From NCBI GenBank assembly GCA_947494975.1, contig CANLXA010000004.1:715001-779000 (forward strand): a stretch of 64,000 nt of DNA. The letters run 5' to 3'. The notes below the pieces were generated by a model. That model ran no database searches and was not told the origin of the DNA. It saw only the letters and a list, made by a program, of their open reading frames with translations. Position 1 is the first letter of the stretch, and every line of letters starts with the position of its first letter. This DNA is from an uncultured Roseicyclus sp. (GTDB taxonomy: Bacteria > Pseudomonadota > Alphaproteobacteria > Rhodobacterales > Rhodobacteraceae). The translations under genes were made by a program, and so were the position numbers. This document shows, piece by piece, positions 1 to 64,000 of the stretch.

Positions 1-1
1 G

Positions 2-739
2 CATACCGGATATACCAAGTGGCTTATCAGCCAGATGGATCACGTGATTGCGACGTCGCAAAAGACGGCGGGCTATCTGGATCGCCCCGCCGATGTCATC
101 CTCCACGGGATCGACGTGGCGCAATTCAGCCCTCCGCAAGATCGCGCGGCCCTGCGCGCGAAGCTGGCCCTGCCCGATAAGACGCTGATCGGATGCTACG
201 GCCGGATTCGCACCCAGAAGGGCACCGGGGATTTCGTGGAGGCGATGATCCCGCTGCTCAAAGACCGTCCCCATGCCCATGGCCTGATCATGGGCCGCGC
301 AACCGAACAGCATGTTGACTACGAAAAGGCGCTGCGGACACAGATCGCCGAGGCGGGCGTGACCGATCGCCTGCATATCCTGCCCGAAGTGCCGGTCCAT
401 GAGATGGCCGATTGGTATCGCGTGCTCGACCTGTTCGTCGCGCCGCAACGCTGGGAGGGCTTCGGCCTGACCCCGTTGGAAGCGATGGCCTGCGGCGTGC
501 CGGTTGTCGCGACAAATGTCGGGGCGTTTTCCGAACTGATTACCGATCAGACGGGCGCGCTTGTGCGGCCTGAGGACACGCCAGCCTTGTCCGCCGCCAT
601 CGCCCGATATCTGGACGATGCCAGCCTGCGCGCCGCCCAGGGCCAGGCTGCCCGCGCCCATACAGACCAGAATTTCAGGATCGAGCGCGAGGCCGATGCC
701 ATCATGACTATCTATCGCCGCCTTCTGACCCAGCCCTGA
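2..739 (+). CDS. GT4-family glycosyltransferase, 5' end cut by the window edge
   Basis: The reading frame is open from base 2 and an internal ATG lies at base 35, so the true start is probably outside the window. The visible 245 residues are the C-terminal part of a GT-B glycosyltransferase. A linker with IGCYGRIRTQKGT is the usual start of the nucleotide-sugar binding domain. PQRWEGFGLTPLEAMACG is the E-x7-E type donor-binding motif of GT4 enzymes, followed by VPVVATNVGAFSELI. Such enzymes move a hexose (often mannose) from a nucleotide sugar to a lipopolysaccharide core or exopolysaccharide on the cytoplasmic face of the membrane. Further glycosyltransferases and an FkbM methyltransferase follow on the same strand, which supports a surface-glycan role. 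The exact donor and acceptor cannot be read from the sequence. Confidence 0.85.
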   Translation, partial: HTGYTKWLISQMDHVIATSQKTAGYLDRPADVILHGIDVAQFSPPQDRAALRAKLALPDKTLIGCYGRIRTQKGTGDFVEAMIPLLKDRPHAHGLIMGRATEQHVDYEKALRTQIAEAGVTDRLHILPEVPVHEMADWYRVLDLFVAPQRWEGFGLTPLEAMACGVPVVATNVGAFSELITDQTGALVRPEDTPALSAAIARYLDDASLRAAQGQAARAHTDQNFRIEREADAIMTIYRRLLTQP

Positions 740-802
740 CGCCCCTTTCCCCTCGGGCCCAGGTTCGCTAAACGAAACCGCCCCGACCTTCGAGAGCGTT
801 CC

Positions 803-1510
803 ATGGCCGATCCATTCCGCAACATCCGCCGCAATTGGCACCTTTCGCTTGGAACCAAGCGCTATGACCATTGGGGCGTTGCCCTTAACACGGGCCCCGA
901 CGACCTGCCGGAATCGGTACGAAGCCACATCTTCAAAGGCGGCTATGAATCCGTCGAGGCCGAGCTTGTCAGCGAAATCGTGCAACCCGGTGATCGCGTG
1001 CTTGAGGTGGGCACCGGGATCGGGTTTGTTTCGATCCTTTGCTCCAAGCTGGCCGGTCAGGGGCAGGTGACGTCTTATGAGGCCAACCCGAAACTGGAAC
1101 AGACCATCCGTGCCAATTACGCGCTGAATGGATTGGAACCGGATCTGCGCATGAAGGCCGTTACGGTGGATGGCACCCCAATCAGCTTCTTTGCCAACGA
1201 CAATATCCTGTCGTCATCCCTGATCGATCGGAACTTGTCGGCCACTGAAATCACGGTGGAAACCGATGCGATCGCCGCTGTGATGGATGACGTGCGGCCC
1301 GATGTCATCGTTATGGACGTAGAAGGCGCGGAGGCCGAATTGCTGCCTGCCGCGGACCTGTCCGATGTCCGGGCGCTGATCATCGAGGTTCATCGCCATA
1401 TTGTCAGTGACGAGGCGATCGCGGCTATGGATGCGGCGCTGGCCGCCAAGGGGTTGAGCGTGATCAAGCGCTTGCACAAAACGGCGCTTTACCTGCGTGG
1501 GCGCCAATGA
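803..1510 (+). CDS. FkbM family SAM-dependent methyltransferase
   Basis: A 235-residue protein with a class I methyltransferase core. VLEVGTGIGFVSILCSKL (about residues 66-83) is the SAM-binding glycine loop, followed by the acidic strand end TSYEANP. The later VIVMDVEGAEAELL is the hallmark of the FkbM family, where the acidic residues help place the substrate hydroxyl. FkbM enzymes mostly O-methylate sugars or other hydroxyls. It sits in a glycosyltransferase run and overlaps the next gene by 4 bases (ATGA), so sugar O-methylation of a surface glycan is the likely job. It follows the partial glycosyltransferase after 63 bases with no clear terminator. The substrate is inferred from context only. 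Confidence 0.85.
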   Translation: MADPFRNIRRNWHLSLGTKRYDHWGVALNTGPDDLPESVRSHIFKGGYESVEAELVSEIVQPGDRVLEVGTGIGFVSILCSKLAGQGQVTSYEANPKLEQTIRANYALNGLEPDLRMKAVTVDGTPISFFANDNILSSSLIDRNLSATEITVETDAIAAVMDDVRPDVIVMDVEGAEAELLPAADLSDVRALIIEVHRHIVSDEAIAAMDAALAAKGLSVIKRLHKTALYLRGRQ

Positions 1511-2259
1511 CTGGCGCGACATGGCCGTGCTATGTGATCAATCTGATCGACAACCATGTCAGGATGGATTCGGTACGCCAACAACTTCAGGGCCTTGGAC
1601 TATCGTTTGAACGGATCAGCGCTGTCAACGGTGCCGATTTGAGCCCGTCGGAAGTCTCCAAGGTCTACGACGCCGCTGCCAACAGTCGACAGAGCAAACA
1701 GGACCTCGTGCCGGGCGAGATCGGATGTTACCTTAGTCACATAGCCGCTTGGCGCCGAATTTCCGACAGTGCGGCACCGGGCGGGATCGTATTGGAGGAT
1801 GACTTTCAGGCTGCGCCTGATTTCGCTGATGTGGTCGAGGCATTGAGCGCGAATACATCACCCGACTGGGACATTGCGAAACTGTTCTGCATAGACCCGA
1901 ACCCTGACGTGATATCATCGCAGAAACTGATTGGTGGTTATGAATTGGCACGCCCGTTTCGGGTTCCGTCAACAACACTGGGCTACGCAATTACCCGCGC
2001 GAGCGCCCGCGCTCTGCTAAATCAGTCCCGGCGTTTCTTTCGCCCGATAGATGAAGACCACAAGTTTTTCTGGGAACACGGCCAACGCATTGCACTAGTG
2101 CACCCCAACCCTTTGAGCATTGGAGAACAAGCGACCGTGACCGGAACCATTGGGTCCGCCCGGCGGGTCCGCAGCAAGGGTCACGCTCTCCGCAAACTGC
2201 GATACCAACTGGTATATCAGCTGCTGTTACGATGGCATCGAGCACGAGGACATCAATGA
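1507..2259 (+). CDS. Glycosyltransferase family 25 (LPS biosynthesis type)
   Basis: A 250-residue protein opening with CYVINLIDNHVRMDSVRQQL, the N-terminal signature of GT25 enzymes, in which a short strand is followed by a helix that measures sequence offset from the peptide-like acceptor. GEIGCYLSHIAAWRRI and GIVLEDDF match the conserved GCxLSH and LEDD motifs; the acidic pair probably binds the metal-nucleotide sugar. GT25 members add galactose or glucose to lipooligosaccharide. The start overlaps the FkbM gene (ATGA) and its stop overlaps the next glycosyltransferase (ATGA), so translation is coupled. The base composition looks less GC-rich than in the rhamnose genes further right, which may point to transfer of this cassette. 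Confidence 0.85.
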   Translation: MTGATWPCYVINLIDNHVRMDSVRQQLQGLGLSFERISAVNGADLSPSEVSKVYDAAANSRQSKQDLVPGEIGCYLSHIAAWRRISDSAAPGGIVLEDDFQAAPDFADVVEALSANTSPDWDIAKLFCIDPNPDVISSQKLIGGYELARPFRVPSTTLGYAITRASARALLNQSRRFFRPIDEDHKFFWEHGQRIALVHPNPLSIGEQATVTGTIGSARRVRSKGHALRKLRYQLVYQLLLRWHRARGHQ

Positions 2260-3302
2260 GCGATCTGCGCATCTTGCATATCTGTTTCGGTAAAGAAGGC
2301 GGGGCCGAACGCTTTTTTGTCAACCTTGCCCAGGCCCTTGATCGTCGCGGAGGGGTGGATCAGCGCTTTATCATTCGCCCGGACCGGACATGGCGGCGGC
2401 ACATCGTGGCGCTTGGACCCACAATAGAGAACAACTACCGATACTTGTCGCTTTCGCGCTGGTGGTTGCGTGCCGAATACCGGCGCATCATCCGCAATTG
2501 GAACCCGGATGTCGTATTTGCTTGGGCGCCTCGGGCGGGGCGCCTTCAACAGGCCATTGAGGGTCCCCTGAAGATCGTTCGCCTAGGGGATTTCCCTCAC
2601 CATCTGAAGCACTTCAGAAACTGTGACGTAATCGTCTCGAACACGCCCGCAATTACGGATCATGTGCGAGGGTTGGGGTGGGAGAAGCCAGCTCTGACTA
2701 TCACGAACTTTGCGCGCCCCGTGACGCCGATTCGCGTAGATCGCGCCGCGCACGATACGCCGGAAAAAGCGTTTGTCGTGGCGGCTGCCGGGAGATTTGT
2801 GAACCGAAAGGGTCTTGATTTGGCAATTCGGGCTGTTGCCCGGGTGTCGAATGCCTGGCTTTGGTTATTGGGGGACGGCCCTGAAAAGGCAGCCCTTGAA
2901 GCTTTGGTTCAGGCCGAGGGGATCGGTGACAGAACGCGCATGCTCGGCTGGGTGGATGAACCCGTCCACCATTTTGCCGCCGCGGATGTCGTACTTTTCC
3001 CATCGCGACATGAGCCATTGGGAAACGTTGTTCTCGACGCTTGGCAGGCCGGCGCTCCGGTTGTCGCGACCCGCTCAGAAGGCCCGGGTTGGTTCATCCG
3101 CGATGGTGTCGATGGCATAATGGCCGAAATCGACGATCTGGACGGGCTCGTCGCCGGATTGACCACTTTGAAGACTGACGAAGTTGCACGTGCCCGCTTC
3201 TCTGCCGCGGGCAAAGATCGATTAGCTACATTCTTTGGCGAAGACGCGATAGTCGACGCATATCTTGATCTTTTCCAAAACGGTCCCGGCGGTTCGCAAT
3301 GA
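2256..3302 (+). CDS. GT4-family glycosyltransferase
   Basis: A 348-residue GT-B enzyme. I chose ATG 2256 because it overlaps the previous stop (ATGA) and starts directly at the first beta strand (MSDLRILHICFGKEGGAERF), with the glycine-rich GGAERF loop typical of GT4 acceptor domains. The C-terminal half has AAGRFVNRKGLDLAIRAVAR, GDGPEKAALEALVQ and PSRHEPLGNVVLDAWQAG, the donor-site E-x7-E-like segment (here E-P-L-G-N-V-V-L-D, an E to D variation at the second acidic position). It acts in the cytoplasm on a lipid-linked or core acceptor. Coupled on both sides to GT25 genes, it belongs to one surface-glycan operon. Sugar specificity is unknown. Confidence 0.85.
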   Translation: MSDLRILHICFGKEGGAERFFVNLAQALDRRGGVDQRFIIRPDRTWRRHIVALGPTIENNYRYLSLSRWWLRAEYRRIIRNWNPDVVFAWAPRAGRLQQAIEGPLKIVRLGDFPHHLKHFRNCDVIVSNTPAITDHVRGLGWEKPALTITNFARPVTPIRVDRAAHDTPEKAFVVAAAGRFVNRKGLDLAIRAVARVSNAWLWLLGDGPEKAALEALVQAEGIGDRTRMLGWVDEPVHHFAAADVVLFPSRHEPLGNVVLDAWQAGAPVVATRSEGPGWFIRDGVDGIMAEIDDLDGLVAGLTTLKTDEVARARFSAAGKDRLATFFGEDAIVDAYLDLFQNGPGGSQ

Positions 3303-4057
3303 AGGCCCTGGTGATAAACCTTGCGACCGAGTCGGCCCGCATGGCGTTCATGGCGGACCAGTTGCATAGGTTGGGTATCGAATTCGAACGGTTGGAGGCG
3401 ACAACACCGGCCAGCCTGTCGCCGGACGCGGACGACCCGTATTGGACGCTGTGGGAACGGCCGATGCGCAGAACGGAGATGGCCGCGCTGGCCAGTCACC
3501 GGGCTGCCTGGCAGCGTGTGGCAGACGGGTCCGTACCGATGCTGATCCTGGAGGATGACGCGGTTCTGATGGGCGGGACCCGGGATTTCCTGTCGGCTAT
3601 CAGTGGGTTGCCGGAGGCTGAGATGGTCACGCTGGAAACCCGGGGGCGGCGCAAACTGATCGCCCGCGATCCGCATCCCAAGGCGCCGATGCACCACCTG
3701 TGGCAGGATCGGACCGGTGCCGCCGCCTATGTCCTGCAGCCCGATGGGGCTAGGAAGTTGCTGGCGCGGGTTACCCGCGCGCCGGGCCTTGCGGATGGTG
3801 TTCTATGCGCGGCCTACGAGATCCAAACCTGGCAGGCAGTGCCTGCCTTGGCTTGCCAGCTGGATCGCTGTGCCGCGGAAGGTATGGTGCCCCCAATGAC
3901 GACCGACAGCGCCATCGGGCGAGAGCCAAGGCCGGAGAATGCGAAGTCCGCCGCGCAGATATTTCGGCGGCTTGGGTCACAGTTCAGAATGGGTGTGCGC
4001 CGGATCAGACGCGCCATAGGATCAGAAAACGTGATCGTTCCACTGGCAAAGGATTAG
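3299..4057 (+). CDS. Glycosyltransferase family 25, second copy
   Basis: A 252-residue protein, coupled by ATGA to the upstream GT4 gene. It starts MKALVINLATESARMAFMAD, the GT25 N-terminal motif, and has MAALASHRAAWQRV (a variant of the GCxLSH block, with the cysteine replaced) and PMLILEDDAVLM, the acidic LEDD motif. It is therefore a diverged paralogue of the GT25 enzyme two genes upstream. The C-terminus is basic (RRLGSQFRMGVRRIRRAIG), compatible with peripheral contact with acidic membrane lipids. It is the last gene of the plus-strand run and converges on hemE with only 9 bases between the stops. The presence of two GT25 copies around a GT4 suggests alternating additions to one oligosaccharide, which is an inference. 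Confidence 0.8.
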   Translation: MKALVINLATESARMAFMADQLHRLGIEFERLEATTPASLSPDADDPYWTLWERPMRRTEMAALASHRAAWQRVADGSVPMLILEDDAVLMGGTRDFLSAISGLPEAEMVTLETRGRRKLIARDPHPKAPMHHLWQDRTGAAAYVLQPDGARKLLARVTRAPGLADGVLCAAYEIQTWQAVPALACQLDRCAAEGMVPPMTTDSAIGREPRPENAKSAAQIFRRLGSQFRMGVRRIRRAIGSENVIVPLAKD

Positions 4058-4066
4058 GAAATCCGT

Positions 4067-5098
4067 TTATCCGCGGATCGCCTCCAGCAGGTGATGCACG
4101 TTTTCCGGGTCCGCGTCAGGGGTGATCCCGTGGCCGAGGTTGAAGATATGCGGCCCACCTTTCAGCGCCGCGCAGATGCGCTTTGCCTCGGATCGAAGCG
4201 CCTCGCCGCCCGTCACCATCAGCTTGGGATCGAGGTTGCCTTGCACGCATCCGTCGATCTGCAAATTCTCCGCCGCCCATGTCGCGTCCACCGACGTATC
4301 GATGGCCAGACAATCGGCGCCAACCTCCTTGGCGAAGCCTATGTATTTGTCGCCAGCTTCCCGCGGGAAGGCAATGATCGGCAGATCGGGATGGCGGGAT
4401 TTGAGCTCCGCGATGATGCGTTTGGCGGGGGCCAGCGCAAACCGGTCGAACGAGTCCCCTTTCAGGGACCCGGCCCAGGAATCGAAGAGCTTCACCACCT
4501 CGGCACCCGCCTTCACCTGCATATCGAGATACTCGATGGTGGCCTCGGTGATCAGGTCGATCAGTGCGCTGAACGTCTCGGGATCTTCCTCGCGCAGCTT
4601 GTGCGCGGGGGCCTGATCCGGCGTGCCGCGCCCGGCGATCATGTAAGTCGCCACAGTCCAGGGCGCACCGGCAAACCCGATCAGCGTGGTCTCCGCCGGA
4701 AGCTCACCCGACAGGATTTTGACCGTCTCGTAGATCGGCGAAAGACGCTCGTGGATGTCGTCTTTGCCCTTCATCCGCGTCATGCCGGACGCATCGGTGA
4801 TGGTGGAGAGGCGCGGTCCTTCGCCGGTGACGAACCACAGATCCGCGCCAAGCGCCTGCGGAATAAGCAAGATATCGGCAAACAAGATCGCGGCATCGAA
4901 CCCGTAGCGGCGGATCGGCTGCAGGGTGACCTCGGCCGCAAGCTCCGGATTGTAACACAGCGACAGGAAATCCCCGGCCTGCGCGCGGGTGGCGCGATAT
5001 TCCGGCAGGTAACGCCCGGCCTGCCGCATCAACCAGACCGGCGGCACGTCCATGGCCTCCCCCGCCAGGCTGCGGAGCAATTTCTTCTTGTCGGGCAT
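4067..5098 (-). CDS. hemE: Uroporphyrinogen decarboxylase
   Basis: A 343-residue protein of normal family length. HemE removes the four acetate carboxyls of uroporphyrinogen III to give coproporphyrinogen III in cytosolic heme synthesis. The diagnostic N-terminal block [15 protein letters not shown] (about residues 24-38) carries the arginines that hold the substrate carboxylates. [26 protein letters not shown] and the C-terminal [16 protein letters not shown] are also conserved family motifs. It is transcribed divergently from hemC across a 102-base gap holding a perfect inverted repeat. Both heme genes lie inside a polysaccharide gene region, which is unusual only in its neighbours; the enzyme itself looks intact. 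Confidence 0.97.
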
Positions 5099-5166
5099 GG
5101 GACTTATCCTCAGGGTCGTGTTGCGGGCCGGTCAACTCTCCTTAAAAGTGTCGAGCGTGCGCCCGT

Positions 5167-5184
5167 TGTCAACCCAAGTTGACA
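5167..5184. promoter_or_regulatory. Perfect inverted repeat in the divergent hemE-hemC gap
   Basis: TGTCAAC-CCAA-GTTGACA is a perfect 7-bp dyad. On the minus strand it contains TTGACA, which could serve as a -35 element for hemE with a TTTTAA-like -10 about 19 bases downstream (5147-5142). On the plus strand the second arm lies only 16 bases from the hemC start, so it is more likely an operator there. A regulator binding here could control both heme genes. No protein is assigned. Confidence 0.45.
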
Positions 5185-5200
5185 CCGCTATGGAGGGATA

Positions 5201-6163
5201 ATGACGACCGACCTGCCGACCCCCGCAAACCCCCTCCGCATCGGGACACGAGGCTCCCCTCTGGCACTGGCCCAGGCGCGGGAAACCCGCAGCCGTTTGA
5301 TGGCCGCGTTCGACCTGCGCGAGGACGCGTTCGAAATCGTCGTGATCAAGACGACCGGCGACGACCGGTCTTTGATCGATGCCGATGTGGCGTTGAAGGA
5401 ATTGGGCGGTAAGGGGCTGTTCACAAAGGAAATTGAAGAAGACATGCTGTCGGGCAAGATCGACATCGCAGTCCATTCGATGAAGGATATGCCGACGCTG
5501 CAGCCCGATGGGTTGCTGCTTGATTGCTACCTGCCGCGCGAAGACGTGCGCGACGCGTTTGTGGCGCTCAACCATGACAGTCTCGCGGCGCTACCGGAGG
5601 GCGCAATCGTCGGGTCTTCGTCCCTGCGCAGGCGGGCGCAATTGGCGGCGCGACGCCCCGATCTGAAGGTGGTCGAATTCCGTGGAAATGTGCAAACGCG
5701 GATGAAGAAACTTGGCGACGGTTTGGCGGATGCAACATTCCTCGCGATGGCCGGTTTGCGGCGGCTGGGGATGGAAGAAGTGGTGAAATCCGCCATCGAG
5801 GTTGAGGACGTGTTACCCGCCGTGGCCCAAGGCGCCATCGGGATCGAACGACGCGCCGATGATATGGGGGCCGCTGCGATGCTGGAGGCCATCCACCACT
5901 GGCCCACCGGCCAGCGGCTGGCAGCGGAACGGGCGTTTCTGAAAGGCCTTGACGGATCCTGCCAGACGCCGATTGCGGCCTTGGCCGAGCTTGAGGGCGG
6001 CACGTTGCGTCTGCGCGGCGAAATCCTGCGCCCAGATGGTTCGGAAGTGCTGAATGACGACCGAACCGCGCCGATCGAAGACGGTGCGGTGCTTGGTGCG
6101 GCCATGGCGCGGGAGTTGCGCAGCCGTGCGGGTGAGGGATTCTTCGATTGGCTCGATACCTGA
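5201..6163 (+). CDS. hemC: Hydroxymethylbilane synthase (porphobilinogen deaminase)
   Basis: A 320-residue protein. HemC joins four porphobilinogen units into hydroxymethylbilane, using a covalently bound dipyrromethane cofactor. RIGTRGSPLALAQA near the N-terminus, KELGGKGLFTKEIE, IAVHSMKDMPT and GSSSLRRRAQL are the conserved substrate and cofactor binding blocks. The cofactor-carrying cysteine is Cys254 in LDGSCQTPIAA. The start is supported by a GGAGGG just upstream, though the spacing is short. It is divergent from hemE, the enzyme two steps later in the pathway; hemD is not visible here. Downstream, an 84-base gap leads to the rhamnose genes on the same strand. Confidence 0.97.
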   Translation: MTTDLPTPANPLRIGTRGSPLALAQARETRSRLMAAFDLREDAFEIVVIKTTGDDRSLIDADVALKELGGKGLFTKEIEEDMLSGKIDIAVHSMKDMPTLQPDGLLLDCYLPREDVRDAFVALNHDSLAALPEGAIVGSSSLRRRAQLAARRPDLKVVEFRGNVQTRMKKLGDGLADATFLAMAGLRRLGMEEVVKSAIEVEDVLPAVAQGAIGIERRADDMGAAAMLEAIHHWPTGQRLAAERAFLKGLDGSCQTPIAALAELEGGTLRLRGEILRPDGSEVLNDDRTAPIEDGAVLGAAMARELRSRAGEGFFDWLDT

Positions 6164-6247
6164 ACGGACTGATCCCGCTCCGTTCCATTGCGAGGCCCGC
6201 TTGCCCGTGGCATGGTCCGCGCAAACGGCGGCATATCGGGCGCATCC

Positions 6248-6814
6248 ATGGAACTCAAAGATACCGGTCTTCCTGGCCTTTTCGTTCTGACGCCGCCGCG
6301 TTTCGGGGATGATCGCGGCTTTTTCGCCGAGACCTACAATCAGGCGAAACTGGCCGAGCATGGGATCACCACCGCGTTCGTGCAGGACAACCATTCCCTG
6401 TCTGCCGAAATCGGCACCATTCGCGGCCTGCATTTCCAGGCCCCGCCCCGGGCGCAGGACAAGCTTGTGCGGTGCGGTCGCGGCTGCCTGTTCGATGTGG
6501 CGGTCGATATCCGCAAAGGCTCCCCCACCTTCGGCCAGTGGTTCGGGATCGAGTTGACGTTCGAAAACGGGCGGCAATTGCTGATACCGGCCGGATTTGC
6601 CCATGGGTTTGTGACACGCGAGGCGCGGACCGAGATTGTCTACAAATGCTCGGATTTCTACGCGCCCGAAACAGAGGGCGCGGTGGCGTGGAATGACCCG
6701 GATATCGGGATTGATTGGGGCCTGAGTGGTGATCCGATCCTGTCGGCCAAGGATGCGGCGGCGGGCGTGCTGGCTGATCTTGACAGCCCCTTTATCTACG
6801 AGGCGACGTCATGA
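6248..6814 (+). CDS. rfbC: dTDP-4-dehydrorhamnose 3,5-epimerase
   Basis: A 188-residue cupin-fold enzyme, the expected family length with a start at ATG 6248; an earlier in-frame start at 6188 would add 20 residues unlike the family. RmlC epimerises C3 and C5 of dTDP-4-keto-6-deoxyglucose. [19 protein letters not shown] contains the catalytic histidine region, and the KGSPTFGQW and [10 protein letters not shown] blocks complete the active site. [12 protein letters not shown] is the usual N-terminal motif. It is the first gene of an rfbC-B-D-A set and overlaps rfbB by 4 bases (ATGA). Confidence 0.95.
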
Positions 6815-7851
6815 AGATCCTGATCACGGGAGGCGCGGGGTTCATCGGCTCGGCGGTGGTGCGGTTGGCCGTGGCGCGCGACCACGAGGTGATCAATCTC
6901 GATGCGCTGACCTACGCGGCCTGCCTCGACAACGTGGCGTCGGTGGCCTCGTCCAACCTCTATACGTTCGAAGAGGCCGATATCCGTGACCGTGCGGCGC
7001 TTGATACCGTGCTTGGCCGCCATAATCCCGATGCGATCCTGCATCTGGCCGCCGAAAGCCATGTGGACCGTTCGATCGATGGCCCCGGCACTTTTATCGA
7101 GACCAATGTCACCGGCACCTACACGTTGCTTGAGGCCGCCCGCGCCCATTGGGAGGGGCGGGGCCGCCCAGATGGGTTCCGCTTCCACCACGTGTCCACC
7201 GATGAAGTGTTCGGGACCTTGGGGGAGAGCGGCCTTTTCACCGAAGACACGCCATATGCGCCAAATTCGCCCTATTCAGCCTCCAAGGCATCCTCCGATC
7301 ATCTGGTCCGGGCCTGGTACGAGACCTATGGCTTGCCGACGCTGATGACCAATTGCTCCAATAATTACGGGCCGTATCATTTCCCGGAAAAGCTGATCCC
7401 CGTGGTGATCCTCAAGGCGTTGGCTGGGGAGCCGATCCCCGTTTACGGCGCGGGGGAGAACGTGCGCGATTGGCTCTATGTGGAGGATCACGCGGATGCA
7501 TTGCTGACGGTTCTGGAGATGGGACAGGTGGGGCGAAGCTATAATATCGGTGGCCATAACGAGATGAGAAACATCGATCTGGTCCGCATCATTTGCGCCT
7601 TGCTGGATGAGCGCAGGCCGGATGCGGCGCCCCATGATCGGTTGATCACGTTCGTGACGGACCGGCCCGGCCACGACATGCGTTATGCCATCGATGCCAG
7701 CCGCCTTCAGGCGGAACTGGGTTGGACCCCGTCGGTCACTGTTGAAGAGGGGTTGGCGCGGACGGTCGATTGGTTTCTGGGCAACGAGGCGTGGTGGCGC
7801 GCGTTGCAGGAGCGCGACGGGGTCGGAGAGCGGCTGGGGACAAAGGCGTGA
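6811..7851 (+). CDS. rfbB: dTDP-glucose 4,6-dehydratase
   Basis: A 346-residue extended SDR. It oxidises dTDP-glucose at C4, removes water across C5-C6 and reduces C6, giving dTDP-4-keto-6-deoxyglucose. [14 protein letters not shown] near the start is the NAD-binding Rossmann loop. HVSTDEVFG carries the Thr-Asp-Glu catalytic triad special to this family, and [11 protein letters not shown] holds the catalytic Tyr155 and Lys159. [14 protein letters not shown] and [17 protein letters not shown] are nucleotide-sugar contacts. It overlaps rfbC (ATGA) and rfbD (GTGA), so the three are translated together. Confidence 0.97.
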
Positions 7852-8693
7852 GGCTGCTGGCCTTCGGCAAGACGGGGCAGGTTGCGACCGAACTTGCGCG
7901 CCTCGGAGTAGAGACGATCGGGCGCGATCAGGCGGATCTGACCGATCCGGACGCATGTGCCAAGGCCATCTCCGCGGCGAACGCCGATGGCATCATCAAC
8001 GCAGCTGCCTATACCGCCGTCGACCGGGCGGAGGAGGAAGAGGCGCTGGCCCACGTGGTCAATGCCGACGCGCCGGGGGCCATGGCGCGGGCCTGTGCGG
8101 CCAAGGGTATTCCCCTCGTGCAGATCTCGACGGATTACGTCTTCGACGGGTCGGGCGATCAGGCGCGGGAGACGGACGCGCCGACGAACCCGCTTGCCGC
8201 CTATGGTCGCACGAAACTGGCCGGAGAGGACGCCGTTGGCGCGGCGGGTGGGGCCTATGGGATCCTGCGGACCAGCTGGGTGTTCTCGGCCCATGGTGCG
8301 AATTTCGTCAAGACGATGCTGCGGCTTGGGGCTGAGCGCGACCAATTGGGCATTGTGGCCGATCAGGTGGGCGGCCCGACGCCCGCGCGCGCCATTGCGG
8401 CGGCCTGCGTGACGATGGCGGAGGCGTTGGCCGAGGACCCGTCCAGATCTGGCATTTACCACTTTTCCGGCGCGCCGGATGTCAGCTGGGCCGATTTCGC
8501 CCGCACGATTTTCGCCGATGCCAATCTGATCTGTGCCGTCGACGACATCCCGACCTCCGCCTACCCCACGCCGGCTGCGCGACCGCTGAACTCCCGCCTC
8601 GATTGCAGCGCAACGGAGGCGGTCTTCGGTGTTGCGCGCCCCGATTGGCGCAGCGCGTTGCGCGATACCCTCCGCGAGCTGCGCGATTCCTGA
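7848..8693 (+). CDS. rfbD: dTDP-4-dehydrorhamnose reductase
   Basis: A 281-residue protein read from GTG 7848, which overlaps the rfbB stop (GTGA) and begins directly with the Rossmann strand [16 protein letters not shown]. RmlD reduces the 4-keto group of dTDP-4-keto-L-rhamnose with NAD(P)H, giving dTDP-L-rhamnose. [14 protein letters not shown] and [10 protein letters not shown] are family motifs, and [11 protein letters not shown] carries the Y-x3-K pair. The C-terminal RPLNSRLDC is the conserved RP-x-NS block. A 119-base gap separates it from rfbA; it has no feature I can call with confidence. Confidence 0.95.
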
Positions 8694-8812
8694 GCAGCTT
8701 CAGACGATCTTAACCAGTTTGAGGTGATGATCCGCGCCTGAGCCTGCCACATTGGCAAGCCTCGCCGAACAGGCTAGGGCGGGGCAACGTTCGTGAGATG
8801 GAGGCGCAAGAA

Positions 8813-9685
8813 ATGGCGCGTAAAGGGATCATTTTGGCCGGCGGCTCGGGGACACGGCTCTACCCGGTGACGACGGGAGTATCCAAGCAACTCCTTCCGA
8901 TCTACGACAAGCCGATGATCTACTATCCGTTATCGGTCCTGATGCTGGCGGGTATCCGGGAAATTGCGGTGATCACGACGCCGCAGGATCAGGCACAGTT
9001 TCAACGCACGTTAGGGGATGGCGGTCAATGGGGCGTCACGCTGACCTATATCGAGCAGCCATCCCCCGACGGTCTGGCGCAGGCCTATCTGCTGGCGCGC
9101 GACTTTCTGGATGGGGCGCCCTCGGCCATGGTTCTGGGCGACAACATCTTTTTCGGCCATGGCCTGCCAGAGGCGTTGGCGGCGGCAGATACGCGGTCTG
9201 AAGGCGGCACTGTCTTCGGCTACCGCGTGACGGATCCCGAACGTTACGGCGTTGTCGATTTCGCGCCCGATGGCAGCGTTACGGCGATTGTGGAGAAACC
9301 CGAGGTACCGCCGTCTCCTTACGCCGTGACCGGGCTCTATTTCCTGGACGGCACCGCGCCGGAACGCGCCGCGGCGGTCAAACCGTCCGACCGCGGCGAG
9401 CTGGAGATCACCAGCCTTCTGGAGAGTTATCTGGCCGATGGCACCCTGACGGTGGAGCGGATGGGGCGCGGTTATGCATGGCTTGATACCGGCACCCATG
9501 AAAGCCTTCTGGATGCCGGAAATTTTGTTCGAACCCTGACACAACGGCAGGGGCTTCAAGTCGGATCACCGGACGAGATCGCCTATGCCGCCGGTTGGAT
9601 CGATGACGGCGCACTGGCGGAGCGCAGTAACCTGTTCGGAAAGAGCGGCTATGGCGGCTACCTGGCGTCGCTTCTGAAAAGATGA
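8813..9685 (+). CDS. rfbA: Glucose-1-phosphate thymidylyltransferase
   Basis: A 290-residue nucleotidyltransferase that makes dTDP-glucose from glucose-1-phosphate and dTTP. GIILAGGSGTRLYPVT holds the G-x-G-T-R nucleotide loop and is followed by SKQLLPIYDKPMIYYP, both typical. VLGDNIFFGHGL contains the metal-binding aspartate, and FGYRVTDPERYGVVDF is conserved in RmlA. I prefer ATG 8813 over the in-frame ATG 8798 because GGAGG at 8800-8804 sits 8 bases before 8813, whereas nothing similar precedes 8798. It completes the dTDP-L-rhamnose set. Rhamnose would feed the O-antigen or exopolysaccharide built by the surrounding transferases. Confidence 0.95.
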   Translation: MARKGIILAGGSGTRLYPVTTGVSKQLLPIYDKPMIYYPLSVLMLAGIREIAVITTPQDQAQFQRTLGDGGQWGVTLTYIEQPSPDGLAQAYLLARDFLDGAPSAMVLGDNIFFGHGLPEALAAADTRSEGGTVFGYRVTDPERYGVVDFAPDGSVTAIVEKPEVPPSPYAVTGLYFLDGTAPERAAAVKPSDRGELEITSLLESYLADGTLTVERMGRGYAWLDTGTHESLLDAGNFVRTLTQRQGLQVGSPDEIAYAAGWIDDGALAERSNLFGKSGYGGYLASLLKR

Positions 9686-9695
9686 CCCAGCCCGC

Positions 9696-12164
9696 ATGAT
9701 CCGCCGCCTTCAGATGCTGTACCTGCGGTATGCGTCGGTCCATCGCGGTCATCTGCGCCGCGTGCCCTTGGGGCCGATCTGGCGCCGATGCGGGCAGATC
9801 GAGCAGGTGCATCATACTGCGAACGGAGTGCGGGTGGTTGGATGGGTGGACGCCCCCGATGTTCGGCTGTCGTGGGAGGATGGCGTGCACGTGGTGGTGC
9901 CCGATATCCGTCGGCCGGATGTCGCTGCCCGTCAGGGGGGCCATGCAACCGGGTTCGATGTTGATCTGCCGACTGAAGCAGCCCCGCTGACCCTCGAAAT
10001 CCGACGACCGGGTCGTCGGCCATTGGCTGTCGCCGTGCCCGATCCGGATGGTCGTCCCTCGCGGCTGGCGCGGGCGCGACTCTCTATTGCCTTTCTGCGC
10101 GCCATGCTGTGCGCTGCGCCGCATTTTCTGCGCTATGCGGCCTGTCCGCAGGGGCGCGATGCCCTGCGCCCGAAGATAAAACGCGCGCTGCGGATCGATG
10201 TGGCGGCCAAGGGCCATCTGCTGGATCCACAATGGTTTGAGCGCCCGTCCATGAACGAAAGTCACGCGCAGGGGATCACCATCATCGTGCCGGTTCACAA
10301 CGCGCTTGGCCTGCTGCGACGCTGCCTCGCGCGTGTCGAGGCGAACACCGATCTGCCCTGGCGGATGGTGCTGATCGAGGATGCCTCAACCGATCCTGCG
10401 CTGCGTCCTTGGGTGATGGAGTGGGCAGCGCCCCGCAAGGACCGTGTGTCGGTGATCTTGCAAGACGATAACATGGGCTTTGTTGGTGCGGTAAACGCCG
10501 GATTGGACCGGGCGGCGGCGCCTGAAAAGGGCGGGCCGGTCGTCTTGCTCAATAGCGACGCGATGGTCCCACCGGGTTGGGCCAGCCGACTGATCGCACC
10601 ATTTGACGATCCAGGCGTGGCCTCGGTCACGCCGATGTCGAACGCAGCGGAGATCCTGTCGGTCCCGGCCATCGGTCCGGGCACGCCCCTGCGCGAGGGC
10701 GAAGGGGACGCGGCGGATGTTGTGGCAAAGGGTTTGGGCCGGGTTCCGCTGCCTGAATTGCCGACGGGCGTCGGGTTCTGCATGGCGCTGTCTCGGGCCT
10801 GGCTGGCGCGGGTGCCGCGTTTCGATCCGGTCTTCGGGCGGGGTTACGGTGAGGAAGTGGATTGGTGCCAAAAGGTCCGCGCCATTGGCGGTCGGCATCT
10901 GTGTCAGCCACGGCTCTTTGTGGAACATGTCGGTGGACAGAGTTTTGGAGCGAAGGAGAAGGCGCAACGGGTTGCGCAGGCGAACGGCCTGATCGCCAGC
11001 CGTCATCCGCATTACGATGTGGAGGTGCAGCACTTCATCGCCGAAGATCCGGTGCAGACGCCAAGGCTGATTCTTGGGATCGCCCTGGCGGCGCAGCGGG
11101 CCGCACGTTTGCCAGTCTACCTGGCCCATTCCATAGGCGGCGGGGCGGAGCTGGCCCTGATGGCGGAGGTCGCGCGGCAATCGGCGGCGGTGATCCTGCG
11201 CATCGGCGGGACTGAGCGTTGGCAAGTTGAGCTACATATCGATGGCCAGCAAACGGCGGGCCGGACGGGTGATCTTGACATGGTCCGGCAATTGCTCGCC
11301 CCGGCCAAAAGCCTGCATCTGATCTATTCTTGCGGCGTGGGGGATCCCGATCCCGTCACACTGCCGAGCGCGTTATTGTCGCTGCACCGGGGCGGGCCCG
11401 GGGATCGGTTAAGCGTCCGTATTCACGACTACTTTCCGCTGTCCCCCTCCTACACCTTGCTGGACAGCACGGGCGCATATCGGGGCGTTCCGGCCACGGG
11501 TGATGCGGATCCCGCCCATATGGTGCGGCGTCCCGACGGGACTTTTGCGACACTTGCCAAATGGCGATCGGCCTGGGGTGCGTTGATTGATGCGGCCGAT
11601 GAGGTCACGGCGTTTTCCGGGGCGTCCGCGGAGTTGATCCAGGCGGCCTATCCCGACGCAAAGGTGCGCATTCGTCCGCATGAGCTAACCACACAGGTGC
11701 GAGCGGCCATGCCGAGCTTCAGCGGTATGATTGGCGTCTTGGGCAATCTGAATCTGCAGAAGGGCGCGGACATCTTGCAGCGGATTGCGCGCGCGCATCC
11801 GGATCAGCGCTTTGTGGTGTTGGGGAATGTCGACGCCCGGTTCGCCTTGCCGCGCAACGTGACGGTCCATGGCGGATATGAGGCGCACGAGATCACCGCC
11901 TTGGTGGAGCGATATCGCGTCATGGGCTGGCTCATGCCCGCGATCTGGCCGGAAACGTTCTCTTTCGCAACCCACGAGGCCCTGGCGACGGGCCTGCCGG
12001 TGGCGGGGTTTGCGCTTGGCGCACAAGGGGCCGCTTTGGCAACAGCGGAGACGGGCGGTACAGTGGCGCTTGACCCGATTGTGACCGCGCCGGAGCGTTT
12101 GTTTGATGCCCTTGTCGCGCAAATCGGCGCGGGCGCCTATCCTCAGGCCATCGCGGCGGAATGA
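9696..12164 (+). CDS. Bifunctional glycosyltransferase: GT2 domain followed by GT4-type domain
   Basis: An 822-residue protein. About residues 1-185 have no clear family motif and are rich in arginine. About 188-450 form a GT-A (GT2) domain: ITIIVPVHNALGLLRRCL, VLIEDASTDP, DDNMGFVGAVNAGL and VVLLNSDAMVPPGWA, the last holding a D-x-D-like metal motif (NSDA); FGRGYGEEVDWCQK matches the ED catalytic region of rhamnosyl-type GT2 enzymes. About 470-815 form a GT-B half: IGVLGNLNLQKGADILQRIAR, VVLGNVDARF, and MPAIWPETFSFATHEALATG as the donor site. Next to a full rhamnose set, at least the GT2 half is a plausible rhamnosyltransferase. It starts 10 bases after rfbA and may be cotranscribed. Confidence 0.85.
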   Translation: MIRRLQMLYLRYASVHRGHLRRVPLGPIWRRCGQIEQVHHTANGVRVVGWVDAPDVRLSWEDGVHVVVPDIRRPDVAARQGGHATGFDVDLPTEAAPLTLEIRRPGRRPLAVAVPDPDGRPSRLARARLSIAFLRAMLCAAPHFLRYAACPQGRDALRPKIKRALRIDVAAKGHLLDPQWFERPSMNESHAQGITIIVPVHNALGLLRRCLARVEANTDLPWRMVLIEDASTDPALRPWVMEWAAPRKDRVSVILQDDNMGFVGAVNAGLDRAAAPEKGGPVVLLNSDAMVPPGWASRLIAPFDDPGVASVTPMSNAAEILSVPAIGPGTPLREGEGDAADVVAKGLGRVPLPELPTGVGFCMALSRAWLARVPRFDPVFGRGYGEEVDWCQKVRAIGGRHLCQPRLFVEHVGGQSFGAKEKAQRVAQANGLIASRHPHYDVEVQHFIAEDPVQTPRLILGIALAAQRAARLPVYLAHSIGGGAELALMAEVARQSAAVILRIGGTERWQVELHIDGQQTAGRTGDLDMVRQLLAPAKSLHLIYSCGVGDPDPVTLPSALLSLHRGGPGDRLSVRIHDYFPLSPSYTLLDSTGAYRGVPATGDADPAHMVRRPDGTFATLAKWRSAWGALIDAADEVTAFSGASAELIQAAYPDAKVRIRPHELTTQVRAAMPSFSGMIGVLGNLNLQKGADILQRIARAHPDQRFVVLGNVDARFALPRNVTVHGGYEAHEITALVERYRVMGWLMPAIWPETFSFATHEALATGLPVAGFALGAQGAALATAETGGTVALDPIVTAPERLFDALVAQIGAGAYPQAIAAE

Positions 12165-12200
12165 GCGGCGGCCGGCACGGGCCCGCCACCTCGACCCCGA

Positions 12201-13256
12201 TCAGCGCAGGCGCGCCTCAGTTTCCGCATCGAAGAAATACGCGTCCTCCACATCGAAGCTGATCCCGATCGGCGTGCCCGCGGGCGGCGCGTCCTGGTCA
12301 TGGGCTTCCACGACGATGCGAGAGCCATCGGGGGCGTTGATGTAATGGTAGCTGACCCCGCCGAGGCGTTCGGACAGGTCGATCGTGTGGGTGTCGCCTT
12401 CGGTGACGCTGATCTTGTTGGGGCGCACACCAACCGTCACCGCCCCGTTTTCCACCAGGCTCAGGGGCGCGCGCACGGTGGCGCCGCCAAGGGCGGGCAC
12501 CGTCACGGTGCCGGCCGAATGCACCCCCTCGAAGAAGTTCATTGCCGGGCTGCCGATGAAGCCTGCCACGAACTTGTTGTCGGGATCATTGTAGAGATGC
12601 AGTGGTGCACCGACCTGTTCGATATAGCCCGCGCGCAACACGACGATCTTGTCGGCCAGTGTCATGGCTTCGACCTGATCGTGAGTCACGTAGATCATCG
12701 TGGCGCCGATTTCCTTGTGCAGGCGCGCGATTTCAACCCGCATCTCGACCCGCAATTCAGCGTCGAGGTTCGACAGCGGCTCATCGAACAGGAACACGTC
12801 GGGGCCGCGTACAATGGCGCGGCCGATTGCGACCCGCTGACGCTGACCGCCCGAGAGCGCCTTGGGCTTGCGCTCAAGGTAGTCGTCGAGCTTCAGGATC
12901 CGCGAGGCCTCTGCCACCTTCTGGGTGATCTCGGCCTTGGGATAGCCGTTCATTTTCAGGCCGAAGCCCATATTATCGGCGACGGTCATGTGGGGGTAGA
13001 GCGCGTAGGTCTGGAACACCATCGCGACGCCGCGCTCCGCCGGATCGGCATGGGTCACATCCCGCGCGCCGATATTGATCTGGCCTTCGGTTGTCTCCTC
13101 CAGTCCCGCGACCATCCGTAGAAGGGTGGATTTGCCACAGCCGGACGGGCCGACGAAAACGCAGAACTCACCATCCTCGATCTCAAGGTTGACCCCGTGA
13201 ATAACCTGGGTCTGGCCGTAGCGTTTGATAACTTCGCTAAGTAGTAGCCCCGACAT
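12201..13256 (-). CDS. Sugar ABC transporter ATP-binding protein (MalK/UgpC/MsmK type)
   Basis: A 351-residue ATPase of the carbohydrate uptake CUT1 class. Walker A is [10 protein letters not shown] (about 35-44), the signature is [14 protein letters not shown], Walker B is [12 protein letters not shown], and [15 protein letters not shown] contains the switch histidine. The C-terminal 110 residues form the TOBE/OB regulatory region typical of MalK and UgpC (VGVRPNKI). It energises import by the binding protein and permeases at 14255-17582, but lies on the other strand, 18 bases after the IclR gene. A ribosome site (AAGGAT) stands 6 bases before the ATG. The transported sugar is inferred from the galactosidase neighbours. 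Confidence 0.93.
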
Positions 13257-13274
13257 GTCGTGATCCTTTTCCGG

Positions 13275-14108
13275 TTATTCTGCTGCATCGGGAAAGCGCC
13301 AATCCTGCGCTTCCCCGGCGATGGATGAGACCGCGGCATGGATCCGCGGCAGGTGGGCGTCGAGCCCGGCGAGGCTCGTGCGTTCGGTGGATGAGGTGAC
13401 GGACACGGCGCCCAATACACGGCCTGCGCGCGTCAAGATTGGAACCGCAACGCAGATGATGCCGGGTTCGTGCTCCTCCCGGTCATAGGCATGGCCGCGG
13501 TCGCGAATCGCTTCCAGCTCAGCGCAGAGCGCGGCGCGGTCCGACAATGTCGTGTCGGTGAACGGATGAAAACTCTGTTGCTGCAGGATCGGCTCCAGCT
13601 GCGCCTCGGGCAGGTGGGCGATCATCGCCTTGCCGACGCCGGTGCAGTAGACCGGGCCGACCTTGCCGGCCTGCGAATACATCTGAAGCGGATTGCGGGC
13701 GTTGATCTTGTCCACGTAAAGCACCTGCCCGCCGTCAAGCTGAGCCAAGTGTACGGTCTCGCCCACCTCAGCGGAGAGCGCATCGAGATAGGGCCGCGCG
13801 ACGGGTGCGAGTGACGCGCTTTGCCACGCTGCATGGGCCAGGCGCACAAGGCGCAGACCGGGGGCGTAAGTCTGTCGGTCGCTATCATAGACGAGCATGC
13901 TTTGCTTCGTCAGCACCTGCACGAGACGGTACAGCGTGGCCTTGGGGTAGGGGCTTTCGCTCAGCAACTCGCCGAACCGCACCGGCCGCCCGAACGCGGC
14001 CACGGCATCGAGAACGGCGAGGGCCTTGCCCACCGTTCCTTCGCCGCTTTCTGCGTTGCCCTGTGCCAAGGCGTATCCTCCCGGTTCTGACGGTTCGATG
14101 TCCTCCAC
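13275..14108 (-). CDS. IclR-family transcriptional regulator of the galactoside operon
   Basis: A 277-residue protein. Residues about 25-90 form the N-terminal winged helix (VGKALAVLDAVAAFGRPVRFGELL, then PKATLYRLVQVLTKQSML as recognition helix and wing). The rest is the IclR effector domain (LDALSAEVGETVHLAQLDGGQVLYVDKI and CTGVGKAMIAHLPEAQLEPIL). IclR proteins bind sugar acids or similar metabolites and act as dimers of dimers. It is divergent from the sugar-binding protein gene across 146 bases containing tandem palindromes, and is followed by the transporter ATPase. It most likely represses the galactoside genes until an intermediate accumulates. The effector is not known. Confidence 0.9.
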   Translation of the reverse strand: MEDIEPSEPGGYALAQGNAESGEGTVGKALAVLDAVAAFGRPVRFGELLSESPYPKATLYRLVQVLTKQSMLVYDSDRQTYAPGLRLVRLAHAAWQSASLAPVARPYLDALSAEVGETVHLAQLDGGQVLYVDKINARNPLQMYSQAGKVGPVYCTGVGKAMIAHLPEAQLEPILQQQSFHPFTDTTLSDRAALCAELEAIRDRGHAYDREEHEPGIICVAVPILTRAGRVLGAVSVTSSTERTSLAGLDAHLPRIHAAVSSIAGEAQDWRFPDAAE

Positions 14109-14186
14109 ATCTGGCCGTCGCCGCGCGGGTTTCGGCAGGCCGTCCCACGCTTTGCTGTTGACAAGACTAGGCCCATTCAGCGTAGG

Positions 14187-14223
14187 ATTTCAATATAAGA
14201 AACCAGGTTTCACATAATGGAAC
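14187..14223. promoter_or_regulatory. Tandem IclR-type operator candidates
   Basis: Two imperfect dyads with 7-base centres lie 20 bases apart: ATTTC-AATATAA-GAAAC at 14187-14203 and GTTTC-ACATAAT-GGAAC at 14207-14223. The inner arms also form a perfect 13-base palindrome, GAAACCAGGTTTC (14199-14211). A TTGACA at 14158-14163 with TAGGAT at 14183-14188 (19-base spacing) is a weak promoter candidate for the binding-protein gene, so the operators would cover the -10 and start region. The same TTTC-N7-GAAA design occurs beside the other IclR gene in this window (58011-58029). Confidence 0.6.
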
Positions 14224-14254
14224 CTTTTCCGTTGGGATCACTAGGGAGGACACC

Positions 14255-15517
14255 ATGCGATCCATTTTCAAAACCAGCGCTGCGGCGCTGGCTGCCGCGA
14301 CCATGCTTTCGGGCGCAGCATATGCCGACGGCCACGGCGTATCCGGCCCGCTGCGCATTTTCTCGGACATGTCGAACCCGGCACCGCGCGCGGTGATGGA
14401 AGGCATGGTCGAACGCTTCACCGAAGCGAATCCCGGCGTCGAGGTCGAGCTGGTCATCACCGACCGCGAGGCCTGGAAAACGCAGATCCGCAACGTGCTG
14501 CAATCCGGCACGGCGGACATCGTGAACTGGTACGCCGGGAACCGCATGGCACCCTATGTAGAGGCAGGCCTCTTCATGGATATCAGCGACCTATGGGAAG
14601 AAGGCGGGCTGACCGAAACGCTCGCCTCCACCCAGGGCTCCATGACCATGGACGATGGCATCTGGGGCGTGCCCTACACGTATTACCAGTGGGGTGTGTA
14701 TTACCGCGAAGACATCTTCGCCGAGCTTGGCCTCGAAGCGCCCACGACCTGGGAAGAGGAGCTTTCGAACTGTCAGGCGATCGTCGACAGCGGCCGCTCC
14801 TGCTACACGATCGGCACGCAGTTCCTGTGGACCGCGGGCGGTTGGTTCGACTACCTCAACATGCGCACCAACGGCTATGACTTCCACATGGAGCTGACCG
14901 CCGGTGAGGTCCCGTGGACCGATGACCGTGTCCGCGCCACGTTCGAGAACTGGCAGACTCTGATCGACATGGGCGCTTTCATCGACGACCACCAGTCCTA
15001 CTCCTGGCAGGAGGCTCTGCCCTTCATGGTCAACGGCGAAGCCACCGCGTATCTGATGGGCAATTTCGCCGTGGCGCCGCTGCGCGAAGCGGGCCTTTCG
15101 GACGATCAGCTGGGCTTCTACCAGTTCCCGCAGATCGACGCCTCCATCGAACCGGGCGAAGACGCCCCGACCGATACGTTCCACATTGCGGCGAATGCCG
15201 AGAACGTGGAAGCAGCCGAAGCGTTTCTGCTGTTCGTGGCATCGGCCGAGAACCAGACACTGATCAACAACGGTGACAATCTGGGTCAGCTGCCGGTCAA
15301 TTCCCAAGCAGGCGTGGATGACGACGAGTTCCTGAATGCGGGCTTCGACATGCTGTCGAACAATGCAGGCGGCGGTATCGCACAGTTCTTCGACCGCGAT
15401 GCTCCGGCCGAAATGGCGCAGGTCGCCATGCAGGGCTTCCAGCAGTTCATGGTCGATCCCTCCACGCTTGACCAGGTTCTGCAGATCCTGGAAGGCGCGC
15501 GTCAGCGGATCTACTGA
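14255..15517 (+). CDS. Sugar ABC transporter substrate-binding protein
   Basis: A 420-residue periplasmic protein of extracellular solute-binding family 1. The N-terminal 24 residues are a Sec signal peptide (MRSIFKTSAAALAAATMLSG, then AAYA-DGHG cleavage). The mature part begins with a typical fold strand (LRIFSDMSNPAPRAVMEGMV) and includes DIVNWYAGNRMAPYVEAG and GVPYTYYQWGVYYREDIFAELG, the usual aromatic-rich sugar cleft. A strong GGGAGGA ribosome site precedes the ATG. It should deliver an alpha- or beta-galactoside (melibiose, raffinose or lactose-like) to the permeases downstream, judged by the enzymes in the same operon. Confidence 0.93.
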   Translation: MRSIFKTSAAALAAATMLSGAAYADGHGVSGPLRIFSDMSNPAPRAVMEGMVERFTEANPGVEVELVITDREAWKTQIRNVLQSGTADIVNWYAGNRMAPYVEAGLFMDISDLWEEGGLTETLASTQGSMTMDDGIWGVPYTYYQWGVYYREDIFAELGLEAPTTWEEELSNCQAIVDSGRSCYTIGTQFLWTAGGWFDYLNMRTNGYDFHMELTAGEVPWTDDRVRATFENWQTLIDMGAFIDDHQSYSWQEALPFMVNGEATAYLMGNFAVAPLREAGLSDDQLGFYQFPQIDASIEPGEDAPTDTFHIAANAENVEAAEAFLLFVASAENQTLINNGDNLGQLPVNSQAGVDDDEFLNAGFDMLSNNAGGGIAQFFDRDAPAEMAQVAMQGFQQFMVDPSTLDQVLQILEGARQRIY

Positions 15518-15529
15518 TCCCACGGCATC

Positions 15530-15552
15530 GGGCGGCCCATAAGGCGCCGCCC
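15530..15552 (+). terminator. Stem-loop after the binding-protein gene
   Basis: GGGCGGC at 15530-15536 pairs perfectly with GCCGCCC at 15546-15552 around a 9-base loop, 13 bases after the stop. It lacks a T run, so it is more likely a 3' mRNA stabiliser or partial attenuator than a full terminator. Confidence 0.5.
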
Positions 15553-15570
15553 GGACCGATCCAGACATTG

Positions 15571-15597
15571 CCCGGCCCGCACGTCTTGTGGGCCGGG
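15571..15597 (+). terminator. Second stem-loop in the binding-protein/permease gap
   Basis: CCCGGCCC (15571-15578) pairs perfectly with GGGCCGGG (15590-15597) around 11 bases. Together with the preceding hairpin it fills the 147-base gap before the permease genes. Such hairpins commonly allow much more binding protein than permease to be made from one operon. No T run follows. Confidence 0.5.
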
Positions 15598-15664
15598 GCC
15601 TCCCCCCAAAGCCGCGCGGGTTTCGCGCGCCATCGAATTCACAAGCTCGTAGAGGACTGGATCC

Positions 15665-16726
15665 ATGGCCAGCGTCACGACCAACCCTCCGATCACCGCA
15701 GCCACGCCGACCCCACGGGCGCCCGGTCCGCGCCGGTTCAGCCAGCAGACGATTGCACCCTGGCTGTTCCTGCTGCCCGCGTTCCTGTTTTTCGCGACCT
15801 ACGTGCTCGTGCCGATCGTTCAGAGCTTCTACATCTCGCTCTACGAATGGAACGGCCTCTATTCCCCCGAATATCGCGCCGTTGAAGGCTCCGGCCTCAC
15901 GGACCAGGCCTGTGCCGAGTTGGGCAACCGGGCCGGCCGCGAAGAGGGCTGCGAGCTGACAGGCGATACCGTCTGGAATGCCGAATATGTGGGCATGGAG
16001 AACTACGCCAACCTCTATTCCGACCCGTTCTTCTGGACGTCGCTGAAGAACAACGTGATCTGGCTTCTGCTCTACTTCCTGGCAATTCCCGGCGGCTTGT
16101 TCATCGCGCTCTTCCTGAACCAGAAAGTGTTCGGGATGCGGCTCTATAAATCGCTCTTCTTCTTCCCCTTCGTGCTGAGCCAGGTTGTGGTGGGTCTTGT
16201 GTTTTCGTGGTTCATGCTGCCGGGCGCGGATGAGGGATTGCTGAACGTGATCCTGGGCTGGTTCGGCATGGGCCCGGTCAACATCCTCGGTAACAACAAC
16301 ACCGCCACTTACGGCATCATCGCCGCGGGCCTCTGGCCACAGACGGCCTATTGCATGATCCTCTATCTCACGGGTCTCAACGCCGTGGATCCCGAACAGA
16401 TCGAGGCCGCGCGGCTGGACGGCGCCAAGGGGCCGAAGATGCTCTGGTACGTCGTGCTGCCGCAGCTTTGGCCCGCGACCTTCATCGCCATCGTCGTCAC
16501 AGTCATTGGCGCGCTGCGGTCCTTCGACCTTATCACCATCATGACCAACGGTGGCCCGGGGTTCTACAACACCTCCGTGCTGGCGTTCTACATGTACGAT
16601 GTGGCGCTGTCCGAGTTCGGGTTCCGCATGGGCTATGGCTCGGCCATTGCCGTGATCCTGTTCCTCATCATGATGGTCTATATCGCCGGCTTCCTCTGGA
16701 AGATGTGGCGGGACGAGAAGGCATAG
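15665..16726 (+). CDS. Sugar ABC transporter permease (MalF-like)
   Basis: A 353-residue inner-membrane protein. A hydrophobic segment (APWLFLLPAFLFFATYVLVPIV, about 36-57) is followed by a periplasmic loop with two cysteines (CAELGNRAGREEGC), then further membrane helices (NVIWLLLYFLAIPGGLFIAL, FFFPFVLSQVVVGLVFSWF and others). The cytoplasmic EAA loop that docks to the ATPase is EAARLDGAKGPKMLWYVVLP. It belongs to the MalF/UgpA class of CUT1 permeases. The next permease starts 4 bases after its stop. Confidence 0.93.
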   Translation: MASVTTNPPITAATPTPRAPGPRRFSQQTIAPWLFLLPAFLFFATYVLVPIVQSFYISLYEWNGLYSPEYRAVEGSGLTDQACAELGNRAGREEGCELTGDTVWNAEYVGMENYANLYSDPFFWTSLKNNVIWLLLYFLAIPGGLFIALFLNQKVFGMRLYKSLFFFPFVLSQVVVGLVFSWFMLPGADEGLLNVILGWFGMGPVNILGNNNTATYGIIAAGLWPQTAYCMILYLTGLNAVDPEQIEAARLDGAKGPKMLWYVVLPQLWPATFIAIVVTVIGALRSFDLITIMTNGGPGFYNTSVLAFYMYDVALSEFGFRMGYGSAIAVILFLIMMVYIAGFLWKMWRDEKA

Positions 16727-16730
16727 TCCG

Positions 16731-17582
16731 ATGTTTCCACGCCCAATCCAGCAATATTCGCCCGCCGCCCGCATCGGCTACCAGGCACTTCTGCCCTTCG
16801 CCCTTCTGGTGTGGTTGATCCCGCTCCTGGCGGTGATGTGGTTCTCGGTCAAATCCGGGGATGATTTCACGCAAGGCAATTACTGGGGCTGGCCGGAAGG
16901 TGGCCTTGAGGGCGTGACCAACTACTGGATGGTCTTCGCGGAATCCGACATGCCACGTTACCTGTGGAACTCGGTGGTGATCACCGTGCCCACGATGATC
17001 GGGGCGGTGGCGCTGTCGTGCATGACCGGTTTCGCCCTGGGGGTTTATCGGTTCAAGGGCAACCTTCTGATCTTCTTCATGTTCGTGGCGGGCAACTTTG
17101 TGCCGTTCCAGATCCTCATGGTGCCGGTGCGCGACCTCACGGACCAGATGGGCCTCTATGACACGCGCATGGGCCTGATCTTGTTCCACATCGCGTTCCA
17201 GACGGGGTTCTGCACGCTCTTCATGCGTAATTTCATCCGCGCCCTGCCGCGAGAGTTGATCGAGGCCGCGCGCGTGGAAGGCGTCAGCGAATACCGCATC
17301 TTCTGGTACGTCGTCCTGCCGCTGATGCGGCCGGCCATCGCGGCGCTTTGTGTGCTGATCTTCACCTTCATCTGGAACGATTTCTTCTGGGCCGTGGTGC
17401 TCACGCAGTCGCCGGAATCCCAACCCGTCACCGCAGGCATCACCGCCTTCAACGCGCAGTTCCGCGCGATGTATCACCTGATGAGCGCGGGCAGCATCGT
17501 GGCTGCCATTCCGCCTGTTGCGATGTTCTTCCTGATGCAGAAGCATTTCATCGCCGGTCTCACCCTCGGTGCGGTGAAGTAA
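16731..17582 (+). CDS. Sugar ABC transporter permease (MalG-like)
   Basis: A 283-residue inner-membrane protein with about six hydrophobic segments, starting LPFALLVWLIPLLAVMWF. The EAA loop EAARVEGVSEYRIFWYVVLP lies near residues 183-202, and the C-terminal MQKHFIAGLTLGAVK is the near-invariant end of MalG-type permeases. It forms the channel with the MalF-like partner. It follows that gene by 4 bases and precedes alpha-galactosidase by 12 bases, so the operon continues into catabolism. Confidence 0.93.
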   Translation: MFPRPIQQYSPAARIGYQALLPFALLVWLIPLLAVMWFSVKSGDDFTQGNYWGWPEGGLEGVTNYWMVFAESDMPRYLWNSVVITVPTMIGAVALSCMTGFALGVYRFKGNLLIFFMFVAGNFVPFQILMVPVRDLTDQMGLYDTRMGLILFHIAFQTGFCTLFMRNFIRALPRELIEAARVEGVSEYRIFWYVVLPLMRPAIAALCVLIFTFIWNDFFWAVVLTQSPESQPVTAGITAFNAQFRAMYHLMSAGSIVAAIPPVAMFFLMQKHFIAGLTLGAVK

Positions 17583-17594
17583 GAGGCGTTGACC

Positions 17595-19754
17595 ATGGAC
17601 GTGGTCCTGAACACAAGCGGCGCCGACGCATTGCCCGTTGGCGCGAAGGGGGCGAGCCCCGCAAGTCCGGTGCGCACCTGGCGGTTGGACGATGATGGTC
17701 GCCAGACCATGGTCTTGACCGCGACGGGCGACCGGCTTCCGCAGGTTGTCTATTGGGGGGCGCCGCTTCCGCTGGATGAAAACCTCGAAACGCTGCACCG
17801 GGCCCATGAACTCGATGTCACGGGGGGGATGCTGGACGAAAACCCCGACGTGTCGCTGTGCCCCGAGGCGGTACGGACCTTTCCCGGCCAACCCGGCCTG
17901 ATCCTGCGCGATGGCGATGGCACACCGCTTTTGCCGAAATTCTGCTATGCGGACGAAGAGGCAGATCAGGACGCGTTGAGCCTGCGCTACACGGATGAGG
18001 CCAATGGCCTGTCGCTGATCTTCTTGTTTCGAACTGACTCCTCAACCCGGATCATCACCGCGAAAACGCGGTTGGAGGCCACACGGCCCGTCCACCTGCA
18101 TTGGCTGGCCGCACCTGTCCTGCCCGCCCCGCAGCAATCCGACGAAATGATTGATTTCGCCGGGCGTTGGACGGGAGAGTTTCAGACCAACCGCACCGCC
18201 TGGTCCGCCGGAATGCGATATCGCGAGAACCGGACGGGCCGAACGGGGCACGAGCATTTTCCCGGCCTGTTGATCCCATGCGCCGGCTGCACCAACACGC
18301 AAGGCGAGGCCTACGGGTTCCATTACGGCTGGTCCGGCGGACACAGGATGATCGCGGAAGAGCTGCCCGATGGCCGCCGCCAGATCCAGTTCGGCCATGC
18401 CGCCCGGATGGAGACCCAGGCCGCGACGAATTTCGAATCTGCCACGCTCTATGTCACCTATTCCCATGTCGGCCTGAATGGCTGCGCAGTCAGTTTCCAG
18501 CGCCACCTGCGCGACCGGATCGTGACATGGCCCGACAGGAACCGCCTGCGCCCGGTGCATTACAATTGCTGGGAAGCGGTCTATTTCGATCACAAATTGC
18601 ATGTGCTGCAAGATATCGCGTCGCGGGCCGCCGACCTGGGAGCGGAGCGGTTTGTGCTCGACGATGGCTGGTTCGGGCAACGGGATGATGACACCCGTTC
18701 GCTGAGCGATTGGGAGGTTGATCAGCGGAAGTATCCCGAAGGTCTCCACCCCCTGATCGACCACGTGCATTCCCTTGGGATGACCTTCGGCATCTGGTTC
18801 GAGCCAGAGATGATCAACCCCGACAGCGATATCCATCGCGCCCATCCCGATTGGGCCCTGGGCGGGGAGGACCAGACGCTTGGCCGCCAGCAAAAGGCGC
18901 TCAACATGGCGCTGCCGGAGGTGCGGGATTTCATCTATGGCCGCATGGCTACGATCCTGCGGGATCATCCAATCGATTACATCAAATGGGACCACAACCG
19001 CGTTCTGCCCATGCCCGATGCGGATCAGACGCGCGGGTCCTACGCGTTGATTGACCGGTTGCGCGCCGATTTCCCCCATGTGGAGATCGAAAGCTGCGCG
19101 TCGGGGGGGGGCCGTATCGATTTCGGGATCATGCAACGGACACAAAGGGTCTGGCTGAGCGACAGCAACGATGCGTTGGAGCGGTTGCGCATTCAGCACG
19201 ACGCTGCCTTGTTCCTTCCGATAGCCGTAACGGGCTCCCATGTCGGTCCGCGCCGGTGCCATACGTCGGGACGGGTCTTCGACATCTCGTTTCGCGCATG
19301 GGTCGCGGCACAACGCCATATGGGGTTCGAGATGGACCCGCGTGAGTTGGACGAGCGCGAAGCTGCGGTACTGCGCGAAGTCACGAGTTGGTGGAAACAT
19401 AACCGCAGCTGGATGCTTGGCGCGGATCTCCTGCGCCTGGACAGCGCCGATCCGGCGGTGATGGCGGAACAGCAGATGACGCGGGAGGGCGACCGGTTCG
19501 TGGTATTTGCGGGCAAGGCGGCGACGTCTGATCAGATCGCCCCGCGCCCGCTGCGCCTGACGGCGTTGGATCCTGACGCGCGGTACCGTATCACGCTGAT
19601 GAACCGTGGCACCGCCCCGGCACTGAGCCGTGGGATGCCCGCGCTGAAGGACGGACCGATCGAAGTGTCGGGCGGGTGGTTGATGCATCACGGCCTGACC
19701 TTGCCGTGGAATTACCCCGATACGATGTGGGTTCTGGAGGGCGAACGCCTATGA
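17595..19754 (+). CDS. Alpha-galactosidase, GH36
   Basis: A 719-residue enzyme read from ATG 17595, which has AAGAGG 8 bases upstream; an in-frame TTG at 17589 is less likely. GH36 enzymes cut terminal alpha-1,6-galactose from melibiose, raffinose and similar sugars by retention. The middle barrel shows LGAERFVLDDGWFG, PEGLHPLIDHVHSLGM and GIWFEPEMINPDS. The nucleophile is Asp466 in YIKWDHNR and the acid/base is in VWLSDSNDALERL (Asp523), preceded by SCASGGGRIDFGI. There is no signal peptide, so the sugar is imported whole and cut in the cytosol. Its stop overlaps the SDR gene (ATGA). Confidence 0.95.
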   Translation: MDVVLNTSGADALPVGAKGASPASPVRTWRLDDDGRQTMVLTATGDRLPQVVYWGAPLPLDENLETLHRAHELDVTGGMLDENPDVSLCPEAVRTFPGQPGLILRDGDGTPLLPKFCYADEEADQDALSLRYTDEANGLSLIFLFRTDSSTRIITAKTRLEATRPVHLHWLAAPVLPAPQQSDEMIDFAGRWTGEFQTNRTAWSAGMRYRENRTGRTGHEHFPGLLIPCAGCTNTQGEAYGFHYGWSGGHRMIAEELPDGRRQIQFGHAARMETQAATNFESATLYVTYSHVGLNGCAVSFQRHLRDRIVTWPDRNRLRPVHYNCWEAVYFDHKLHVLQDIASRAADLGAERFVLDDGWFGQRDDDTRSLSDWEVDQRKYPEGLHPLIDHVHSLGMTFGIWFEPEMINPDSDIHRAHPDWALGGEDQTLGRQQKALNMALPEVRDFIYGRMATILRDHPIDYIKWDHNRVLPMPDADQTRGSYALIDRLRADFPHVEIESCASGGGRIDFGIMQRTQRVWLSDSNDALERLRIQHDAALFLPIAVTGSHVGPRRCHTSGRVFDISFRAWVAAQRHMGFEMDPRELDEREAAVLREVTSWWKHNRSWMLGADLLRLDSADPAVMAEQQMTREGDRFVVFAGKAATSDQIAPRPLRLTALDPDARYRITLMNRGTAPALSRGMPALKDGPIEVSGGWLMHHGLTLPWNYPDTMWVLEGERL

Positions 19755-20521
19755 GTGAAACGGCAATCTACCCCGACCTAAACAGTGCATCGGTGTTCAT
19801 CACCGGTGGTGGATCCGGCATCGGGGCCAGCCTGACGGAAGGCTTCTTGCGCCAGGGCGCGAAGGTGGCGTTTGTCCAGCGCTCCGATGCATCTGCCTTT
19901 GCTGACGAGATGGAGGCGGCGACAGGCAACCGCCCGCTGAGCCTGATCTGCGACATCACGGATACCGCGCGCTTGCAGGCCTGCCTTGCAGAGGCCGCGT
20001 CGGCCCATGGCACGGTTACCGTGCTGGTGAACAACGCGGCGAATGACAAACGCCACGAGACTCTGGCCGTTGATGAGGACTTCTGGGATTGGTCGATGGC
20101 GATCAACCTCAAGGCCTATTTCTTCGGATGCCAGGCCGTGATCGAAGGCATGAAGGCAGCGGGCGGCGGCTCGATCATCAACATGTCGTCGATCAGCTAC
20201 ATGATGGGCAATGCGGGCTACCCGGCCTATACCACGGCAAACGGCGGCATCACCGCCATGACCCGCAGCCTTGCCCGCGAGTTCGGCGCCGACAAGATCC
20301 GCGTCAATGCGCTGGCACCCGGTTGGGTCCTGACGGAGAAGCAACTGGAAATGTGGGCTTCCCCCGGGGATCTTGCGGCCCATATGGAACGCATGTGCTT
20401 GAAGGACCATCTTGAGCCGCAGGATATCGTGGGCGGAACCCTGTTTCTCGCCTCCCGCGCGTCCAAGGCGATGACGGGCCAGACCATGGTGATCGATGGC
20501 GGCGTGGTGACCACCGGATGA
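19751..20521 (+). CDS. SDR family oxidoreductase, probable galactose dehydrogenase
   Basis: A 256-residue classical SDR read from ATG 19751, coupled to the preceding stop. ITGGGSGIGASL is the cofactor glycine loop, VLVNNAAND the NNAG-type motif, and INMSSISYM carries the catalytic serine. The expected Y-x3-K is AYTTANGG: Tyr160 is present but the lysine position (164) reads Asn (codon AAC). ALAPGWVLTEKQ and MTGQTMVIDGG are normal for the family. Placed between galactosidases and the DgoK/DgoA enzymes, it most likely oxidises galactose at C1 to galactonolactone, but this is from context and the Asn raises doubt. Confidence 0.8.
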   Translation: MSETAIYPDLNSASVFITGGGSGIGASLTEGFLRQGAKVAFVQRSDASAFADEMEAATGNRPLSLICDITDTARLQACLAEAASAHGTVTVLVNNAANDKRHETLAVDEDFWDWSMAINLKAYFFGCQAVIEGMKAAGGGSIINMSSISYMMGNAGYPAYTTANGGITAMTRSLAREFGADKIRVNALAPGWVLTEKQLEMWASPGDLAAHMERMCLKDHLEPQDIVGGTLFLASRASKAMTGQTMVIDGGVVTTG

Positions 20522-21429
20522 GTGGTGCGGCGACATATGCCGATTGGATTGCCGTCGATTGGGGCACCACACATCTGCGGGCCTGGGCGATGGTGGGGGA
20601 TCAGCCCAAGGCCGAGGCAACGTCCGCCGATGGCATGGGCACCCTGGCGCGAGACGCGTTCGAGCCTGCGCTGTTACGGTTGATCGAGCCATGGCTGGGC
20701 CGCGGCGTGATGCAGGTTGTCGCCTGCGGGATGCTAGGCGCACGGCAAGGCTGGTGCGAGGCGCCTTACGTGGCCGTCCCGGCGCGGCCGGGGGATTTGA
20801 ACCCCATCGACGCGCCGGTGCAGGATCGCCGGATCAGCGTGAAGATCATCCCGGGCCTCAGCCAGGCCAGCCCCGCCGATGTGATGCGGGGGGAAGAGAC
20901 GCAGATTGCCGGGTTCCTTGCGCGCGAGCCTGACTTCGACGGGGTGCTATGCCTGCCCGGAACGCACGCCAAATGGGTGCGCATTTCTGCCAAGGAAGTC
21001 GTCAGTTTCCAGACCTCCATGACCGGGGAGCTGTTTCAGCTCCTGTCCCAGAAATCCGTCCTGCGCCATTCCATTGGCGCGCAGGATGAAGACCCGGAGG
21101 CCTTTGCCGAAGCGGTGTCCGACACGATCTCGCGCCCCGAGAAGCTGGCGCAGCGGCTGTTTTCGCTCCGCGCTGAAAATGTGCTGAATAATCTGTCGCT
21201 CCAGGCCGCCCGAGCGCGATTGTCGGGCTACCTGATCGGGGCGGAGCTTGCCTCGGCGCGGCCCTATTGGCTGGGGCAGGATGTGGCGATTGCCGGGAGC
21301 CCGAACCTGGGACAGGCCTATGCGATCGCGCTCAAGACCCAAGGAATGGAGCCGCGTGTGTTTGACGCTGGGCCGCTGACACGTGAAGGATTGGCCCGCG
21401 TGCATGCGTCACTGACGGAGTCTGCCTGA
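20518..21429 (+). CDS. dgoK: 2-dehydro-3-deoxygalactonokinase
   Basis: A 303-residue kinase of the DgoK family. It phosphorylates 2-keto-3-deoxygalactonate with ATP in the De Ley-Doudoroff pathway. The N-terminal [16 protein letters not shown] is the ASKHA-type phosphate-binding strand-turn. [30 protein letters not shown] and [12 protein letters not shown] are characteristic of this family, and the last holds the sugar-site region with Thr and Lys. It overlaps the SDR stop (ATGA) and is followed one base later by the aldolase gene, whose enzyme uses its product. Confidence 0.94.
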
Positions 21430-21430
21430 T

Positions 21431-22048
21431 ATGTCCCGACCCCTGATCGCGATCTTGCGTGGAATTACCCCCAAAGATGCTGTGCCGATTGCCGAGGCGT
21501 TGATCGCGGCGGGGATCGACCGGATCGAAGTGCCGCTCAATTCGCCCGACCCGCTCACGTCCATCGGTGCCATGGCGGAAGCCTGTGGCACACGCGCGCT
21601 GGTCGGTGCGGGTACGGTGCTGACCCCGGCGGATGTGCGTGCGGTTGCCGGCGTGGGCGGCAAGCTGATCGTGTCGCCCAATGCGGACGTCTCGGTGATT
21701 TCCGAGACAAAGCAGCTGGGATTGCAGAGTTTTCCCGGCGTGTTGACCCCCACAGAGTGTTTCGCGGCCCTTCAGGCTGGGGCCGACGGGTTGAAGATCT
21801 TTCCGGCGAGCCTTGTGGGCCCGTCCGGGCTCAAGGCCATCCGCGCCATTCTGCCGCCGGGCACGCAGGTCTATGCTGTCGGCGGCGCCGGGCCGGAAAA
21901 CTTTGGTGAGTGGATCAAGGCCAGCGCCGACGGTTTCGGCATCGGCTCGGCGCTCTACTCGCCCGGCATGCGGGTCGATGACGTCGCAGCCCGCGCAGCG
22001 AAGATGGTTGACGCTTTCGACACGGCCACCAAAGGCGTGGCGGTATGA
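21431..22048 (+). CDS. dgoA: 2-dehydro-3-deoxy-6-phosphogalactonate aldolase
   Basis: A 205-residue class I aldolase of the KDPG/KDPGal family, splitting the phosphorylated keto-sugar acid into pyruvate and glyceraldehyde-3-phosphate. The Schiff-base lysine is Lys122 in [11 protein letters not shown], and the catalytic glutamate is Glu33 in [23 protein letters not shown] and FPGVLTPTE are typical. The PLNSP sequence after the glutamate fits DgoA-type rather than Eda-type enzymes. It overlaps the next gene by 4 bases (ATGA). Confidence 0.94.
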
Positions 22049-22896
22049 CAGTCGAAGTGTTCGATGACCGCCCCTGCCTTTTGGGCGAGGGGCCGTTGTG
22101 GCATCCGGTGCGTGAGCAGCTGTTCTGGTTCGATATCCTCGATTGCCGATTGATGACCCGCGATGCGGATGGCCCCGGGGATTGGCAGTTTGACTGTGCC
22201 GTCTCCGCGGCTGCTTGGGTGGACCGGGATCGCCTCTTGATTGCGTCGGAGACGGATCTGTTTGTGTTCGACATCGGGTCGGGCACCCAAACCCGGCTTG
22301 TCGGCCTGGAAGCGGACAATCCGCTGACCCGGTCCAACGACGGGCGCGCCGATCCCCTGGGTGGGTTCTGGATCGGCACGATGGGGCATGGGGCGGAGCC
22401 CGGCGCTGGCGCGCTTTATCGCTTTTTCAAAGGTGAATTGCGCCAATTGCGGGACAATGTCACGATTCCCAATGCCACCTGTTTTTCGCCCGACGGACGT
22501 TACGCCTATTTCGCCGATACGGCGGAGCAGATCGTCTGGCGGTATGGGTTGGGTCGCGATGGATGGCCCATGGGCGCGGCGGAGGTGTTTCTGGACATGC
22601 GGCACGACGACCTCAACCCTGACGGGGCGGTCGTTGGCGCGGACGGGACCTTCTACTGCGCACAATGGGGCGCGTCGCGTATCGCTCGTTATGCGCCGGA
22701 TGCGGGACTTATAGAAGAACTTGCCCTACCCGTCCCGCAACCGACCTGCCCCGCCTTTGGCGCTGGCGGCCTTTTCGTGACCACCGCCCGGCAGGGCCTT
22801 CCGGGCGCGGCACTGGATGCGGCGCCACTTTCTGGCCAGACGTTGTTCATCCCGATGGAGACGGTCGGTCAGGCCGAACATCAGGTCATGTTATGA
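22045..22896 (+). CDS. SMP-30/gluconolactonase-family lactonase
   Basis: A 283-residue six-bladed beta-propeller of the SMP-30/LRE family. Metal ligands expected in this family are visible: Glu15 in [11 protein letters not shown], the asparagine in [19 protein letters not shown] and the aspartate in [30 protein letters not shown] is also a family motif. In this operon it should open galactonolactone formed by the dehydrogenase to galactonate. It is coupled on both sides (ATGA). The substrate is inferred from the pathway; the family also contains gluconolactonases and arabinolactonases. Confidence 0.9.
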
Positions 22897-24797
22897 GTCT
22901 CAAGCGCACCCTCGGCACCTGCTACTATCCCGAGCATTGGCCCGAGGAGGTCTGGGCCGAAGATGCCGCACGGATGGCGGACCTTGGCCTGACATGGGTT
23001 CGGATCGGCGAATTTGCCTGGTCCCGGCTGGAGCCTTCGCCCGGTGATCTACAGTTTGACTGGCTCGACCGTGCGATCGATAGGCTCACCGCCGCTGGCC
23101 TCAAGGTTGTCCTGGGCACGCCGACCGCCACGCCGCCGCGATGGATGGTGGATAGGCTGCCGGATATGTTGGCCGTTGATGCCGAAGGCCGCCCGCGCCG
23201 CTTTGGCTCAAGGCGGCATTATTGCTTTTCCCACGCTGGCTACCGCGAAGAATGCGTGCGCATCACGACGTTGCTGGCCCAAAGGTTCGGGGCGAAGGTG
23301 CACGCTTGGCAGACGGACAACGAATATGCCTGTCACGATACGGTGCTCAGCTACTCCGATGCCGCCCGCCAGGGGTTTCGCGATTGGCTTGCGCAACGCT
23401 ATCAGTCCACCGACGCGCTAAACCGCGCCTGGGGCAACGTGTTCTGGTCGATGGAGTATGAGACATTCGATCAGATCGACCTCCCAAATCTCACCGTGAC
23501 GGAGCCGAACCCCTCTCACGCGCTGGATTTCAGGCGGTTTTCCTCGGACCAGGTGGCGCGGTTCAACAGCGCGCAGGTGGCAGCGATCCGCAGACATTCG
23601 GACGCACCGATCAGCCATAATTACATGGGCCGCACACTTGATTTCGACCATTTCGAGACCGGTCGCCAGATGGAGATCGCCACGTGGGACAGCTATCCGC
23701 TGGGGTTTCTGGAGGACCGCCTGGAGGATCCCGCAGAACACAAGCGCCGCTATGCCCGTCAAGGCGACCCGGACTTTCAGGCGTTTCATCACGATCTGTA
23801 CCGTGCGGTCGGTCAAAACGGGCGCTGGTGGGTGATGGAGCAACAGCCGGGCCCGGTGAACTGGGCGCCGCACAACCCCGCGCCATTGCCGGGCATGGTT
23901 CGGTTCTGGACGTGGGAAGCCTTTGCCCATGGTGCGGAATGCGTCGCCTATTTCCGCTGGCGTCAGGCCCCCTTCGCGCAAGAGCAATACCATGCGGGCC
24001 TGTTGCGACCCGACAGCGTGGAGGCCGAAGGTTATGCGGAGGCGGCAGAGGTGGCGCGCGAATTGGCGCAGATGCCGGACGTCGAACAGGCCCAGGCGTC
24101 GGTGGCGCTGGTCTTTGATTACGCGTCCGCCTGGGCGTGGGCGGTACAGCCACAGGGGCAGGGATGCGACTACTTCCGCCTGGTCTTCGAAATCTATCGC
24201 GGCTTGCGCAAACTCGGGCTGAGCGTCGACATATTACCTCCGGACTGCGCTGATCTGAACGGCTACGCACTCGTCCTTGCACCGGGCATCGTCACGCTGA
24301 GTGCCGCGCTGAACGACGCGCTGGGACGGTCAAGAACACAACTCATCCTCGGTCCGCGCACCAACGCCAAGACAGCCGCGCTCAGCATTCCCACGCCCTT
24401 ACCTCCCGCGATTGACGGCCTTGCCGTCACTGTCAGCCGGGTGGAGACATTGCGCCCGGATATGCCCGTCGACATGGCCGGTGGTGGCGCTGTAAAATTG
24501 TGGCGCGAACAGATCGAAAGCAGCGAAGAGGTGATCGAGAAGGATCTGAACGGCGCCCCAATCATGGTTCGCTCCGGCCCGCTTTCGTATCTCGCGGGCT
24601 GGCCCGATGAGGTGCTATTGGAACGCATCCTGACACGCGCCGTCATCGCAGCTGGCCTCGATCCTCAACCCCTGCCACAGGACATCCGCATTCGGGATAC
24701 CGGAGCCACCCGGTTTGTTTTCAATCATGGGTCGGAGCCTGTTGAGTATGAAGGCCATGTGCTCCCGCCGGCCGGGCTCCACTGGATCAAACTCTAA
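22893..24797 (+). CDS. Beta-galactosidase, GH42
   Basis: A 634-residue enzyme read from ATG 22893, which overlaps the lactonase stop. It begins LGTCYYPEHWPEEVWAED, the classic GH42 N-terminus. The acid/base is Glu144 in WQTDNEYACHD and the nucleophile is Glu316 in WWVMEQQPGPVNW. A trimerisation-like domain and a small beta domain follow. There is no signal peptide. With the alpha-galactosidase it lets the cell use both alpha- and beta-linked galactosides brought in by the transporter. It is the last gene of this plus-strand operon and converges on the aldehyde dehydrogenase gene. Confidence 0.95.
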   Translation: MSLKRTLGTCYYPEHWPEEVWAEDAARMADLGLTWVRIGEFAWSRLEPSPGDLQFDWLDRAIDRLTAAGLKVVLGTPTATPPRWMVDRLPDMLAVDAEGRPRRFGSRRHYCFSHAGYREECVRITTLLAQRFGAKVHAWQTDNEYACHDTVLSYSDAARQGFRDWLAQRYQSTDALNRAWGNVFWSMEYETFDQIDLPNLTVTEPNPSHALDFRRFSSDQVARFNSAQVAAIRRHSDAPISHNYMGRTLDFDHFETGRQMEIATWDSYPLGFLEDRLEDPAEHKRRYARQGDPDFQAFHHDLYRAVGQNGRWWVMEQQPGPVNWAPHNPAPLPGMVRFWTWEAFAHGAECVAYFRWRQAPFAQEQYHAGLLRPDSVEAEGYAEAAEVARELAQMPDVEQAQASVALVFDYASAWAWAVQPQGQGCDYFRLVFEIYRGLRKLGLSVDILPPDCADLNGYALVLAPGIVTLSAALNDALGRSRTQLILGPRTNAKTAALSIPTPLPPAIDGLAVTVSRVETLRPDMPVDMAGGGAVKLWREQIESSEEVIEKDLNGAPIMVRSGPLSYLAGWPDEVLLERILTRAVIAAGLDPQPLPQDIRIRDTGATRFVFNHGSEPVEYEGHVLPPAGLHWIKL

Positions 24798-24836
24798 ACC
24801 ACCCCTTCCATTGGTCACAAATACCCCGGGGGGTGC

Positions 24837-24856
24837 GGGGGGCTGGCCCCCCCCCC
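24837..24856. terminator. GC hairpin between convergent genes
   Basis: GGGGGG (24837-24842), a CTGG loop and a run of ten C form a strong stem-loop in the 90-base gap between the converging GH42 and aldehyde dehydrogenase genes. Without a T run it would act as an intrinsic-like stop or RNA 3' end for either strand. Similar GC runs between genes are common in roseobacter-type genomes. Confidence 0.5.
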
Positions 24857-24887
24857 GATCGCAGCGCCAAAGGCGTGGCGACATAAC

Positions 24888-26336
24888 TCAAATCCCGTCG
24901 ATGCAGACGTATTTCGTCTCGAGGTAATCCTCCAGTCCCTGGCTGCCGCCTTCTTTGCCAAGGCCACTTTCCTTCACGCCTCCGAAAGGCGCTTCAACCG
25001 TTGTGATCAGGCCGGAATTGATCCCGATCATCCCATATTGCAGCCCCTCGTTCAGGCGGAAGGCCCGGCCCAAATCCTGCGTGTAGGCGTAACTCGCCAG
25101 TCCGAAAACGGTGTCGTTGGCCATCGAGATGACCTCCTCTTCCGTCTCGAACTTGAACACTGGCGCAAGCGGCCCGAAAATCTCGTCTTGCGCGAAGGCC
25201 ATCTCCTGCGTGGCCCCGGTGAGGACCGTGGGCTCGTAGAACGAACCGCCAAGCGCGTGGCGCGCGCCGCCGCAAGCGACCGAGCCACCTTTCGCCTTGG
25301 CATCCTCCAGCAACTCTTCGACCTTCTCAACCGCATCCTGATCGATCAGCGGGCCCTGAACCACGCCGTCTTGGCGCCCGTCGCCGACCTTCATCGCGCG
25401 GGTCTTTTCCACCAGCTTTTCGACAAATGCATCGTGGATGCCGGATTGGACATAGATGCGGTTGGCACAGACGCAGGTCTGCCCGGAATTGCGGTATTTG
25501 GAGACCATCGCGCCTTCGACCGCGGCGTCCAGATCGGCGTCGTCGAAGACGATGAACGGTGCATTGCCGCCAAGCTCCATGGAGACCTTCTTGACCGTAT
25601 CCGCGGATTGCCGGATCAGTTCCTTGCCCACTTCGGTGGAGCCGGTGAAGGTGATCTTGCGCACTTCTGGCCGCTCCATCATCGCGCCAGCGATTTTCCG
25701 GGCGGAGCCCGTCAACACGTTGACGGTGCCCGCCGGATATCCGACCTCTTCGGCCAGCGCGGCCCAGGCCAGGCCCGAATAGGGCGTGGCTGTCGCGGGT
25801 TTGGCAACAACCGGGCATCCCATCGCGAGCGCGGGGGCCACCTTGCGGGCCAGCATCGAGGATGGAAAATTCCAGGGCGTGATCATGCCGACCACGCCGA
25901 TGGGATGTTTGGTCACCAGGATGCGGCGGCCATTGACGCCGGCGGGCACAATCTCCCCCTTGGCGCGGCGCGCCTCTTCGGCGAACCAGCGCACATATTG
26001 CGCGCCGATGGCGACCTCACCTTTGGCCTCGGCAAGTGGTTTGCCCATCTCCACGGTCAGAAGCTCGCCAAGCGCCTCCTGATTGTCCATCAGCGCATCG
26101 TGGAGTTTCCAAAGCAGGCCCACGCGATCCATCAGGGAGATCGCGGCAAAACCTGCAAATGCCTCCTGCGCGGCGTCGATGGCACGGTGGGTTTCGGCCG
26201 CGCCGCAATTCGGGACCGTCCCGATCACATCCCCCGTTGCCGGGTTCGTCACATCGATCGTCTCGCCGCTATCGGCAGCGATCCATTGCCCCGCGACGCT
26301 GGCGGCTTCTTTCATCCATGATTGCCAGTCGGCCAT
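24888..26336 (-). CDS. NAD(P)-dependent aldehyde dehydrogenase (succinate-semialdehyde dehydrogenase type)
   Basis: A 482-residue ALDH. I start it at ATG 26336, which overlaps the stop of the upstream gene (TGATG) and gives MADWQSWMKEAASV; this is the family's normal length. Glu254 in VSMELGGNAPFI and Cys288 in NSGQTCVCANR are the general base and nucleophile. TPWNFPSSMLARKVAPAL and FTGSTEVGKELI are typical of the GabD group, which oxidises succinate semialdehyde and, in relatives, 2,5-dioxovalerate or glutarate semialdehyde. The true substrate cannot be told. It forms a coupled pair with a GAPDH-like gene. Confidence 0.88.
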   Translation of the reverse strand: MADWQSWMKEAASVAGQWIAADSGETIDVTNPATGDVIGTVPNCGAAETHRAIDAAQEAFAGFAAISLMDRVGLLWKLHDALMDNQEALGELLTVEMGKPLAEAKGEVAIGAQYVRWFAEEARRAKGEIVPAGVNGRRILVTKHPIGVVGMITPWNFPSSMLARKVAPALAMGCPVVAKPATATPYSGLAWAALAEEVGYPAGTVNVLTGSARKIAGAMMERPEVRKITFTGSTEVGKELIRQSADTVKKVSMELGGNAPFIVFDDADLDAAVEGAMVSKYRNSGQTCVCANRIYVQSGIHDAFVEKLVEKTRAMKVGDGRQDGVVQGPLIDQDAVEKVEELLEDAKAKGGSVACGGARHALGGSFYEPTVLTGATQEMAFAQDEIFGPLAPVFKFETEEEVISMANDTVFGLASYAYTQDLGRAFRLNEGLQYGMIGINSGLITTVEAPFGGVKESGLGKEGGSQGLEDYLETKYVCIDGI

Positions 26337-27352
26337 CAGCTCATCTCCTTCAACTGGTTCCCCATGATGCGCGCTACGTCGAGCATCCGACAGGAAAAAC
26401 CCCATTCATTGTCGTACCACCCAAAGACGCGCAGCATGCCGCCCTTGGAGCGTTTGATCTCCGGCCCCGCCACGATCAGCGATTCCGGGCGGGCCCGAAG
26501 GTCGGCGCTGACCAGGGGCTTATCGGTGAAGCCGATTATGCCGTCCGCTTGGCCCCGCAAAAACTCCGTTGCAGCTTCCGCGCTCGGCTGGTCGCGGGTC
26601 ATCACCGCTAGGTCCACGCAGGAGACGGAGGCCGATGGCACCCGCACGGCTGATCCCGTTACCCGTCCGGCCAGCAACGGCAGGACAACATCGACCAGCG
26701 CTTCGGCCGACGTGGTTGTCGGCACCATGCTAAGCGCTGCGGCTCGGCTGCGCGCCGGGTCCCGCATCGGCATATCTACCGTCGGTTGGCTGCCGGTGTA
26801 GCAGTGGACCGTGGTCATCAACGCGCTATCGAGGCCCCAGGTCTCATCGATCAGCCGAACCAAAGGCGCGATGGCGTTGGTGGTGCACGACGCATTGGAG
26901 ACAATCCGGTGATCGGCCGCCAATGCCTCATCGTTCGCACCGAGCACCATGGTCAGGTCCGGGTCCGGTGCAGGGCCGGAGATGAGCACGCGCCCGGCGC
27001 CGGCGGCAAGGGCTGCCTCGGCCACATCCCGGCCGCCTCGCCCGGTGCATTCCATGAGGATGTCGATATCGGCCAGATCCAGTGCGCCCGCGTCCCGTTC
27101 CATCGTCAGGCGAATCTTCCGCTCATCGAGGCAAAGGCACCTATCCTCAACGCGTACGTCACCTGCGAATGGGCCGAAGACGCTATCGAATTCAAAGAGA
27201 TAGGCGCAGGTCTCCGGCGGGGCGATATCATTGATCGCCACGATTTCGATCTCGGGCCAGTTGGGCCCCAACCGCCCGCCACCAAGCGCCCAGGCCCTCA
27301 GAACGGATCGCCCTATGCGCCCAAAGCCGTTGATTGCCACGCGGATGGTCAT
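26336..27352 (-). CDS. Type I glyceraldehyde-3-phosphate dehydrogenase-like enzyme
   Basis: A 338-residue protein read from ATG 27352, starting MTIRVAINGFGRIGRSVLRA, the GAPDH NAD-binding loop. The catalytic cysteine is Cys156 in SNASCTTNAIAPL, with the partner histidine in TTVHCYTGSQ. The phosphate-site block is diverged: RAAALSMVPTTTSAEALVDV instead of the common PTSTGAAKAV, and the segment before the cysteine reads SGPAPDPDLTMVLGAND. It could be a GAPDH paralogue handling glyceraldehyde-3-phosphate from the aldolase nearby, or a related phospho-aldehyde dehydrogenase such as Epd. It is coupled to the ALDH gene. Confidence 0.85.
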   Translation of the reverse strand: MTIRVAINGFGRIGRSVLRAWALGGGRLGPNWPEIEIVAINDIAPPETCAYLFEFDSVFGPFAGDVRVEDRCLCLDERKIRLTMERDAGALDLADIDILMECTGRGGRDVAEAALAAGAGRVLISGPAPDPDLTMVLGANDEALAADHRIVSNASCTTNAIAPLVRLIDETWGLDSALMTTVHCYTGSQPTVDMPMRDPARSRAAALSMVPTTTSAEALVDVVLPLLAGRVTGSAVRVPSASVSCVDLAVMTRDQPSAEAATEFLRGQADGIIGFTDKPLVSADLRARPESLIVAGPEIKRSKGGMLRVFGWYDNEWGFSCRMLDVARIMGNQLKEMS

Positions 27353-27486
27353 GCAAGCTGTCCCTCTCGGGGCCGAGTGATGCACGGCGCCACCAAGGCG
27401 TGCAAGGGACCTACGCATTTGGACTGATGGGTTTTCTTGATTGGTTCCAGCAGGCACTGTGATGACACCAGATGAAGGAGATAACC

Positions 27487-28041
27487 ATGGCTGCCCTCAC
27501 CCCACCTGTGTGCAACTTCGACTGGCCGGCGCCGGATTTCTCGCTCCCGGCGACCGATGGCAAGACCTACCGGCTGCGCGACGTGGCCGGGCCCAATGGC
27601 ACGCTCGTCATGTTCATTTGCAATCACTGCCCGTTTGTTCTGGCCATTCTGGACCGGATGATCCGGGATGCGGCGGAGCTCCAGGAACTGGGGATCGGCG
27701 TGGCCGCCATCTGTTCCAACGATCCGGAGGCCTATCCCGCAGATAATTTTGAGAACATGGCGCGCACGGCAGAAAGCCGGGGCTTCCCGTTCCCCTATCT
27801 GCACGATGCCGATCAAAGCGTGGCGCGGGCTTATGATGCGGTTTGCACGCCGGATTTCTTTGGCTTCAACGCCGATCTGGGCCTGCAATATCGCGGCCAG
27901 CTTGATGCGTCCCGGATGCAGCCCGCCCCTCCGGACGCGCGGCGCGATCTGTTTGAAGCCATGGGGCAGGTGGCGCGCACGGGCAGGGGCCCGGCAGATC
28001 AGATTGCCTCCATGGGCTGTTCGATCAAGTGGGCGGCCTAG
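27487..28041 (+). CDS. Thioredoxin-fold protein (AhpC/TSA-like redoxin)
   Basis: A 184-residue protein. AAGGAG at 27475-27480, 6 bases before ATG 27487, decides the start. The fold is peroxiredoxin-like: FSLPATDGKTYRLRDV, then VMFICNHCPFVLAIL with a C-x2-C pair (CNHC), and VAAICSNDPEAYPADN. This group of thioredoxin family proteins with CNHCP is widespread but poorly studied; a thiol oxidoreductase or peroxidase role in the cytosol is likely. There is no signal peptide. It stands alone between divergent and convergent neighbours, and its stop is 4 bases from that of the carnitine dehydrogenase gene. Confidence 0.85.
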   Translation: MAALTPPVCNFDWPAPDFSLPATDGKTYRLRDVAGPNGTLVMFICNHCPFVLAILDRMIRDAAELQELGIGVAAICSNDPEAYPADNFENMARTAESRGFPFPYLHDADQSVARAYDAVCTPDFFGFNADLGLQYRGQLDASRMQPAPPDARRDLFEAMGQVARTGRGPADQIASMGCSIKWAA

Positions 28042-28045
28042 GGCG

Positions 28046-29458
28046 TCATCGCCCGACTTTTCCGGCCCCCTCAGGCAGGGGCAACCCCGCTTGATCCTGC
28101 ATGATCTGCGCCAAGGCGGCGGACACGTCGGCGCGTGGCGTGCATGTCTTGCGCGTGCCCAGATCGACATGCAGCAGAAGGCTTTCGACGGTGGACACAA
28201 GCGTGCCATCGCCCCGCATCAGCAGGTGGAACAGGTGCAGCTTCTTCCCTTCAGCGCCCAAGATCCGGGTCTCGGCGCGCAGCCGGTCACCTGCATGCAC
28301 CTCATCAAGATAGCGCACATGGTTTTCGACCGTGAAGTAGCTCAGTCCTCCCGCAATATACTCGGCGTCTGCGCCGACCATCTCCATGAACCGATCCGTC
28401 GCCTTTGACCCGGCCTCAAGGTAATGGGTCTCGTTCATGTGGCCATTATAGTCGGTCCAGCTTTGCGGCACCTGCCGGTCAAGCGTGCAGGGCAGATCGC
28501 CGTTGACCGGCCAGATCAGCGTATCCTCATGGCGCCGGATCACACCACCTGCTCCACTTTCCGAGCGTTTCAGGGCCCGTAGGATGCCCACCAGATTATC
28601 GTCGCGCAGGCGCTCCAACTCACGGATCGACATATGCCCGGATTGGTCATCCGACTGTCCCGCGATCAGATCCACAAGCTCCCCGGTGAAGTCCGGCACA
28701 TCCATCAACTTGGTCCAGGGCCATTTCAGCGCGGGGCCAAACTGCGCCATGAAATGCTTCATACCGGCCTCGCCGCCCGCAACGCGGTAGGTCTCGAACA
28801 ATCCCATTTGCGCCCATCTGAGGCCAAACCCCATCCGGATCGCATCGTCGATTTCCGCAGTTGTGGCGATCCCGTCTTTCACCAACCAGAGCGCCTCGCG
28901 CCAGACGGCTTCAAGGAAGCGATCAGCAATGTGGGCGTCAATCTCCTTGCGCACATGTAGGGGATATAGACCCACACTGCGCAGGATTTCGGCGGCCCTG
29001 TCGCATTGCGCCGCATCGCCCACCAGCTCGATCAAGGGCAGCAGATAGACGGGATTGAACGGATGCGCGACGATCACGCGCGCGCCCTGCGCCATCAGTT
29101 CCGAGGGTTTGAACCCGGAGGTGGAGGATCCGATGATCGCATGCGTTGGGGACAGGACGGAGAGTTGTGCGTGGACCTTGTGCTTGAGGTCCAATCGCTC
29201 CGGCACGCTTTCCTGTACCCAATCGGCCCCGGCAACCGCCTCAGCCAGATTGTCGCAAAGCCGAAGCGTACCTTCCGCAGGTAACGCCTTGTCGTAGAGA
29301 GCGGGCAGGGCGCGGCGGGCATTGTCCAGAACCGCACCGATCTTGCGCTCGGCCTCCGGATCCGGGTCGAACACGGCCACGTCCCATCCGTTGAGAAGGA
29401 ACCGCGCCGCCCACCCGCCGCCGATTACGCCACCGCCGATGATAGCTGCCTTTTTCAT
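28046..29458 (-). CDS. lcdH: Carnitine 3-dehydrogenase fused to a 4HBT-type thioesterase
   Basis: A 470-residue fusion read from ATG 29458. Residues 1 to about 320 are a 3-hydroxyacyl-CoA dehydrogenase-like NAD domain: MKKAAIIGGGVIGGGWAARF, then IGSSTSGFKPSELM, VAHPFNPVYLLPLIELV and ADRFLEAVWREALWLV, as in L-carnitine dehydrogenases, which oxidise carnitine to 3-dehydrocarnitine. From about residue 325 a hotdog thioesterase follows, with the catalytic Asp336 in WTDYNGHMNETHYLEA. This fusion is known in carnitine-using alphaproteobacteria, where the thioesterase is thought to release glycine betaine from betainyl-CoA. The rest of the pathway lies upstream on the same strand. Confidence 0.92.
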   Translation of the reverse strand: MKKAAIIGGGVIGGGWAARFLLNGWDVAVFDPDPEAERKIGAVLDNARRALPALYDKALPAEGTLRLCDNLAEAVAGADWVQESVPERLDLKHKVHAQLSVLSPTHAIIGSSTSGFKPSELMAQGARVIVAHPFNPVYLLPLIELVGDAAQCDRAAEILRSVGLYPLHVRKEIDAHIADRFLEAVWREALWLVKDGIATTAEIDDAIRMGFGLRWAQMGLFETYRVAGGEAGMKHFMAQFGPALKWPWTKLMDVPDFTGELVDLIAGQSDDQSGHMSIRELERLRDDNLVGILRALKRSESGAGGVIRRHEDTLIWPVNGDLPCTLDRQVPQSWTDYNGHMNETHYLEAGSKATDRFMEMVGADAEYIAGGLSYFTVENHVRYLDEVHAGDRLRAETRILGAEGKKLHLFHLLMRGDGTLVSTVESLLLHVDLGTRKTCTPRADVSAALAQIMQDQAGLPLPEGAGKVGR

Positions 29459-29531
29459 TCCGGCTTTCCCGCAGGATTCGGGTCGGCGCACCGAACGAGA
29501 CCTTCGAATGTACCCAGAAAGGAGACGTTTG

Positions 29532-30002
29532 ATGGATATTCGTTTTTCAGGCCTGCCAAGCGACATCGTTGCCCGGATCCGGTCCACCGGTCTGGACTCC
29601 TATGGGCAAAAGGTTGAACGGCACAGATCGATTGGCGACGCTTATCCGTGTCGCCATTGTCTGGGAGAAACGCCAAAGGGTGACACGTTCTTGATCCTCG
29701 CGCACCGGCCCTTTGCGACGCGCAATCCCTACGCAGAGACGGGGCCGATTTTCCTATGCGCAGCGGACTGTACACCTGCGTCGCAGACGAAGACTGCACC
29801 ACCCATCCTGCGCTCGCCACGTTATCTTGTGCGCGGTTACGATGCGGCTGAGCGGATCGTCTATGGGACCGGAGAGGTGGTTGATACACCTCGCATCGCG
29901 GAATTCGCGCAGGCACTGTTTCGGGACGCGAAGATCGCGTTTGCGGATGTGCGCAGTGCGTCGAATAATTGCTTTCAATGCCGCATTCACCGGGCTGAGT
30001 GA
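29532..30002 (+). CDS. DUF1203 domain-containing protein
   Basis: A 156-residue protein read from ATG 29532, with AAAGGAG about 9 bases upstream. It matches my memory of the DUF1203 family: MDIRFSGLPSDIVARIR, YPCRHCLGETPKGD, LAHRPFATRNPYAETGPIFLC and the C-terminal ASNNCFQCRIHR. The CRHC and CFQC pairs could bind a metal. No biochemical function is established for this family as far as I know. It lies on the opposite strand inside the carnitine gene run, separating the lipocalin gene from lcdH. Confidence 0.8.
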   Translation: MDIRFSGLPSDIVARIRSTGLDSYGQKVERHRSIGDAYPCRHCLGETPKGDTFLILAHRPFATRNPYAETGPIFLCAADCTPASQTKTAPPILRSPRYLVRGYDAAERIVYGTGEVVDTPRIAEFAQALFRDAKIAFADVRSASNNCFQCRIHRAE

Positions 30003-30005
30003 TCG

Positions 30006-30533
30006 TCATGGCGTCACGCTCCGCTGCAATTGACCGAGGTCGTAGCCGTTGAAATCCAGCACTTCGCGCGCGGCGGCCAGCCTGTCCACGGGGATTTCTG
30101 GATCGCGATTAAGGATCCATCCGACCCGACCATTGGGAGCGCCGACAACGGCGGTGCGGTAGCCTTCATCGACCCAGAGCACCCAATAGGGTGCGGAAAC
30201 CGGCACGCCTTGCAGCCGGACCGAGAGGCGGCCAAGCCCCTCATCGGTTGCCGTCCCGGTGATCTCACCGCTCGGCTGGCCATTGGCATCAAGGCAGATA
30301 TTGCGCACCGTGATTTGGCCAGCGATTTCAGACGCGCCGTATTCCGCGATGGCGCCGGGGCAATCGGATTGGAACGGATTCGGATAGCGTGCCACCTCAT
30401 ACCAACGGCCGAGATACCGGCTGGCATCGAAGTTCGCGCTCGAAGCGATGGTGACGTCCTGATCGCGGTAACCGGGGCCGATAACGGCCCCGCAGGACGC
30501 CAGAAGGAAAAGCGCTGCGAGGCTGGTTCTCAT
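30006..30533 (-). CDS. Lipocalin-family lipoprotein (Blc-like)
   Basis: A 175-residue protein read from ATG 30533, which overlaps the stop of the upstream cleavage-enzyme gene (TGATG). Residues 1-13 are a lipoprotein signal ending LLAS-C with the lipidated Cys14. YLGRWYEVARYPNPFQ is the lipocalin G-x-W motif, and the C-terminal half reads WVLWVDEGYRTAVVG and RDPEIP as in bacterial lipocalins of the Blc type. Such proteins sit in the outer membrane and bind fatty acids or lysophospholipids. Coupling to a carnitine pathway gene suggests a role with trimethylammonium or acyl compounds, which is only an inference. Confidence 0.88.
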   Translation of the reverse strand: MRTSLAALFLLASCGAVIGPGYRDQDVTIASSANFDASRYLGRWYEVARYPNPFQSDCPGAIAEYGASEIAGQITVRNICLDANGQPSGEITGTATDEGLGRLSVRLQGVPVSAPYWVLWVDEGYRTAVVGAPNGRVGWILNRDPEIPVDRLAAAREVLDFNGYDLGQLQRSVTP

Positions 30534-31441
30534 CAGACCGGTGCCCGCTTGGTCAGGCCCAGTTTTTCTCGCACCGCCGCAGGCCCGATTAGCCGTGCGC
30601 CCATGCCTTCGATCACGCCCACCGCGCGCTCCACCAATTGGGCGTTGGTCGCCAAGACGCCTTTGTCCAGCCACAGGTTATCCTCCAATCCCACCCGCAC
30701 ATTGCCGCCCGCCAGAACCGCCGCGGCGGCATAGGCCATCTGGTTTCGCCCCAGGGCAAAGGCGGAAAACGTCCACTCGTTCGGCACGTTGTTGACCATC
30801 GCCATGAAGGTGTTCAGGTCATCCGGCGCGCCCCAAGGGACGCCCATGCACAATTGCACCAGCGCGGGCGCCTTCAGCACGCCTTCCTTCACCAGTTCCT
30901 TGGCAAACCAGAGATGCCCGGTATCAAAGGCCTCTATTTCCGGCTTCACACCCAGATCGGTCATCATCCGCCCCATGGCGCGCAACATGCCTGGCGTGTT
31001 TGTCATCACGTAATCGGCTTCCGCGAAATTCATCGTGCCGCAATCGAGCGTACAAATTTCCGGCAGGCATTCGGCAATATGGGCCACGCGCTCCGTCGCC
31101 CCGACCATATCCGTGCCATCACGCACTGGAAGCGGCGCATCGGTGGAGCCGAAAACAATATCGCCACCCATTCCCGCAGTCAGGTTCAGGACGACATCTA
31201 CATCCGCATCCCGGATCCGCTCCGTTACCTCCCGATAAAGGGCCAGATCGCGCGACGGCACACCGGTTTCAGGATCCCGAACGTGGCAATGGACGATGGC
31301 CGCCCCCGCCTTCGCCGCATCAATTGCGCTCTCGGCGATCTGTTTGGGGGATCGGGGTACATGGGGGCTGCGGTCCTGCGTGCCGCCTGATCCTGTGACC
31401 GCACAGGTGATGAAGACGTCCGTGTTCATGGCCAACGGCAT
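30533..31441 (-). CDS. Beta-keto acid cleavage enzyme (BKACE, DUF849), probable dehydrocarnitine cleavage
   Basis: A 302-residue protein. I chose ATG 31441 because AAAGGA stands 8 bases before it; an internal ATG at 31429 would lose four residues. The family (3-keto-5-aminohexanoate cleavage enzyme) transfers the keto-acid's acetyl part to acetyl-CoA. Zinc ligands are seen in AAIVHCHVRDPETG (His51, His53), with GTMNF and LCMGVPWGAPDD further on and GGNVRVGLEDNLW at the C-terminus. Beside carnitine dehydrogenase, its likely reaction is 3-dehydrocarnitine plus acetyl-CoA to betainyl-CoA plus acetoacetate. It is coupled to the lipocalin gene. Confidence 0.92.
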   Translation of the reverse strand: MPLAMNTDVFITCAVTGSGGTQDRSPHVPRSPKQIAESAIDAAKAGAAIVHCHVRDPETGVPSRDLALYREVTERIRDADVDVVLNLTAGMGGDIVFGSTDAPLPVRDGTDMVGATERVAHIAECLPEICTLDCGTMNFAEADYVMTNTPGMLRAMGRMMTDLGVKPEIEAFDTGHLWFAKELVKEGVLKAPALVQLCMGVPWGAPDDLNTFMAMVNNVPNEWTFSAFALGRNQMAYAAAAVLAGGNVRVGLEDNLWLDKGVLATNAQLVERAVGVIEGMGARLIGPAAVREKLGLTKRAPV

Positions 31442-31511
31442 CAATGGAATCCTTTGCCAATAGGGGATGATGCGCGCGACGAGGCGTGCGGGAAGTGCAC
31501 CGTTTCCATCC

Positions 31512-32300
31512 TCATTTTCCTTTCCAAACCGGATTGCGTTTCTCGGCAAAGGCCCGCGCGCCTTCCAGTTGGTCTTCCGATCGATATAGGCGCTCAACCG
31601 TTTCAAACTGGCTCTTGGTGATCTTGTTCAGTGCATCCTGAAACTTCATGTCCTCGGCTTCACGCACGATTTCCTTGATCGCCGCGTTCACGAGCGGCGG
31701 GCCAGAGGCGATCAGGGCGGCCATGGTGCGGGCCTCTTCCATCAGGTCATCCGCGGCCACAATGCGGTTGATCAATCCCCAGCGCGCAGCTTCCTCGGCG
31801 TCCAGCCAACGACCGGTGAACAGCATTTCCATTGCGATATGGTAGGGGATCCGCTTGGGGAGCTTGATCGAGGCCGCATCGGCCACGGTGCCGGAGCGGA
31901 TTTCCGGCAAGGCAAAACTTGCATGCTCCGCAGCCAGGATGATGTCGGCGCTCAGCGCCAGTTCCAGCCCGCCGCCGCAGCAGATGCCGTTCACGGCGCA
32001 GATAACCGGTTTGTTCAGCCCGCGCAGCTCCTGCAGGCCCCCAAAGCCGCCAACGCCGTAGTCGCCATCCACCGCGTCGCCATCAGCGGCGGCTTTCAGG
32101 TCCCAGCCGGGACAAAAGAACTTCTTGCCCGCCCCGGTGATCAGCGCCACACGCAGGTCCGGATCATCGCGAAACGCGGCGAACACTTCTCCCATGATCC
32201 GGCTGGTCTTCAGGTCAATCGCGTTGGCCTTGGGCCGGTCGAGCGTCACCTCCAGCACGTGGCCGTTGCGGTGGGTCTTGATGGGGGTCTCACTCATCAT
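31512..32300 (-). CDS. caiD: Crotonobetainyl-CoA hydratase (CaiD-type enoyl-CoA hydratase)
   Basis: A 262-residue crotonase. RNGHVLEVTLDRPKANAID closely resembles the N-terminus I know for E. coli CaiD, as do GKKFFCPGWDLKAA and the C-terminal FAEKRNPVWKGK. Both crotonase glutamates are present: Glu113 in GGGLELALSAD and Glu133 in FALPEIRSG. CaiD hydrates crotonobetainyl-CoA to carnitinyl-CoA. It overlaps the acyl-CoA synthetase gene by 4 bases (ATGA) and is 70 bases from the next gene. It sits where the gamma-butyrobetaine to carnitine step is needed. Confidence 0.9.
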   Translation of the reverse strand: MMSETPIKTHRNGHVLEVTLDRPKANAIDLKTSRIMGEVFAAFRDDPDLRVALITGAGKKFFCPGWDLKAAADGDAVDGDYGVGGFGGLQELRGLNKPVICAVNGICCGGGLELALSADIILAAEHASFALPEIRSGTVADAASIKLPKRIPYHIAMEMLFTGRWLDAEEAARWGLINRIVAADDLMEEARTMAALIASGPPLVNAAIKEIVREAEDMKFQDALNKITKSQFETVERLYRSEDQLEGARAFAEKRNPVWKGK

Positions 32301-34327
32301 GTTTCCCTCAATCTGATCAGGGCGTCGGCGGCGACAGCGCGGTTAGGCGTACATAGGAGCGGGTTGATTTCCACTTCGAAAACGCGCTCCGCATGGGCCA
32401 TCACATAGTCCTGCACGGCAAGGACGGCGCTGACAATCGCGGATCGGTCGGCGGGCGGCGCGCCCCGGTATCCGCCGATACGGGGCGCAATGCGGAGCGT
32501 GTTCAATGCAGCGTCGATTTGTGGAGATGTGACGGGCAGCAGCAGATGCGTGGTGTCATCGAGCAGTTCAGTGAAGGTGCCGCCCGCCCCAAGGGTCAGG
32601 ACCATGCCATGGGCCTCGTCACGCAGCACCCCGATCAGCAACTCCACCACCACATTATCGATCATTTCTTCTACAAGATATGACTTGGCCGCCATTTTTC
32701 GTGCCGCCTGCTTGGCCTCCTCGCCACCAGTCAGGCCCAATCGCACCGCACCAGCCTCGGTTTTGTGCGGAACGCCTTCGGCTTTCACGACAACCCGTCC
32801 ACCGATCCGATCCGCCACGGCACCGGCCTCTGCCGCGGTAGCGGCCATTTCCGCGCGGGGCACGGCAAGACCATAGGCTTTCAATTCTGCCTTCGACGCA
32901 CTTTCCGTCAGGACCGTGCCTGGCCCGTCGGGGGCCGGTAGGAGCAGGGGTGACGTCTTATCGCGAAGTCCGACTTTTGCGGCTATGCCGATGGCGTCCA
33001 TTGCATCGTTCAGGCCACAGAGAGGAATGATGCCGCGTGCAATCAGGCGCTCCGCAACTCTTTCCGGCAGGGTTTCCGGCAGGCTGGCGAGGATGGCGAT
33101 GGGGCGACCTTTCGCGGCCATCGCATCAGCCGCAGCCTCGATGACCAGATCCCATTCCGGGGCTGTGCAGCGGTCGCTGCGCGGAAAATCCAGCACGACG
33201 AGGGCCAGCGCGATGTCATCGTCAAGCATCGCCGCGAAACAGGCCGCCATGGCGCGGCGGTCAGCCCAGATATAGGTGTGGTAGTCCAGCGGATTGGCCA
33301 GCGACACCTTCGGGCCAAGAGCCTCACGAAGCGCAGTACGCTGCTCTCTGCTGAGCGGTGGAAAAACCACATCGCGACCGAGGGCGAGATCGGCCATCAG
33401 GCCCGCCTCGCCGCCGGAACAGGACATTGAGGCAATGCGGTTCGACGGCAGTGGCCCGGTGACATGGAGCAGTTTCAGGACCTCAAGAAAGGTGGTCAGG
33501 CTGTCGACCTGCCCGATACCCAGACGCGCCAGTAAGGCTCGCGCGCCGGCATCGCTTCCGGCAAGGGAGGCGGTGTGGGACACGGCCCCCAACCGCGCCT
33601 GATCCGATGCGCCCACTTTCAGCGCGACAACCGGCTTGCCAACGGCATGAGCCGTCGCGGCCAAGGCCTCGAACCGGCGCAGATCGCCGATCCCTTCGAT
33701 ATGGAGCCCAAGCGCTGTAACGCGCGGATCCTCAAGCAAGGCTGTGCCGATGGCCGATAGGTCGGTCTGCGCCTGGTTGCCGGCGGTTACAAGGCAGGCA
33801 AGCGGCAATCCCCGTTTCTGCATCGTCAGGTTCAGGGCGATGTTCGAAGACTGGCTGACGATGGCGACACCCCGATCCACAGCCACCATCCCATGATGAT
33901 CCGGCCAAAGGGCGACCTTGTCCAACCCGTTGATAAGTCCGTAGCAATTCGGTCCAAGAATCGGCATGCGGCCGGCGGCACGTAGCAAGGCCGCCTGCAG
34001 ATCGGCGCCATCTTTCAACTCGGCGTTCGCCTCCCGAAAGCCGGACGCGAAGCAGATCGCGCCGCCCGCCCCGCGACGTGACAGCTCTGCAATCACCTCG
34101 ACGGTTGCTTGGCGATTGACACCGACAAACGCTGCATCGGGGACGCCCGGCAAGGCGTCGACCGAAGGGAATGCCGCCACGCCCGCAATGTCCGGCTTCG
34201 TGGGATGCACCGCCCAGAGCGTGCCTGTGAACCCGATCTTCTGGCATTGCCGGATCACGTTGGCACACCACGCCCCACCGCCCACAACGGCAACGGATCG
34301 CGGCCGCAAGAGGCGGTCGAGTGCCAT
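32297..34327 (-). CDS. Acetate--CoA ligase (ADP-forming)-type acyl-CoA synthetase, probable betaine-acid CoA ligase
   Basis: A 676-residue single-chain protein combining both subunits of the ADP-forming acyl-CoA synthetase family. The N-terminal CoA-binding domain starts LLRPRSVAVVGGGAW. The succinyl-CoA ligase-like domains follow with the phosphohistidine His251 in GAVSHTASLAGSDA. The C-terminal part from about 455 is an ATP-grasp domain (ESASKAELKAYGLAVP, GRVVVKAEGVPHKTEAGAV). I start at ATG 34327, one base after the dehydrogenase stop. By position it should activate gamma-butyrobetaine, crotonobetaine or carnitine to the CoA ester, replacing the AMP-forming CaiC. That is an inference from operon context. 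Confidence 0.88.
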   Translation of the reverse strand: MALDRLLRPRSVAVVGGGAWCANVIRQCQKIGFTGTLWAVHPTKPDIAGVAAFPSVDALPGVPDAAFVGVNRQATVEVIAELSRRGAGGAICFASGFREANAELKDGADLQAALLRAAGRMPILGPNCYGLINGLDKVALWPDHHGMVAVDRGVAIVSQSSNIALNLTMQKRGLPLACLVTAGNQAQTDLSAIGTALLEDPRVTALGLHIEGIGDLRRFEALAATAHAVGKPVVALKVGASDQARLGAVSHTASLAGSDAGARALLARLGIGQVDSLTTFLEVLKLLHVTGPLPSNRIASMSCSGGEAGLMADLALGRDVVFPPLSREQRTALREALGPKVSLANPLDYHTYIWADRRAMAACFAAMLDDDIALALVVLDFPRSDRCTAPEWDLVIEAAADAMAAKGRPIAILASLPETLPERVAERLIARGIIPLCGLNDAMDAIGIAAKVGLRDKTSPLLLPAPDGPGTVLTESASKAELKAYGLAVPRAEMAATAAEAGAVADRIGGRVVVKAEGVPHKTEAGAVRLGLTGGEEAKQAARKMAAKSYLVEEMIDNVVVELLIGVLRDEAHGMVLTLGAGGTFTELLDDTTHLLLPVTSPQIDAALNTLRIAPRIGGYRGAPPADRSAIVSAVLAVQDYVMAHAERVFEVEINPLLCTPNRAVAADALIRLRET

Positions 34328-34328
34328 G

Positions 34329-35489
34329 TCAGGCCCCCAAGGGGCGAAACAGATCGCGGCTGATGATGTGGCGCTGGATCTCCGACGTGCCATCCCAGAT
34401 CCGCTCTACCCGCGCATCGCGCCAGAACCGCTCGATGGGGAAATCATCCATCAACCCCATGCCGCCGAAGATCTGCAAAGTAGTGTCGGTCACCCGCGCC
34501 AGCATCTCGGTCGCGTAGAGCTTGGCGCTTGCGATTTCGCGGTTGGCGGGCAGGCCCTGATCCAGCCGCCATGCGCCTGCCAGCGTCAGCCAATCGGCGG
34601 CGTCAATCTCGGTGATCATGTCGGCGACCTGAAAGCTGACGCCCTGGAACTTGGCAATGGCCTGCCCGAATTGCTTGCGCTCGGCGGCGTAGTCCAAGGC
34701 CATGTCGAAACACCGCCGCGCGCGACCGACGCTGAACGCGGCCACGGTCAAACGGGTGGCATAAAGCCATTCGTTCATTACGTCGAACCCGCCGTCGACC
34801 GCCCCCAGAACCTGCGCTTCCGGCAGGCGGCAATCGGTGAATTCAAGGATGCAGTTCTTGTACCCCCGGTGGCTGACGGAATTGTATCCGGCGCGAACCT
34901 CAAAGCCCGGATGACCGCGATCCACCAGAAAACAGGTGATGCGTTTCTTTGGGCCCTTGGGCGTCTCGTCCACGCCGGTGGCCACGAAGACGATGAAGAA
35001 ATCCGCGTGATCGGCGCCGGAGATGAAGTGCTTGGATCCGTTCACCACCCAATCGCCGCCGTCGCGTATGGCGGAACACGCCATGCCGCGAACGTCCGAT
35101 CCCGCGCCTGGTTCCGTCATGGCCAGCGCGTCCATCCGCTCCCCCCGCACAGCGGGGAGCAGGTAACGCGCCCGCTGCTCTCCTTCGCAGGCCATCAGGA
35201 TATTCTGCGGCCGACCGAAGAAATGTGTGAGCGCCATGGAACCGCGCCCCAACTCCCGTTCCACCAATGTGAAATCGAGATGGGAGAGGCCGGCCCCACC
35301 CACGCTTGGGGGGAAGTTGCAGGCATAAAAGCCCAGATCGATGACTTTCTGTTTGATGTCCTGCGCCAATTCGGGCGGCACCTCTCCGGTGCGCTCGACC
35401 TCGGCCTCGAAGGGGTAGATCTCGTTCTTCACGAAACTGCGCACGGTTGAGACAATCATCTCCTGCTCGTCACTCAACCCGAACTGCAT
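34329..35489 (-). CDS. Acyl-CoA dehydrogenase, probable gamma-butyrobetainyl-CoA dehydrogenase
   Basis: A 386-residue flavoenzyme and the first gene of the carnitine operon. AAGGAGGA lies 7 bases before the ATG, an unusually good ribosome site. Family blocks include FACNFPPSVGGAGLSH (N-terminal helices), ALAMTEPGAGSDVRGM (FAD and substrate site), and FQGVSFQVADMITEIDAADWL. The usual catalytic glutamate position reads Asp: IWDGTSEIQRHI, Asp366. It probably oxidises gamma-butyrobetainyl-CoA to crotonobetainyl-CoA, passing electrons to ETF. The promoter must lie in the short gap to the divergent regulator. Confidence 0.88.
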   Translation of the reverse strand: MQFGLSDEQEMIVSTVRSFVKNEIYPFEAEVERTGEVPPELAQDIKQKVIDLGFYACNFPPSVGGAGLSHLDFTLVERELGRGSMALTHFFGRPQNILMACEGEQRARYLLPAVRGERMDALAMTEPGAGSDVRGMACSAIRDGGDWVVNGSKHFISGADHADFFIVFVATGVDETPKGPKKRITCFLVDRGHPGFEVRAGYNSVSHRGYKNCILEFTDCRLPEAQVLGAVDGGFDVMNEWLYATRLTVAAFSVGRARRCFDMALDYAAERKQFGQAIAKFQGVSFQVADMITEIDAADWLTLAGAWRLDQGLPANREIASAKLYATEMLARVTDTTLQIFGGMGLMDDFPIERFWRDARVERIWDGTSEIQRHIISRDLFRPLGA

Positions 35490-35564
35490 CCCACGTTCCT
35501 CCTTGTGCTTGGATCAATGGTAGCCGTACCGTTTGGCAATACCTTGCAGAATGCGGCTCAAATC

Positions 35565-36512
35565 ATGCGGAATACGAAACAGACCGAACTCTTCGCCATG
35601 CTGCTTTTCGACGGCTTCTCCAACTTCTGCCTCGCCAATGCGGTGGAGCCGTTGCGGGCTGCCAACACCCTATCGCGCAAGCCGCTCTATGCTTGGCGGT
35701 TTCTGGGGGTCAGCGACGCCCCGCTCGCGTCGTCCAGCGGTATGCCCGTGACCCCTGAGGCGCTGAAACCTTCAACGCAAGGTGATTATCTTTTCGTGAT
35801 GCCGAGCTATGGGCACCACAAGCTGGCCACGGCGCGGACTTTGCGTGTCTTGCGGGGGGCAGCGGCGCGGTTTGATACGCTGGTTGGGTTGGACACGGGG
35901 TCGTGGCTTTTGGCTGCGGCGGGGCTCTTGTATGGGTATCGTGCCACGGCCCATTGGGACATCATGGGTGCCTTATCCGAGGCCTTCCCGGACGTCACCG
36001 TTACCGAGGATCGCTTTGTCATCGACCGGGATCGCGCCAGTTGTGGCGGGGCCACGACGACGCTTGACCTGATGCTGGAGCTGATCGAGCGTCGCCATGG
36101 CGCATCCCTGGCTTTGGAAGTGGCCGCGCTTTTCATGTATGGCGAGCGGGATCCGAAAATGGATCCTAACCGCCTCATCCCCCCCCACGAAACCCTTCGC
36201 GCGGCGGCGGCCCTGATGCGGCGCAACATCGAGGATCCTCTGCCGATCCCGCGCATTGCCGCCGGGCTTGGTCTGGGGCAGCGGGCCCTGGAACAGGCCT
36301 TCAAAGCCAACAGCCCCCTTAGTCCGGCGCAGCTTTATCGCGCCATCCGGCTGGCTGAGGCGCGGCGGCGTCTGGAACAGACGCGGGGCAGCGTGGCCGA
36401 GATTGCCTTGCGCTCGGGCTATCGCGATGCGACCGCTATGACACGCGCCTTCAAGGCGGAGTTCGGCCTGACGCCCTCCGCCGCGCGGCGGGCGAGTGTG
36501 CAAAGAGGCTGA
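35565..36512 (+). CDS. GlxA/CdhR-type AraC-family regulator with DJ-1/PfpI domain
   Basis: About 315 residues. The start is uncertain: ATG 35565 leaves 75 bases to the divergent gene, enough for promoters, whereas ATG 35517 would leave only 27. Residues about 5-170 form a class I amidotransferase-like domain (FAMLLFDGFSNFCLANAVEPLRAAN and GLDTGSWLLAAAGLL, where the nucleophile-elbow cysteine is absent). From about 215 the AraC DNA-binding domain follows (IPRIAAGLGLGQRALEQAFK, IALRSGYRDATAMTRAFKAEFG). The Pseudomonas carnitine regulator CdhR has this architecture, and this gene is divergent from the carnitine operon, so it most likely activates it in response to carnitine or a derivative. Confidence 0.85.
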   Translation: MRNTKQTELFAMLLFDGFSNFCLANAVEPLRAANTLSRKPLYAWRFLGVSDAPLASSSGMPVTPEALKPSTQGDYLFVMPSYGHHKLATARTLRVLRGAAARFDTLVGLDTGSWLLAAAGLLYGYRATAHWDIMGALSEAFPDVTVTEDRFVIDRDRASCGGATTTLDLMLELIERRHGASLALEVAALFMYGERDPKMDPNRLIPPHETLRAAAALMRRNIEDPLPIPRIAAGLGLGQRALEQAFKANSPLSPAQLYRAIRLAEARRRLEQTRGSVAEIALRSGYRDATAMTRAFKAEFGLTPSAARRASVQRG

Positions 36513-36513
36513 T

Positions 36514-38100
36514 ATGGCGACGATGAGTGTGGGAGAGGCGTTGATCGCGCTGTTGGAGCGGCGCGGCGTGAACATGGTGTTTGGTATTCCGGGTGTTCAC
36601 ACGGTGGAGCTCTATCGCGGGCTCAGGGCTTCGCCGATCCGTCACGTCACGCCGCGCCATGAACAAAGCGCGGGGTTCATGGCCGATGGATATGCACGCG
36701 CGACCGGCAGGCCTGGCGTCTGCCTGCTGATCACCGGGCCGGGTGTAACGAACGCGATCACGCCCATGGCGCAGGCGCGGGCGGATTCCATTCCCATGCT
36801 GGTGATCTCAGGCGTCAATCGTGTGGCAACCCATGGGCACGAGGAGGGATTTCTGCATGAATTGTCCGATCAGGCGGCGACGATGCGAACGGTTGCGATC
36901 TGGAGCCACACACTGCACTGCGCCGACGATTTGGAGCGTGTGATCGCGCGGGCGTTTACAACCATGACGGCCGGGCGCCCCGGGCCGGTTCATATCGAGA
37001 TCCCACTGGATGTAATGGCTCAGAAGGTTACCCTTCCCGTCGAGCGCCCCGTGCACGATACCCGCCGCGCCCCGGATCCCGCGACGATTATCGAGGCCGC
37101 AAAACGCCTCGCGACGGCAAAGCGCCCGTTGGTCCTTGCCGGTGGCGGGGCCGTCGGGGCAGCGGCGGAGCTGGAGCACCTGGCCGAACGCCTTGATGCG
37201 CCGGTTATCACCACCACGAATGGCCGTGGCATTCTTGGTAACCACGCCCTGCGCGTCCCGGCGAGCCCTTCCTTCCCGGTGATCCGGGAGGCCATGGCAG
37301 CGGCGGATCTTGTCCTTGCCATCGGCACCCAGATGGGCCGCACGGATTACGACGTCTACGACACGGGCGAGCGGCCAAAGCTTGCGCAATTGATCCGGAT
37401 CGATTGCGATCCGGTGCAGATCACGCGGGGTGCCACGCCCGACCTGCCCGTGGTCGCAGATGCGCAACTGGCCGTGACGGCCCTGCTGGACGAAACACGA
37501 GACCTTAACCGGTCGGGTACGGGGATATCGCAGGCTGCAGTGCTCAGGACGGCGGCCCGTGATGCCGTGAGCGACGAGTACAAGGCCTGCATCGGGATGA
37601 TCGACATGATCCGTGGTGCCATCCCGGGCGTCCGTATCGTGGGCGACAGCACGCAAGCCGTTTACGCGGGCAACATGTACGCCGACATTGATCAGCCGCG
37701 GGGCTGGTTCAATGCGGCAACAGGGTATGGCGCGCTTGGGTTCGGGGCGCCGGCGGCCATCGGCGCCGCGCTTGGCGTGCCCGAAACGCCTGCGGTCTGC
37801 ATCACCGGTGACGGTGGGTTCCAGTTTTGCCTTTCGGAAATCGGGACGGCCATGGACGAGGCTGCGCCGGTGATTTTCATTGTGTGGAACAATAGCGGCT
37901 ACCAAGAGATCGAGCGCTACATGGAAGCCAATGATATTGACCCGGAAGGCGTCACGCCGTCCGCCCCGGACTTCGTGCAGGTCGCCGCCGCCTATGGCAT
38001 GGCGGGTGAGGCAATTGAGGGGCTGGATGGCCTGGCAAAGGCATTGGAGCGCGCACATGCGGCGGCCGCGCCGCGGCTGATCGAGATCAGAATGCCTTAG
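36514..38100 (+). CDS. ThDP-dependent decarboxylase/acetolactate synthase-like enzyme (AruI-like)
   Basis: A 528-residue protein with the three domains of ThDP enzymes. The catalytic glutamate is in TPRHEQSAGFMADGYAR, the central domain starts AKRLATAKRPLVLAGGGAVG, and the diphosphate-magnesium motif is ITGDGGFQFCLSEIGT ending in VWNNSGYQEIE. It resembles 5-guanidino-2-oxopentanoate decarboxylases (AruI) of the arginine transaminase route more than acetolactate synthase, judged by memory of NSGYQEIERYM. It begins one base after the regulator's stop, so it is cotranscribed. Its link to carnitine is unclear; a 2-oxo acid decarboxylase of another substrate is possible. Confidence 0.8.
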   Translation: MATMSVGEALIALLERRGVNMVFGIPGVHTVELYRGLRASPIRHVTPRHEQSAGFMADGYARATGRPGVCLLITGPGVTNAITPMAQARADSIPMLVISGVNRVATHGHEEGFLHELSDQAATMRTVAIWSHTLHCADDLERVIARAFTTMTAGRPGPVHIEIPLDVMAQKVTLPVERPVHDTRRAPDPATIIEAAKRLATAKRPLVLAGGGAVGAAAELEHLAERLDAPVITTTNGRGILGNHALRVPASPSFPVIREAMAAADLVLAIGTQMGRTDYDVYDTGERPKLAQLIRIDCDPVQITRGATPDLPVVADAQLAVTALLDETRDLNRSGTGISQAAVLRTAARDAVSDEYKACIGMIDMIRGAIPGVRIVGDSTQAVYAGNMYADIDQPRGWFNAATGYGALGFGAPAAIGAALGVPETPAVCITGDGGFQFCLSEIGTAMDEAAPVIFIVWNNSGYQEIERYMEANDIDPEGVTPSAPDFVQVAAAYGMAGEAIEGLDGLAKALERAHAAAAPRLIEIRMP

Positions 38101-38129
38101 AGCGCAATTGTCTAAGCGTGTGGCCGGTT

Positions 38130-38525
38130 TCAGGTTGGCTGCTCCATCGCCAGCCCGTCCAGGATCGGGCAATCGGGCCGATTATCCCCGGCGCAAGCCG
38201 TGATCAGAGCGGCAAGAGTGCGACGCATTTCGGACAAGTCGCGGATCTTGGCGTCGATCTCATCCAGATGCCCGCGGGCGATTTCTTTCACCTCGGCGCT
38301 TGTCCGGCTGTCATCTTCATACAATTGAAGGAGATTGCGGCAATCGGCGATGGAAAACCCCAAGGCGCGCGCCCGTCCCAGAAAGGCCAGCTTATGCAGA
38401 TCCGTATCACGGAAAGCGCGGTATCCATTGGCGCCACGCTGCGGGCGGATCAGGCCGATCTCATCGTAGTAGCGGATCGTCTTGGCGGGTAGACCCGAGG
38501 CCTTGGCGACATCTCCGATATTCAT
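38130..38525 (-). CDS. cueR: Cu(I)-responsive MerR-family regulator CueR
   Basis: A 131-residue protein. MNIGDVAKASGLPAKTIRYYDEIGLI is the MerR helix-turn-helix and wing. A coiled-coil dimer helix follows (about 80-110), and the metal loop at the C-terminus has Cys111 and Cys119 (CAGDNRPDC), eight apart as in CueR, which binds a single Cu(I). Serine or alanine at the buried position and the lack of a third cysteine point to a monovalent ion sensor. It lies 10 bases after copA on the same strand, so it is made from the promoter it controls. Confidence 0.94.
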   Translation of the reverse strand: MNIGDVAKASGLPAKTIRYYDEIGLIRPQRGANGYRAFRDTDLHKLAFLGRARALGFSIADCRNLLQLYEDDSRTSAEVKEIARGHLDEIDAKIRDLSEMRRTLAALITACAGDNRPDCPILDGLAMEQPT

Positions 38526-38535
38526 GTTTCGGCTC

Positions 38536-41046
38536 CTATTCAGCGGGCGCCGTGCGGGGCGCGCGTGTGGCCCGTTCAGCGGGCCGCTCCTCCATTGCAG
38601 GCCGAATGCCCCGAAGGCGCAACGCGTTGGTCAGGACCGACACCGACGACAGGGCCATCGCGCCGGCGGCGAAGATCGGCGACAAAAGAAGGCCCGTGAA
38701 CGGGAACAAGACGCCAGCAGCCACCGGGATCAACGCCGTGTTATAGGCAAAGGCCCAGATCAGATTCTGCCGGATATTGCCCATCGTTCGGTGCGAAAGC
38801 TCGACCGCATTCACAATTCCGGCCAGATCGCCGGACATCAACACCACATCGGCGCTTTCAATTGCCACGTCGGTGCCGGTGCCAATCGCGATGCCCACAT
38901 CGGCCTCGGCGAGGGCGGGGGCATCGTTGATGCCATCGCCCACGAAAGCCACAGGTCCATGATCGGCGCGCAGGCCTTGGATGGCCGATACTTTGCCATC
39001 CGGCAGGACGTCAGCCAGAACGTGATCGATCCCCAGCTCCGCTGCGATCACGTCAGCTGTGGCGCGCTTGTCACCCGTGATCATCGCGACTTTCAGACCG
39101 CGCGCGTGAAGCGCGGTGATCGCGGCTCTGCTGCTGGCTTTCACGGGATCGGACACCGCGATGACGGCCGCTGCCACGCCATCGATTGCCGCGAAGAGGG
39201 CGGTCCGCCCTCGTGCCGCCAAGCGCGCCTCGGCCTCAGCCAGAGGCCCAAGTGCAATGCCCTCACGTTCGAGCAGGCGGGCCGCCCCCACCAGCACGTC
39301 ACGCCCGTCTACATTGGCCCGAACGCCGAAGCCCGGAAGAGCTTCAAACGCTGTCACCAGTGCGAGTGACACGCCATCTGCCCGCGCGGCGCGCAGGATC
39401 GCCTCGGCAATGGGATGTTCGGACGTGGCCTCCACCGCCGCGACCAGGGCAAGCACATCCGCCCGGTCCATTCCGTCGTCCACGATCAGGTCGGTCAGTT
39501 CTGGTCGCCCCTCCGTTACCGTCCCGGTCTTGTCCAGCGCCACAACCCGCGCGCTTTCCAACGCCTGCAGCGCATCTCCCTTGCGGAAGAGAACGCCGAG
39601 TTCAGCGGCGCGGCCCGTGCCCACCATGATTGACGTCGGCGTGGCAAGGCCCATTGCGCAGGGACAGGCGATGATCAGGACGGACACGCCGGCCACCAGT
39701 GCGAATGTGCCTGCCGGATCCGGCCCGACAAGAAGCCAGACAATTACCGTCAGCAGCGCCACGGCCATGACGGCGGGCACGAACCACAGCGTGACCTTGT
39801 CGACCAGCGCCTGAATCGGCAGCTTCGCGCCCTGTGCGTCCTGCACCATGCGGATGATCTGCGCCAGAGTGGTATCTGCGCCGACGCGAGTCGCCCGGAA
39901 CCGGACCGCCCCGGCGCCGTTCACGGTGCCGCCCGTCACCGCGTCGCCTTGGCTTTTTTCCACCGGGACCGGCTCGCCAGTGATCATGCTTTCATCGATG
40001 TAGCTGGTGCCTTCGACCACCTCACCATCCACCGCCAAACGCTCACCGGGCCGGACGATCACAACGTCTCCGACAACAATCTGATCGGTGGCGAGGTCGA
40101 CGGCCTCACCGTCGCGAAGCACGCGGGCCGTCCGCACCTGCAGGCCCAGTAGCGAGCGGATCGCGGCCCCGGTTCGCCCCTTTGCACGCGCCTCCAGAAA
40201 TCGGCCCAAAAGGATCAGGGTCACGATGACGGCGGCGGCCTCGAAGTAAACCGCGCGGGCGATGTCGGGCAGGAGGCTTGGCAGGAAGGTTGCGACCAAG
40301 GAATAGAGATACGCGGCCGATGCGCCGACCGCGACAAGGCTGTTCATATCCGGTGCGGCGCGGATCAGGGCAGGCACGCCCTTGGCGAAGAACACGCGTC
40401 CCGGGCCGGCCAGCACCAGCGTCGTCAAGACGAACTGGATGATCCAACTGGCCTGATGTCCGATCGTATTGCCGATCAGCATGTGGAGCGCCGGGATCAG
40501 ATGGCCGCCCATCTCCAACACAAACACCGGAAGGGTCAGGATCGCCGCAAGTGTGAACCGTCGCCAGGCCAATGTGGCCTCTTGCGCCTTTTCCGCTGCG
40601 TGGTCGAGCGGAGCATCGGATGCCGCCACCCGCGCGGCATAGCCAGCATCGGTAACGGCCGTCGCGATCTGGCTGGGCGTTGCCGCATCCGCCAGATACG
40701 TGACCTTCGCGGTTTCGGTGGCCAGGTTGACAGCACCGCCGATCACGCCGGGGATCGCGGCAATGGCCTTGTCGACCCGCCCCACGCACGACGCGCAGGA
40801 CATGGAGGATATCGAAAACGTGGCCTCGGCGCTCCGAGCCGGATAGCCAAGGTCGGACAGGACGCTGCTTGCCTGAGCGATTGCCGCGGCATCGTCCGCG
40901 CGCACTTGTGCGCTTTCCGTCGCGAGGTTCACGGCAACATCCGTGATTCCGTCAACATCCGCCAAGGCACGCTCGACGCGCCCGACGCAGGACGCGCAAC
41001 TCATCCCTTCGATCCGAAGGGTAATTGTGTTGGACAGGGGCAGCAT
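38536..41046 (-). CDS. copA: Copper-exporting P1B-type ATPase
   Basis: An 836-residue heavy-metal ATPase. Two N-terminal HMA domains carry GMSCASC (Cys17, Cys20) and SMSCASC (Cys84, Cys87), which accept Cu(I) from chaperones. Eight membrane segments are expected; the transport site is Cys461-Pro-Cys463 in [14 protein letters not shown]. Asp505 in DKTGTVTEG is phosphorylated, HPIAEAIL is the nucleotide-domain HP motif and [16 protein letters not shown] the hinge. It pumps Cu(I) out of the cytosol. A MerR-type promoter directly upstream and the adjacent cueR make a self-contained copper-defence unit. Confidence 0.96.
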
Positions 41047-41074
41047 GGATGTCTCCGGTATCGGCCGAGCCCTC

Positions 41075-41105
41075 TACATAAGGGTTCCAGTGACGGGAAG
41101 GTCAA
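41075..41105 (-). promoter_or_regulatory. CueR-controlled copA promoter with 19-bp spacer
   Basis: On the minus strand, TTGACC (41105-41100) is followed after exactly 19 bases by TATGTA (41080-41075). The spacer holds the dyad CCTTCC-CGTCACT-GGAACC. The long 19-base spacing is the mark of promoters activated by MerR-family DNA distortion, and TTGACCTTCCC closely resembles the E. coli copA promoter as I remember it. It drives copA and then cueR. Confidence 0.85.
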
Positions 41106-41387
41106 GGATGTCATGCCATTTCTGTTTTGGGACCGGCTTGGACCCAATGTGAGGCAGCTTCTTCCAGCCGCTTGACGCAGGTGGCAATATGCTGTGTGGA
41201 CCACGACAAGCTGGATAGTACGGTCGCTCGCTCAAACCAGCCAAGGGGCGCTGTGCTGGCTGTGTCAAACAAGTGCTGCTTGCAATGGCCCGCGCGCCAA
41301 GGCGTTCAGGGTGGAAAGCGATTGGCGGCTTGGATCAGAAGGTTATCCTGACGATACGCCAGAACGCCGTCTTTAGGAGAGGTGAGG
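41106..41387. other. Gene-free stretch between the copA promoter and the cyclase gene
   Basis: With the promoter just before it, the copA-cyclase gap is 341 bases. I see no credible gene here: the short frames present have no family motif. It must hold the promoter of the cyclase gene. The only clear element is the ribosome site AGGAGAGG at 41375-41382. Confidence 0.5.
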
Positions 41388-42656
41388 ATGCCAACAAATG
41401 CCATCATCGGCGGTTGGAATGTGACAAACCGGTTGGCTCGCCACATCAGCTACGGGACCGAAGGCCTCAGCGGTCCGGACCTTCGCCAACGGCGTACCCT
41501 GAACGCGGTATCCGCACTCATTCCCCTTTCGGGCATATCCTATGCATCATTGTATTTGCTGACGGATGCCCAGGGCCTTTGGCCGGCTGCGGCGTCCGTT
41601 TCACTTTTCTGCCTGTTTCTGTTTTGGCCAATGATAGCGGCCAGAAGCGAGTTGGCCGCTTGGATGTTTGGAGCAGTGGTCGCAGTCGTCGTACAGGCCC
41701 TTCTCGTGTGGCTCTTGGGGCGCGACTCCGGCCTGCACCTGTATTTCCTGAGCATCCCGGTCATAGCGATTGTTTGCTTTGGCACGAGACCTATCGGAGG
41801 GCTGTTGGGGCTTGCCGTGGTGTGCGCCGCAGCCATGGCCTTTGCAGAGCTTTTGCTGGTTGGTCCGGCGCCGTTCATCCGGGTAGATGACGGCCTCCTG
41901 AATTTTCTGCAGATAAGTGCGTTTGCCGTTGTCACGGGGTTTGTCACGCTGGGGGTCTTTGTCGGCTTCCTGCATGCCGATACCGCGGAACGCGCCCTTG
42001 AGGTGGAATATGCGAGATCCGAGGATCTGCTCTATAGCCTGCTGCCCAGGGAAATAGCGGGACGGCTCAAGGCCGAACCCAACACGACCATCGCCGACAG
42101 CCTTCCCAACGTCGCTATCGTTTTTGCAGATATTGCCAACTTCACGCCCATGTCAGCGAGGCTTGATCCGAGGAAGGTGGTCGAGCTGTTGAATGGCGTC
42201 TTCACCCAATTCGATAGCCTCGCGGACAAGCATGAGTTGGAAAAAATCAAGACAATCGGCGACGCCTACATGGTGGCTGCGGGCATGCCGAATTCCTGCG
42301 GTGACCCTGCGCACCGCGCGGCGGAGATGGCGCTCGACATGCTCGACGTGGCGCGCGCCTCGTCAACGGTGGTTCCGGAGGGGTTCGAAATCAGGATTGG
42401 CCTCCATGTCGGTCCGGTCGTTGCCGGTGTCATCGGAAATCGAAAGCTCTTCTATGACGTTTGGGGGGAAACCGTGAACACGGCAAGCCGGATGGAAAGC
42501 TACAGCGCGCCGGGGCGCATCCTCATCACGCCGGCCGCGAGGGAACAACTGGGCGACGACTTCGCATTTGAACCGCGCGGCGAGATCGAAGTGAAGGGGA
42601 TTGGTATCGTGGACACGTGGTGGCTGACCGGTCGTCGAGCGGCGCGCGGTCACTGA
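41388..42656 (+). CDS. Membrane-bound class III adenylate cyclase
   Basis: A 422-residue protein. ATG 41388 is preceded at 5 bases by AGGAGAGG. About residues 40-195 contain six hydrophobic segments. A short linker is followed by the cyclase domain from about 235: metal-binding Asp248 in [13 protein letters not shown] and Asp292 in [10 protein letters not shown], base-selecting Lys288 and Asp357 (YDVWGETVN), and the transition-state pair Asn364 and Arg368 (VNTASRME). Lys plus Asp indicates ATP rather than GTP. All catalytic residues are present, so an active homodimeric cyclase making cAMP at the inner membrane is expected. No partner gene is adjacent. Confidence 0.92.
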
Positions 42657-42832
42657 CAGTCAGGACCATCAAGGCCGTCGGCTCATCAGATCGATGGGCG
42701 CGGTTGGGGGCCGTAGAGCAGAGATGGTTTCAAGAGCATTCCAATGATCTGAGACGGCGCGAAGTGGGTTCGGTTCAAAGTGCGTTTGCTCCCGGGGCTG
42801 GACTGTCGCGTGGGCTTCGTTACCAAGGGCGT

Positions 42833-44038
42833 ATGAAGCCCTTTGCCGTCGATCCTTCCCGGTTCCTCCGCGACCTCCACACGCTTCGCGGCTTTGGCAG
42901 GGATGGCAGCGGCGTCCGGCGTCGCGCATTTACCCAAGCGGACCTCGACGCACGCGATTGGCTGGCCGAACGTATGGCGCAAGCCGGGTTGGAGCCGCGC
43001 TTCGACCCCGTCGGAAACCTCTTCGGTTTGGCGCCGGGGCGGTCGTTGTTGCTTGGGTCTCACTCCGATAGCCAGCCCGAAGGTGGGTGGCTCGACGGCG
43101 CATTGGGGGTGATCGCGGCGCTCGAAATCGCGCGCGCGAGCGCCGAGGCCGGTGGTCCGGCCTTTTCCGTGGTGAGCTTTCAGGATGAGGAAGGGCGGTT
43201 TGGCGCCCTGACCGGCAGTTCGGTGTGGTCCGGTAAACTAAGCCTCGCGGATGCCGACGCTTTGCTGGCGACGGATGGCAGGCGTTTTGCCGATGCGCGC
43301 GCACGCCTCGGCGACCGAATGGGCGACTTCATCGATCCGGAGCGATTTTCCGGCTTCCTGGAGATGCATATCGAACAGGGCCCGGTCCTCGACCAGGCCG
43401 ATGAGACCATCGGAGTGGTCACCGGCATCGTCGGCCTGCGACAGTTCCAGATCACTGTGCAGGGGGAACAGAACCACGCAGGCACCACACCGATGGCCAT
43501 GCGGCGCGATGCGTTCACGGCAGTCACACATATTGCGACGGCGCTGGAGGATCGATTTGCAAATGTGGTTACCCCGCAATCGGTCTGGACCATCGGACAT
43601 TTACGGCTTGAACCGAACGCATCGTCGATTGTACCGGGCCGGGCGGTGTTCACCTTGCAATGGCGCGACGCGGACGACGACCGCCTCGCACGGATGGAGG
43701 GCGTGATTGTCGATACGCTTGAAGAGATGCGGCGCACGACGGGATGCTCCATCGCGGTGGACCGGCTTCGTCAGGATCTCGTGCCGATGCCCATGGATAT
43801 CGCCATGCAAGACGCGCTGTCGCAGGCGGCCGAAGTTGTGGCTCCGGGACGGTGGAGATCGATGCCATCCGGCGCGCTCCATGACGCATCGAACGTCGCG
43901 GTGCTGATGCCCGTCGGGATGCTCTTCGTACCGTCGATCAACGGCATTTCCCATGCATTTGAGGAAGACACGGCCGAGGCGGATCTTGTGACCGGGTTAG
44001 AGGTGCTGGCGGACGCAGCGCGGCGTCTTGCCGGATAG
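42833..44038 (+). CDS. M20-family Zn-dependent amidohydrolase (N-carbamoyl-L-amino acid hydrolase/allantoate amidohydrolase type)
   Basis: A 401-residue protein read from ATG 42833, with family-like sequence starting soon after ([18 protein letters not shown]). Metal ligands: His77 and Asp79 in [19 protein letters not shown], Asp88, and Glu119-Glu120 in [22 protein letters not shown] and [14 protein letters not shown] are the substrate and metal blocks of carbamoylases and allantoate amidohydrolases. These split N-carbamoyl amino acids to the free amino acid, CO2 and ammonia. A 176-base gap separates it from the cyclase gene; the nitrilase follows 19 bases later. It could finish hydantoin breakdown begun by the HyuAB genes nearby. 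Confidence 0.88.
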
Positions 44039-44057
44039 CGATAGAGAAGGACACGCC

Positions 44058-45047
44058 TTGCAGCTTCATCATATTGCCCCGAACCGGAAGGCGACCGATG
44101 AGGACCGCTTGGTCGTCGGTGTCGCCCAGATTGCGCCGGTCTGGCTGGATCGCGTGTCGACCCTGTCGAAGGTCGAGGCCGCCATTGAGACGGCGGCATC
44201 GCAGGGGTGTCGCCTTGTTGCCTTTGGCGAAGCGCTCGTGCCCGGCTATCCGTTCTGGATCGAGCGGACGGACGGCGCGCGGTTCAACGATGATCGGCAG
44301 AAGCACCACTACGCCCGGTATCTCGATCAGGGTGTCGTGATTGAACGCGGTGATCTGGATGGTGTGAAGGCGCTTGCGTGCCTGCATCAGATTGCGGTGT
44401 ACCTTGGCGTGATGGAACGCGCCCCGGACCGGGGCAGCCACAGTCTGTATTGCAGCCTAGTCTACATTGACGCCGCCGGTGCAATCCAGTCCGTTCACCG
44501 CAAGCTGCATCCGACCTATGAAGAGCGGTTGGCGTGGGGGCAGGGCGACGGGCAGGGGCTGGTTGTTCATGATCTTGGCCCGTTCCGTGTGGGCGGATTG
44601 AACTGCTATGAAAACTGGCTGCCTTTGGCGCGGGCGGCGCTCTATGCGCAGGGGGAAAGCCTCCACGTGTCTGTATGGCCGGGCGGTTTGCACAACACGC
44701 ACGATCTACCGGCCTTCATCGCCAAGGAAGGCCGCAGTTATGTCATTGCGTGCTCGGGCCTGATGCGCGCGCAGGATTTCCCGGCCGACACCCCTGATCT
44801 CGATCGCATTCTGTCTGATGGGGCCGATATCGTCGCCAATGGCGGCTCGACCATTGTCGCGCCCGACGGGACGTTTCTGATCGAGCCGGTGCTGGACGAA
44901 GAAGCCCTGATCGTGGCCGAGATTGATGCATCTGTGGTGCGGGGCGAACGCCAGAATTTGGATCAGGCCGGGCATTACTCGCGCCCGGACGTGCTGAGCT
45001 TGTCGGTTGATCGCCGTCGCCAACGGCAGGTGGACTTCCGGGACTGA
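44058..45047 (+). CDS. Nitrilase-superfamily carbon-nitrogen hydrolase
   Basis: A 329-residue protein. No ATG fits; TTG 44058 has GAAGG about 7 bases upstream and I use it as the start. The catalytic triad is Glu58 in VAFGEALVPGYPFW, Lys149 in SVHRKLHPTYEERL and Cys183 in LNCYENWLPLARAAL. C-x-E-N with P-L, and the FGEALVPGYP block, place it with branch 1 true nitrilases, which turn nitriles into acids and ammonia, rather than amidases. It is cotranscribed with the carbamoylase-type gene and converges on the amidohydrolase gene 53 bases away. Confidence 0.9.
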   Translation: MQLHHIAPNRKATDEDRLVVGVAQIAPVWLDRVSTLSKVEAAIETAASQGCRLVAFGEALVPGYPFWIERTDGARFNDDRQKHHYARYLDQGVVIERGDLDGVKALACLHQIAVYLGVMERAPDRGSHSLYCSLVYIDAAGAIQSVHRKLHPTYEERLAWGQGDGQGLVVHDLGPFRVGGLNCYENWLPLARAALYAQGESLHVSVWPGGLHNTHDLPAFIAKEGRSYVIACSGLMRAQDFPADTPDLDRILSDGADIVANGGSTIVAPDGTFLIEPVLDEEALIVAEIDASVVRGERQNLDQAGHYSRPDVLSLSVDRRRQRQVDFRD

Positions 45048-45100
45048 CCCATCACGTCCGGCCGTCGAACATGCGTGGCCTCGGCAGTTGGGTAGATGGA

Positions 45101-46363
45101 TTAGTTGCGGCGATCCCGGCGCAGCTTGCCGTCCAGCATGACCAATCGCACCGTCGTGGCGGAGTTCACAAAGACCGACAAGTCGCTGAGCGGGTCGCCC
45201 TCTACCATGATGAGGTCGGCCAGCGCGCCTGGCGTGATCTGCCCAAGCTCGCCTGCACGCTGCACGATCTCGGCGTTGATTGATGTTGCCGAGCGCAGGA
45301 CATCTACGGGGCGCTGCACCTGCCCGCGCAAAAGCAGCTCGCGCCCTTGGGTCTGAAGAAAAATATCCCCATGCAGATCACAGCCCAGGCCCAGTTTAAC
45401 CCCGGCCGTCGCACAGGCCTCGATCGCGTATAGCGTTCGCTTGTTGACGTCCCGCACCTTGTCCGTTGCAGAGGCCGGAAGCCCGAGCGCTTCGGCGTTT
45501 TCGGCAATCAACTCGCCCGCCGACAGCGTGGGCACAACGTAAGCGCCTGCCTCAGCGATGAAGGCGGCTGTCTCAGGCTCAATCAGGCTGCCGTGTTCGA
45601 TCGTCCGAACGCCCAATTCCAGGCACCGCCGCGCGCCTGCGTCAGTATGGCAATGGGCCATGACGTAGGATCCGCGCCGCGCCGCTTCTTCGACCGCGAC
45701 GAGGATTTCTGCGTCGGTGAAATGCGGCATCTCAAGCGGTGCAAGCTCGGTCGAAACACCGCCTGACACGAAGATCTTGATCTGGGTTGCCCCTTGCCGA
45801 AATCGTTGTCGCACGGCTTTGCGCATCTCGTGAGGGCCGTCCACGGCTTCGCAGATGACGCCGCTGTATTCCCCACATCCGCAGAGGTCCGACTCGCCGC
45901 GCCGCCGCATATCGCCATGCCCGCCGGTTTGCGTGAGCGCTTTGCCGGGATAGAAAAATCGCGGGCCATCGATCAGCCCGGCATCGAGCGATTGCGCCAG
46001 CCCGATATCGCCCCCGCCCGCATCGCGGATCGTGGTATAGCCCCGGTCCAACGCTCCGGTCAAAAGCCGCATGGCATGGGAGGCGAGCAGCGCGGGATGC
46101 ATGCGATCGGTGCCATAGAAATCGTAGCTTGGCGTATTCGCGTGGTAGTGCGCATCAATCAAGCCAGGCATCAGGAAGAGGCCATCGCAATCAATTCTGT
46201 GCGCCTCACCGGTATATGTCACATCGGCGCCCGCTTCGCGGATGCGCGTTCCCTCAACCACAACGGAGGCGTTTTCCACGGCCTCGTCAGACACACCATC
46301 CCAAAGTCGCGCGTTGTGAAAGAGAGTGACGCCGGTTTCCCCCGTATCACTGACCGTATTCAT
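45101..46363 (-). CDS. Metal-dependent amidohydrolase (Xaa-Pro/prolidase-like)
   Basis: A 420-residue member of the amidohydrolase superfamily. The H-x-H metal pair is His72 and His74 in MPGLIDAHYHANTPSY. Further ligands lie in YVMAHCHTDAGARRCLELG, IEHGSLIEPETAAF and GLGCDLHGDIF, and the C-terminal GQITPGALADLIMVEGDPL is typical. No lysine-bridge motif is seen clearly. Relatives cleave Xaa-Pro dipeptides, imidazolonepropionate or acylated amino acids. It is the tenth and last gene of the racemase-dpp-hyu operon and overlaps the M20 gene (ATGA), so it should act on a product of that pathway. Confidence 0.85.
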   Translation of the reverse strand: MNTVSDTGETGVTLFHNARLWDGVSDEAVENASVVVEGTRIREAGADVTYTGEAHRIDCDGLFLMPGLIDAHYHANTPSYDFYGTDRMHPALLASHAMRLLTGALDRGYTTIRDAGGGDIGLAQSLDAGLIDGPRFFYPGKALTQTGGHGDMRRRGESDLCGCGEYSGVICEAVDGPHEMRKAVRQRFRQGATQIKIFVSGGVSTELAPLEMPHFTDAEILVAVEEAARRGSYVMAHCHTDAGARRCLELGVRTIEHGSLIEPETAAFIAEAGAYVVPTLSAGELIAENAEALGLPASATDKVRDVNKRTLYAIEACATAGVKLGLGCDLHGDIFLQTQGRELLLRGQVQRPVDVLRSATSINAEIVQRAGELGQITPGALADLIMVEGDPLSDLSVFVNSATTVRLVMLDGKLRRDRRN

Positions 46364-47748
46364 ACCGACATCCTTCCCAACCTGTCGAGTAGCGCTGCAC
46401 CAGTGCGAATTCCGTGGTGAAACAGGGAGATTTCCAGGTTTTCGTTCGGAGCGTGGTTAGCCTCGTCTGCGTTTGCATAGGGCGTGACGAAGGCTGGCAA
46501 CCCGAGCGTCTTGGTGAATGCGTAATCCGGCAGGCTCCCCCCCACGCTTGGGTAGAGATATGGTTCGACCCCGCGTGCCATCCGCACGGCATCGATAATT
46601 GCAGGCGCGAATGGACTGTCCAGCGGCGTGCGCGACGGCAGCATCCCTCCGCAGCCGATCACCTCCACCTCGTCCTCCGGGGCGTGCTTCGCCACATGGG
46701 CGCGGACGCAGTCGACTGCCTGTTCCGGGGTCATATCCGGGACAAGGCGGATGTCGCATTTCGCGACCGCTTCGGCGGGCAAAACGGTCTTCGTGCCCGG
46801 TCCGCCATAACCGCCATGGATGCCGTTGATCGTGAGCGTCGGGTGGAACATCACCCGGTCATGGAACGGCCTGTCGGCAGGCGCATCCAGTCGTCCAAGC
46901 CCCATGTCGTCGAGGTATCCGGGGATGTCGACCGGTAGCGCTGCAGCGGCGGCGTGTTCGGCATTGGTGGGCGGGCGCACCGGGTCGTACAAGCCGTCAA
47001 TGGTGATCCGCCCCTCCGCATCCTTCATGGTGCCCAGGAGATGCACCAGCGTCCAAAGCGCATTTGGCATCGTGCCGCCATGATTACCGGAATGGGCATC
47101 GGTCCGCCCAGTCTTCACGGACAGTTCAAACCCGGCCATCCCGCGCACACCAAACGTCACGATGGGTCGGCCCGAAGGATGCAGAGGTCCATCGGCCGTC
47201 ACCACCAGATCCGCGTTGAGCCGGTCTGCATGGGCCGCCACGAATTCCGCGATGCGGGGCGACCCGATTTCCTCTTCTCCTTCCAACAGGAAGATCACGT
47301 TGCATGGCAACATCCCCGTAACCTTCAGATGCGCCTCCAGCGCCAGAAGCTGCGCAAAATGCTGGCCCTTGTTATCGCCGATCCCGCGGGCATAGATCCG
47401 CCCGTCACGGATCGTCGGCTCGAAGGGCGGGCTGATCCAGGCCTCAAGCGGGTCCGGCGGTTGTACGTCGTAGTGCCCATAAAGCAGGACGGTCGGCTTG
47501 CCCGGCGCGTCATTGCGATGGCCTAACACCATCGGATGACCAGATGTCGGGACCGCCTCGGCCTCAAACCCCAGCCCTTCCAGATGATCGACCAGCATGG
47601 CCGCGACCTCGCGGATGCCGATGTCATGGGCGCTGATGGACGGATGTTTGACGTAGTCCATGACGCGGCGCAGATGGTCGTCACGATGATTGTCGATATG
47701 GGCAAACACGGCGGCCAGCGTATCTGTTATCTCGATGTCTTCGGTCAT
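46360..47748 (-). CDS. M20-family dipeptidase
   Basis: A 462-residue metallopeptidase. Metal and catalytic residues: His92 and Asp94 in LLYGHYDVQPPDPLEAW, Asp125 in RGIGDNKGQHFAQLLA, and the Glu158-Glu160 stretch in LLEGEEEIGSPRI. The YGHYDVQP and GDNKG blocks are typical of M20 dipeptidases of the carnosinase/PepV-like type. About residues 195-310 form the dimerisation lid. It overlaps HyuA (ATGA) and the amidohydrolase (ATGA). With an oligopeptide-type importer upstream, it probably hydrolyses imported dipeptides or a ring-opened product. Confidence 0.9.
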   Translation of the reverse strand: MTEDIEITDTLAAVFAHIDNHRDDHLRRVMDYVKHPSISAHDIGIREVAAMLVDHLEGLGFEAEAVPTSGHPMVLGHRNDAPGKPTVLLYGHYDVQPPDPLEAWISPPFEPTIRDGRIYARGIGDNKGQHFAQLLALEAHLKVTGMLPCNVIFLLEGEEEIGSPRIAEFVAAHADRLNADLVVTADGPLHPSGRPIVTFGVRGMAGFELSVKTGRTDAHSGNHGGTMPNALWTLVHLLGTMKDAEGRITIDGLYDPVRPPTNAEHAAAAALPVDIPGYLDDMGLGRLDAPADRPFHDRVMFHPTLTINGIHGGYGGPGTKTVLPAEAVAKCDIRLVPDMTPEQAVDCVRAHVAKHAPEDEVEVIGCGGMLPSRTPLDSPFAPAIIDAVRMARGVEPYLYPSVGGSLPDYAFTKTLGLPAFVTPYANADEANHAPNENLEISLFHHGIRTGAALLDRLGRMSV

Positions 47749-49802
47749 GGGTCCGCCTTGGTCAGAATGAGTGCGCCCGAGGGCTGGACGGTGCCGGACC
47801 AGCCGGGCGCGATCAGGGTTGTGGTGTCGAGTTGGCTCACAATCGCGGGGCCTTCGATGAGCGCACCGGCACCGAGCGTAGACCGATCGAACAGCGGCAC
47901 GTTTTCCCGGCCAGATGGCAAGGCGACCGGTACGTGGTCTACCGGTTGTGGCGGCGCGCCCGGTGTCAGTGCAGACGGGGCCGGGGTTTGCATGGCTGCG
48001 CGCGCCTCCACCCGCAAGGTCACCAACTCAATCGGGGCGTTCAACTCAAAGCCGTAAAGGGCACGATGAGCGGCGGCAAAGCCGGCCTCCAACGCCTCGG
48101 CGGTCTGGGCCCAAGGCACGGCCAGTTCATTGCCCTGACCGGCATAGCGCAGAAGCGCGACGCGATTGGTTTGCCGGTCGCCCTCGGCTACGCCCTCGAC
48201 GTCGAACCAAGTGGCTGCATCGGCCTCAAGCTCCAAGCAGAGCTGTTCGGCTTCCGCCATATCGGCGGTGCCAGCCCGCGGCCGCGCCCGGCTGAATTCG
48301 GACTTGAGGTCAGCCGCCATAAGTCCATCGGCGCACAGAATGCCGGGGGCGGGCACGATCAACACTCGGCGTGTCCCGATCAGATCGGCGAGGGCGCATC
48401 CGTGGAGCGGCCCTGCGCCGCCGAACGGCAGCAGCGTGAAATCGCGCGGGTCGAACCCCCGCTCAACCGACACGACGCGCAGGGCGCCAACCATCTTGTT
48501 ATCCGCAATGGCAAGGATGCCGCGTGCGGCGTCTTCGACCGCTATGCCAAGCGGCTTCGCGACGCCGTCCTCCAGCGCGCGTCGCGCGGCGACAACGTCA
48601 AGCGCCATGTCGCCGCCCAAAAGCCGTGCGGGCAGGTGCCCCAGCACCACGTGAGCGTCCGTCACAGTGGCCTCGGACCCTCCGCGCCCATAAGCTGCGG
48701 GTCCTGGCGTGGCCCCGGCGCTTTCCGGCCCGACGGTCAACGCCCCGTCAGCGACTCGCGCGATGGATCCGCCGCCCGCCCCGATTGTCACCATATCGAC
48801 CATCGGCAGCGGCAGGGGCCAATCGCCCACCTGGCCTTGCTGGGTCAGCCCGATCTCACCGCCCGCGATGAGGCAGATATCAGCGCTTGTCCCGCCGATA
48901 TCGACGGTCAGGATGTCGTCGACCCCACAGGCCGCCGCTGCAGACCTTGCTCCAACAACGCCAGCCGCGGGCCCCGACAGAGCCGTCAGCGCCGGTGCGG
49001 AACGGATCTTGCCCGCGCCCGCAACCCCCCCATTTGATTGCATCAAAAGAAGCGGCGCGGGGACGCCTTCGGCGGCGAGTTTCTCCTCGATCCGCGCCAC
49101 ATAATGCGTGACGCCTGGCATCACGACAGCGTTCAGGACTGAGGCTAGGGTCCGTTCGTATTCCCGCACGACCGGCAAAACGTCCGATGATGCGGTGATC
49201 GCAATACCGGGGAGGGTGGCGCGCAGGATCTCGGCCACACGACGTTCATGATCTGGATTGGCGAAGGCGTGGAGCAAGCAAATGGCCACGGAATCTACGT
49301 CCATTTCGCGCAGGGCGTCAGCAGCAGTTGCTACGCTATCTTCGTCTAGGGCCTTGGCCACCGTGCCTCCGGGCAGAATACGTTCCGTTACCTCGACGAT
49401 GCGTGAGGCGGGCACCGGGCGCTCCGGCTTGATCCAGTTGTAGAGGTTGGCCGCACGCGGAATGTCCTGTCGTCCGATCCCAAGTACATGGCGAAAGCCG
49501 CGGGTTGTGACCAAGGCCGCCCGTGCGCCCTTGCCTTCAAGGATCATGTTCGTGGCGACGGTTGTGCCGTGCAGAACCTGACGCAGGTCTCCGGGCGCTG
49601 CGCCCGCTGCATCCAGTGCCAACCGCAATCCGGTCAAAAACGCCTCGGACGGATCGTCGGGGCGGGACGGGGTCTTGGCCCGCCAGACTTGTCCGGTTGC
49701 CGTGTCCGCAAGGGCCACGTCGGTGAACGTGCCACCGATATCCACCGCAAGTGTCAGCGCCGCCGTCTGTGCGTGCGCGGTTTCTGCGCCGTCAAAGGAC
49801 AT
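47745..49802 (-). CDS. hyuA: Hydantoinase/oxoprolinase A subunit
   Basis: A 685-residue protein. The N-terminal LAVDIGGTFTDVALAD is the ASKHA-type ATP phosphate loop of the family, with HGTTVATNMILEGKGA, TVDIGGTSADICLI and LLPFGGAGPLHGCALAD further on. HyuA with HyuB forms an ATP-dependent enzyme that opens cyclic amides: 5-oxoproline, hydantoin or N-methylhydantoin; some relatives are acetone or acetophenone carboxylases. It is somewhat shorter than fused eukaryotic oxoprolinases, as expected for a split bacterial form. It overlaps HyuB by 11 bases. The ring substrate is not readable, though the racemase and carbamoylase neighbours favour a hydantoin. Confidence 0.93.
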   Translation of the reverse strand: MSFDGAETAHAQTAALTLAVDIGGTFTDVALADTATGQVWRAKTPSRPDDPSEAFLTGLRLALDAAGAAPGDLRQVLHGTTVATNMILEGKGARAALVTTRGFRHVLGIGRQDIPRAANLYNWIKPERPVPASRIVEVTERILPGGTVAKALDEDSVATAADALREMDVDSVAICLLHAFANPDHERRVAEILRATLPGIAITASSDVLPVVREYERTLASVLNAVVMPGVTHYVARIEEKLAAEGVPAPLLLMQSNGGVAGAGKIRSAPALTALSGPAAGVVGARSAAAACGVDDILTVDIGGTSADICLIAGGEIGLTQQGQVGDWPLPLPMVDMVTIGAGGGSIARVADGALTVGPESAGATPGPAAYGRGGSEATVTDAHVVLGHLPARLLGGDMALDVVAARRALEDGVAKPLGIAVEDAARGILAIADNKMVGALRVVSVERGFDPRDFTLLPFGGAGPLHGCALADLIGTRRVLIVPAPGILCADGLMAADLKSEFSRARPRAGTADMAEAEQLCLELEADAATWFDVEGVAEGDRQTNRVALLRYAGQGNELAVPWAQTAEALEAGFAAAHRALYGFELNAPIELVTLRVEARAAMQTPAPSALTPGAPPQPVDHVPVALPSGRENVPLFDRSTLGAGALIEGPAIVSQLDTTTLIAPGWSGTVQPSGALILTKADP

Positions 49803-51606
49803 CGAGATACTCCTTGCGGTGGAAGGGTTTGACCTCGGGCCGTGTGGCTCTCAACCGCGCGGTCTCCGCCTCATCCACGTACCGACCGGTCACAGCGACT
49901 CCGTATTCGCGCGCGGCCGCCTCGATGCTCACCAACCCGGCAAGCACATCTTCCAGAACCTTTGCAGGCGGGCGATCAAACGGGTGTCCGTAGCCGCCGC
50001 CGCCGCCTGTCTCGATGCGGACAACGTCGCCTTGCTTCAGCATGGTCCCGTCCGACAAGGGTGGCAGCACCTTCTCGTCCGGCGTACCGGGATTGATCAC
50101 GATCCGCCCGGGCGCGCCGGATTTGCCACCTTTGATGCCCCAAGGCGGGTTCTCAACCCCATCAATGCGGATGCCCAACATCGCGCTGTCGGCGAGGATC
50201 TCGTATTCGCGTAGTATCCCCGTGCCGCCGCGAAACGCGCCCGGTCCGCCGCTATCCATCACCATGCCGTAGGTCCGGAAGGACACTGGATAGCCAAGCT
50301 CGGTAAATTCAATCGGATAGTTTTCCTGCGCTACGAAGTAGACGGCGTCCATGCCGTCGGCAAAGGCGCGCGCGCCGTATCCGACCCCGATGCCATCCGC
50401 CAGCAGGAACGGGGTCGCACTCCCATCCTTTGCTGTGAAGCTGCCCCGGATCAGGGCGACGACATAGGCCGCCTGCGCCGCCGGTGCCTGCCCGCCAGCC
50501 GCATTCACAAGACCGTTCAGCGTCGCCAGCACCCGCATCATCGTCAGGCCGCGCATGCCCAACGGCGCGGGCCATCGTGGCTTCACCAGCGACCCTTCGC
50601 GCAGCCGCACCTCATCCAGCGCAAGAGGCCCGCCCGCGTTGCAAACCTGGCCCGGCTCCCCGCCCAGATAAAACAATCCCAGCGCCATGCCGGGGATGGA
50701 CCGGTTCATCAGGAGATTAACCGGCCCCGGCGCCTGATCGTCCGTCTCGGTTGCATCGAAGATGAACCGGTCTGTCCCGTCCGGACCCTTCTCACGGATG
50801 ATGGCAAAGCGCAGATGGAAGGGCCCGTTGCCATGGCCGTCGCTATCGATGGCGTCGGTGAAGCGATGCGTGCCGTAGTCGAACGTCTCTGCCAGCCTGC
50901 GCCGGACAAGGCGGCGCGTCCGGTCCAGAAGCTGCGCAAGCGCATCCTCTAGAACGGCCGTTCCGAACCGGTCCGTGGCCTCCGCCATGCGCTGCACGCC
51001 GAGCCGAACGCTGGCCATCAGCGCGCTCATATCCCCCTCGCTTTGTGCGGGGAACCGGGAGTTTCGGTGAAAGATCGCAAGCGCCGCATCGTTCACCACA
51101 CCGGCCTCGATCAGCTTTGTTGGGGGAATGATAATCCCCTCCTGCCAGATCTCGGTGGCGTCCGGGCTGATGGAGCCGGGGTGCATGCCGCCGATATCGG
51201 CAAAATGCGCCCAACTCATGACAAAGGCCACGCGGTGCCCCTTGTGAAACACTGGCGCCAACAGAACCTGATCGTTGGAATGGCTCACCGCGCCGTAGGA
51301 GCCATAGCAATCGTTGTACCAGTAGAGGTCTCCCTCCTGCATCGTCTCAATAGGGAAATGCTCGAACACCGGCGTGGTGATGTCGCCGAAAATGGGCACC
51401 ATTGACCCCACAGCCATCACGCCCTCGCGGTCGAATATCGCGGTGTAGAAGTCTTTCTTTTCGCGGATGAACGCGGATATCGCAGTACGTTCGATCAGCG
51501 CCTCCATCTCACTTTGTGCCGCCTGGATGGCGCCCTGAATAATTTCCAGCGTGATCGGATCGCAAATGGGCGCAGTGGTGATGTCGGGATCAGCGGCGTG
51601 GGTCAT
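49792..51606 (-). CDS. hyuB: Hydantoinase/oxoprolinase B subunit
   Basis: A 604-residue protein. DPITLEIIQGAIQAAQSEMEALIERTAISAFIREKKD is represented by its start at residues about 17-53, the standard HyuB N-terminus. Also seen are DCYGSYGAVSHSNDQVLLAPVF, HFADIGGMHPGS, and the C-terminal IETGGGGGYGHPFDRPP. The B subunit carries the metal and ring-binding part that works with the ATP-using A subunit. It lies 3 bases after the peptide transporter ATPase and overlaps HyuA by 11 bases, so transport and ring opening are one transcription unit. Confidence 0.93.
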   Translation of the reverse strand: MTHAADPDITTAPICDPITLEIIQGAIQAAQSEMEALIERTAISAFIREKKDFYTAIFDREGVMAVGSMVPIFGDITTPVFEHFPIETMQEGDLYWYNDCYGSYGAVSHSNDQVLLAPVFHKGHRVAFVMSWAHFADIGGMHPGSISPDATEIWQEGIIIPPTKLIEAGVVNDAALAIFHRNSRFPAQSEGDMSALMASVRLGVQRMAEATDRFGTAVLEDALAQLLDRTRRLVRRRLAETFDYGTHRFTDAIDSDGHGNGPFHLRFAIIREKGPDGTDRFIFDATETDDQAPGPVNLLMNRSIPGMALGLFYLGGEPGQVCNAGGPLALDEVRLREGSLVKPRWPAPLGMRGLTMMRVLATLNGLVNAAGGQAPAAQAAYVVALIRGSFTAKDGSATPFLLADGIGVGYGARAFADGMDAVYFVAQENYPIEFTELGYPVSFRTYGMVMDSGGPGAFRGGTGILREYEILADSAMLGIRIDGVENPPWGIKGGKSGAPGRIVINPGTPDEKVLPPLSDGTMLKQGDVVRIETGGGGGYGHPFDRPPAKVLEDVLAGLVSIEAAAREYGVAVTGRYVDEAETARLRATRPEVKPFHRKEYLDVL

Positions 51607-51609
51607 GGA

Positions 51610-52605
51610 TCACGTCTCCGGTGCATGGAGGTGGCAGTGGACGATGCGGTTCTGGATGCGCGTGGGACCGGGAGCTTCAACCGCGCAGCGGTCAAAGGCG
51701 CGCGGGCAGCGATCGCGGAACGTACAGCCCGACGGCGGGTTACGCGGGTCGGGGGCGCCGCGCCCGATGGGTAGCGGCTCATGGCTTTGATCCGGGTGCG
51801 GCACGGGCACGGCTGCGACGAGCGCCTGAGTATAGGGATGCAGCGGATTGGCCACGATGTCCTCGGTCGGGCCATCTTCGACGATCCGGCCGAGATACAT
51901 CACGATGGTCCGTTCGCAGACATAGCGCACCAGTGCCAGGTCATGGCTGATGTAGATCGCGGTGATCCCCGTCTTTGCGCGCACGTCGCGGAAGACATTC
52001 AACACGCCAGCGCGGACCGACACGTCGAGCATCGAGACAGGCTCATCCGCAACCACGAATTCCGGCTCAAGGATCAAAGCCCGTGCCATGACGATGCGCT
52101 GAAGCTGGCCGCCCGAAAGCTGGTGGGGATAGCGATCCATGAATTGCGTCGCGTCGCCGAGTTTCACCAGCGCCATGGCGCGTAGGATCCGATCCTCATG
52201 CTCAGCTTTGGGAATCCGTGCATTTTCCAGCGGTTCGGCAAGAACGTCGCGGATCGTGAAGCGCGGGTTCAGCGCCTCAAACGGGTTCTGAAAGATCAGT
52301 TGGACACGGCTACGAAAACGTTTCAGGGCATCTCCGCTCAACGCGCTGATGTCCTCTCCGTCAAATTCCACCCGGCCACCGGTCGCCTTGTCGAGCCTGA
52401 CGAGCATCCGGCCAGTGGACGTCTTGCCACAGCCGCTTTCGCCCAGAAGGCCCACGCTTTCGCCCCGGTGGAGTTCGAAGGTGACGCCGTCGACGGCTTT
52501 GACCACGGTGGAGCGGCCTTGCAGTTGCGCCAAAATCCCACCGACGGGGAAGTGCAGCTCAGCCGCCTCCAGTTTGATGAGGGGCGGATCCTGGGTATCC
52601 CTCAT
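51610..52605 (-). CDS. Peptide/nickel-type ABC transporter ATP-binding protein (DppF/OppF-like)
   Basis: A 331-residue ATPase read from ATG 52605, which overlaps the previous stop (ATGA). Walker A is GLLGESGCGKTSTGRM, the signature is LSGGQLQRIVMARAL, Walker B is EFVVADEPVSMLD, and ISHDLALVRYVCE holds the switch histidine. The C-terminal oligopeptide extension has CTFRDRCPRAFDRCAVEAP with the cysteine cluster that often binds an iron-sulfur cluster in this group. It pairs with the DppD-like ATPase to power uptake by the permeases further upstream in the operon. Confidence 0.94.
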   Translation of the reverse strand: MRDTQDPPLIKLEAAELHFPVGGILAQLQGRSTVVKAVDGVTFELHRGESVGLLGESGCGKTSTGRMLVRLDKATGGRVEFDGEDISALSGDALKRFRSRVQLIFQNPFEALNPRFTIRDVLAEPLENARIPKAEHEDRILRAMALVKLGDATQFMDRYPHQLSGGQLQRIVMARALILEPEFVVADEPVSMLDVSVRAGVLNVFRDVRAKTGITAIYISHDLALVRYVCERTIVMYLGRIVEDGPTEDIVANPLHPYTQALVAAVPVPHPDQSHEPLPIGRGAPDPRNPPSGCTFRDRCPRAFDRCAVEAPGPTRIQNRIVHCHLHAPET

Positions 52606-53618
52606 GCCGGAATCTCCCAGGTCTCTGAGGCTACTGCGCGCGCTCTCAATGCCTCTGCCTCGGCGATCCGGTGACATGCGGCGAGGTGGTCGCCCTCGTA
52701 AGGCAGCAGCTCCGGTGCGTCCGTCCGGCAGCGTGCTTCTGCGAAGGGGCAGCGGGGGGCGAAGCGGCATCCGGCAGGCGGATTGGCGAGGTCTGGCGGC
52801 GACCCCTCAATGGGTGTCAGTTCCCCGGCCGCACCCGCCAGATCGGGGAAGGCGTTGCGCAAGCCCATTGTATAGGGATGGGCGGGCGCGGTCAGCGTCG
52901 CAGCCATCGGGCCGGTTTCGACCACGCGGCCCGCATACATCACGACAACGCGGTCGCAGACATAGGCCACCACCGAAATATCATGGGTCACAAGGATGAC
53001 GGAGATCCCCAGCCGTTCCTTCAACTCGCGCAGCTGGTCGAGGATCTGCCGCTGCACGATCACGTCGAGTGCGGTCACGGGTTCATCGGCGATGATCAGC
53101 TTCGGATCCAGCGCCAGCGCCAGCGCAATGGCCACGCGTTGCCGCATCCCGCCGGAAAACTGGTGCGGATAGTCGCCAAGGCGGTTGGTCTCGATCCCCA
53201 CCCATTCAAACAGCTCCTCGGACCGCTTCCGTGCCGCCGCGCGCGCCATACCTCCCCGGCGCGTCAGCACCTCGGCCAGTTGGGAGCCCACCGTATAGAC
53301 TGGATCCAGCGAATTCATGGCCGATTGCGGAATGAAGGCGATCTCGCGCCAGCGCAGCCCGTTCATCGCCCGTTCCGACAGGGCCACGATGTCTTGTCCG
53401 CAGAACACCGCCTCGCCGCCCGCGATCCGCGCGTTCGCCGCCAGAACCCGCGTCAGGGATCGTGCGAGAGTGGTCTTGCCGCAGCCGCTTTCGCCCACCA
53501 AACCCACGATGCTGCCGGGTTGCACATCGAAGGTCGCCCCCTCCACGGCAATCGTGTCGTGGGCGCCCACCTTGTAGGCGATGGACAGGTCTTTAAGGGA
53601 CAGAAGCGGCTCTGTCAT
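52602..53618 (-). CDS. Peptide/nickel-type ABC transporter ATP-binding protein (DppD/OppD-like)
   Basis: A 338-residue ATPase. Walker A is GLVGESGCGKTTLARS, the signature is FSGGMRQRVAIALALA, Walker B is LIIADEPVTALD, and VTHDISVVAYVCDRV carries the switch histidine. The C-terminal extension has CRFAPRCPFAEARCRTDAPE, the four-cysteine cluster region of oligopeptide ATPases. It overlaps both neighbours by 4 bases. It acts at the inner membrane with the DppF-like protein as the nucleotide-binding pair of one importer. Confidence 0.94.
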   Translation of the reverse strand: MTEPLLSLKDLSIAYKVGAHDTIAVEGATFDVQPGSIVGLVGESGCGKTTLARSLTRVLAANARIAGGEAVFCGQDIVALSERAMNGLRWREIAFIPQSAMNSLDPVYTVGSQLAEVLTRRGGMARAAARKRSEELFEWVGIETNRLGDYPHQFSGGMRQRVAIALALALDPKLIIADEPVTALDVIVQRQILDQLRELKERLGISVILVTHDISVVAYVCDRVVVMYAGRVVETGPMAATLTAPAHPYTMGLRNAFPDLAGAAGELTPIEGSPPDLANPPAGCRFAPRCPFAEARCRTDAPELLPYEGDHLAACHRIAEAEALRARAVASETWEIPA

Positions 53619-54529
53619 CGGTCGAGCTTCGGGAACAGGATCTGCTCATACCCGCGGGAGATGAAGAACCCGGCGGAGACGATCAGGATGATGAGAAAGC
53701 CTGGCGGCACGAACCAGTAATAGGAGCCTTTGGAGAGCGCCTGTGAGGCAAAAGCGTCTTGCAACATGTACCCCCAGCTGATGGAGTCCGGATCTCCGAA
53801 GCCGAGAAAACTGATCGACGCTTCCGTCAGGATGGCCCACCCGATAGCGATGGAGCCATAGAGGAAGGACAGCGGTAGCACATTAGGCGCGATGTGGCGC
53901 AGGATGATTTTCAGGTCGGATGACCCTGAGACGCGCGCCGCTTCGACATAGACCCGGTTGCGCAAGGTGAGCGTCTGGCTTCGGATCACCCGCCCCGTAT
54001 CGCGCCATAGCACCAGCGCCATGGCGATCACGACGTTCCAGATCGACGGCTCCAAAAAGGCGGCAAGCACGATGACGAAAGGCAGGAACGGAATGCCGAA
54101 CGCAACGTCCGCCAGCCGCATCAGGACCGTGTCAACCCAGCCGCCGAAGTACCCGGCGACGATGCCAACGATGGAGCCGATCAGCGCAACCATGAAAGCC
54201 GCCGTCAGCCCGATCAACAAGGCAGAGCGCGCGCCCCAGACGATTTGCGAGAAGATATCGCGGCCAAGTGTGGTTGTGCCGAGAATGTACCCCTCCGTCC
54301 CTGGTGTCAGGTCAGCGGCGAGCGCGAATTCCGAGGTGAACAGGATCTCATTGGGGTCATGGGTTGCGATGTACGGTGCGAAAACCGCCATGAAGATGAA
54401 GAACAGATAGATGCCGAGGCCGATAACCGCGAGCGGATCGTGCAGCGGCAGGCGGATCGACCCCATCATGCGGCGAAGGCGCGTAAATCTGCCCGGTGGC
54501 CGGACCTTGGTGGTTACGGCGTCACTCAC
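53615..54529 (-). CDS. Peptide-type ABC transporter permease (DppC/OppC-like)
   Basis: A 304-residue inner-membrane protein. A basic N-terminus leads to a first membrane helix (LAVIGLGIYLFFIFMAVFAP), then a periplasmic segment (TPGTEGYILGTTTLGRDIFSQ, matching the GTDxLGRD block of OppC proteins) and further helices. The EAA loop is EAARVSGSSDLKIILRHIAP. The stop overlaps the ATPase start (ATGA) and the start overlaps the DppB-like gene by 8 bases. It forms the channel with DppB-like permease. Confidence 0.93.
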   Translation of the reverse strand: MSDAVTTKVRPPGRFTRLRRMMGSIRLPLHDPLAVIGLGIYLFFIFMAVFAPYIATHDPNEILFTSEFALAADLTPGTEGYILGTTTLGRDIFSQIVWGARSALLIGLTAAFMVALIGSIVGIVAGYFGGWVDTVLMRLADVAFGIPFLPFVIVLAAFLEPSIWNVVIAMALVLWRDTGRVIRSQTLTLRNRVYVEAARVSGSSDLKIILRHIAPNVLPLSFLYGSIAIGWAILTEASISFLGFGDPDSISWGYMLQDAFASQALSKGSYYWFVPPGFLIILIVSAGFFISRGYEQILFPKLDR

Positions 54530-55499
54530 GGGTCACCCGGGGATCAAGAGCGGCATAGAGCAGGTCTGCGACGAGGTTCATCAGGATCACGACTACGGCG
54601 ATCATCAAGAACGCGCCCTGCGCCAGCGGGTAGTCTGCGGTAGAGACGGCGCGCACCAACTCGCGACCGAGGCCGGGCCAGGAGAACACCGTTTCCACGA
54701 CCACGTTGCCCTGAATTTGGTAGCCAACCGCGATGGCAAAGGATGTCATCACAGGCAAGAGTGCGTTGCGTGCAGCGTGCCGGATCACGACCGAAAATGT
54801 CGACAGGCCCTTGATCCGCGCCATGGTCACGAAATCCTCGCGCATGACGTCCATCATATTGGAGCGCATGAGCAACAGCGGCAGACCCTGGCTGTAGATC
54901 GCCAGTGTCAGGACTGGCAATGTCATGTGCCACCAGAAATCCGCTGAGGTATAGAGCGCCCACAAGGTATCATATTCGGCGCCCGGTGGCCGTGTGCCGC
55001 CAGCGGGGAACCACCCCATGCCGAAGCTGAACACCGCAAGCAACAGCATGCCGAGCCAGAATTCAGGCATCGCGCGCGTCGTTAGGACCAGCGGCACACC
55101 GACCTGTTCCACGACGGAGCCGCGCTTCCATGCGAGGTAGGCACCGGCCAGCACGCCGAAAACGTAAGCCACGATAAGGGAGGTAAAGGTCAGGATCAGG
55201 GTGTTTGGCAGAAGCGCCAGCACCCGTTCGGCGACAGGTTGGCGGTAGAAGAAACTCTCGCCCAGATCGCCCTGCATCAGATTGCCGAGATAGATCAGAT
55301 ATTGCCGCCAAAGCGGCTGATCGAGGCCAAAGCGGGCCATCAATGCAGCCTGCTGCTCGGGCGTGAAGTTCGGGTCGATGTAGGCCGCCAGCGGGCTACC
55401 TGGCATCAACCGGAACATGAAGAACAGGATGGTGATCACCGCCAGTAACACGAACGCTGTCTGCAACAAGCGTGCGCCAATGACGGTGATCGCCTTCAC
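54522..55499 (-). CDS. Peptide-type ABC transporter permease (DppB/OppB-like)
   Basis: A 325-residue inner-membrane protein. The first membrane helix is TAFVLLAVITILFFMFRLMPGSP, directly followed by the periplasmic segment that defines DppB proteins (LGLDQPLWRQYLIYLGNLMQGDLGESFF in part). The EAA-like loop is TMARIKGLSTFSVVIRHAAR, and the C-terminal FSWPGLGRELVRAV is a family motif. It starts 34 bases after the binding-protein stop and overlaps the next permease by 8 bases. Confidence 0.93.
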   Translation of the reverse strand: MKAITVIGARLLQTAFVLLAVITILFFMFRLMPGSPLAAYIDPNFTPEQQAALMARFGLDQPLWRQYLIYLGNLMQGDLGESFFYRQPVAERVLALLPNTLILTFTSLIVAYVFGVLAGAYLAWKRGSVVEQVGVPLVLTTRAMPEFWLGMLLLAVFSFGMGWFPAGGTRPPGAEYDTLWALYTSADFWWHMTLPVLTLAIYSQGLPLLLMRSNMMDVMREDFVTMARIKGLSTFSVVIRHAARNALLPVMTSFAIAVGYQIQGNVVVETVFSWPGLGRELVRAVSTADYPLAQGAFLMIAVVVILMNLVADLLYAALDPRVTRE

Positions 55500-55533
55500 T
55501 CAACCAGCCCCTTTTTGTCCGATTCCGTCAGGC

Positions 55534-57183
55534 TCATTCGCCCAATGTCTCGGAAACGCCTTCGGGGTAGTGCAACCGGCCGTCGACCACCTCATAGCCT
55601 GCATCTGCTAGCATCTGCTGGGCCAGTTCGATCCCGGCTTCCATGCCTTCGACCGTGGCCTCATTGTGCCAGAAGCCAAGCGCCGGAGAGACGACCGAAT
55701 TCGACGGCACGGCGAACCCGCGGAAGGCGGCACCGACGATCAGCCGGCGATCAACCGAGGCCGACAATGCGCGACGGAAGGCCGGGTCGTTGAAGGGCGG
55801 CCGACGGTGGTTGAAGGCGACATAGCGAAAGCCGATGTCGACGGTCGAGACCGCGGTCAGATTGGGATCCTCTTCGGCTGCAGCCACCACTACGGTCGGA
55901 TCACCGGGGAAATCCGACAGGAAGTTGATTTCGCCCGAGCGGAGCATGCCAAGTGACGCTTCGACATTCGGCACAATCCGCAGGATCCAGCGATCAGCAG
56001 CGGGCGCGGCCCAATGCTCGGCATTGGCTTCCAGCACGACCTCCTCGTTCAGGGTCCAGCTTCCAAAGCGGTATGGACCGGACCCAATCGGCACCTCTTC
56101 CTGATAGGATTCCGCGTTGGTCTCCAGCGTCAATTGCTCGGCGATTACCGGCTCCCAGATATGCATCGGGATGAGGTTGATCTTCGACAGGCTCGCGGTG
56201 AGGAACGGCGCCGACGGCTCGGTCAGCGAGAAGGTGATGTCCATGCCGTCGATGGTGATGTCGGCAATGCTCCCGACGAAGGGGCCATACATGGGCGCCT
56301 CACCCGATCCGGCGGCCTCAAACGAGAACGCGACATCTTCAGGCGTCACAGGCATGCCGTCATGCCACATCATCCCCTCGCGGAGTGTGACCCTGATCGT
56401 GGTGTCATCGATCCATTCATAGCTTTCCGCCGCCCAGGGTTGCGGCAGACCATCGGGCCCGATCCGCATCAGGCGGTCATACACCAGTTCAGTGATCCAG
56501 CTATCGGTTCCGCCGGAAATATATAGGGGATTGATCGCCGTCACGTTGTCCGACGAGTTGAGGATGATGTCAGTGACATCGCCGAGCGGCTCCATCTGGA
56601 GATAGCTCCAGGTGTTGCGGATACCGATACCGGACTGGTCCACCACGGTGTCGGGATTCCAGACAGACGTATTGAACGCGTAGGTCGATTGCGGGTGCGC
56701 AAGCATCATGTTGGGCTGATCTTCGGCCAGCATCGCCTGTGCCGCCCGGACAATCTCGCGTCGCTCGTCGGGATCGAGCGTCACGCGCTGCTGTTCGACC
56801 AGCGCGTCATAGTCGGGGTTGTTGTAGCCGATGAAGTTGAAGCCCTGCTCGGCCGTCGTGGAATGGAACAGGTTATAGACGATCTCGTCGGGGTCCGAGC
56901 GTTCGGGGCGGCCGACCATCTGCCAGGCCGTCGTGTCCCAATCGTCGCGGCTGAACCAGATCGCCTGGATCATCTGCTCCCAGGGCATCACCTCGACATT
57001 CACATCCAGACCGAGCCGGCGCCATTCCTGCGCAATCAGCTGGGTAAACTGGAACTCGGCAGGCTGCGCGGCCTGCGGCCTTGTGACGATGTTGATGGTC
57101 CGGATTTCTTCAGCAATTGCAGGTGTCAGCACGGTAGCCGACAGCATGGCGGCAAGTACCGTTGGTCTAAATGGCAGTGTCAT
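55534..57183 (-). CDS. Peptide/nickel-type ABC transporter substrate-binding protein
   Basis: A 549-residue periplasmic protein of solute-binding family 5. ATG 57183 is chosen because AGGAG lies 7 bases upstream; a TTG two codons earlier is less likely. Residues 1-24 are a signal peptide ending PAIA-EE. The mature chain shows HSTTAEQGFNFIGYNNPDYDALV, then WITELVYDRLMRIGPDGLPQPW and VTLREGMMWHDGMPVTPEDV, the classic family block. Notably, the first 160 mature residues look like the C-terminal lobe of such proteins placed before the usual N-terminal block, and the chain ends soon after VVDGRLHYPEG. The order of lobes may thus be permuted. Ligand unknown. Confidence 0.88.
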   Translation of the reverse strand: MTLPFRPTVLAAMLSATVLTPAIAEEIRTINIVTRPQAAQPAEFQFTQLIAQEWRRLGLDVNVEVMPWEQMIQAIWFSRDDWDTTAWQMVGRPERSDPDEIVYNLFHSTTAEQGFNFIGYNNPDYDALVEQQRVTLDPDERREIVRAAQAMLAEDQPNMMLAHPQSTYAFNTSVWNPDTVVDQSGIGIRNTWSYLQMEPLGDVTDIILNSSDNVTAINPLYISGGTDSWITELVYDRLMRIGPDGLPQPWAAESYEWIDDTTIRVTLREGMMWHDGMPVTPEDVAFSFEAAGSGEAPMYGPFVGSIADITIDGMDITFSLTEPSAPFLTASLSKINLIPMHIWEPVIAEQLTLETNAESYQEEVPIGSGPYRFGSWTLNEEVVLEANAEHWAAPAADRWILRIVPNVEASLGMLRSGEINFLSDFPGDPTVVVAAAEEDPNLTAVSTVDIGFRYVAFNHRRPPFNDPAFRRALSASVDRRLIVGAAFRGFAVPSNSVVSPALGFWHNEATVEGMEAGIELAQQMLADAGYEVVDGRLHYPEGVSETLGE

Positions 57184-57232
57184 TATCAATCTCCTGTTGG
57201 CGTCTCATGGACGACGTTGGATGTGCGCGGCT

Positions 57233-57988
57233 TCAGGCAACGCGCATGTCAGAGGCGGTTTTGCCCGCCTTCATCTTCGCTGGCGTGGGCCATGCCTTTT
57301 TGGAATGGGCCAATCCCATGGAAACCAGCATCTCTGCGTGTTTCACGGCTGCGCGGCCCGCATTCACGACCGGCACGCCGACTTCCGCGCCGATCTCATC
57401 GCCCATGTCTAGGAAAGACATTGTCATGCAGCCAAACAGCAGGGCGTCGGCGCGGTCCTCATCGACACAGGCGCGGGCGACCTCGATCAGACGTGCCTTG
57501 GTGGCGTCCGGATCGTTCATCAACTCAAGCACCGGGATATTCGTGGGGCGGACCGAGGCCAACTTCGCGCGGACGCCCGCGTGGACCGCCAGCATCTCCT
57601 GGCCCGCGATCAAGCTGTCGAAAATCGTCAGCACGCTGAACTTGTGTCCCAGCCCCGCCGCCAGAAGCATCGCGCTTTCGCAAGGGCCGATCACGGGCAT
57701 AGACACCAGCTCGCGCGCGGCCTCAAGCCCCGGGTCGCCGAAGCATCCGATGATCGCGGCATCATAGCCCTGTGTCTCGCATTCCATGATCAGATCAAGC
57801 GTTGGCGGGATGGCCAGCATCTCCTCGTAGGCGGACTCGATAGACGCTGGTCCGGACGGCACATCAATGACGGAAACGTCGGTGCCATCGAAAGCCCAGC
57901 CATTCATCAGCGCTTCGCGGCGCTGCATCTCGGTACGTCCCATCGGTCCCTTAGACATCGGACCTGGCACCACATACGCAATTTTCAT
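57233..57988 (-). CDS. Asp/Glu/hydantoin racemase family protein
   Basis: A 251-residue cofactor-free racemase-type enzyme read from ATG 57988. The two catalytic cysteines expected in the family are Cys82 in AAIIGCFGDPGLEAAREL and Cys187 in ALLFGCMTMSFLDMG, placed in the two pseudo-symmetric halves. VIGPCESAMLLAAGLGHKFSVLT is also typical of hydantoin racemases. It converts the enantiomers of a 5-substituted hydantoin or a related alpha-carbon acid. It is the first gene of the ten-gene operon, 22 bases after the palindrome at 58011-58029, which links racemisation to transport and HyuAB ring opening. Confidence 0.88.
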   Translation of the reverse strand: MKIAYVVPGPMSKGPMGRTEMQRREALMNGWAFDGTDVSVIDVPSGPASIESAYEEMLAIPPTLDLIMECETQGYDAAIIGCFGDPGLEAARELVSMPVIGPCESAMLLAAGLGHKFSVLTIFDSLIAGQEMLAVHAGVRAKLASVRPTNIPVLELMNDPDATKARLIEVARACVDEDRADALLFGCMTMSFLDMGDEIGAEVGVPVVNAGRAAVKHAEMLVSMGLAHSKKAWPTPAKMKAGKTASDMRVA

Positions 57989-58010
57989 CGCTATCCCCCG
58001 CAAGAACGCT

Positions 58011-58029
58011 GTTTCACTTGGCGAAACAA
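58011..58029. promoter_or_regulatory. Perfect 19-bp palindrome, probable IclR operator
   Basis: TGTTTC-ACTTGGC-GAAACA has perfect 6-bp arms around 7 bases and lies in the 110-base gap between the racemase operon and the IclR gene. The arms resemble IclR-family binding sites. A near copy stands before the M28 gene at 58937-58955. The position just upstream of the racemase start suggests repression of the operon. Confidence 0.7.
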
Positions 58030-58098
58030 TGTTTTAAAGTAAGTATGCGGCAAAATGATCGCAAAGCAAGCCTCACGTAAATCGAGTAGAGCCACAAA

Positions 58099-58872
58099 AT
58101 GTCCGAACCCCGAGATTACACCATCGCAGCCGTTGACCGTGCCCTGTTGGTATTGGAGGCCCTGGCAGGCCAGCCAAGGCAGGGTGTCACGGAGCTTGCC
58201 TCGCGTTTGGGACTGACCAAGACGATCGTCTTCCGGCTGTTGTCGACCCTGGAGGGCAGGGGGTTCGTTGTTCGCGAGGGCGACAAGGCCATCTATTCCC
58301 TCGGTTACCGGATGGGCGTTTTGGGTGAACAGGCGGGCGCGCAGAATACGCTGCTGGCTGCCGCGCGCGTGGTGATGGAGCGCCTTCGCGAGGATACGAC
58401 GGAGACCATCAACCTGATCCTGCGTGAAGGGAACCGATCCCTCGTCCTGGCGACTCTTCCAGGCCATCATGCCATGAGAATTTACGCAAATGCAGGGCGT
58501 TATGGCCCGCTGCACGCCGGCGGTGGCTCCATGCTGCTGCTGGCCCATGCCCCGCAGGATGTGCGCGAAAGTGTCTTGGCAGAGCCATTGGAATCGTTCA
58601 CCGCCGCCACTGCGACCGATCCCGATGACCTGCGCACGCGCCTCGACATGATCCGGGCGGATGGCTTCCATATCGCGATCAACGACCTTGACGAGGGCGC
58701 GTTTTCCATCGCTGCGCCGATCCGCGGTGCTTCCCACGAAGTGATCGCCGCCCTGTCGGTAGCGGGTGCTATGGCGCGATACGACGAACCCCGTCGACGC
58801 CGCTATCTTGGGCTGGTCGAAGGGGCCGCTGCTGAAATCAGTGGCAAACTTGGTCTGGCGACCGCCGCCTGA
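58099..58872 (+). CDS. IclR-family transcriptional regulator of the amide/peptide island
   Basis: A 257-residue protein. Residues about 8-75 form the winged helix (AVDRALLVLEALAGQPRQGV, LASRLGLTKTIVFRLLSTLE, then the wing with VREGDKAIYSLG). The rest is the IclR effector domain (LREDTTETINLILREGNRSL, GRYGPLHAGGGSMLLLAHAP, FSIAAPIRGASHEVIAALSV). It faces the ten-gene operon and precedes the M28 gene, and both have the same 19-base palindrome in front of them. It is most likely a repressor relieved by a substrate or intermediate. Confidence 0.92.
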   Translation: MSEPRDYTIAAVDRALLVLEALAGQPRQGVTELASRLGLTKTIVFRLLSTLEGRGFVVREGDKAIYSLGYRMGVLGEQAGAQNTLLAAARVVMERLREDTTETINLILREGNRSLVLATLPGHHAMRIYANAGRYGPLHAGGGSMLLLAHAPQDVRESVLAEPLESFTAATATDPDDLRTRLDMIRADGFHIAINDLDEGAFSIAAPIRGASHEVIAALSVAGAMARYDEPRRRRYLGLVEGAAAEISGKLGLATAA

Positions 58873-58936
58873 GCGCGGCGTCATCCCGCGCTTGTCGAAT
58901 CGCACCCTGACTGTCACGCTTCATTTGATAAAACTC

Positions 58937-58955
58937 TGTTTTGATGAATGAAACA
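58937..58955. promoter_or_regulatory. Second IclR-type operator, before the M28 gene
   Basis: TGTTTT-GATGAAT-GAAACA matches the palindrome at 58011-58029 in length, arm sequence and 7-base spacing with one arm mismatch. It lies inside a larger dyad (outer TTCATT and AATGAA, 58920-58952) and ends at the ribosome site AAAGGG (58955-58960). Binding here would block transcription or initiation of the M28 gene. Confidence 0.65.
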
Positions 58956-58967
58956 AAGGGGCGCGCG

Positions 58968-60692
58968 ATGATGACTTCCGAAACCGCAATTCTCGACCAG
59001 GTGACGATGGACGAGCCCTGGGGGCTGGTGAAAAGCTTCGCTACTTTCAAACGCGAACACCCTGACGATGTGAATCGCGGAATGGACGAGGTTGTTGAGC
59101 GCCTGTCGCGCCATGGCGTCCCTGCGACGGTCCATAACCCGTCGCTTTATCTGAGCTTGCCCGGTGCCGCTCGGGTAGAAGCATCCGGCGTGACCTACCG
59201 CGCCAAGCCGCCGGCTTATGCCACGGATGCTCGTGGCGGAGTGACAGCCCCCCTTGTCTACCTCGGGGCCAATGCGGTGGACGATATCGACGACATGTTC
59301 GATCTTAAGATTGATGGTGCGGCGGGCATGGCGGGCCTTGCGAAAGGCGCTATCGTTGTCTCCGAGGGGTTCGCCAGCCCGGTCATGGTGCGCCAGTTTG
59401 AAGATCTGGGGGCCGTCGGCGTCATTGCAATCAACCCCGGCATCGACATCCACTGGGGCATCTGCACGACGATCTGGGGTGTTCCCGACCTTGACGATTT
59501 ACCGAGAAAGCCCGGCATCCCCGCCGTCGCGGTAAATAAGCCCGATGGAGAGGCACTGATTGCGCTGGCCAAGGCAGGCGGTGAGGGTACGGTGTTCACC
59601 GAGATGGAGGAGGGGTGGTTCGACAGCAAACTGGTTGAGGTCGTGATCCCCGGCACGGAGGAACCTGACAAATACGTTCTCCTGCATGGCCACCTCGACA
59701 GTTGGGATGTCGGCGTGGGTGACAATGCCGTTGGCGATGCGTGTATGCTGGAAATCGCCCGCGTTCTTTGGGCGAACCGCGACAAGCTGCGCCGTTCGGT
59801 CAAGATCTGCTGGTGGCCCGGCCACTCCACAGGACGCTACGCCGGGTCGACGTGGTACGCCGACGCGTTCGCGCTCGACCTCGACGAAAATTGTGTCGCG
59901 CAAGTGAATTGTGACAGTCCCGGCTGCCGTTGGGCGACCGAGTTCCTGAACCTGTCGCGCATGTCCGAAACGGACGATCTCATCAGTGACGTCATCGAGG
60001 AGATCGCGGGCAAAACCGCTGAGGGGGAGCGACCGCATCGGGCAGGCGACTATTCCTTTAACAACATCGGCATCTCTGGCTACTTCATGCTGTCCTCGAC
60101 GATGCCCACCGTGTTGCGGGAAGAGAAGGGGTATTACACGGTTGGCGGTTGCGGCGCCAATATCGCGTGGCATACCGAGAACGACACGCTTGAGATTGCC
60201 GACAAGGACATTCTGGAACGCGACATCAAGGTGTACCTTTTGGCCATTCTACGTACGGCTAATTCTGGGATCCTACCTTTCGATTGGCGTGCGACAGCGC
60301 GAGAGTTTCAAGCGACGATTACGGAGTATCAGGCAGCCGCAGGGGAGCGTTTTGACCTTACACCCTCCGCGGAGGCGGCGCAGCATCTGCTGGAGACGCT
60401 GGACGCGTTTTACGTTGCTGCCGAGGTTGGAACGGTCTCGGAAGACAAGGCGAATACAATTATTCAAGACCTTGCCCGTATTCTCGTCCCGATCAATTTC
60501 TGTCGTGGGCCGCGCTTTCGCCACGACCCTGCGGCCACGATCCCGCCCTTGCCCACAATCCACACGGCGACGGAACTTGACGAGCACGATGACACGCTTG
60601 GCTTTGCGCAAAACCAACTGGTGCGTGGTCAAAACCGGCTGGTCGCGGCACTCAGGCAGGCCACGCGGCACATATCACTCGTCACCGCCTAA
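58968..60692 (+). CDS. M28-family peptidase-like protein with altered active site
   Basis: A 574-residue protein; ATG 58968 has AAAGGG 7 bases upstream. About residues 90-205 look like a protease-associated insert (GAIVVSEGFASPVMVRQFE, AVGVIAINPG). The M28 core starts about 236: His242 and Asp244 in VLLHGHLDSWDVG, bridging Asp252 in GDNAVGDA, Asp in VNCDSPG, and the last His in NIAWHTENDT. The catalytic Glu-Glu pair, normally before a G-L-x-G-S turn, is replaced by Gly-His286-Ser287 (WWPGHSTGRYAGSTWY). There is no signal peptide. It may be a changed-chemistry amidohydrolase or a non-catalytic relative. It overlaps the oxidoreductase gene by one base. Confidence 0.8.
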   Translation: MMTSETAILDQVTMDEPWGLVKSFATFKREHPDDVNRGMDEVVERLSRHGVPATVHNPSLYLSLPGAARVEASGVTYRAKPPAYATDARGGVTAPLVYLGANAVDDIDDMFDLKIDGAAGMAGLAKGAIVVSEGFASPVMVRQFEDLGAVGVIAINPGIDIHWGICTTIWGVPDLDDLPRKPGIPAVAVNKPDGEALIALAKAGGEGTVFTEMEEGWFDSKLVEVVIPGTEEPDKYVLLHGHLDSWDVGVGDNAVGDACMLEIARVLWANRDKLRRSVKICWWPGHSTGRYAGSTWYADAFALDLDENCVAQVNCDSPGCRWATEFLNLSRMSETDDLISDVIEEIAGKTAEGERPHRAGDYSFNNIGISGYFMLSSTMPTVLREEKGYYTVGGCGANIAWHTENDTLEIADKDILERDIKVYLLAILRTANSGILPFDWRATAREFQATITEYQAAAGERFDLTPSAEAAQHLLETLDAFYVAAEVGTVSEDKANTIIQDLARILVPINFCRGPRFRHDPAATIPPLPTIHTATELDEHDDTLGFAQNQLVRGQNRLVAALRQATRHISLVTA

Positions 60693-61675
60693 TGCGCGCA
60701 ATCCTCTATGAGAGGACGGGTCCGGCAGCGGATGTGCTGAGGGTCAGCGACGTTCGGGCACCGTCCGCAGCCCCTGGTGAGGTCCTGGTGCGCATCGCTG
60801 CCTCAGGCATCAACCCGGCGGACGTCAAACGCCGCGCCGGCTGGGGTGGCATGCAAATGGGACATCCCCGGATTATCCCGCATTGTGATGGCGCGGGGAC
60901 GATCGAAGCGGTCGGTGCAGGTCTCAGCGCGGATCGGATAGGCCAGCGTGTCTGGCTGTGGAACGCGCAAGGGGGCTATGGGCAAGCCGGGCGAGCTTTC
61001 GGGACGGCGGCCGAGTATGTGGCATTGCCCGCAGAGCAGGCAGTCCTTTTGCCCGACCACTTCACCATGGCGCAAGGTGCTTGCCTTGGCGTGCCGGCCA
61101 TGACCGCTCACCGATGTGTGCTGTCAGACGGCCCTGTTTCGGGCAAAACCATCCTTGTTCAAGGCGGCGCGGGCGCTGTCGGCTATCTCGCGATCCAGAT
61201 TGCGGGCAAGAGCGGCGCCCGTGTCATTGCGACTGTCAGCAAACCAAAGGATGCTGAACGAGTACAGGCCGTGGGCGGTGAACCGATCAGCCGCCATGAC
61301 GAAGACATCGTCGACAAAGTTCTGGACCTGACCGATGGTGAAGGCGTCGACCGCATCATTGAAGTCGATTTCGCGGCCAATCAGGCCGTGGACGCACGGC
61401 TCATTAAGCCAAATGGCGTCATCTCCAGCTATTCGTGCACGTCAGATCCAACACCAGTCCTCGACTACTACGCCTTCGCGTCCAGAGGCGCGAATGTTCG
61501 GTTCATTCAAGGTTTTGCTCTACCCGAGGATGCGCGGGCGCATGGTCAAGACTGGCTGGCGGCTCATGATATCGAAATCCCGATCGCCGCGACGTTTCCC
61601 CTCGACCGCTGCGCCGACGCGCATCTCCATGTCGAAAAGGCGAGCGCCTTTGGACAAACGGTGGTTACCCCTTAG
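60692..61675 (+). CDS. NADPH:quinone reductase-like zinc-free MDR oxidoreductase
   Basis: A 327-residue medium-chain dehydrogenase/reductase. The N-terminal VLVRIAASGINPADVKRRAGW is typical of the zeta-crystallin/quinone oxidoreductase branch, and no cysteine ligands of catalytic zinc are seen. The cofactor loop is ILVQGGAGAVGYLAIQIAG, and VIATVSKPKDAERV suggests NADPH. It begins in the stop codon of the M28 gene (TAATG), so the two are coupled and presumably share regulation by the IclR protein. The substrate, perhaps an enone or keto intermediate of the island's pathway, is unknown. Confidence 0.9.
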   Translation: MRAILYERTGPAADVLRVSDVRAPSAAPGEVLVRIAASGINPADVKRRAGWGGMQMGHPRIIPHCDGAGTIEAVGAGLSADRIGQRVWLWNAQGGYGQAGRAFGTAAEYVALPAEQAVLLPDHFTMAQGACLGVPAMTAHRCVLSDGPVSGKTILVQGGAGAVGYLAIQIAGKSGARVIATVSKPKDAERVQAVGGEPISRHDEDIVDKVLDLTDGEGVDRIIEVDFAANQAVDARLIKPNGVISSYSCTSDPTPVLDYYAFASRGANVRFIQGFALPEDARAHGQDWLAAHDIEIPIAATFPLDRCADAHLHVEKASAFGQTVVTP

Positions 61676-61923
61676 ACAAGAAAACCGCGATTGCAGCAAA
61701 CGCTTCGCGATCCCGTCTTGTGCCCGCGCTGAACCTGGCCTGGAATGCCTTCAATAGCCGATATGGCCCGGTTCTCCGGGGCTTCGCCAAGGTGGACATC
61801 AATCGGTCGCTGAGCGTCCAACGTATTGGCGTCCGCGGCACTGGGTAGGGCACAAATCTACAGGACTTCGGCCACTGCCAGCCACCGCGCGGCCAAAACG
61901 CACAGTCTCGCCGAGTGCGAATG
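61676..61923. other. Gap between convergent genes, no gene seen
   Basis: The 248 bases between the oxidoreductase and sulfatase stops contain only short frames. A 62-residue minus-strand frame (61665-61853) has no motif I recognise and overlaps the oxidoreductase end. No strong terminator hairpin was found. It may be decayed coding DNA. Confidence 0.4.
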
Positions 61924-63570
61924 TCAGCCTTTCCCTCGCGGTGTCAGATCGCTGAAGGCGATACCCGTATCCGCTTCGTATTCCTGTTCGTCCCAAAAAC
62001 CGATCAGGATACCGGTTTTGGCGGCAGTTTTCTGGCGGGCCAGCACGGCGGGCGTGGCCGTGATGCGGGAATGATGTTGGAGGCCCCAGCTCAGCAGGGC
62101 CGCCTCCATCCGGGCGCGGACGTCCAAATGCTCCTCGGCATTGGACGTCCCGAGGTCGACCAGTTCCCGAGGGTCTGTCTCAAGATCGAACAGGATCGGA
62201 TCGAAGCCCTCGCAGCGGATGTATTTCCAACGCCCATCGAAGATCATTTTGGTATGGGCGTCCTCCTGCGCCACGTTGAGGTCCCGCGCCATTTCCGACC
62301 ACTGATAATCGTGTTCACTGATGGCATATTTGCGGGCGAACCCCTCGTTGCCGTGCAAGATCGGCGTCAGGTCCCGGCCTTCGACGATATGAGGCTTTGG
62401 ATCGCAGCCAAGGGCCGCCATGAACGTGGGCGCAAGGTCGATCATCTCCACCAGCGCGTCCGAGACATCCCCGCGCGTGCCAGCCGCTTCCGGCCGGGGA
62501 TCAGCCAGGATCAGCGGCACTTTCACCGCCATTTCGTGGTAGAAATCCTTATCCCCCATCCAGTGATCACCCATGTAGTCGCCGTGATCGGACGTAAAAG
62601 CGATGATGGTCTTTTCGCTCAGGCCTTTCTCGTCCATCCACGCAAAGAGCCGACCCAGATTGTCATCGAGTTGCTTGATGAGGCCCATATAGGCGGGGAT
62701 GACATGCGTGCGGACGTGATCGTGCGCGAAGCTGCGGCAGACGCGAGAGGCCAGATAGGCGCGCATCAGGGGGTGTGTGGTGTCGCGCTCCGCCTCTGAG
62801 CGTACCGGGTCGACGATGTGGCGCTCGTCATACATGTCGTGGTAGGGCGCGGGCACGATGTAAGGCCAATGGGGCTTGATGTAACTGAGGTGGCACATCC
62901 ACGGGCGGCCATCCTCCATCGCCTCCTCCATGAATGCCATGGCGCGGTTGGTCATATAGGCGGTTTCGGAATGCTCTTCCGGGACATTGGCGGCCAGGCG
63001 GGAGTTTTTCAGAAGCCAGGCCGAGAGGCGCTCTCCATCTTCGTCGAGCCCGGAATTGGCGAAATCGCCCCAGGGATTGTCGCTGTCATAGCCATGGGAC
63101 ACGAGGTAATCGTCATAGGCCGACCAGCCCTGGCGCGCGCTGTCGGGGTGGAGGCCATCATCTCGCTCGAAGGGCTCAAACCCGCATTCGGACCGGCGGA
63201 CGCCGATCTCGCTGGCCGGATCGATGCCAAGCCAGGCCATGCCTTCCTTGTCGGCGATCATATGGGTCTTGCCGACCAGAACCGCCCGCGCACCGGCATC
63301 CCGCAGATGGTCCCCCAGGGTCGGTTCGCCCACCCGCAGGGGCATCCCGTTCCAGGTGGAGCCATGGCTGCGGACGTAGCGCCCGGTATAGGCCGACATG
63401 CGCGACGGGCCGCAGACCGGCGATTGAACATAGGCGTTCGTGAACCGCACGCCACGCGCCGCCAGCGAATCGATGTGGGGCGTGTGCAGATGCGGGTGGC
63501 CATAGCAGCTCAGGTAATCGAACCGCAATTGATCGGCCATGATCCACAGGACATTGGGGCGGTCGGTCAT
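61924..63570 (-). CDS. Sulfatase-family hydrolase
   Basis: A 548-residue alkaline phosphatase superfamily protein. NVLWIMADQLRFDYL has the metal-binding Asp13. The sulfatase motif is SPVCGPSRMSAYTGR: Cys53 followed by G-P-S-R fits C-x-P-S-R, whose cysteine is turned into formylglycine. AFTSDHGDYMGDHWMG adds the second metal site. No signal peptide is visible, so the aerobic formylglycine enzyme would act on a cytosolic protein. Substrate may be a sulfate ester or a phosphonate/phosphate monoester; the sequence cannot decide. Its start overlaps the stop of the MarR gene (ATGA), so the regulator and enzyme are translated together. Confidence 0.92.
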   Translation of the reverse strand: MTDRPNVLWIMADQLRFDYLSCYGHPHLHTPHIDSLAARGVRFTNAYVQSPVCGPSRMSAYTGRYVRSHGSTWNGMPLRVGEPTLGDHLRDAGARAVLVGKTHMIADKEGMAWLGIDPASEIGVRRSECGFEPFERDDGLHPDSARQGWSAYDDYLVSHGYDSDNPWGDFANSGLDEDGERLSAWLLKNSRLAANVPEEHSETAYMTNRAMAFMEEAMEDGRPWMCHLSYIKPHWPYIVPAPYHDMYDERHIVDPVRSEAERDTTHPLMRAYLASRVCRSFAHDHVRTHVIPAYMGLIKQLDDNLGRLFAWMDEKGLSEKTIIAFTSDHGDYMGDHWMGDKDFYHEMAVKVPLILADPRPEAAGTRGDVSDALVEMIDLAPTFMAALGCDPKPHIVEGRDLTPILHGNEGFARKYAISEHDYQWSEMARDLNVAQEDAHTKMIFDGRWKYIRCEGFDPILFDLETDPRELVDLGTSNAEEHLDVRARMEAALLSWGLQHHSRITATPAVLARQKTAAKTGILIGFWDEQEYEADTGIAFSDLTPRGKG

Positions 63571-64000
63571 GCTGTTTCCTCAAGTGACGGCTCAATGTCG
63601 ACCGGGCGCGCCAGAACGTCTTCGAACCGATCCAGAAGGTGCAGGAACGTGTCCAACTCCCGCGGGGTGAATGCCTTGGCGAGATTGTCCCGGCGTCGTT
63701 TCATCGTGGGCGCCGCCGCAGCAAGCGCCCGGGCGCCGGACGGAGTCAATTCCACCAGGAATTGGCGCTTGTCGTCGCAATTGCGGATCGCCGTGACCCA
63801 TCCCTTTTCGCTCATCTTGGGCAAAGTGCGGCTGATCAGCGAATGGTCGGTGCGCTGGATCGTGGCGATGTCCTGAATGCTGAGCGGACCGGCCTCGCTC
63901 AGGTCCCAAAGGACGCGCCATTCGGTGATGGAGAGGCCCGCCGCCGTCTTCAGGAGCCGCTGCGCCTGCCCGCGCGACGCAATGGCGGTTGCGGATAACC
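63567..64000 (-). CDS. MarR-family transcriptional regulator, 5' end cut by the window edge
   Basis: The frame is open on the minus strand from base 64000 to the stop at 63567, about 143 residues. It reads as a winged-helix MarR protein: ITEWRVLWDLSEAGPLSIQD (helices 2-3), then IATIQRTDHSLISRTLPKMS as recognition helix, then the wing EKGWVTAIRNCDDKRQFLVE with the D-x-R turn of MarR wings. The C-terminal helix LDTFLHLLDRFEDVLA serves dimerisation. Only the N-terminal few residues are missing. It should autoregulate and control the coupled sulfatase gene. Confidence 0.9.
   Translation of the reverse strand, partial: LSATAIASRGQAQRLLKTAAGLSITEWRVLWDLSEAGPLSIQDIATIQRTDHSLISRTLPKMSEKGWVTAIRNCDDKRQFLVELTPSGARALAAAAPTMKRRRDNLAKAFTPRELDTFLHLLDRFEDVLARPVDIEPSLEETA

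Follow-up and report, generated by a model that had tools for sequence, protein, structure and literature searches.

A putative circularly permuted Dpp/Opp-class binding protein in a conserved Roseicyclus gene cluster that may take up and degrade a peptide-like compound

Which compound is handled by a gene block that combines a racemase, an ABC importer, a HyuAB enzyme pair, and two hydrolases, and does ring opening form the core of its pathway? The original prediction described ten tightly spaced genes on one strand in an uncultured Roseicyclus sp. The Pfam matches and ORF gaps in the window (the whole 64,000-nucleotide stretch that was analyzed) bore this out: the block occupies 45101–57988, all ten genes are on the minus strand where they had been placed, and all ten named families were recovered by Pfam. 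The amidohydrolase ORF ends with its stop codon at position 45101, and position 57988 is the first ATG of the racemase ORF, whose mechanical start is a TTG at 58003. The genes of the block and three divergent neighbors are as follows.

57233 to 57988, minus strand: Asp/Glu/hydantoin racemase family protein (PF01177, Asp_Glu_race, 123.4 bits)
55534 to 57183, minus strand: putative circularly permuted SBP_bac_5 substrate-binding protein (SBP), 549 residues (part matches to AppA and an AlphaFold model)
54522 to 55499, minus strand: ABC permease, DppB/OppB type (PF00528, BPD_transp_1, and PF19300)
53615 to 54529, minus strand: ABC permease, DppC/OppC type (PF00528, BPD_transp_1, and PF12911)
52602 to 53618, minus strand: ABC ATPase, OppD/DppD type (PF00005, ABC_tran, and PF08352, oligo_HPY)
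51610 to 52605, minus strand: ABC ATPase, OppF/DppF type, likely start ATG 52605 (PF00005, ABC_tran, and PF08352, oligo_HPY)
49792 to 51606, minus strand: HyuB, hydantoinase B/oxoprolinase family (PF02538, Hydantoinase_B, 422.8 bits)
47745 to 49802, minus strand: HyuA, ATP-binding hydantoinase/oxoprolinase family (PF05378 and PF01968, Hydant_A_N and Hydantoinase_A)
46360 to 47748, minus strand: M20 metallopeptidase, dipeptidase type (PF01546, Peptidase_M20)
45101 to 46363, minus strand: amidohydrolase, prolidase/carboxypeptidase-like (PF01979, Amidohydro_1)
58099 to 58872, plus strand: IclR-family regulator, divergent (PF01614, PF09339)
58941 to 60692, plus strand: M28 peptidase (PF04389)
60692 to 61675, plus strand: NAD(P)H quinone oxidoreductase-like protein, PIG3 family kin (Pfam ADH_N/ADH_zinc_N)

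The gaps between the mechanical ORFs were 43, 34, −8, −4, −169, 3, −11, −4, and −4 bases, and placing the start of the second ATPase at ATG 52605 shrinks the −169 overlap to 4 bases. A simple scan found 4 promoter-like sites in the stretch, against 2.7 in shuffles, and 11 terminator-like sites, against 8.7. Since such sites were about as frequent as in shuffles, it is spacing and synteny, and only these, that suggest co-transcription of the ten genes. The IclR gene lies opposite a mechanical minus-strand ORF without a Pfam match.

Sequence matches identify the binding protein (55534–57183) as a naturally occurring circular permutant within the SBP_bac_5 (Dpp/Opp) class. PF00496 matched it in two stretches with 215.6 bits, against a curated cut-off of 32.4, which places it in the class. 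Its chain does not begin with the canonical N-terminal part; rather, a signal peptide is followed by the canonical C-terminal part and then by the N-terminal part.

57112 to 57183, minus strand: putative signal peptide of about 24 residues (judged by eye; low pLDDT at residues 1–20)
56584 to 57111, minus strand: part corresponding to the canonical SBP C-terminal third, residues about 25–200 (AppA match and half-models)
55537 to 56583, minus strand: part corresponding to the canonical SBP N-terminal two thirds, residues 201–549 (AppA match and half-models)

In phmmer alignments (551-residue ORF numbering), query residues 207–537 corresponded to residues 23–349 of AppA (1xoc) and query residues 50–171 to residues 378–494, and the new termini fall between AppA positions of about 349 and 378. 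The same reversal was obtained against 5u4o, and hydrophobic N-termini preceded the same part in 12 family relatives. AlphaFold returned a confident single-chain model (pLDDT, 91.3; pTM, 0.87), in which the permuted fold is a prediction. The best 50 Foldseek matches listed covered 349–394 columns with query TM scores of 0.40–0.50, low values that are expected for a permutant because Foldseek aligns in chain order; no solved structure of a permutant was among them. A literature search found no permuted member of the SBP_bac_5 class.

Could the N-terminal 200 residues instead form a domain unrelated to SBPs, with a truncated SBP fused behind it? The low sequence identity between both parts and canonical proteins, together with the weak tree support from this part alone (39%), would agree with such a fusion. 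However, these residues match the C-terminal stretch of AppA and 5u4o by phmmer and, with the half-models, that of canonical paralogues, one compact and confident model accounts for the whole protein, and the total length is that of a canonical SBP. The fusion was set aside on the phmmer and half-model matches, and we consider it very improbable. An assembly or frameshift artifact was also rejected, as an uninterrupted permuted ORF was present in 80 of 80 loci. The genome search itself counted one stop in 3 of 12 family matches and in 1 of 12 class genomes, and a frame check of the three family matches found no stop within the aligned stretch. One match (L128) contained a stop as given and was omitted from alignment A3.

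The permuted order was found in all 80 kept loci, and the distribution of the permutants was patchy. With the own genome excluded, 12 of 294 sampled family genomes carried a permuted SBP; ten genomes lacked a close match, and their 38 matches all spanned only query residues 206–546. In a phylum sample of 299 genomes, the permutant was present in its own genome only and was absent from two congeners. Plasmid matches, found in 20 records of which six were haloarchaeal, all covered 91–100% of the query, whereas a scan of viral contigs gave a single partial relative, which was canonical. Searches with half-models, which were built partly from the permuted proteins concerned, detected 101 distinct proteins with the permuted order and 43 distinct canonical paralogues with the opposite one. 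In the eight plasmid records examined, permutants were annotated merely as "ABC transporter substrate-binding protein." The permutation was also unnoticed in the original prediction.

A tree was built from 36 of 118 permuted rows, chosen for spread, and 48 canonical rows, namely the 43 distinct canonical proteins and 5 of 8 rows in which only the larger part had been found. On the rearranged concatenated alignment, the permutants formed one clade apart from canonical SBPs, corresponding to one change (SH-aLRT, 98), and the support was 99 after three type-2 rows were added; each part alone gave weaker support (89 and 39). We propose these permuted SBP_bac_5 proteins, with the same reversed order in independent relatives, as a new subgroup. 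A second permuted SBP with a different cut site is encoded in the same genome (G000:C3:605852-607468), and a single origin for both kinds was not rejected (AU p = 0.472). Distant permutants adjoin other enzymes, including those of the creatininase family, dipeptide epimerase, D-aminoacylase, M81, and the gamma-glutamylcyclotransferase family. A more speculative extension, which we hold only tentatively, is that Dpp/Opp-class SBPs underwent two or more permutations at different cut sites, once in the window's clade (several bacterial phyla and haloarchaea) and once in the second kind, and that the importers of the window's clade form a family dedicated to epimerized or D-residue peptide-like compounds, in which chain ends moved to the other lobe would alter docking or hinge motion.

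The window's protein resembles canonical SBP_bac_5 proteins (AppA 1xoc, DppA 1dpp, and 5u4o) over both parts, in its signal peptide, and in the adjoining Dpp/Opp permeases and ATPases, and differs in the reversed order of the two parts. In the available text of PMC4990184, Tp0684 (MglB-2) of Treponema pallidum is a circularly permuted glucose-binding protein of the authors' cluster Bc. As described there, it is likewise a naturally permuted ABC importer binding protein kept in relatives, but it is a type I/cluster B sugar SBP with another cut, whereas the permutant in the window belongs to PF00496. Membership in cluster Bc was rejected, as the window's protein matched PF00496 only.

Neighbor counts were made on the 54 of 80 loci with flanks of 9 kb on the upstream and 9.9 kb on the downstream side. 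The original prediction had suggested a search for the gene order in other genomes, and the block indeed recurs in other bacteria: all 54 loci have the SBP, two permeases, and two ATPases on one strand in the same order, and HyuB and HyuA (≥60% identity) lay downstream in 38 of 54, indicating that the gene arrangement is more than chance. The divergent M28 gene was present in 50 of 54 loci and the divergent IclR gene in 37. The divergent IclR, M28 peptidase, and quinone reductase unit (58099–61675) is part of the locus. The original prediction had missed this unit. The M20 gene was found in 29 of 54 loci and the amidohydrolase gene in 4, counts lowered by flanks that end near these genes.

Ring opening as the core of the pathway, as originally predicted, was not supported. 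HyuB (≥60% identity) was found in 40 of 54 loci and was missing from 14 with the same importer, so that the more constant partner is the M28 peptidase, whose gene lies beyond the coordinates first considered. These results suggest that the ligand is probably peptide-like and that HyuAB ring opening is an optional branch. The compounds listed in the original prediction, namely a cyclic dipeptide, a pyroglutamyl peptide, and a hydantoin derivative, are all candidates. The racemase was present in 19 loci and missing from 35, which, together with the loci that have no HyuB at this identity, points to a module without fixed chemistry.

The enzymes themselves agreed with the predicted families. The importer was of the dipeptide/oligopeptide class by Pfam on the SBP, permeases, and ATPases. 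The racemase has both cysteines of the Asp/Glu/hydantoin racemase fold (in GCFGDPG and FGCMTM); arylmalonate decarboxylase was rejected (NCBIfam, 20.4 versus 225 bits). HyuA contains DIGGTFTD, DIGGT, and GATPGP, and HyuB has HSND at 109–112 and H134 where CapB has H99, D102, and H124, with the metal Asp (about D52) placed by motif only. The phosphate and adenosine motifs of HyuA and the metal residues of HyuB thus fit the ATP-dependent hydantoinase/oxoprolinase/lactamase family, in line with the HyuAB pair proposed at the outset. Compared with caprolactamase CapAB (6yra), as far as the available text of PMC8453981 describes it, the HyuA ATP motifs and the HyuB H-x-x-D plus second H metal pattern are alike, whereas the window's HyuB lacks vicinal cysteines and both subunits fall below the NCBIfam cut-offs; caprolactamase identity was rejected (HyuA, 488.8 bits, and HyuB, 224.9 bits, versus 1000 each). 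For the M20 protein, among the best 25 of 40 NCBIfam matches, the top match was PRK08201 dipeptidase (396 bits, under the cut-off of 441), and the nearest solved structures were Sso-CP2 carboxypeptidase and cytosolic non-specific dipeptidase. The amidohydrolase was closest to 3mkv and 3feq and reached 222 bits for Xaa-Pro dipeptidase (cut-off, 500). The M28 protein gave weak matches to glutamate carboxypeptidases and the M28 peptidase 3iib, with no signal peptide visible by eye, and the quinone reductase reached 131 bits for TIGR02824 (cut-off, 296.8).

Part of the combination, which the original prediction did not recognize as a pathway, has a precedent in hyuABCE of Pseudomonas sp. NS671, where HyuA and HyuB occur together with a racemase and an M20 hydrolase; the window's locus differs in having the importer, a dipeptidase-type M20, the amidohydrolase, and the divergent M28, IclR, and quinone reductase genes. 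By analogy, the importer might take up 5-substituted hydantoins, the racemase interconvert their enantiomers, HyuAB open the rings to give N-carbamoyl amino acids, and the last step fall to an M20 carbamoylase. The nearest solved relatives of the racemase, with its two cysteines, are allantoin racemase (5lfd) and a putative hydantoin racemase (3qvj), the best solved relative of both HyuA and HyuB is N-methylhydantoinase (7hk5), and a convergent neighbor (42617–44038) passes the NCBIfam hydantoinase/carbamoylase cut-off (302.4 versus 204 bits). Nevertheless, we regard hydantoin salvage as unlikely: the operon's M20, judged by its best 25 of 40 NCBIfam matches and its nearest solved structures, is closest to dipeptidases rather than of the carbamoylase type, the M28 peptidase is the steadier partner, and neither the flanks of the 80 loci nor 14 further stretches yielded any carbamoylase or nitrilase relative, although the fetched flanks of the nearest relatives stop short of that place.

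Cyclic dipeptide use, in which HyuAB would open diketopiperazines with ATP, the racemase epimerize the alpha carbon, and M20 and M28 cleave the dipeptide, is an equally doubtful alternative. A Dpp-type importer, a dipeptidase-type M20, and an ATP-dependent cyclic-amide hydrolase do share one operon, and in the available text of a 2013 study (PMC3852281), diketopiperazines were proposed to be opened by enzymes then unknown, with dipeptidases acting next. However, a literature search found no characterized family member that opens diketopiperazines, and some importer loci have no HyuB.

We slightly favor the view that the locus serves the inducible breakdown of a peptide-like compound. The permuted, soluble periplasmic binding protein would catch the ligand and pass it to the two permeases, powered by the two ATPases. 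Inside the cell, the racemase would reset a stereocenter, HyuA would phosphorylate and HyuB open a cyclic amide where one is present, and M20, M28, and the amidohydrolase would release amino acids from the opened peptide-like product; the compound would probably be sensed by IclR. This scheme assigns no role to the quinone reductase. The N- and C-termini of the canonical SBP fold are near each other, and for this reason the permuted fold would retain the two-lobed cleft, with the canonical termini joined by about eight residues, new termini elsewhere, and a presumably unchanged clam-shell mechanism.

Natural permutation of an ABC importer binding protein has so far been described for one sugar-binding group, as far as the available text of PMC4990184 goes. 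The window's protein would add a second case, in the SBP class with the largest ligands and kept across distant lineages. The many natural permuted sequences make it possible to ask on which features of the chain order folding, export, docking, and hinge motion depend, and the plain substrate-binding-protein names that permutants carry are a warning for annotation. For the locus itself, the steady link to M28 suggests a peptide-like ligand and yields a short list of test compounds.

The original prediction placed ten minus-strand genes at 45101-57988, encoding a racemase, a binding protein, two permeases, two ATPases, HyuB, HyuA, an M20 dipeptidase and an amidohydrolase. ORF calling and Pfam searches bore out the coordinates and the families, and the tight spacing was also confirmed, with intergenic gaps of at most 43 bases and overlapping ends in the majority. 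When the gene order was searched in other genomes, the order SBP-permease-permease-ATPase-ATPase was found on a single strand in all 54 loci with full flanks (9 kb upstream and 9.9 kb downstream). HyuB and HyuA (at least 60% identity) lay downstream of the importer in 38 of these loci, and HyuB at this identity was present anywhere in the locus in 40. As a catabolic module the operon is conserved and has parts of an ordinary kind, and its unusual element is the conserved circular permutation of the binding protein (SBP_bac_5, Dpp/Opp class):

55534-57183, minus strand, permuted substrate-binding protein (SBP)

In the phmmer comparison with solved structures, SBP residues 207-537 matched AppA 23-349 and residues 50-171 matched AppA 378-494; the reversed order was also found against 5u4o. 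The chain runs from a hydrophobic leader (judged by eye) through the canonical C-terminal part (smaller part) to the canonical N-terminal part (larger part). In the predicted structure (pLDDT 91.3, pTM 0.87), the canonical ends are joined by about 8 residues between helix 191-196 and strand 205-210. Foldseek, which aligns in chain order, gave 349-394 columns and a query TM of 0.40-0.50 among the best 50 of 161 matches at E ≤0.001.

Chain order was further assessed with models of each part built from the permuted proteins themselves. The permuted order was found in 118 ORFs (101 distinct), the opposite, canonical order in 44 (43 distinct), and only the larger part in 15. Among the 14 other SBPs matched in the own genome (4.55 Mb, 9 contigs), nine had the canonical order, four showed the larger part only, and one was a second permutant. 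Ten family genomes lacked a close match, and the 38 hits obtained there were all limited to query residues 206-546.

The closest named SBPs came from an uncultured Roseicyclus (98%) and from Rhodophyticola porphyridii (97%). Near full-length matches (E ≤1e-60) occurred in 12 of 294 other sampled family genomes, and in all 12 the leader preceded the same part and the entire chain was alignable. The class sample gave matches in 12 of 289 genomes, including the own genome and one fragment at a contig end; in the phylum sample (299 genomes), only the own genome matched, and the permuted SBP was not found in the two congeners sampled there. A GTDB contig scan confirmed 106 relatives, and all 80 that were kept showed the permuted order in one uninterrupted ORF. 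Most were labelled Alphaproteobacteria and some Trueperaceae, Thermomicrobia/Chloroflexia, Armatimonadetes, Bacillota or ANGP1, these other labels being mostly those of metagenome bins, where mislabelling is possible. Twenty plasmid records matched over 91-100% of the query, six of them haloarchaeal (three Haladaptatus, Halalkalicoccus, Natrononativus and Halobaculum; 29-32% identity), and the order was permuted in all eight plasmid loci inspected. The spread of the permuted SBP is patchy. On the haloarchaeal plasmid loci L129, L132, L169 and L170, creatininase-family, M81, RidA, dipeptide epimerase and D-aminoacylase genes lie beside permuted importers.

The second permutant (G000:C3:605852-607468; loci L016, L133 and L175:7850-9469) is an SBP_bac_5 protein whose permutation has a different cut site, placed near the first crossing between lobes by the domain limits of DppA. 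Its 539-aa ORF comprises a leader and then a part matching DppA 269-379, and its end part is similar to the N-terminal stretch in several SBPs. The part models placed the end of the N-terminal part first and its start afterwards; in a relative, the C-terminal part matched weakly between these stretches. The SBP gene stands ahead of two permeases and two ATPases (SBP-permease-permease-ATPase-ATPase-DHDPS). The family sample of 198 genomes yielded relatives in two more genomes (81% and 51%) and the class sample of 240 in one more (52%), and none was found on plasmids at E 1e-30.

For the phylogeny, the two parts were aligned separately and then concatenated. One branch split the 36 permuted from the 48 canonical rows with 98% support, or 99% with three rows of the second kind added; the same branch received 89% from the larger part and 39% from the smaller part. 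A shared origin of both kinds was not rejected (p 0.472). In the open-licence literature on permutation in SBPs, no natural case was found besides Tp0684, although reports elsewhere are possible; according to its report (PMC4990184), Tp0684 is naturally circularly permuted like the SBP of the window but belongs to a different SBP class.

HyuA carries the ATP motifs of CapA, and HyuB matches CapB in its H-x-x-D and H pattern, as described in PMC8453981. The closest solved structures were N-methylhydantoinase and caprolactamase; a caprolactamase identity was rejected, as scores fell below the NCBIfam cut-offs. The racemase retains both cysteines, and by similarity the M20 protein resembles dipeptidases and the amidohydrolase prolidase-like enzymes. 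A convergent pair, an M20 amidase and a nitrilase-superfamily gene (42617-45047, plus strand), lies 53 bases off the operon end, and this amidase passes the hydantoinase/carbamoylase model (302.4 vs 204 bits). Contig C2 of the own genome holds three more HyuA/HyuB pairs (L033, L034 and L035), with 35-38% (HyuA) and 29-30% (HyuB) identity to the pair in the window. A different HyuA/HyuB pair, with a distant M20 (28-29% identity), adjoins the permuted SBP in L038, L041, L042, L092, L093 and L102.

Three genes are divergent from the operon:

58099-58872, divergent, IclR
58941-60692, divergent, M28 peptidase
60692-61675, divergent, quinone reductase-like gene

A divergent M28 gene was present in 50 of the 54 full-flank loci and IclR in 37; therefore, apart from the transporter, the peptidase is the steadiest partner. 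The racemase lay upstream in 19 loci; a divergent quinone reductase gene stood upstream in 12, and in 22 it was found downstream. Among distant permutant loci, creatininase-family proteins and M20 adjoin the permutant in one; amidohydrolase, threonine dehydratase and Rid in another; dipeptide epimerases, D-aminoacylases and M81 in a third; M81, creatininase family and a mandelate racemase relative in a fourth; and a gamma-glutamylcyclotransferase-family gene in a fifth. The recurrence of epimerases beside permutants, in a handful of loci, suggests that the ligands contain D- or epimerisable residues.
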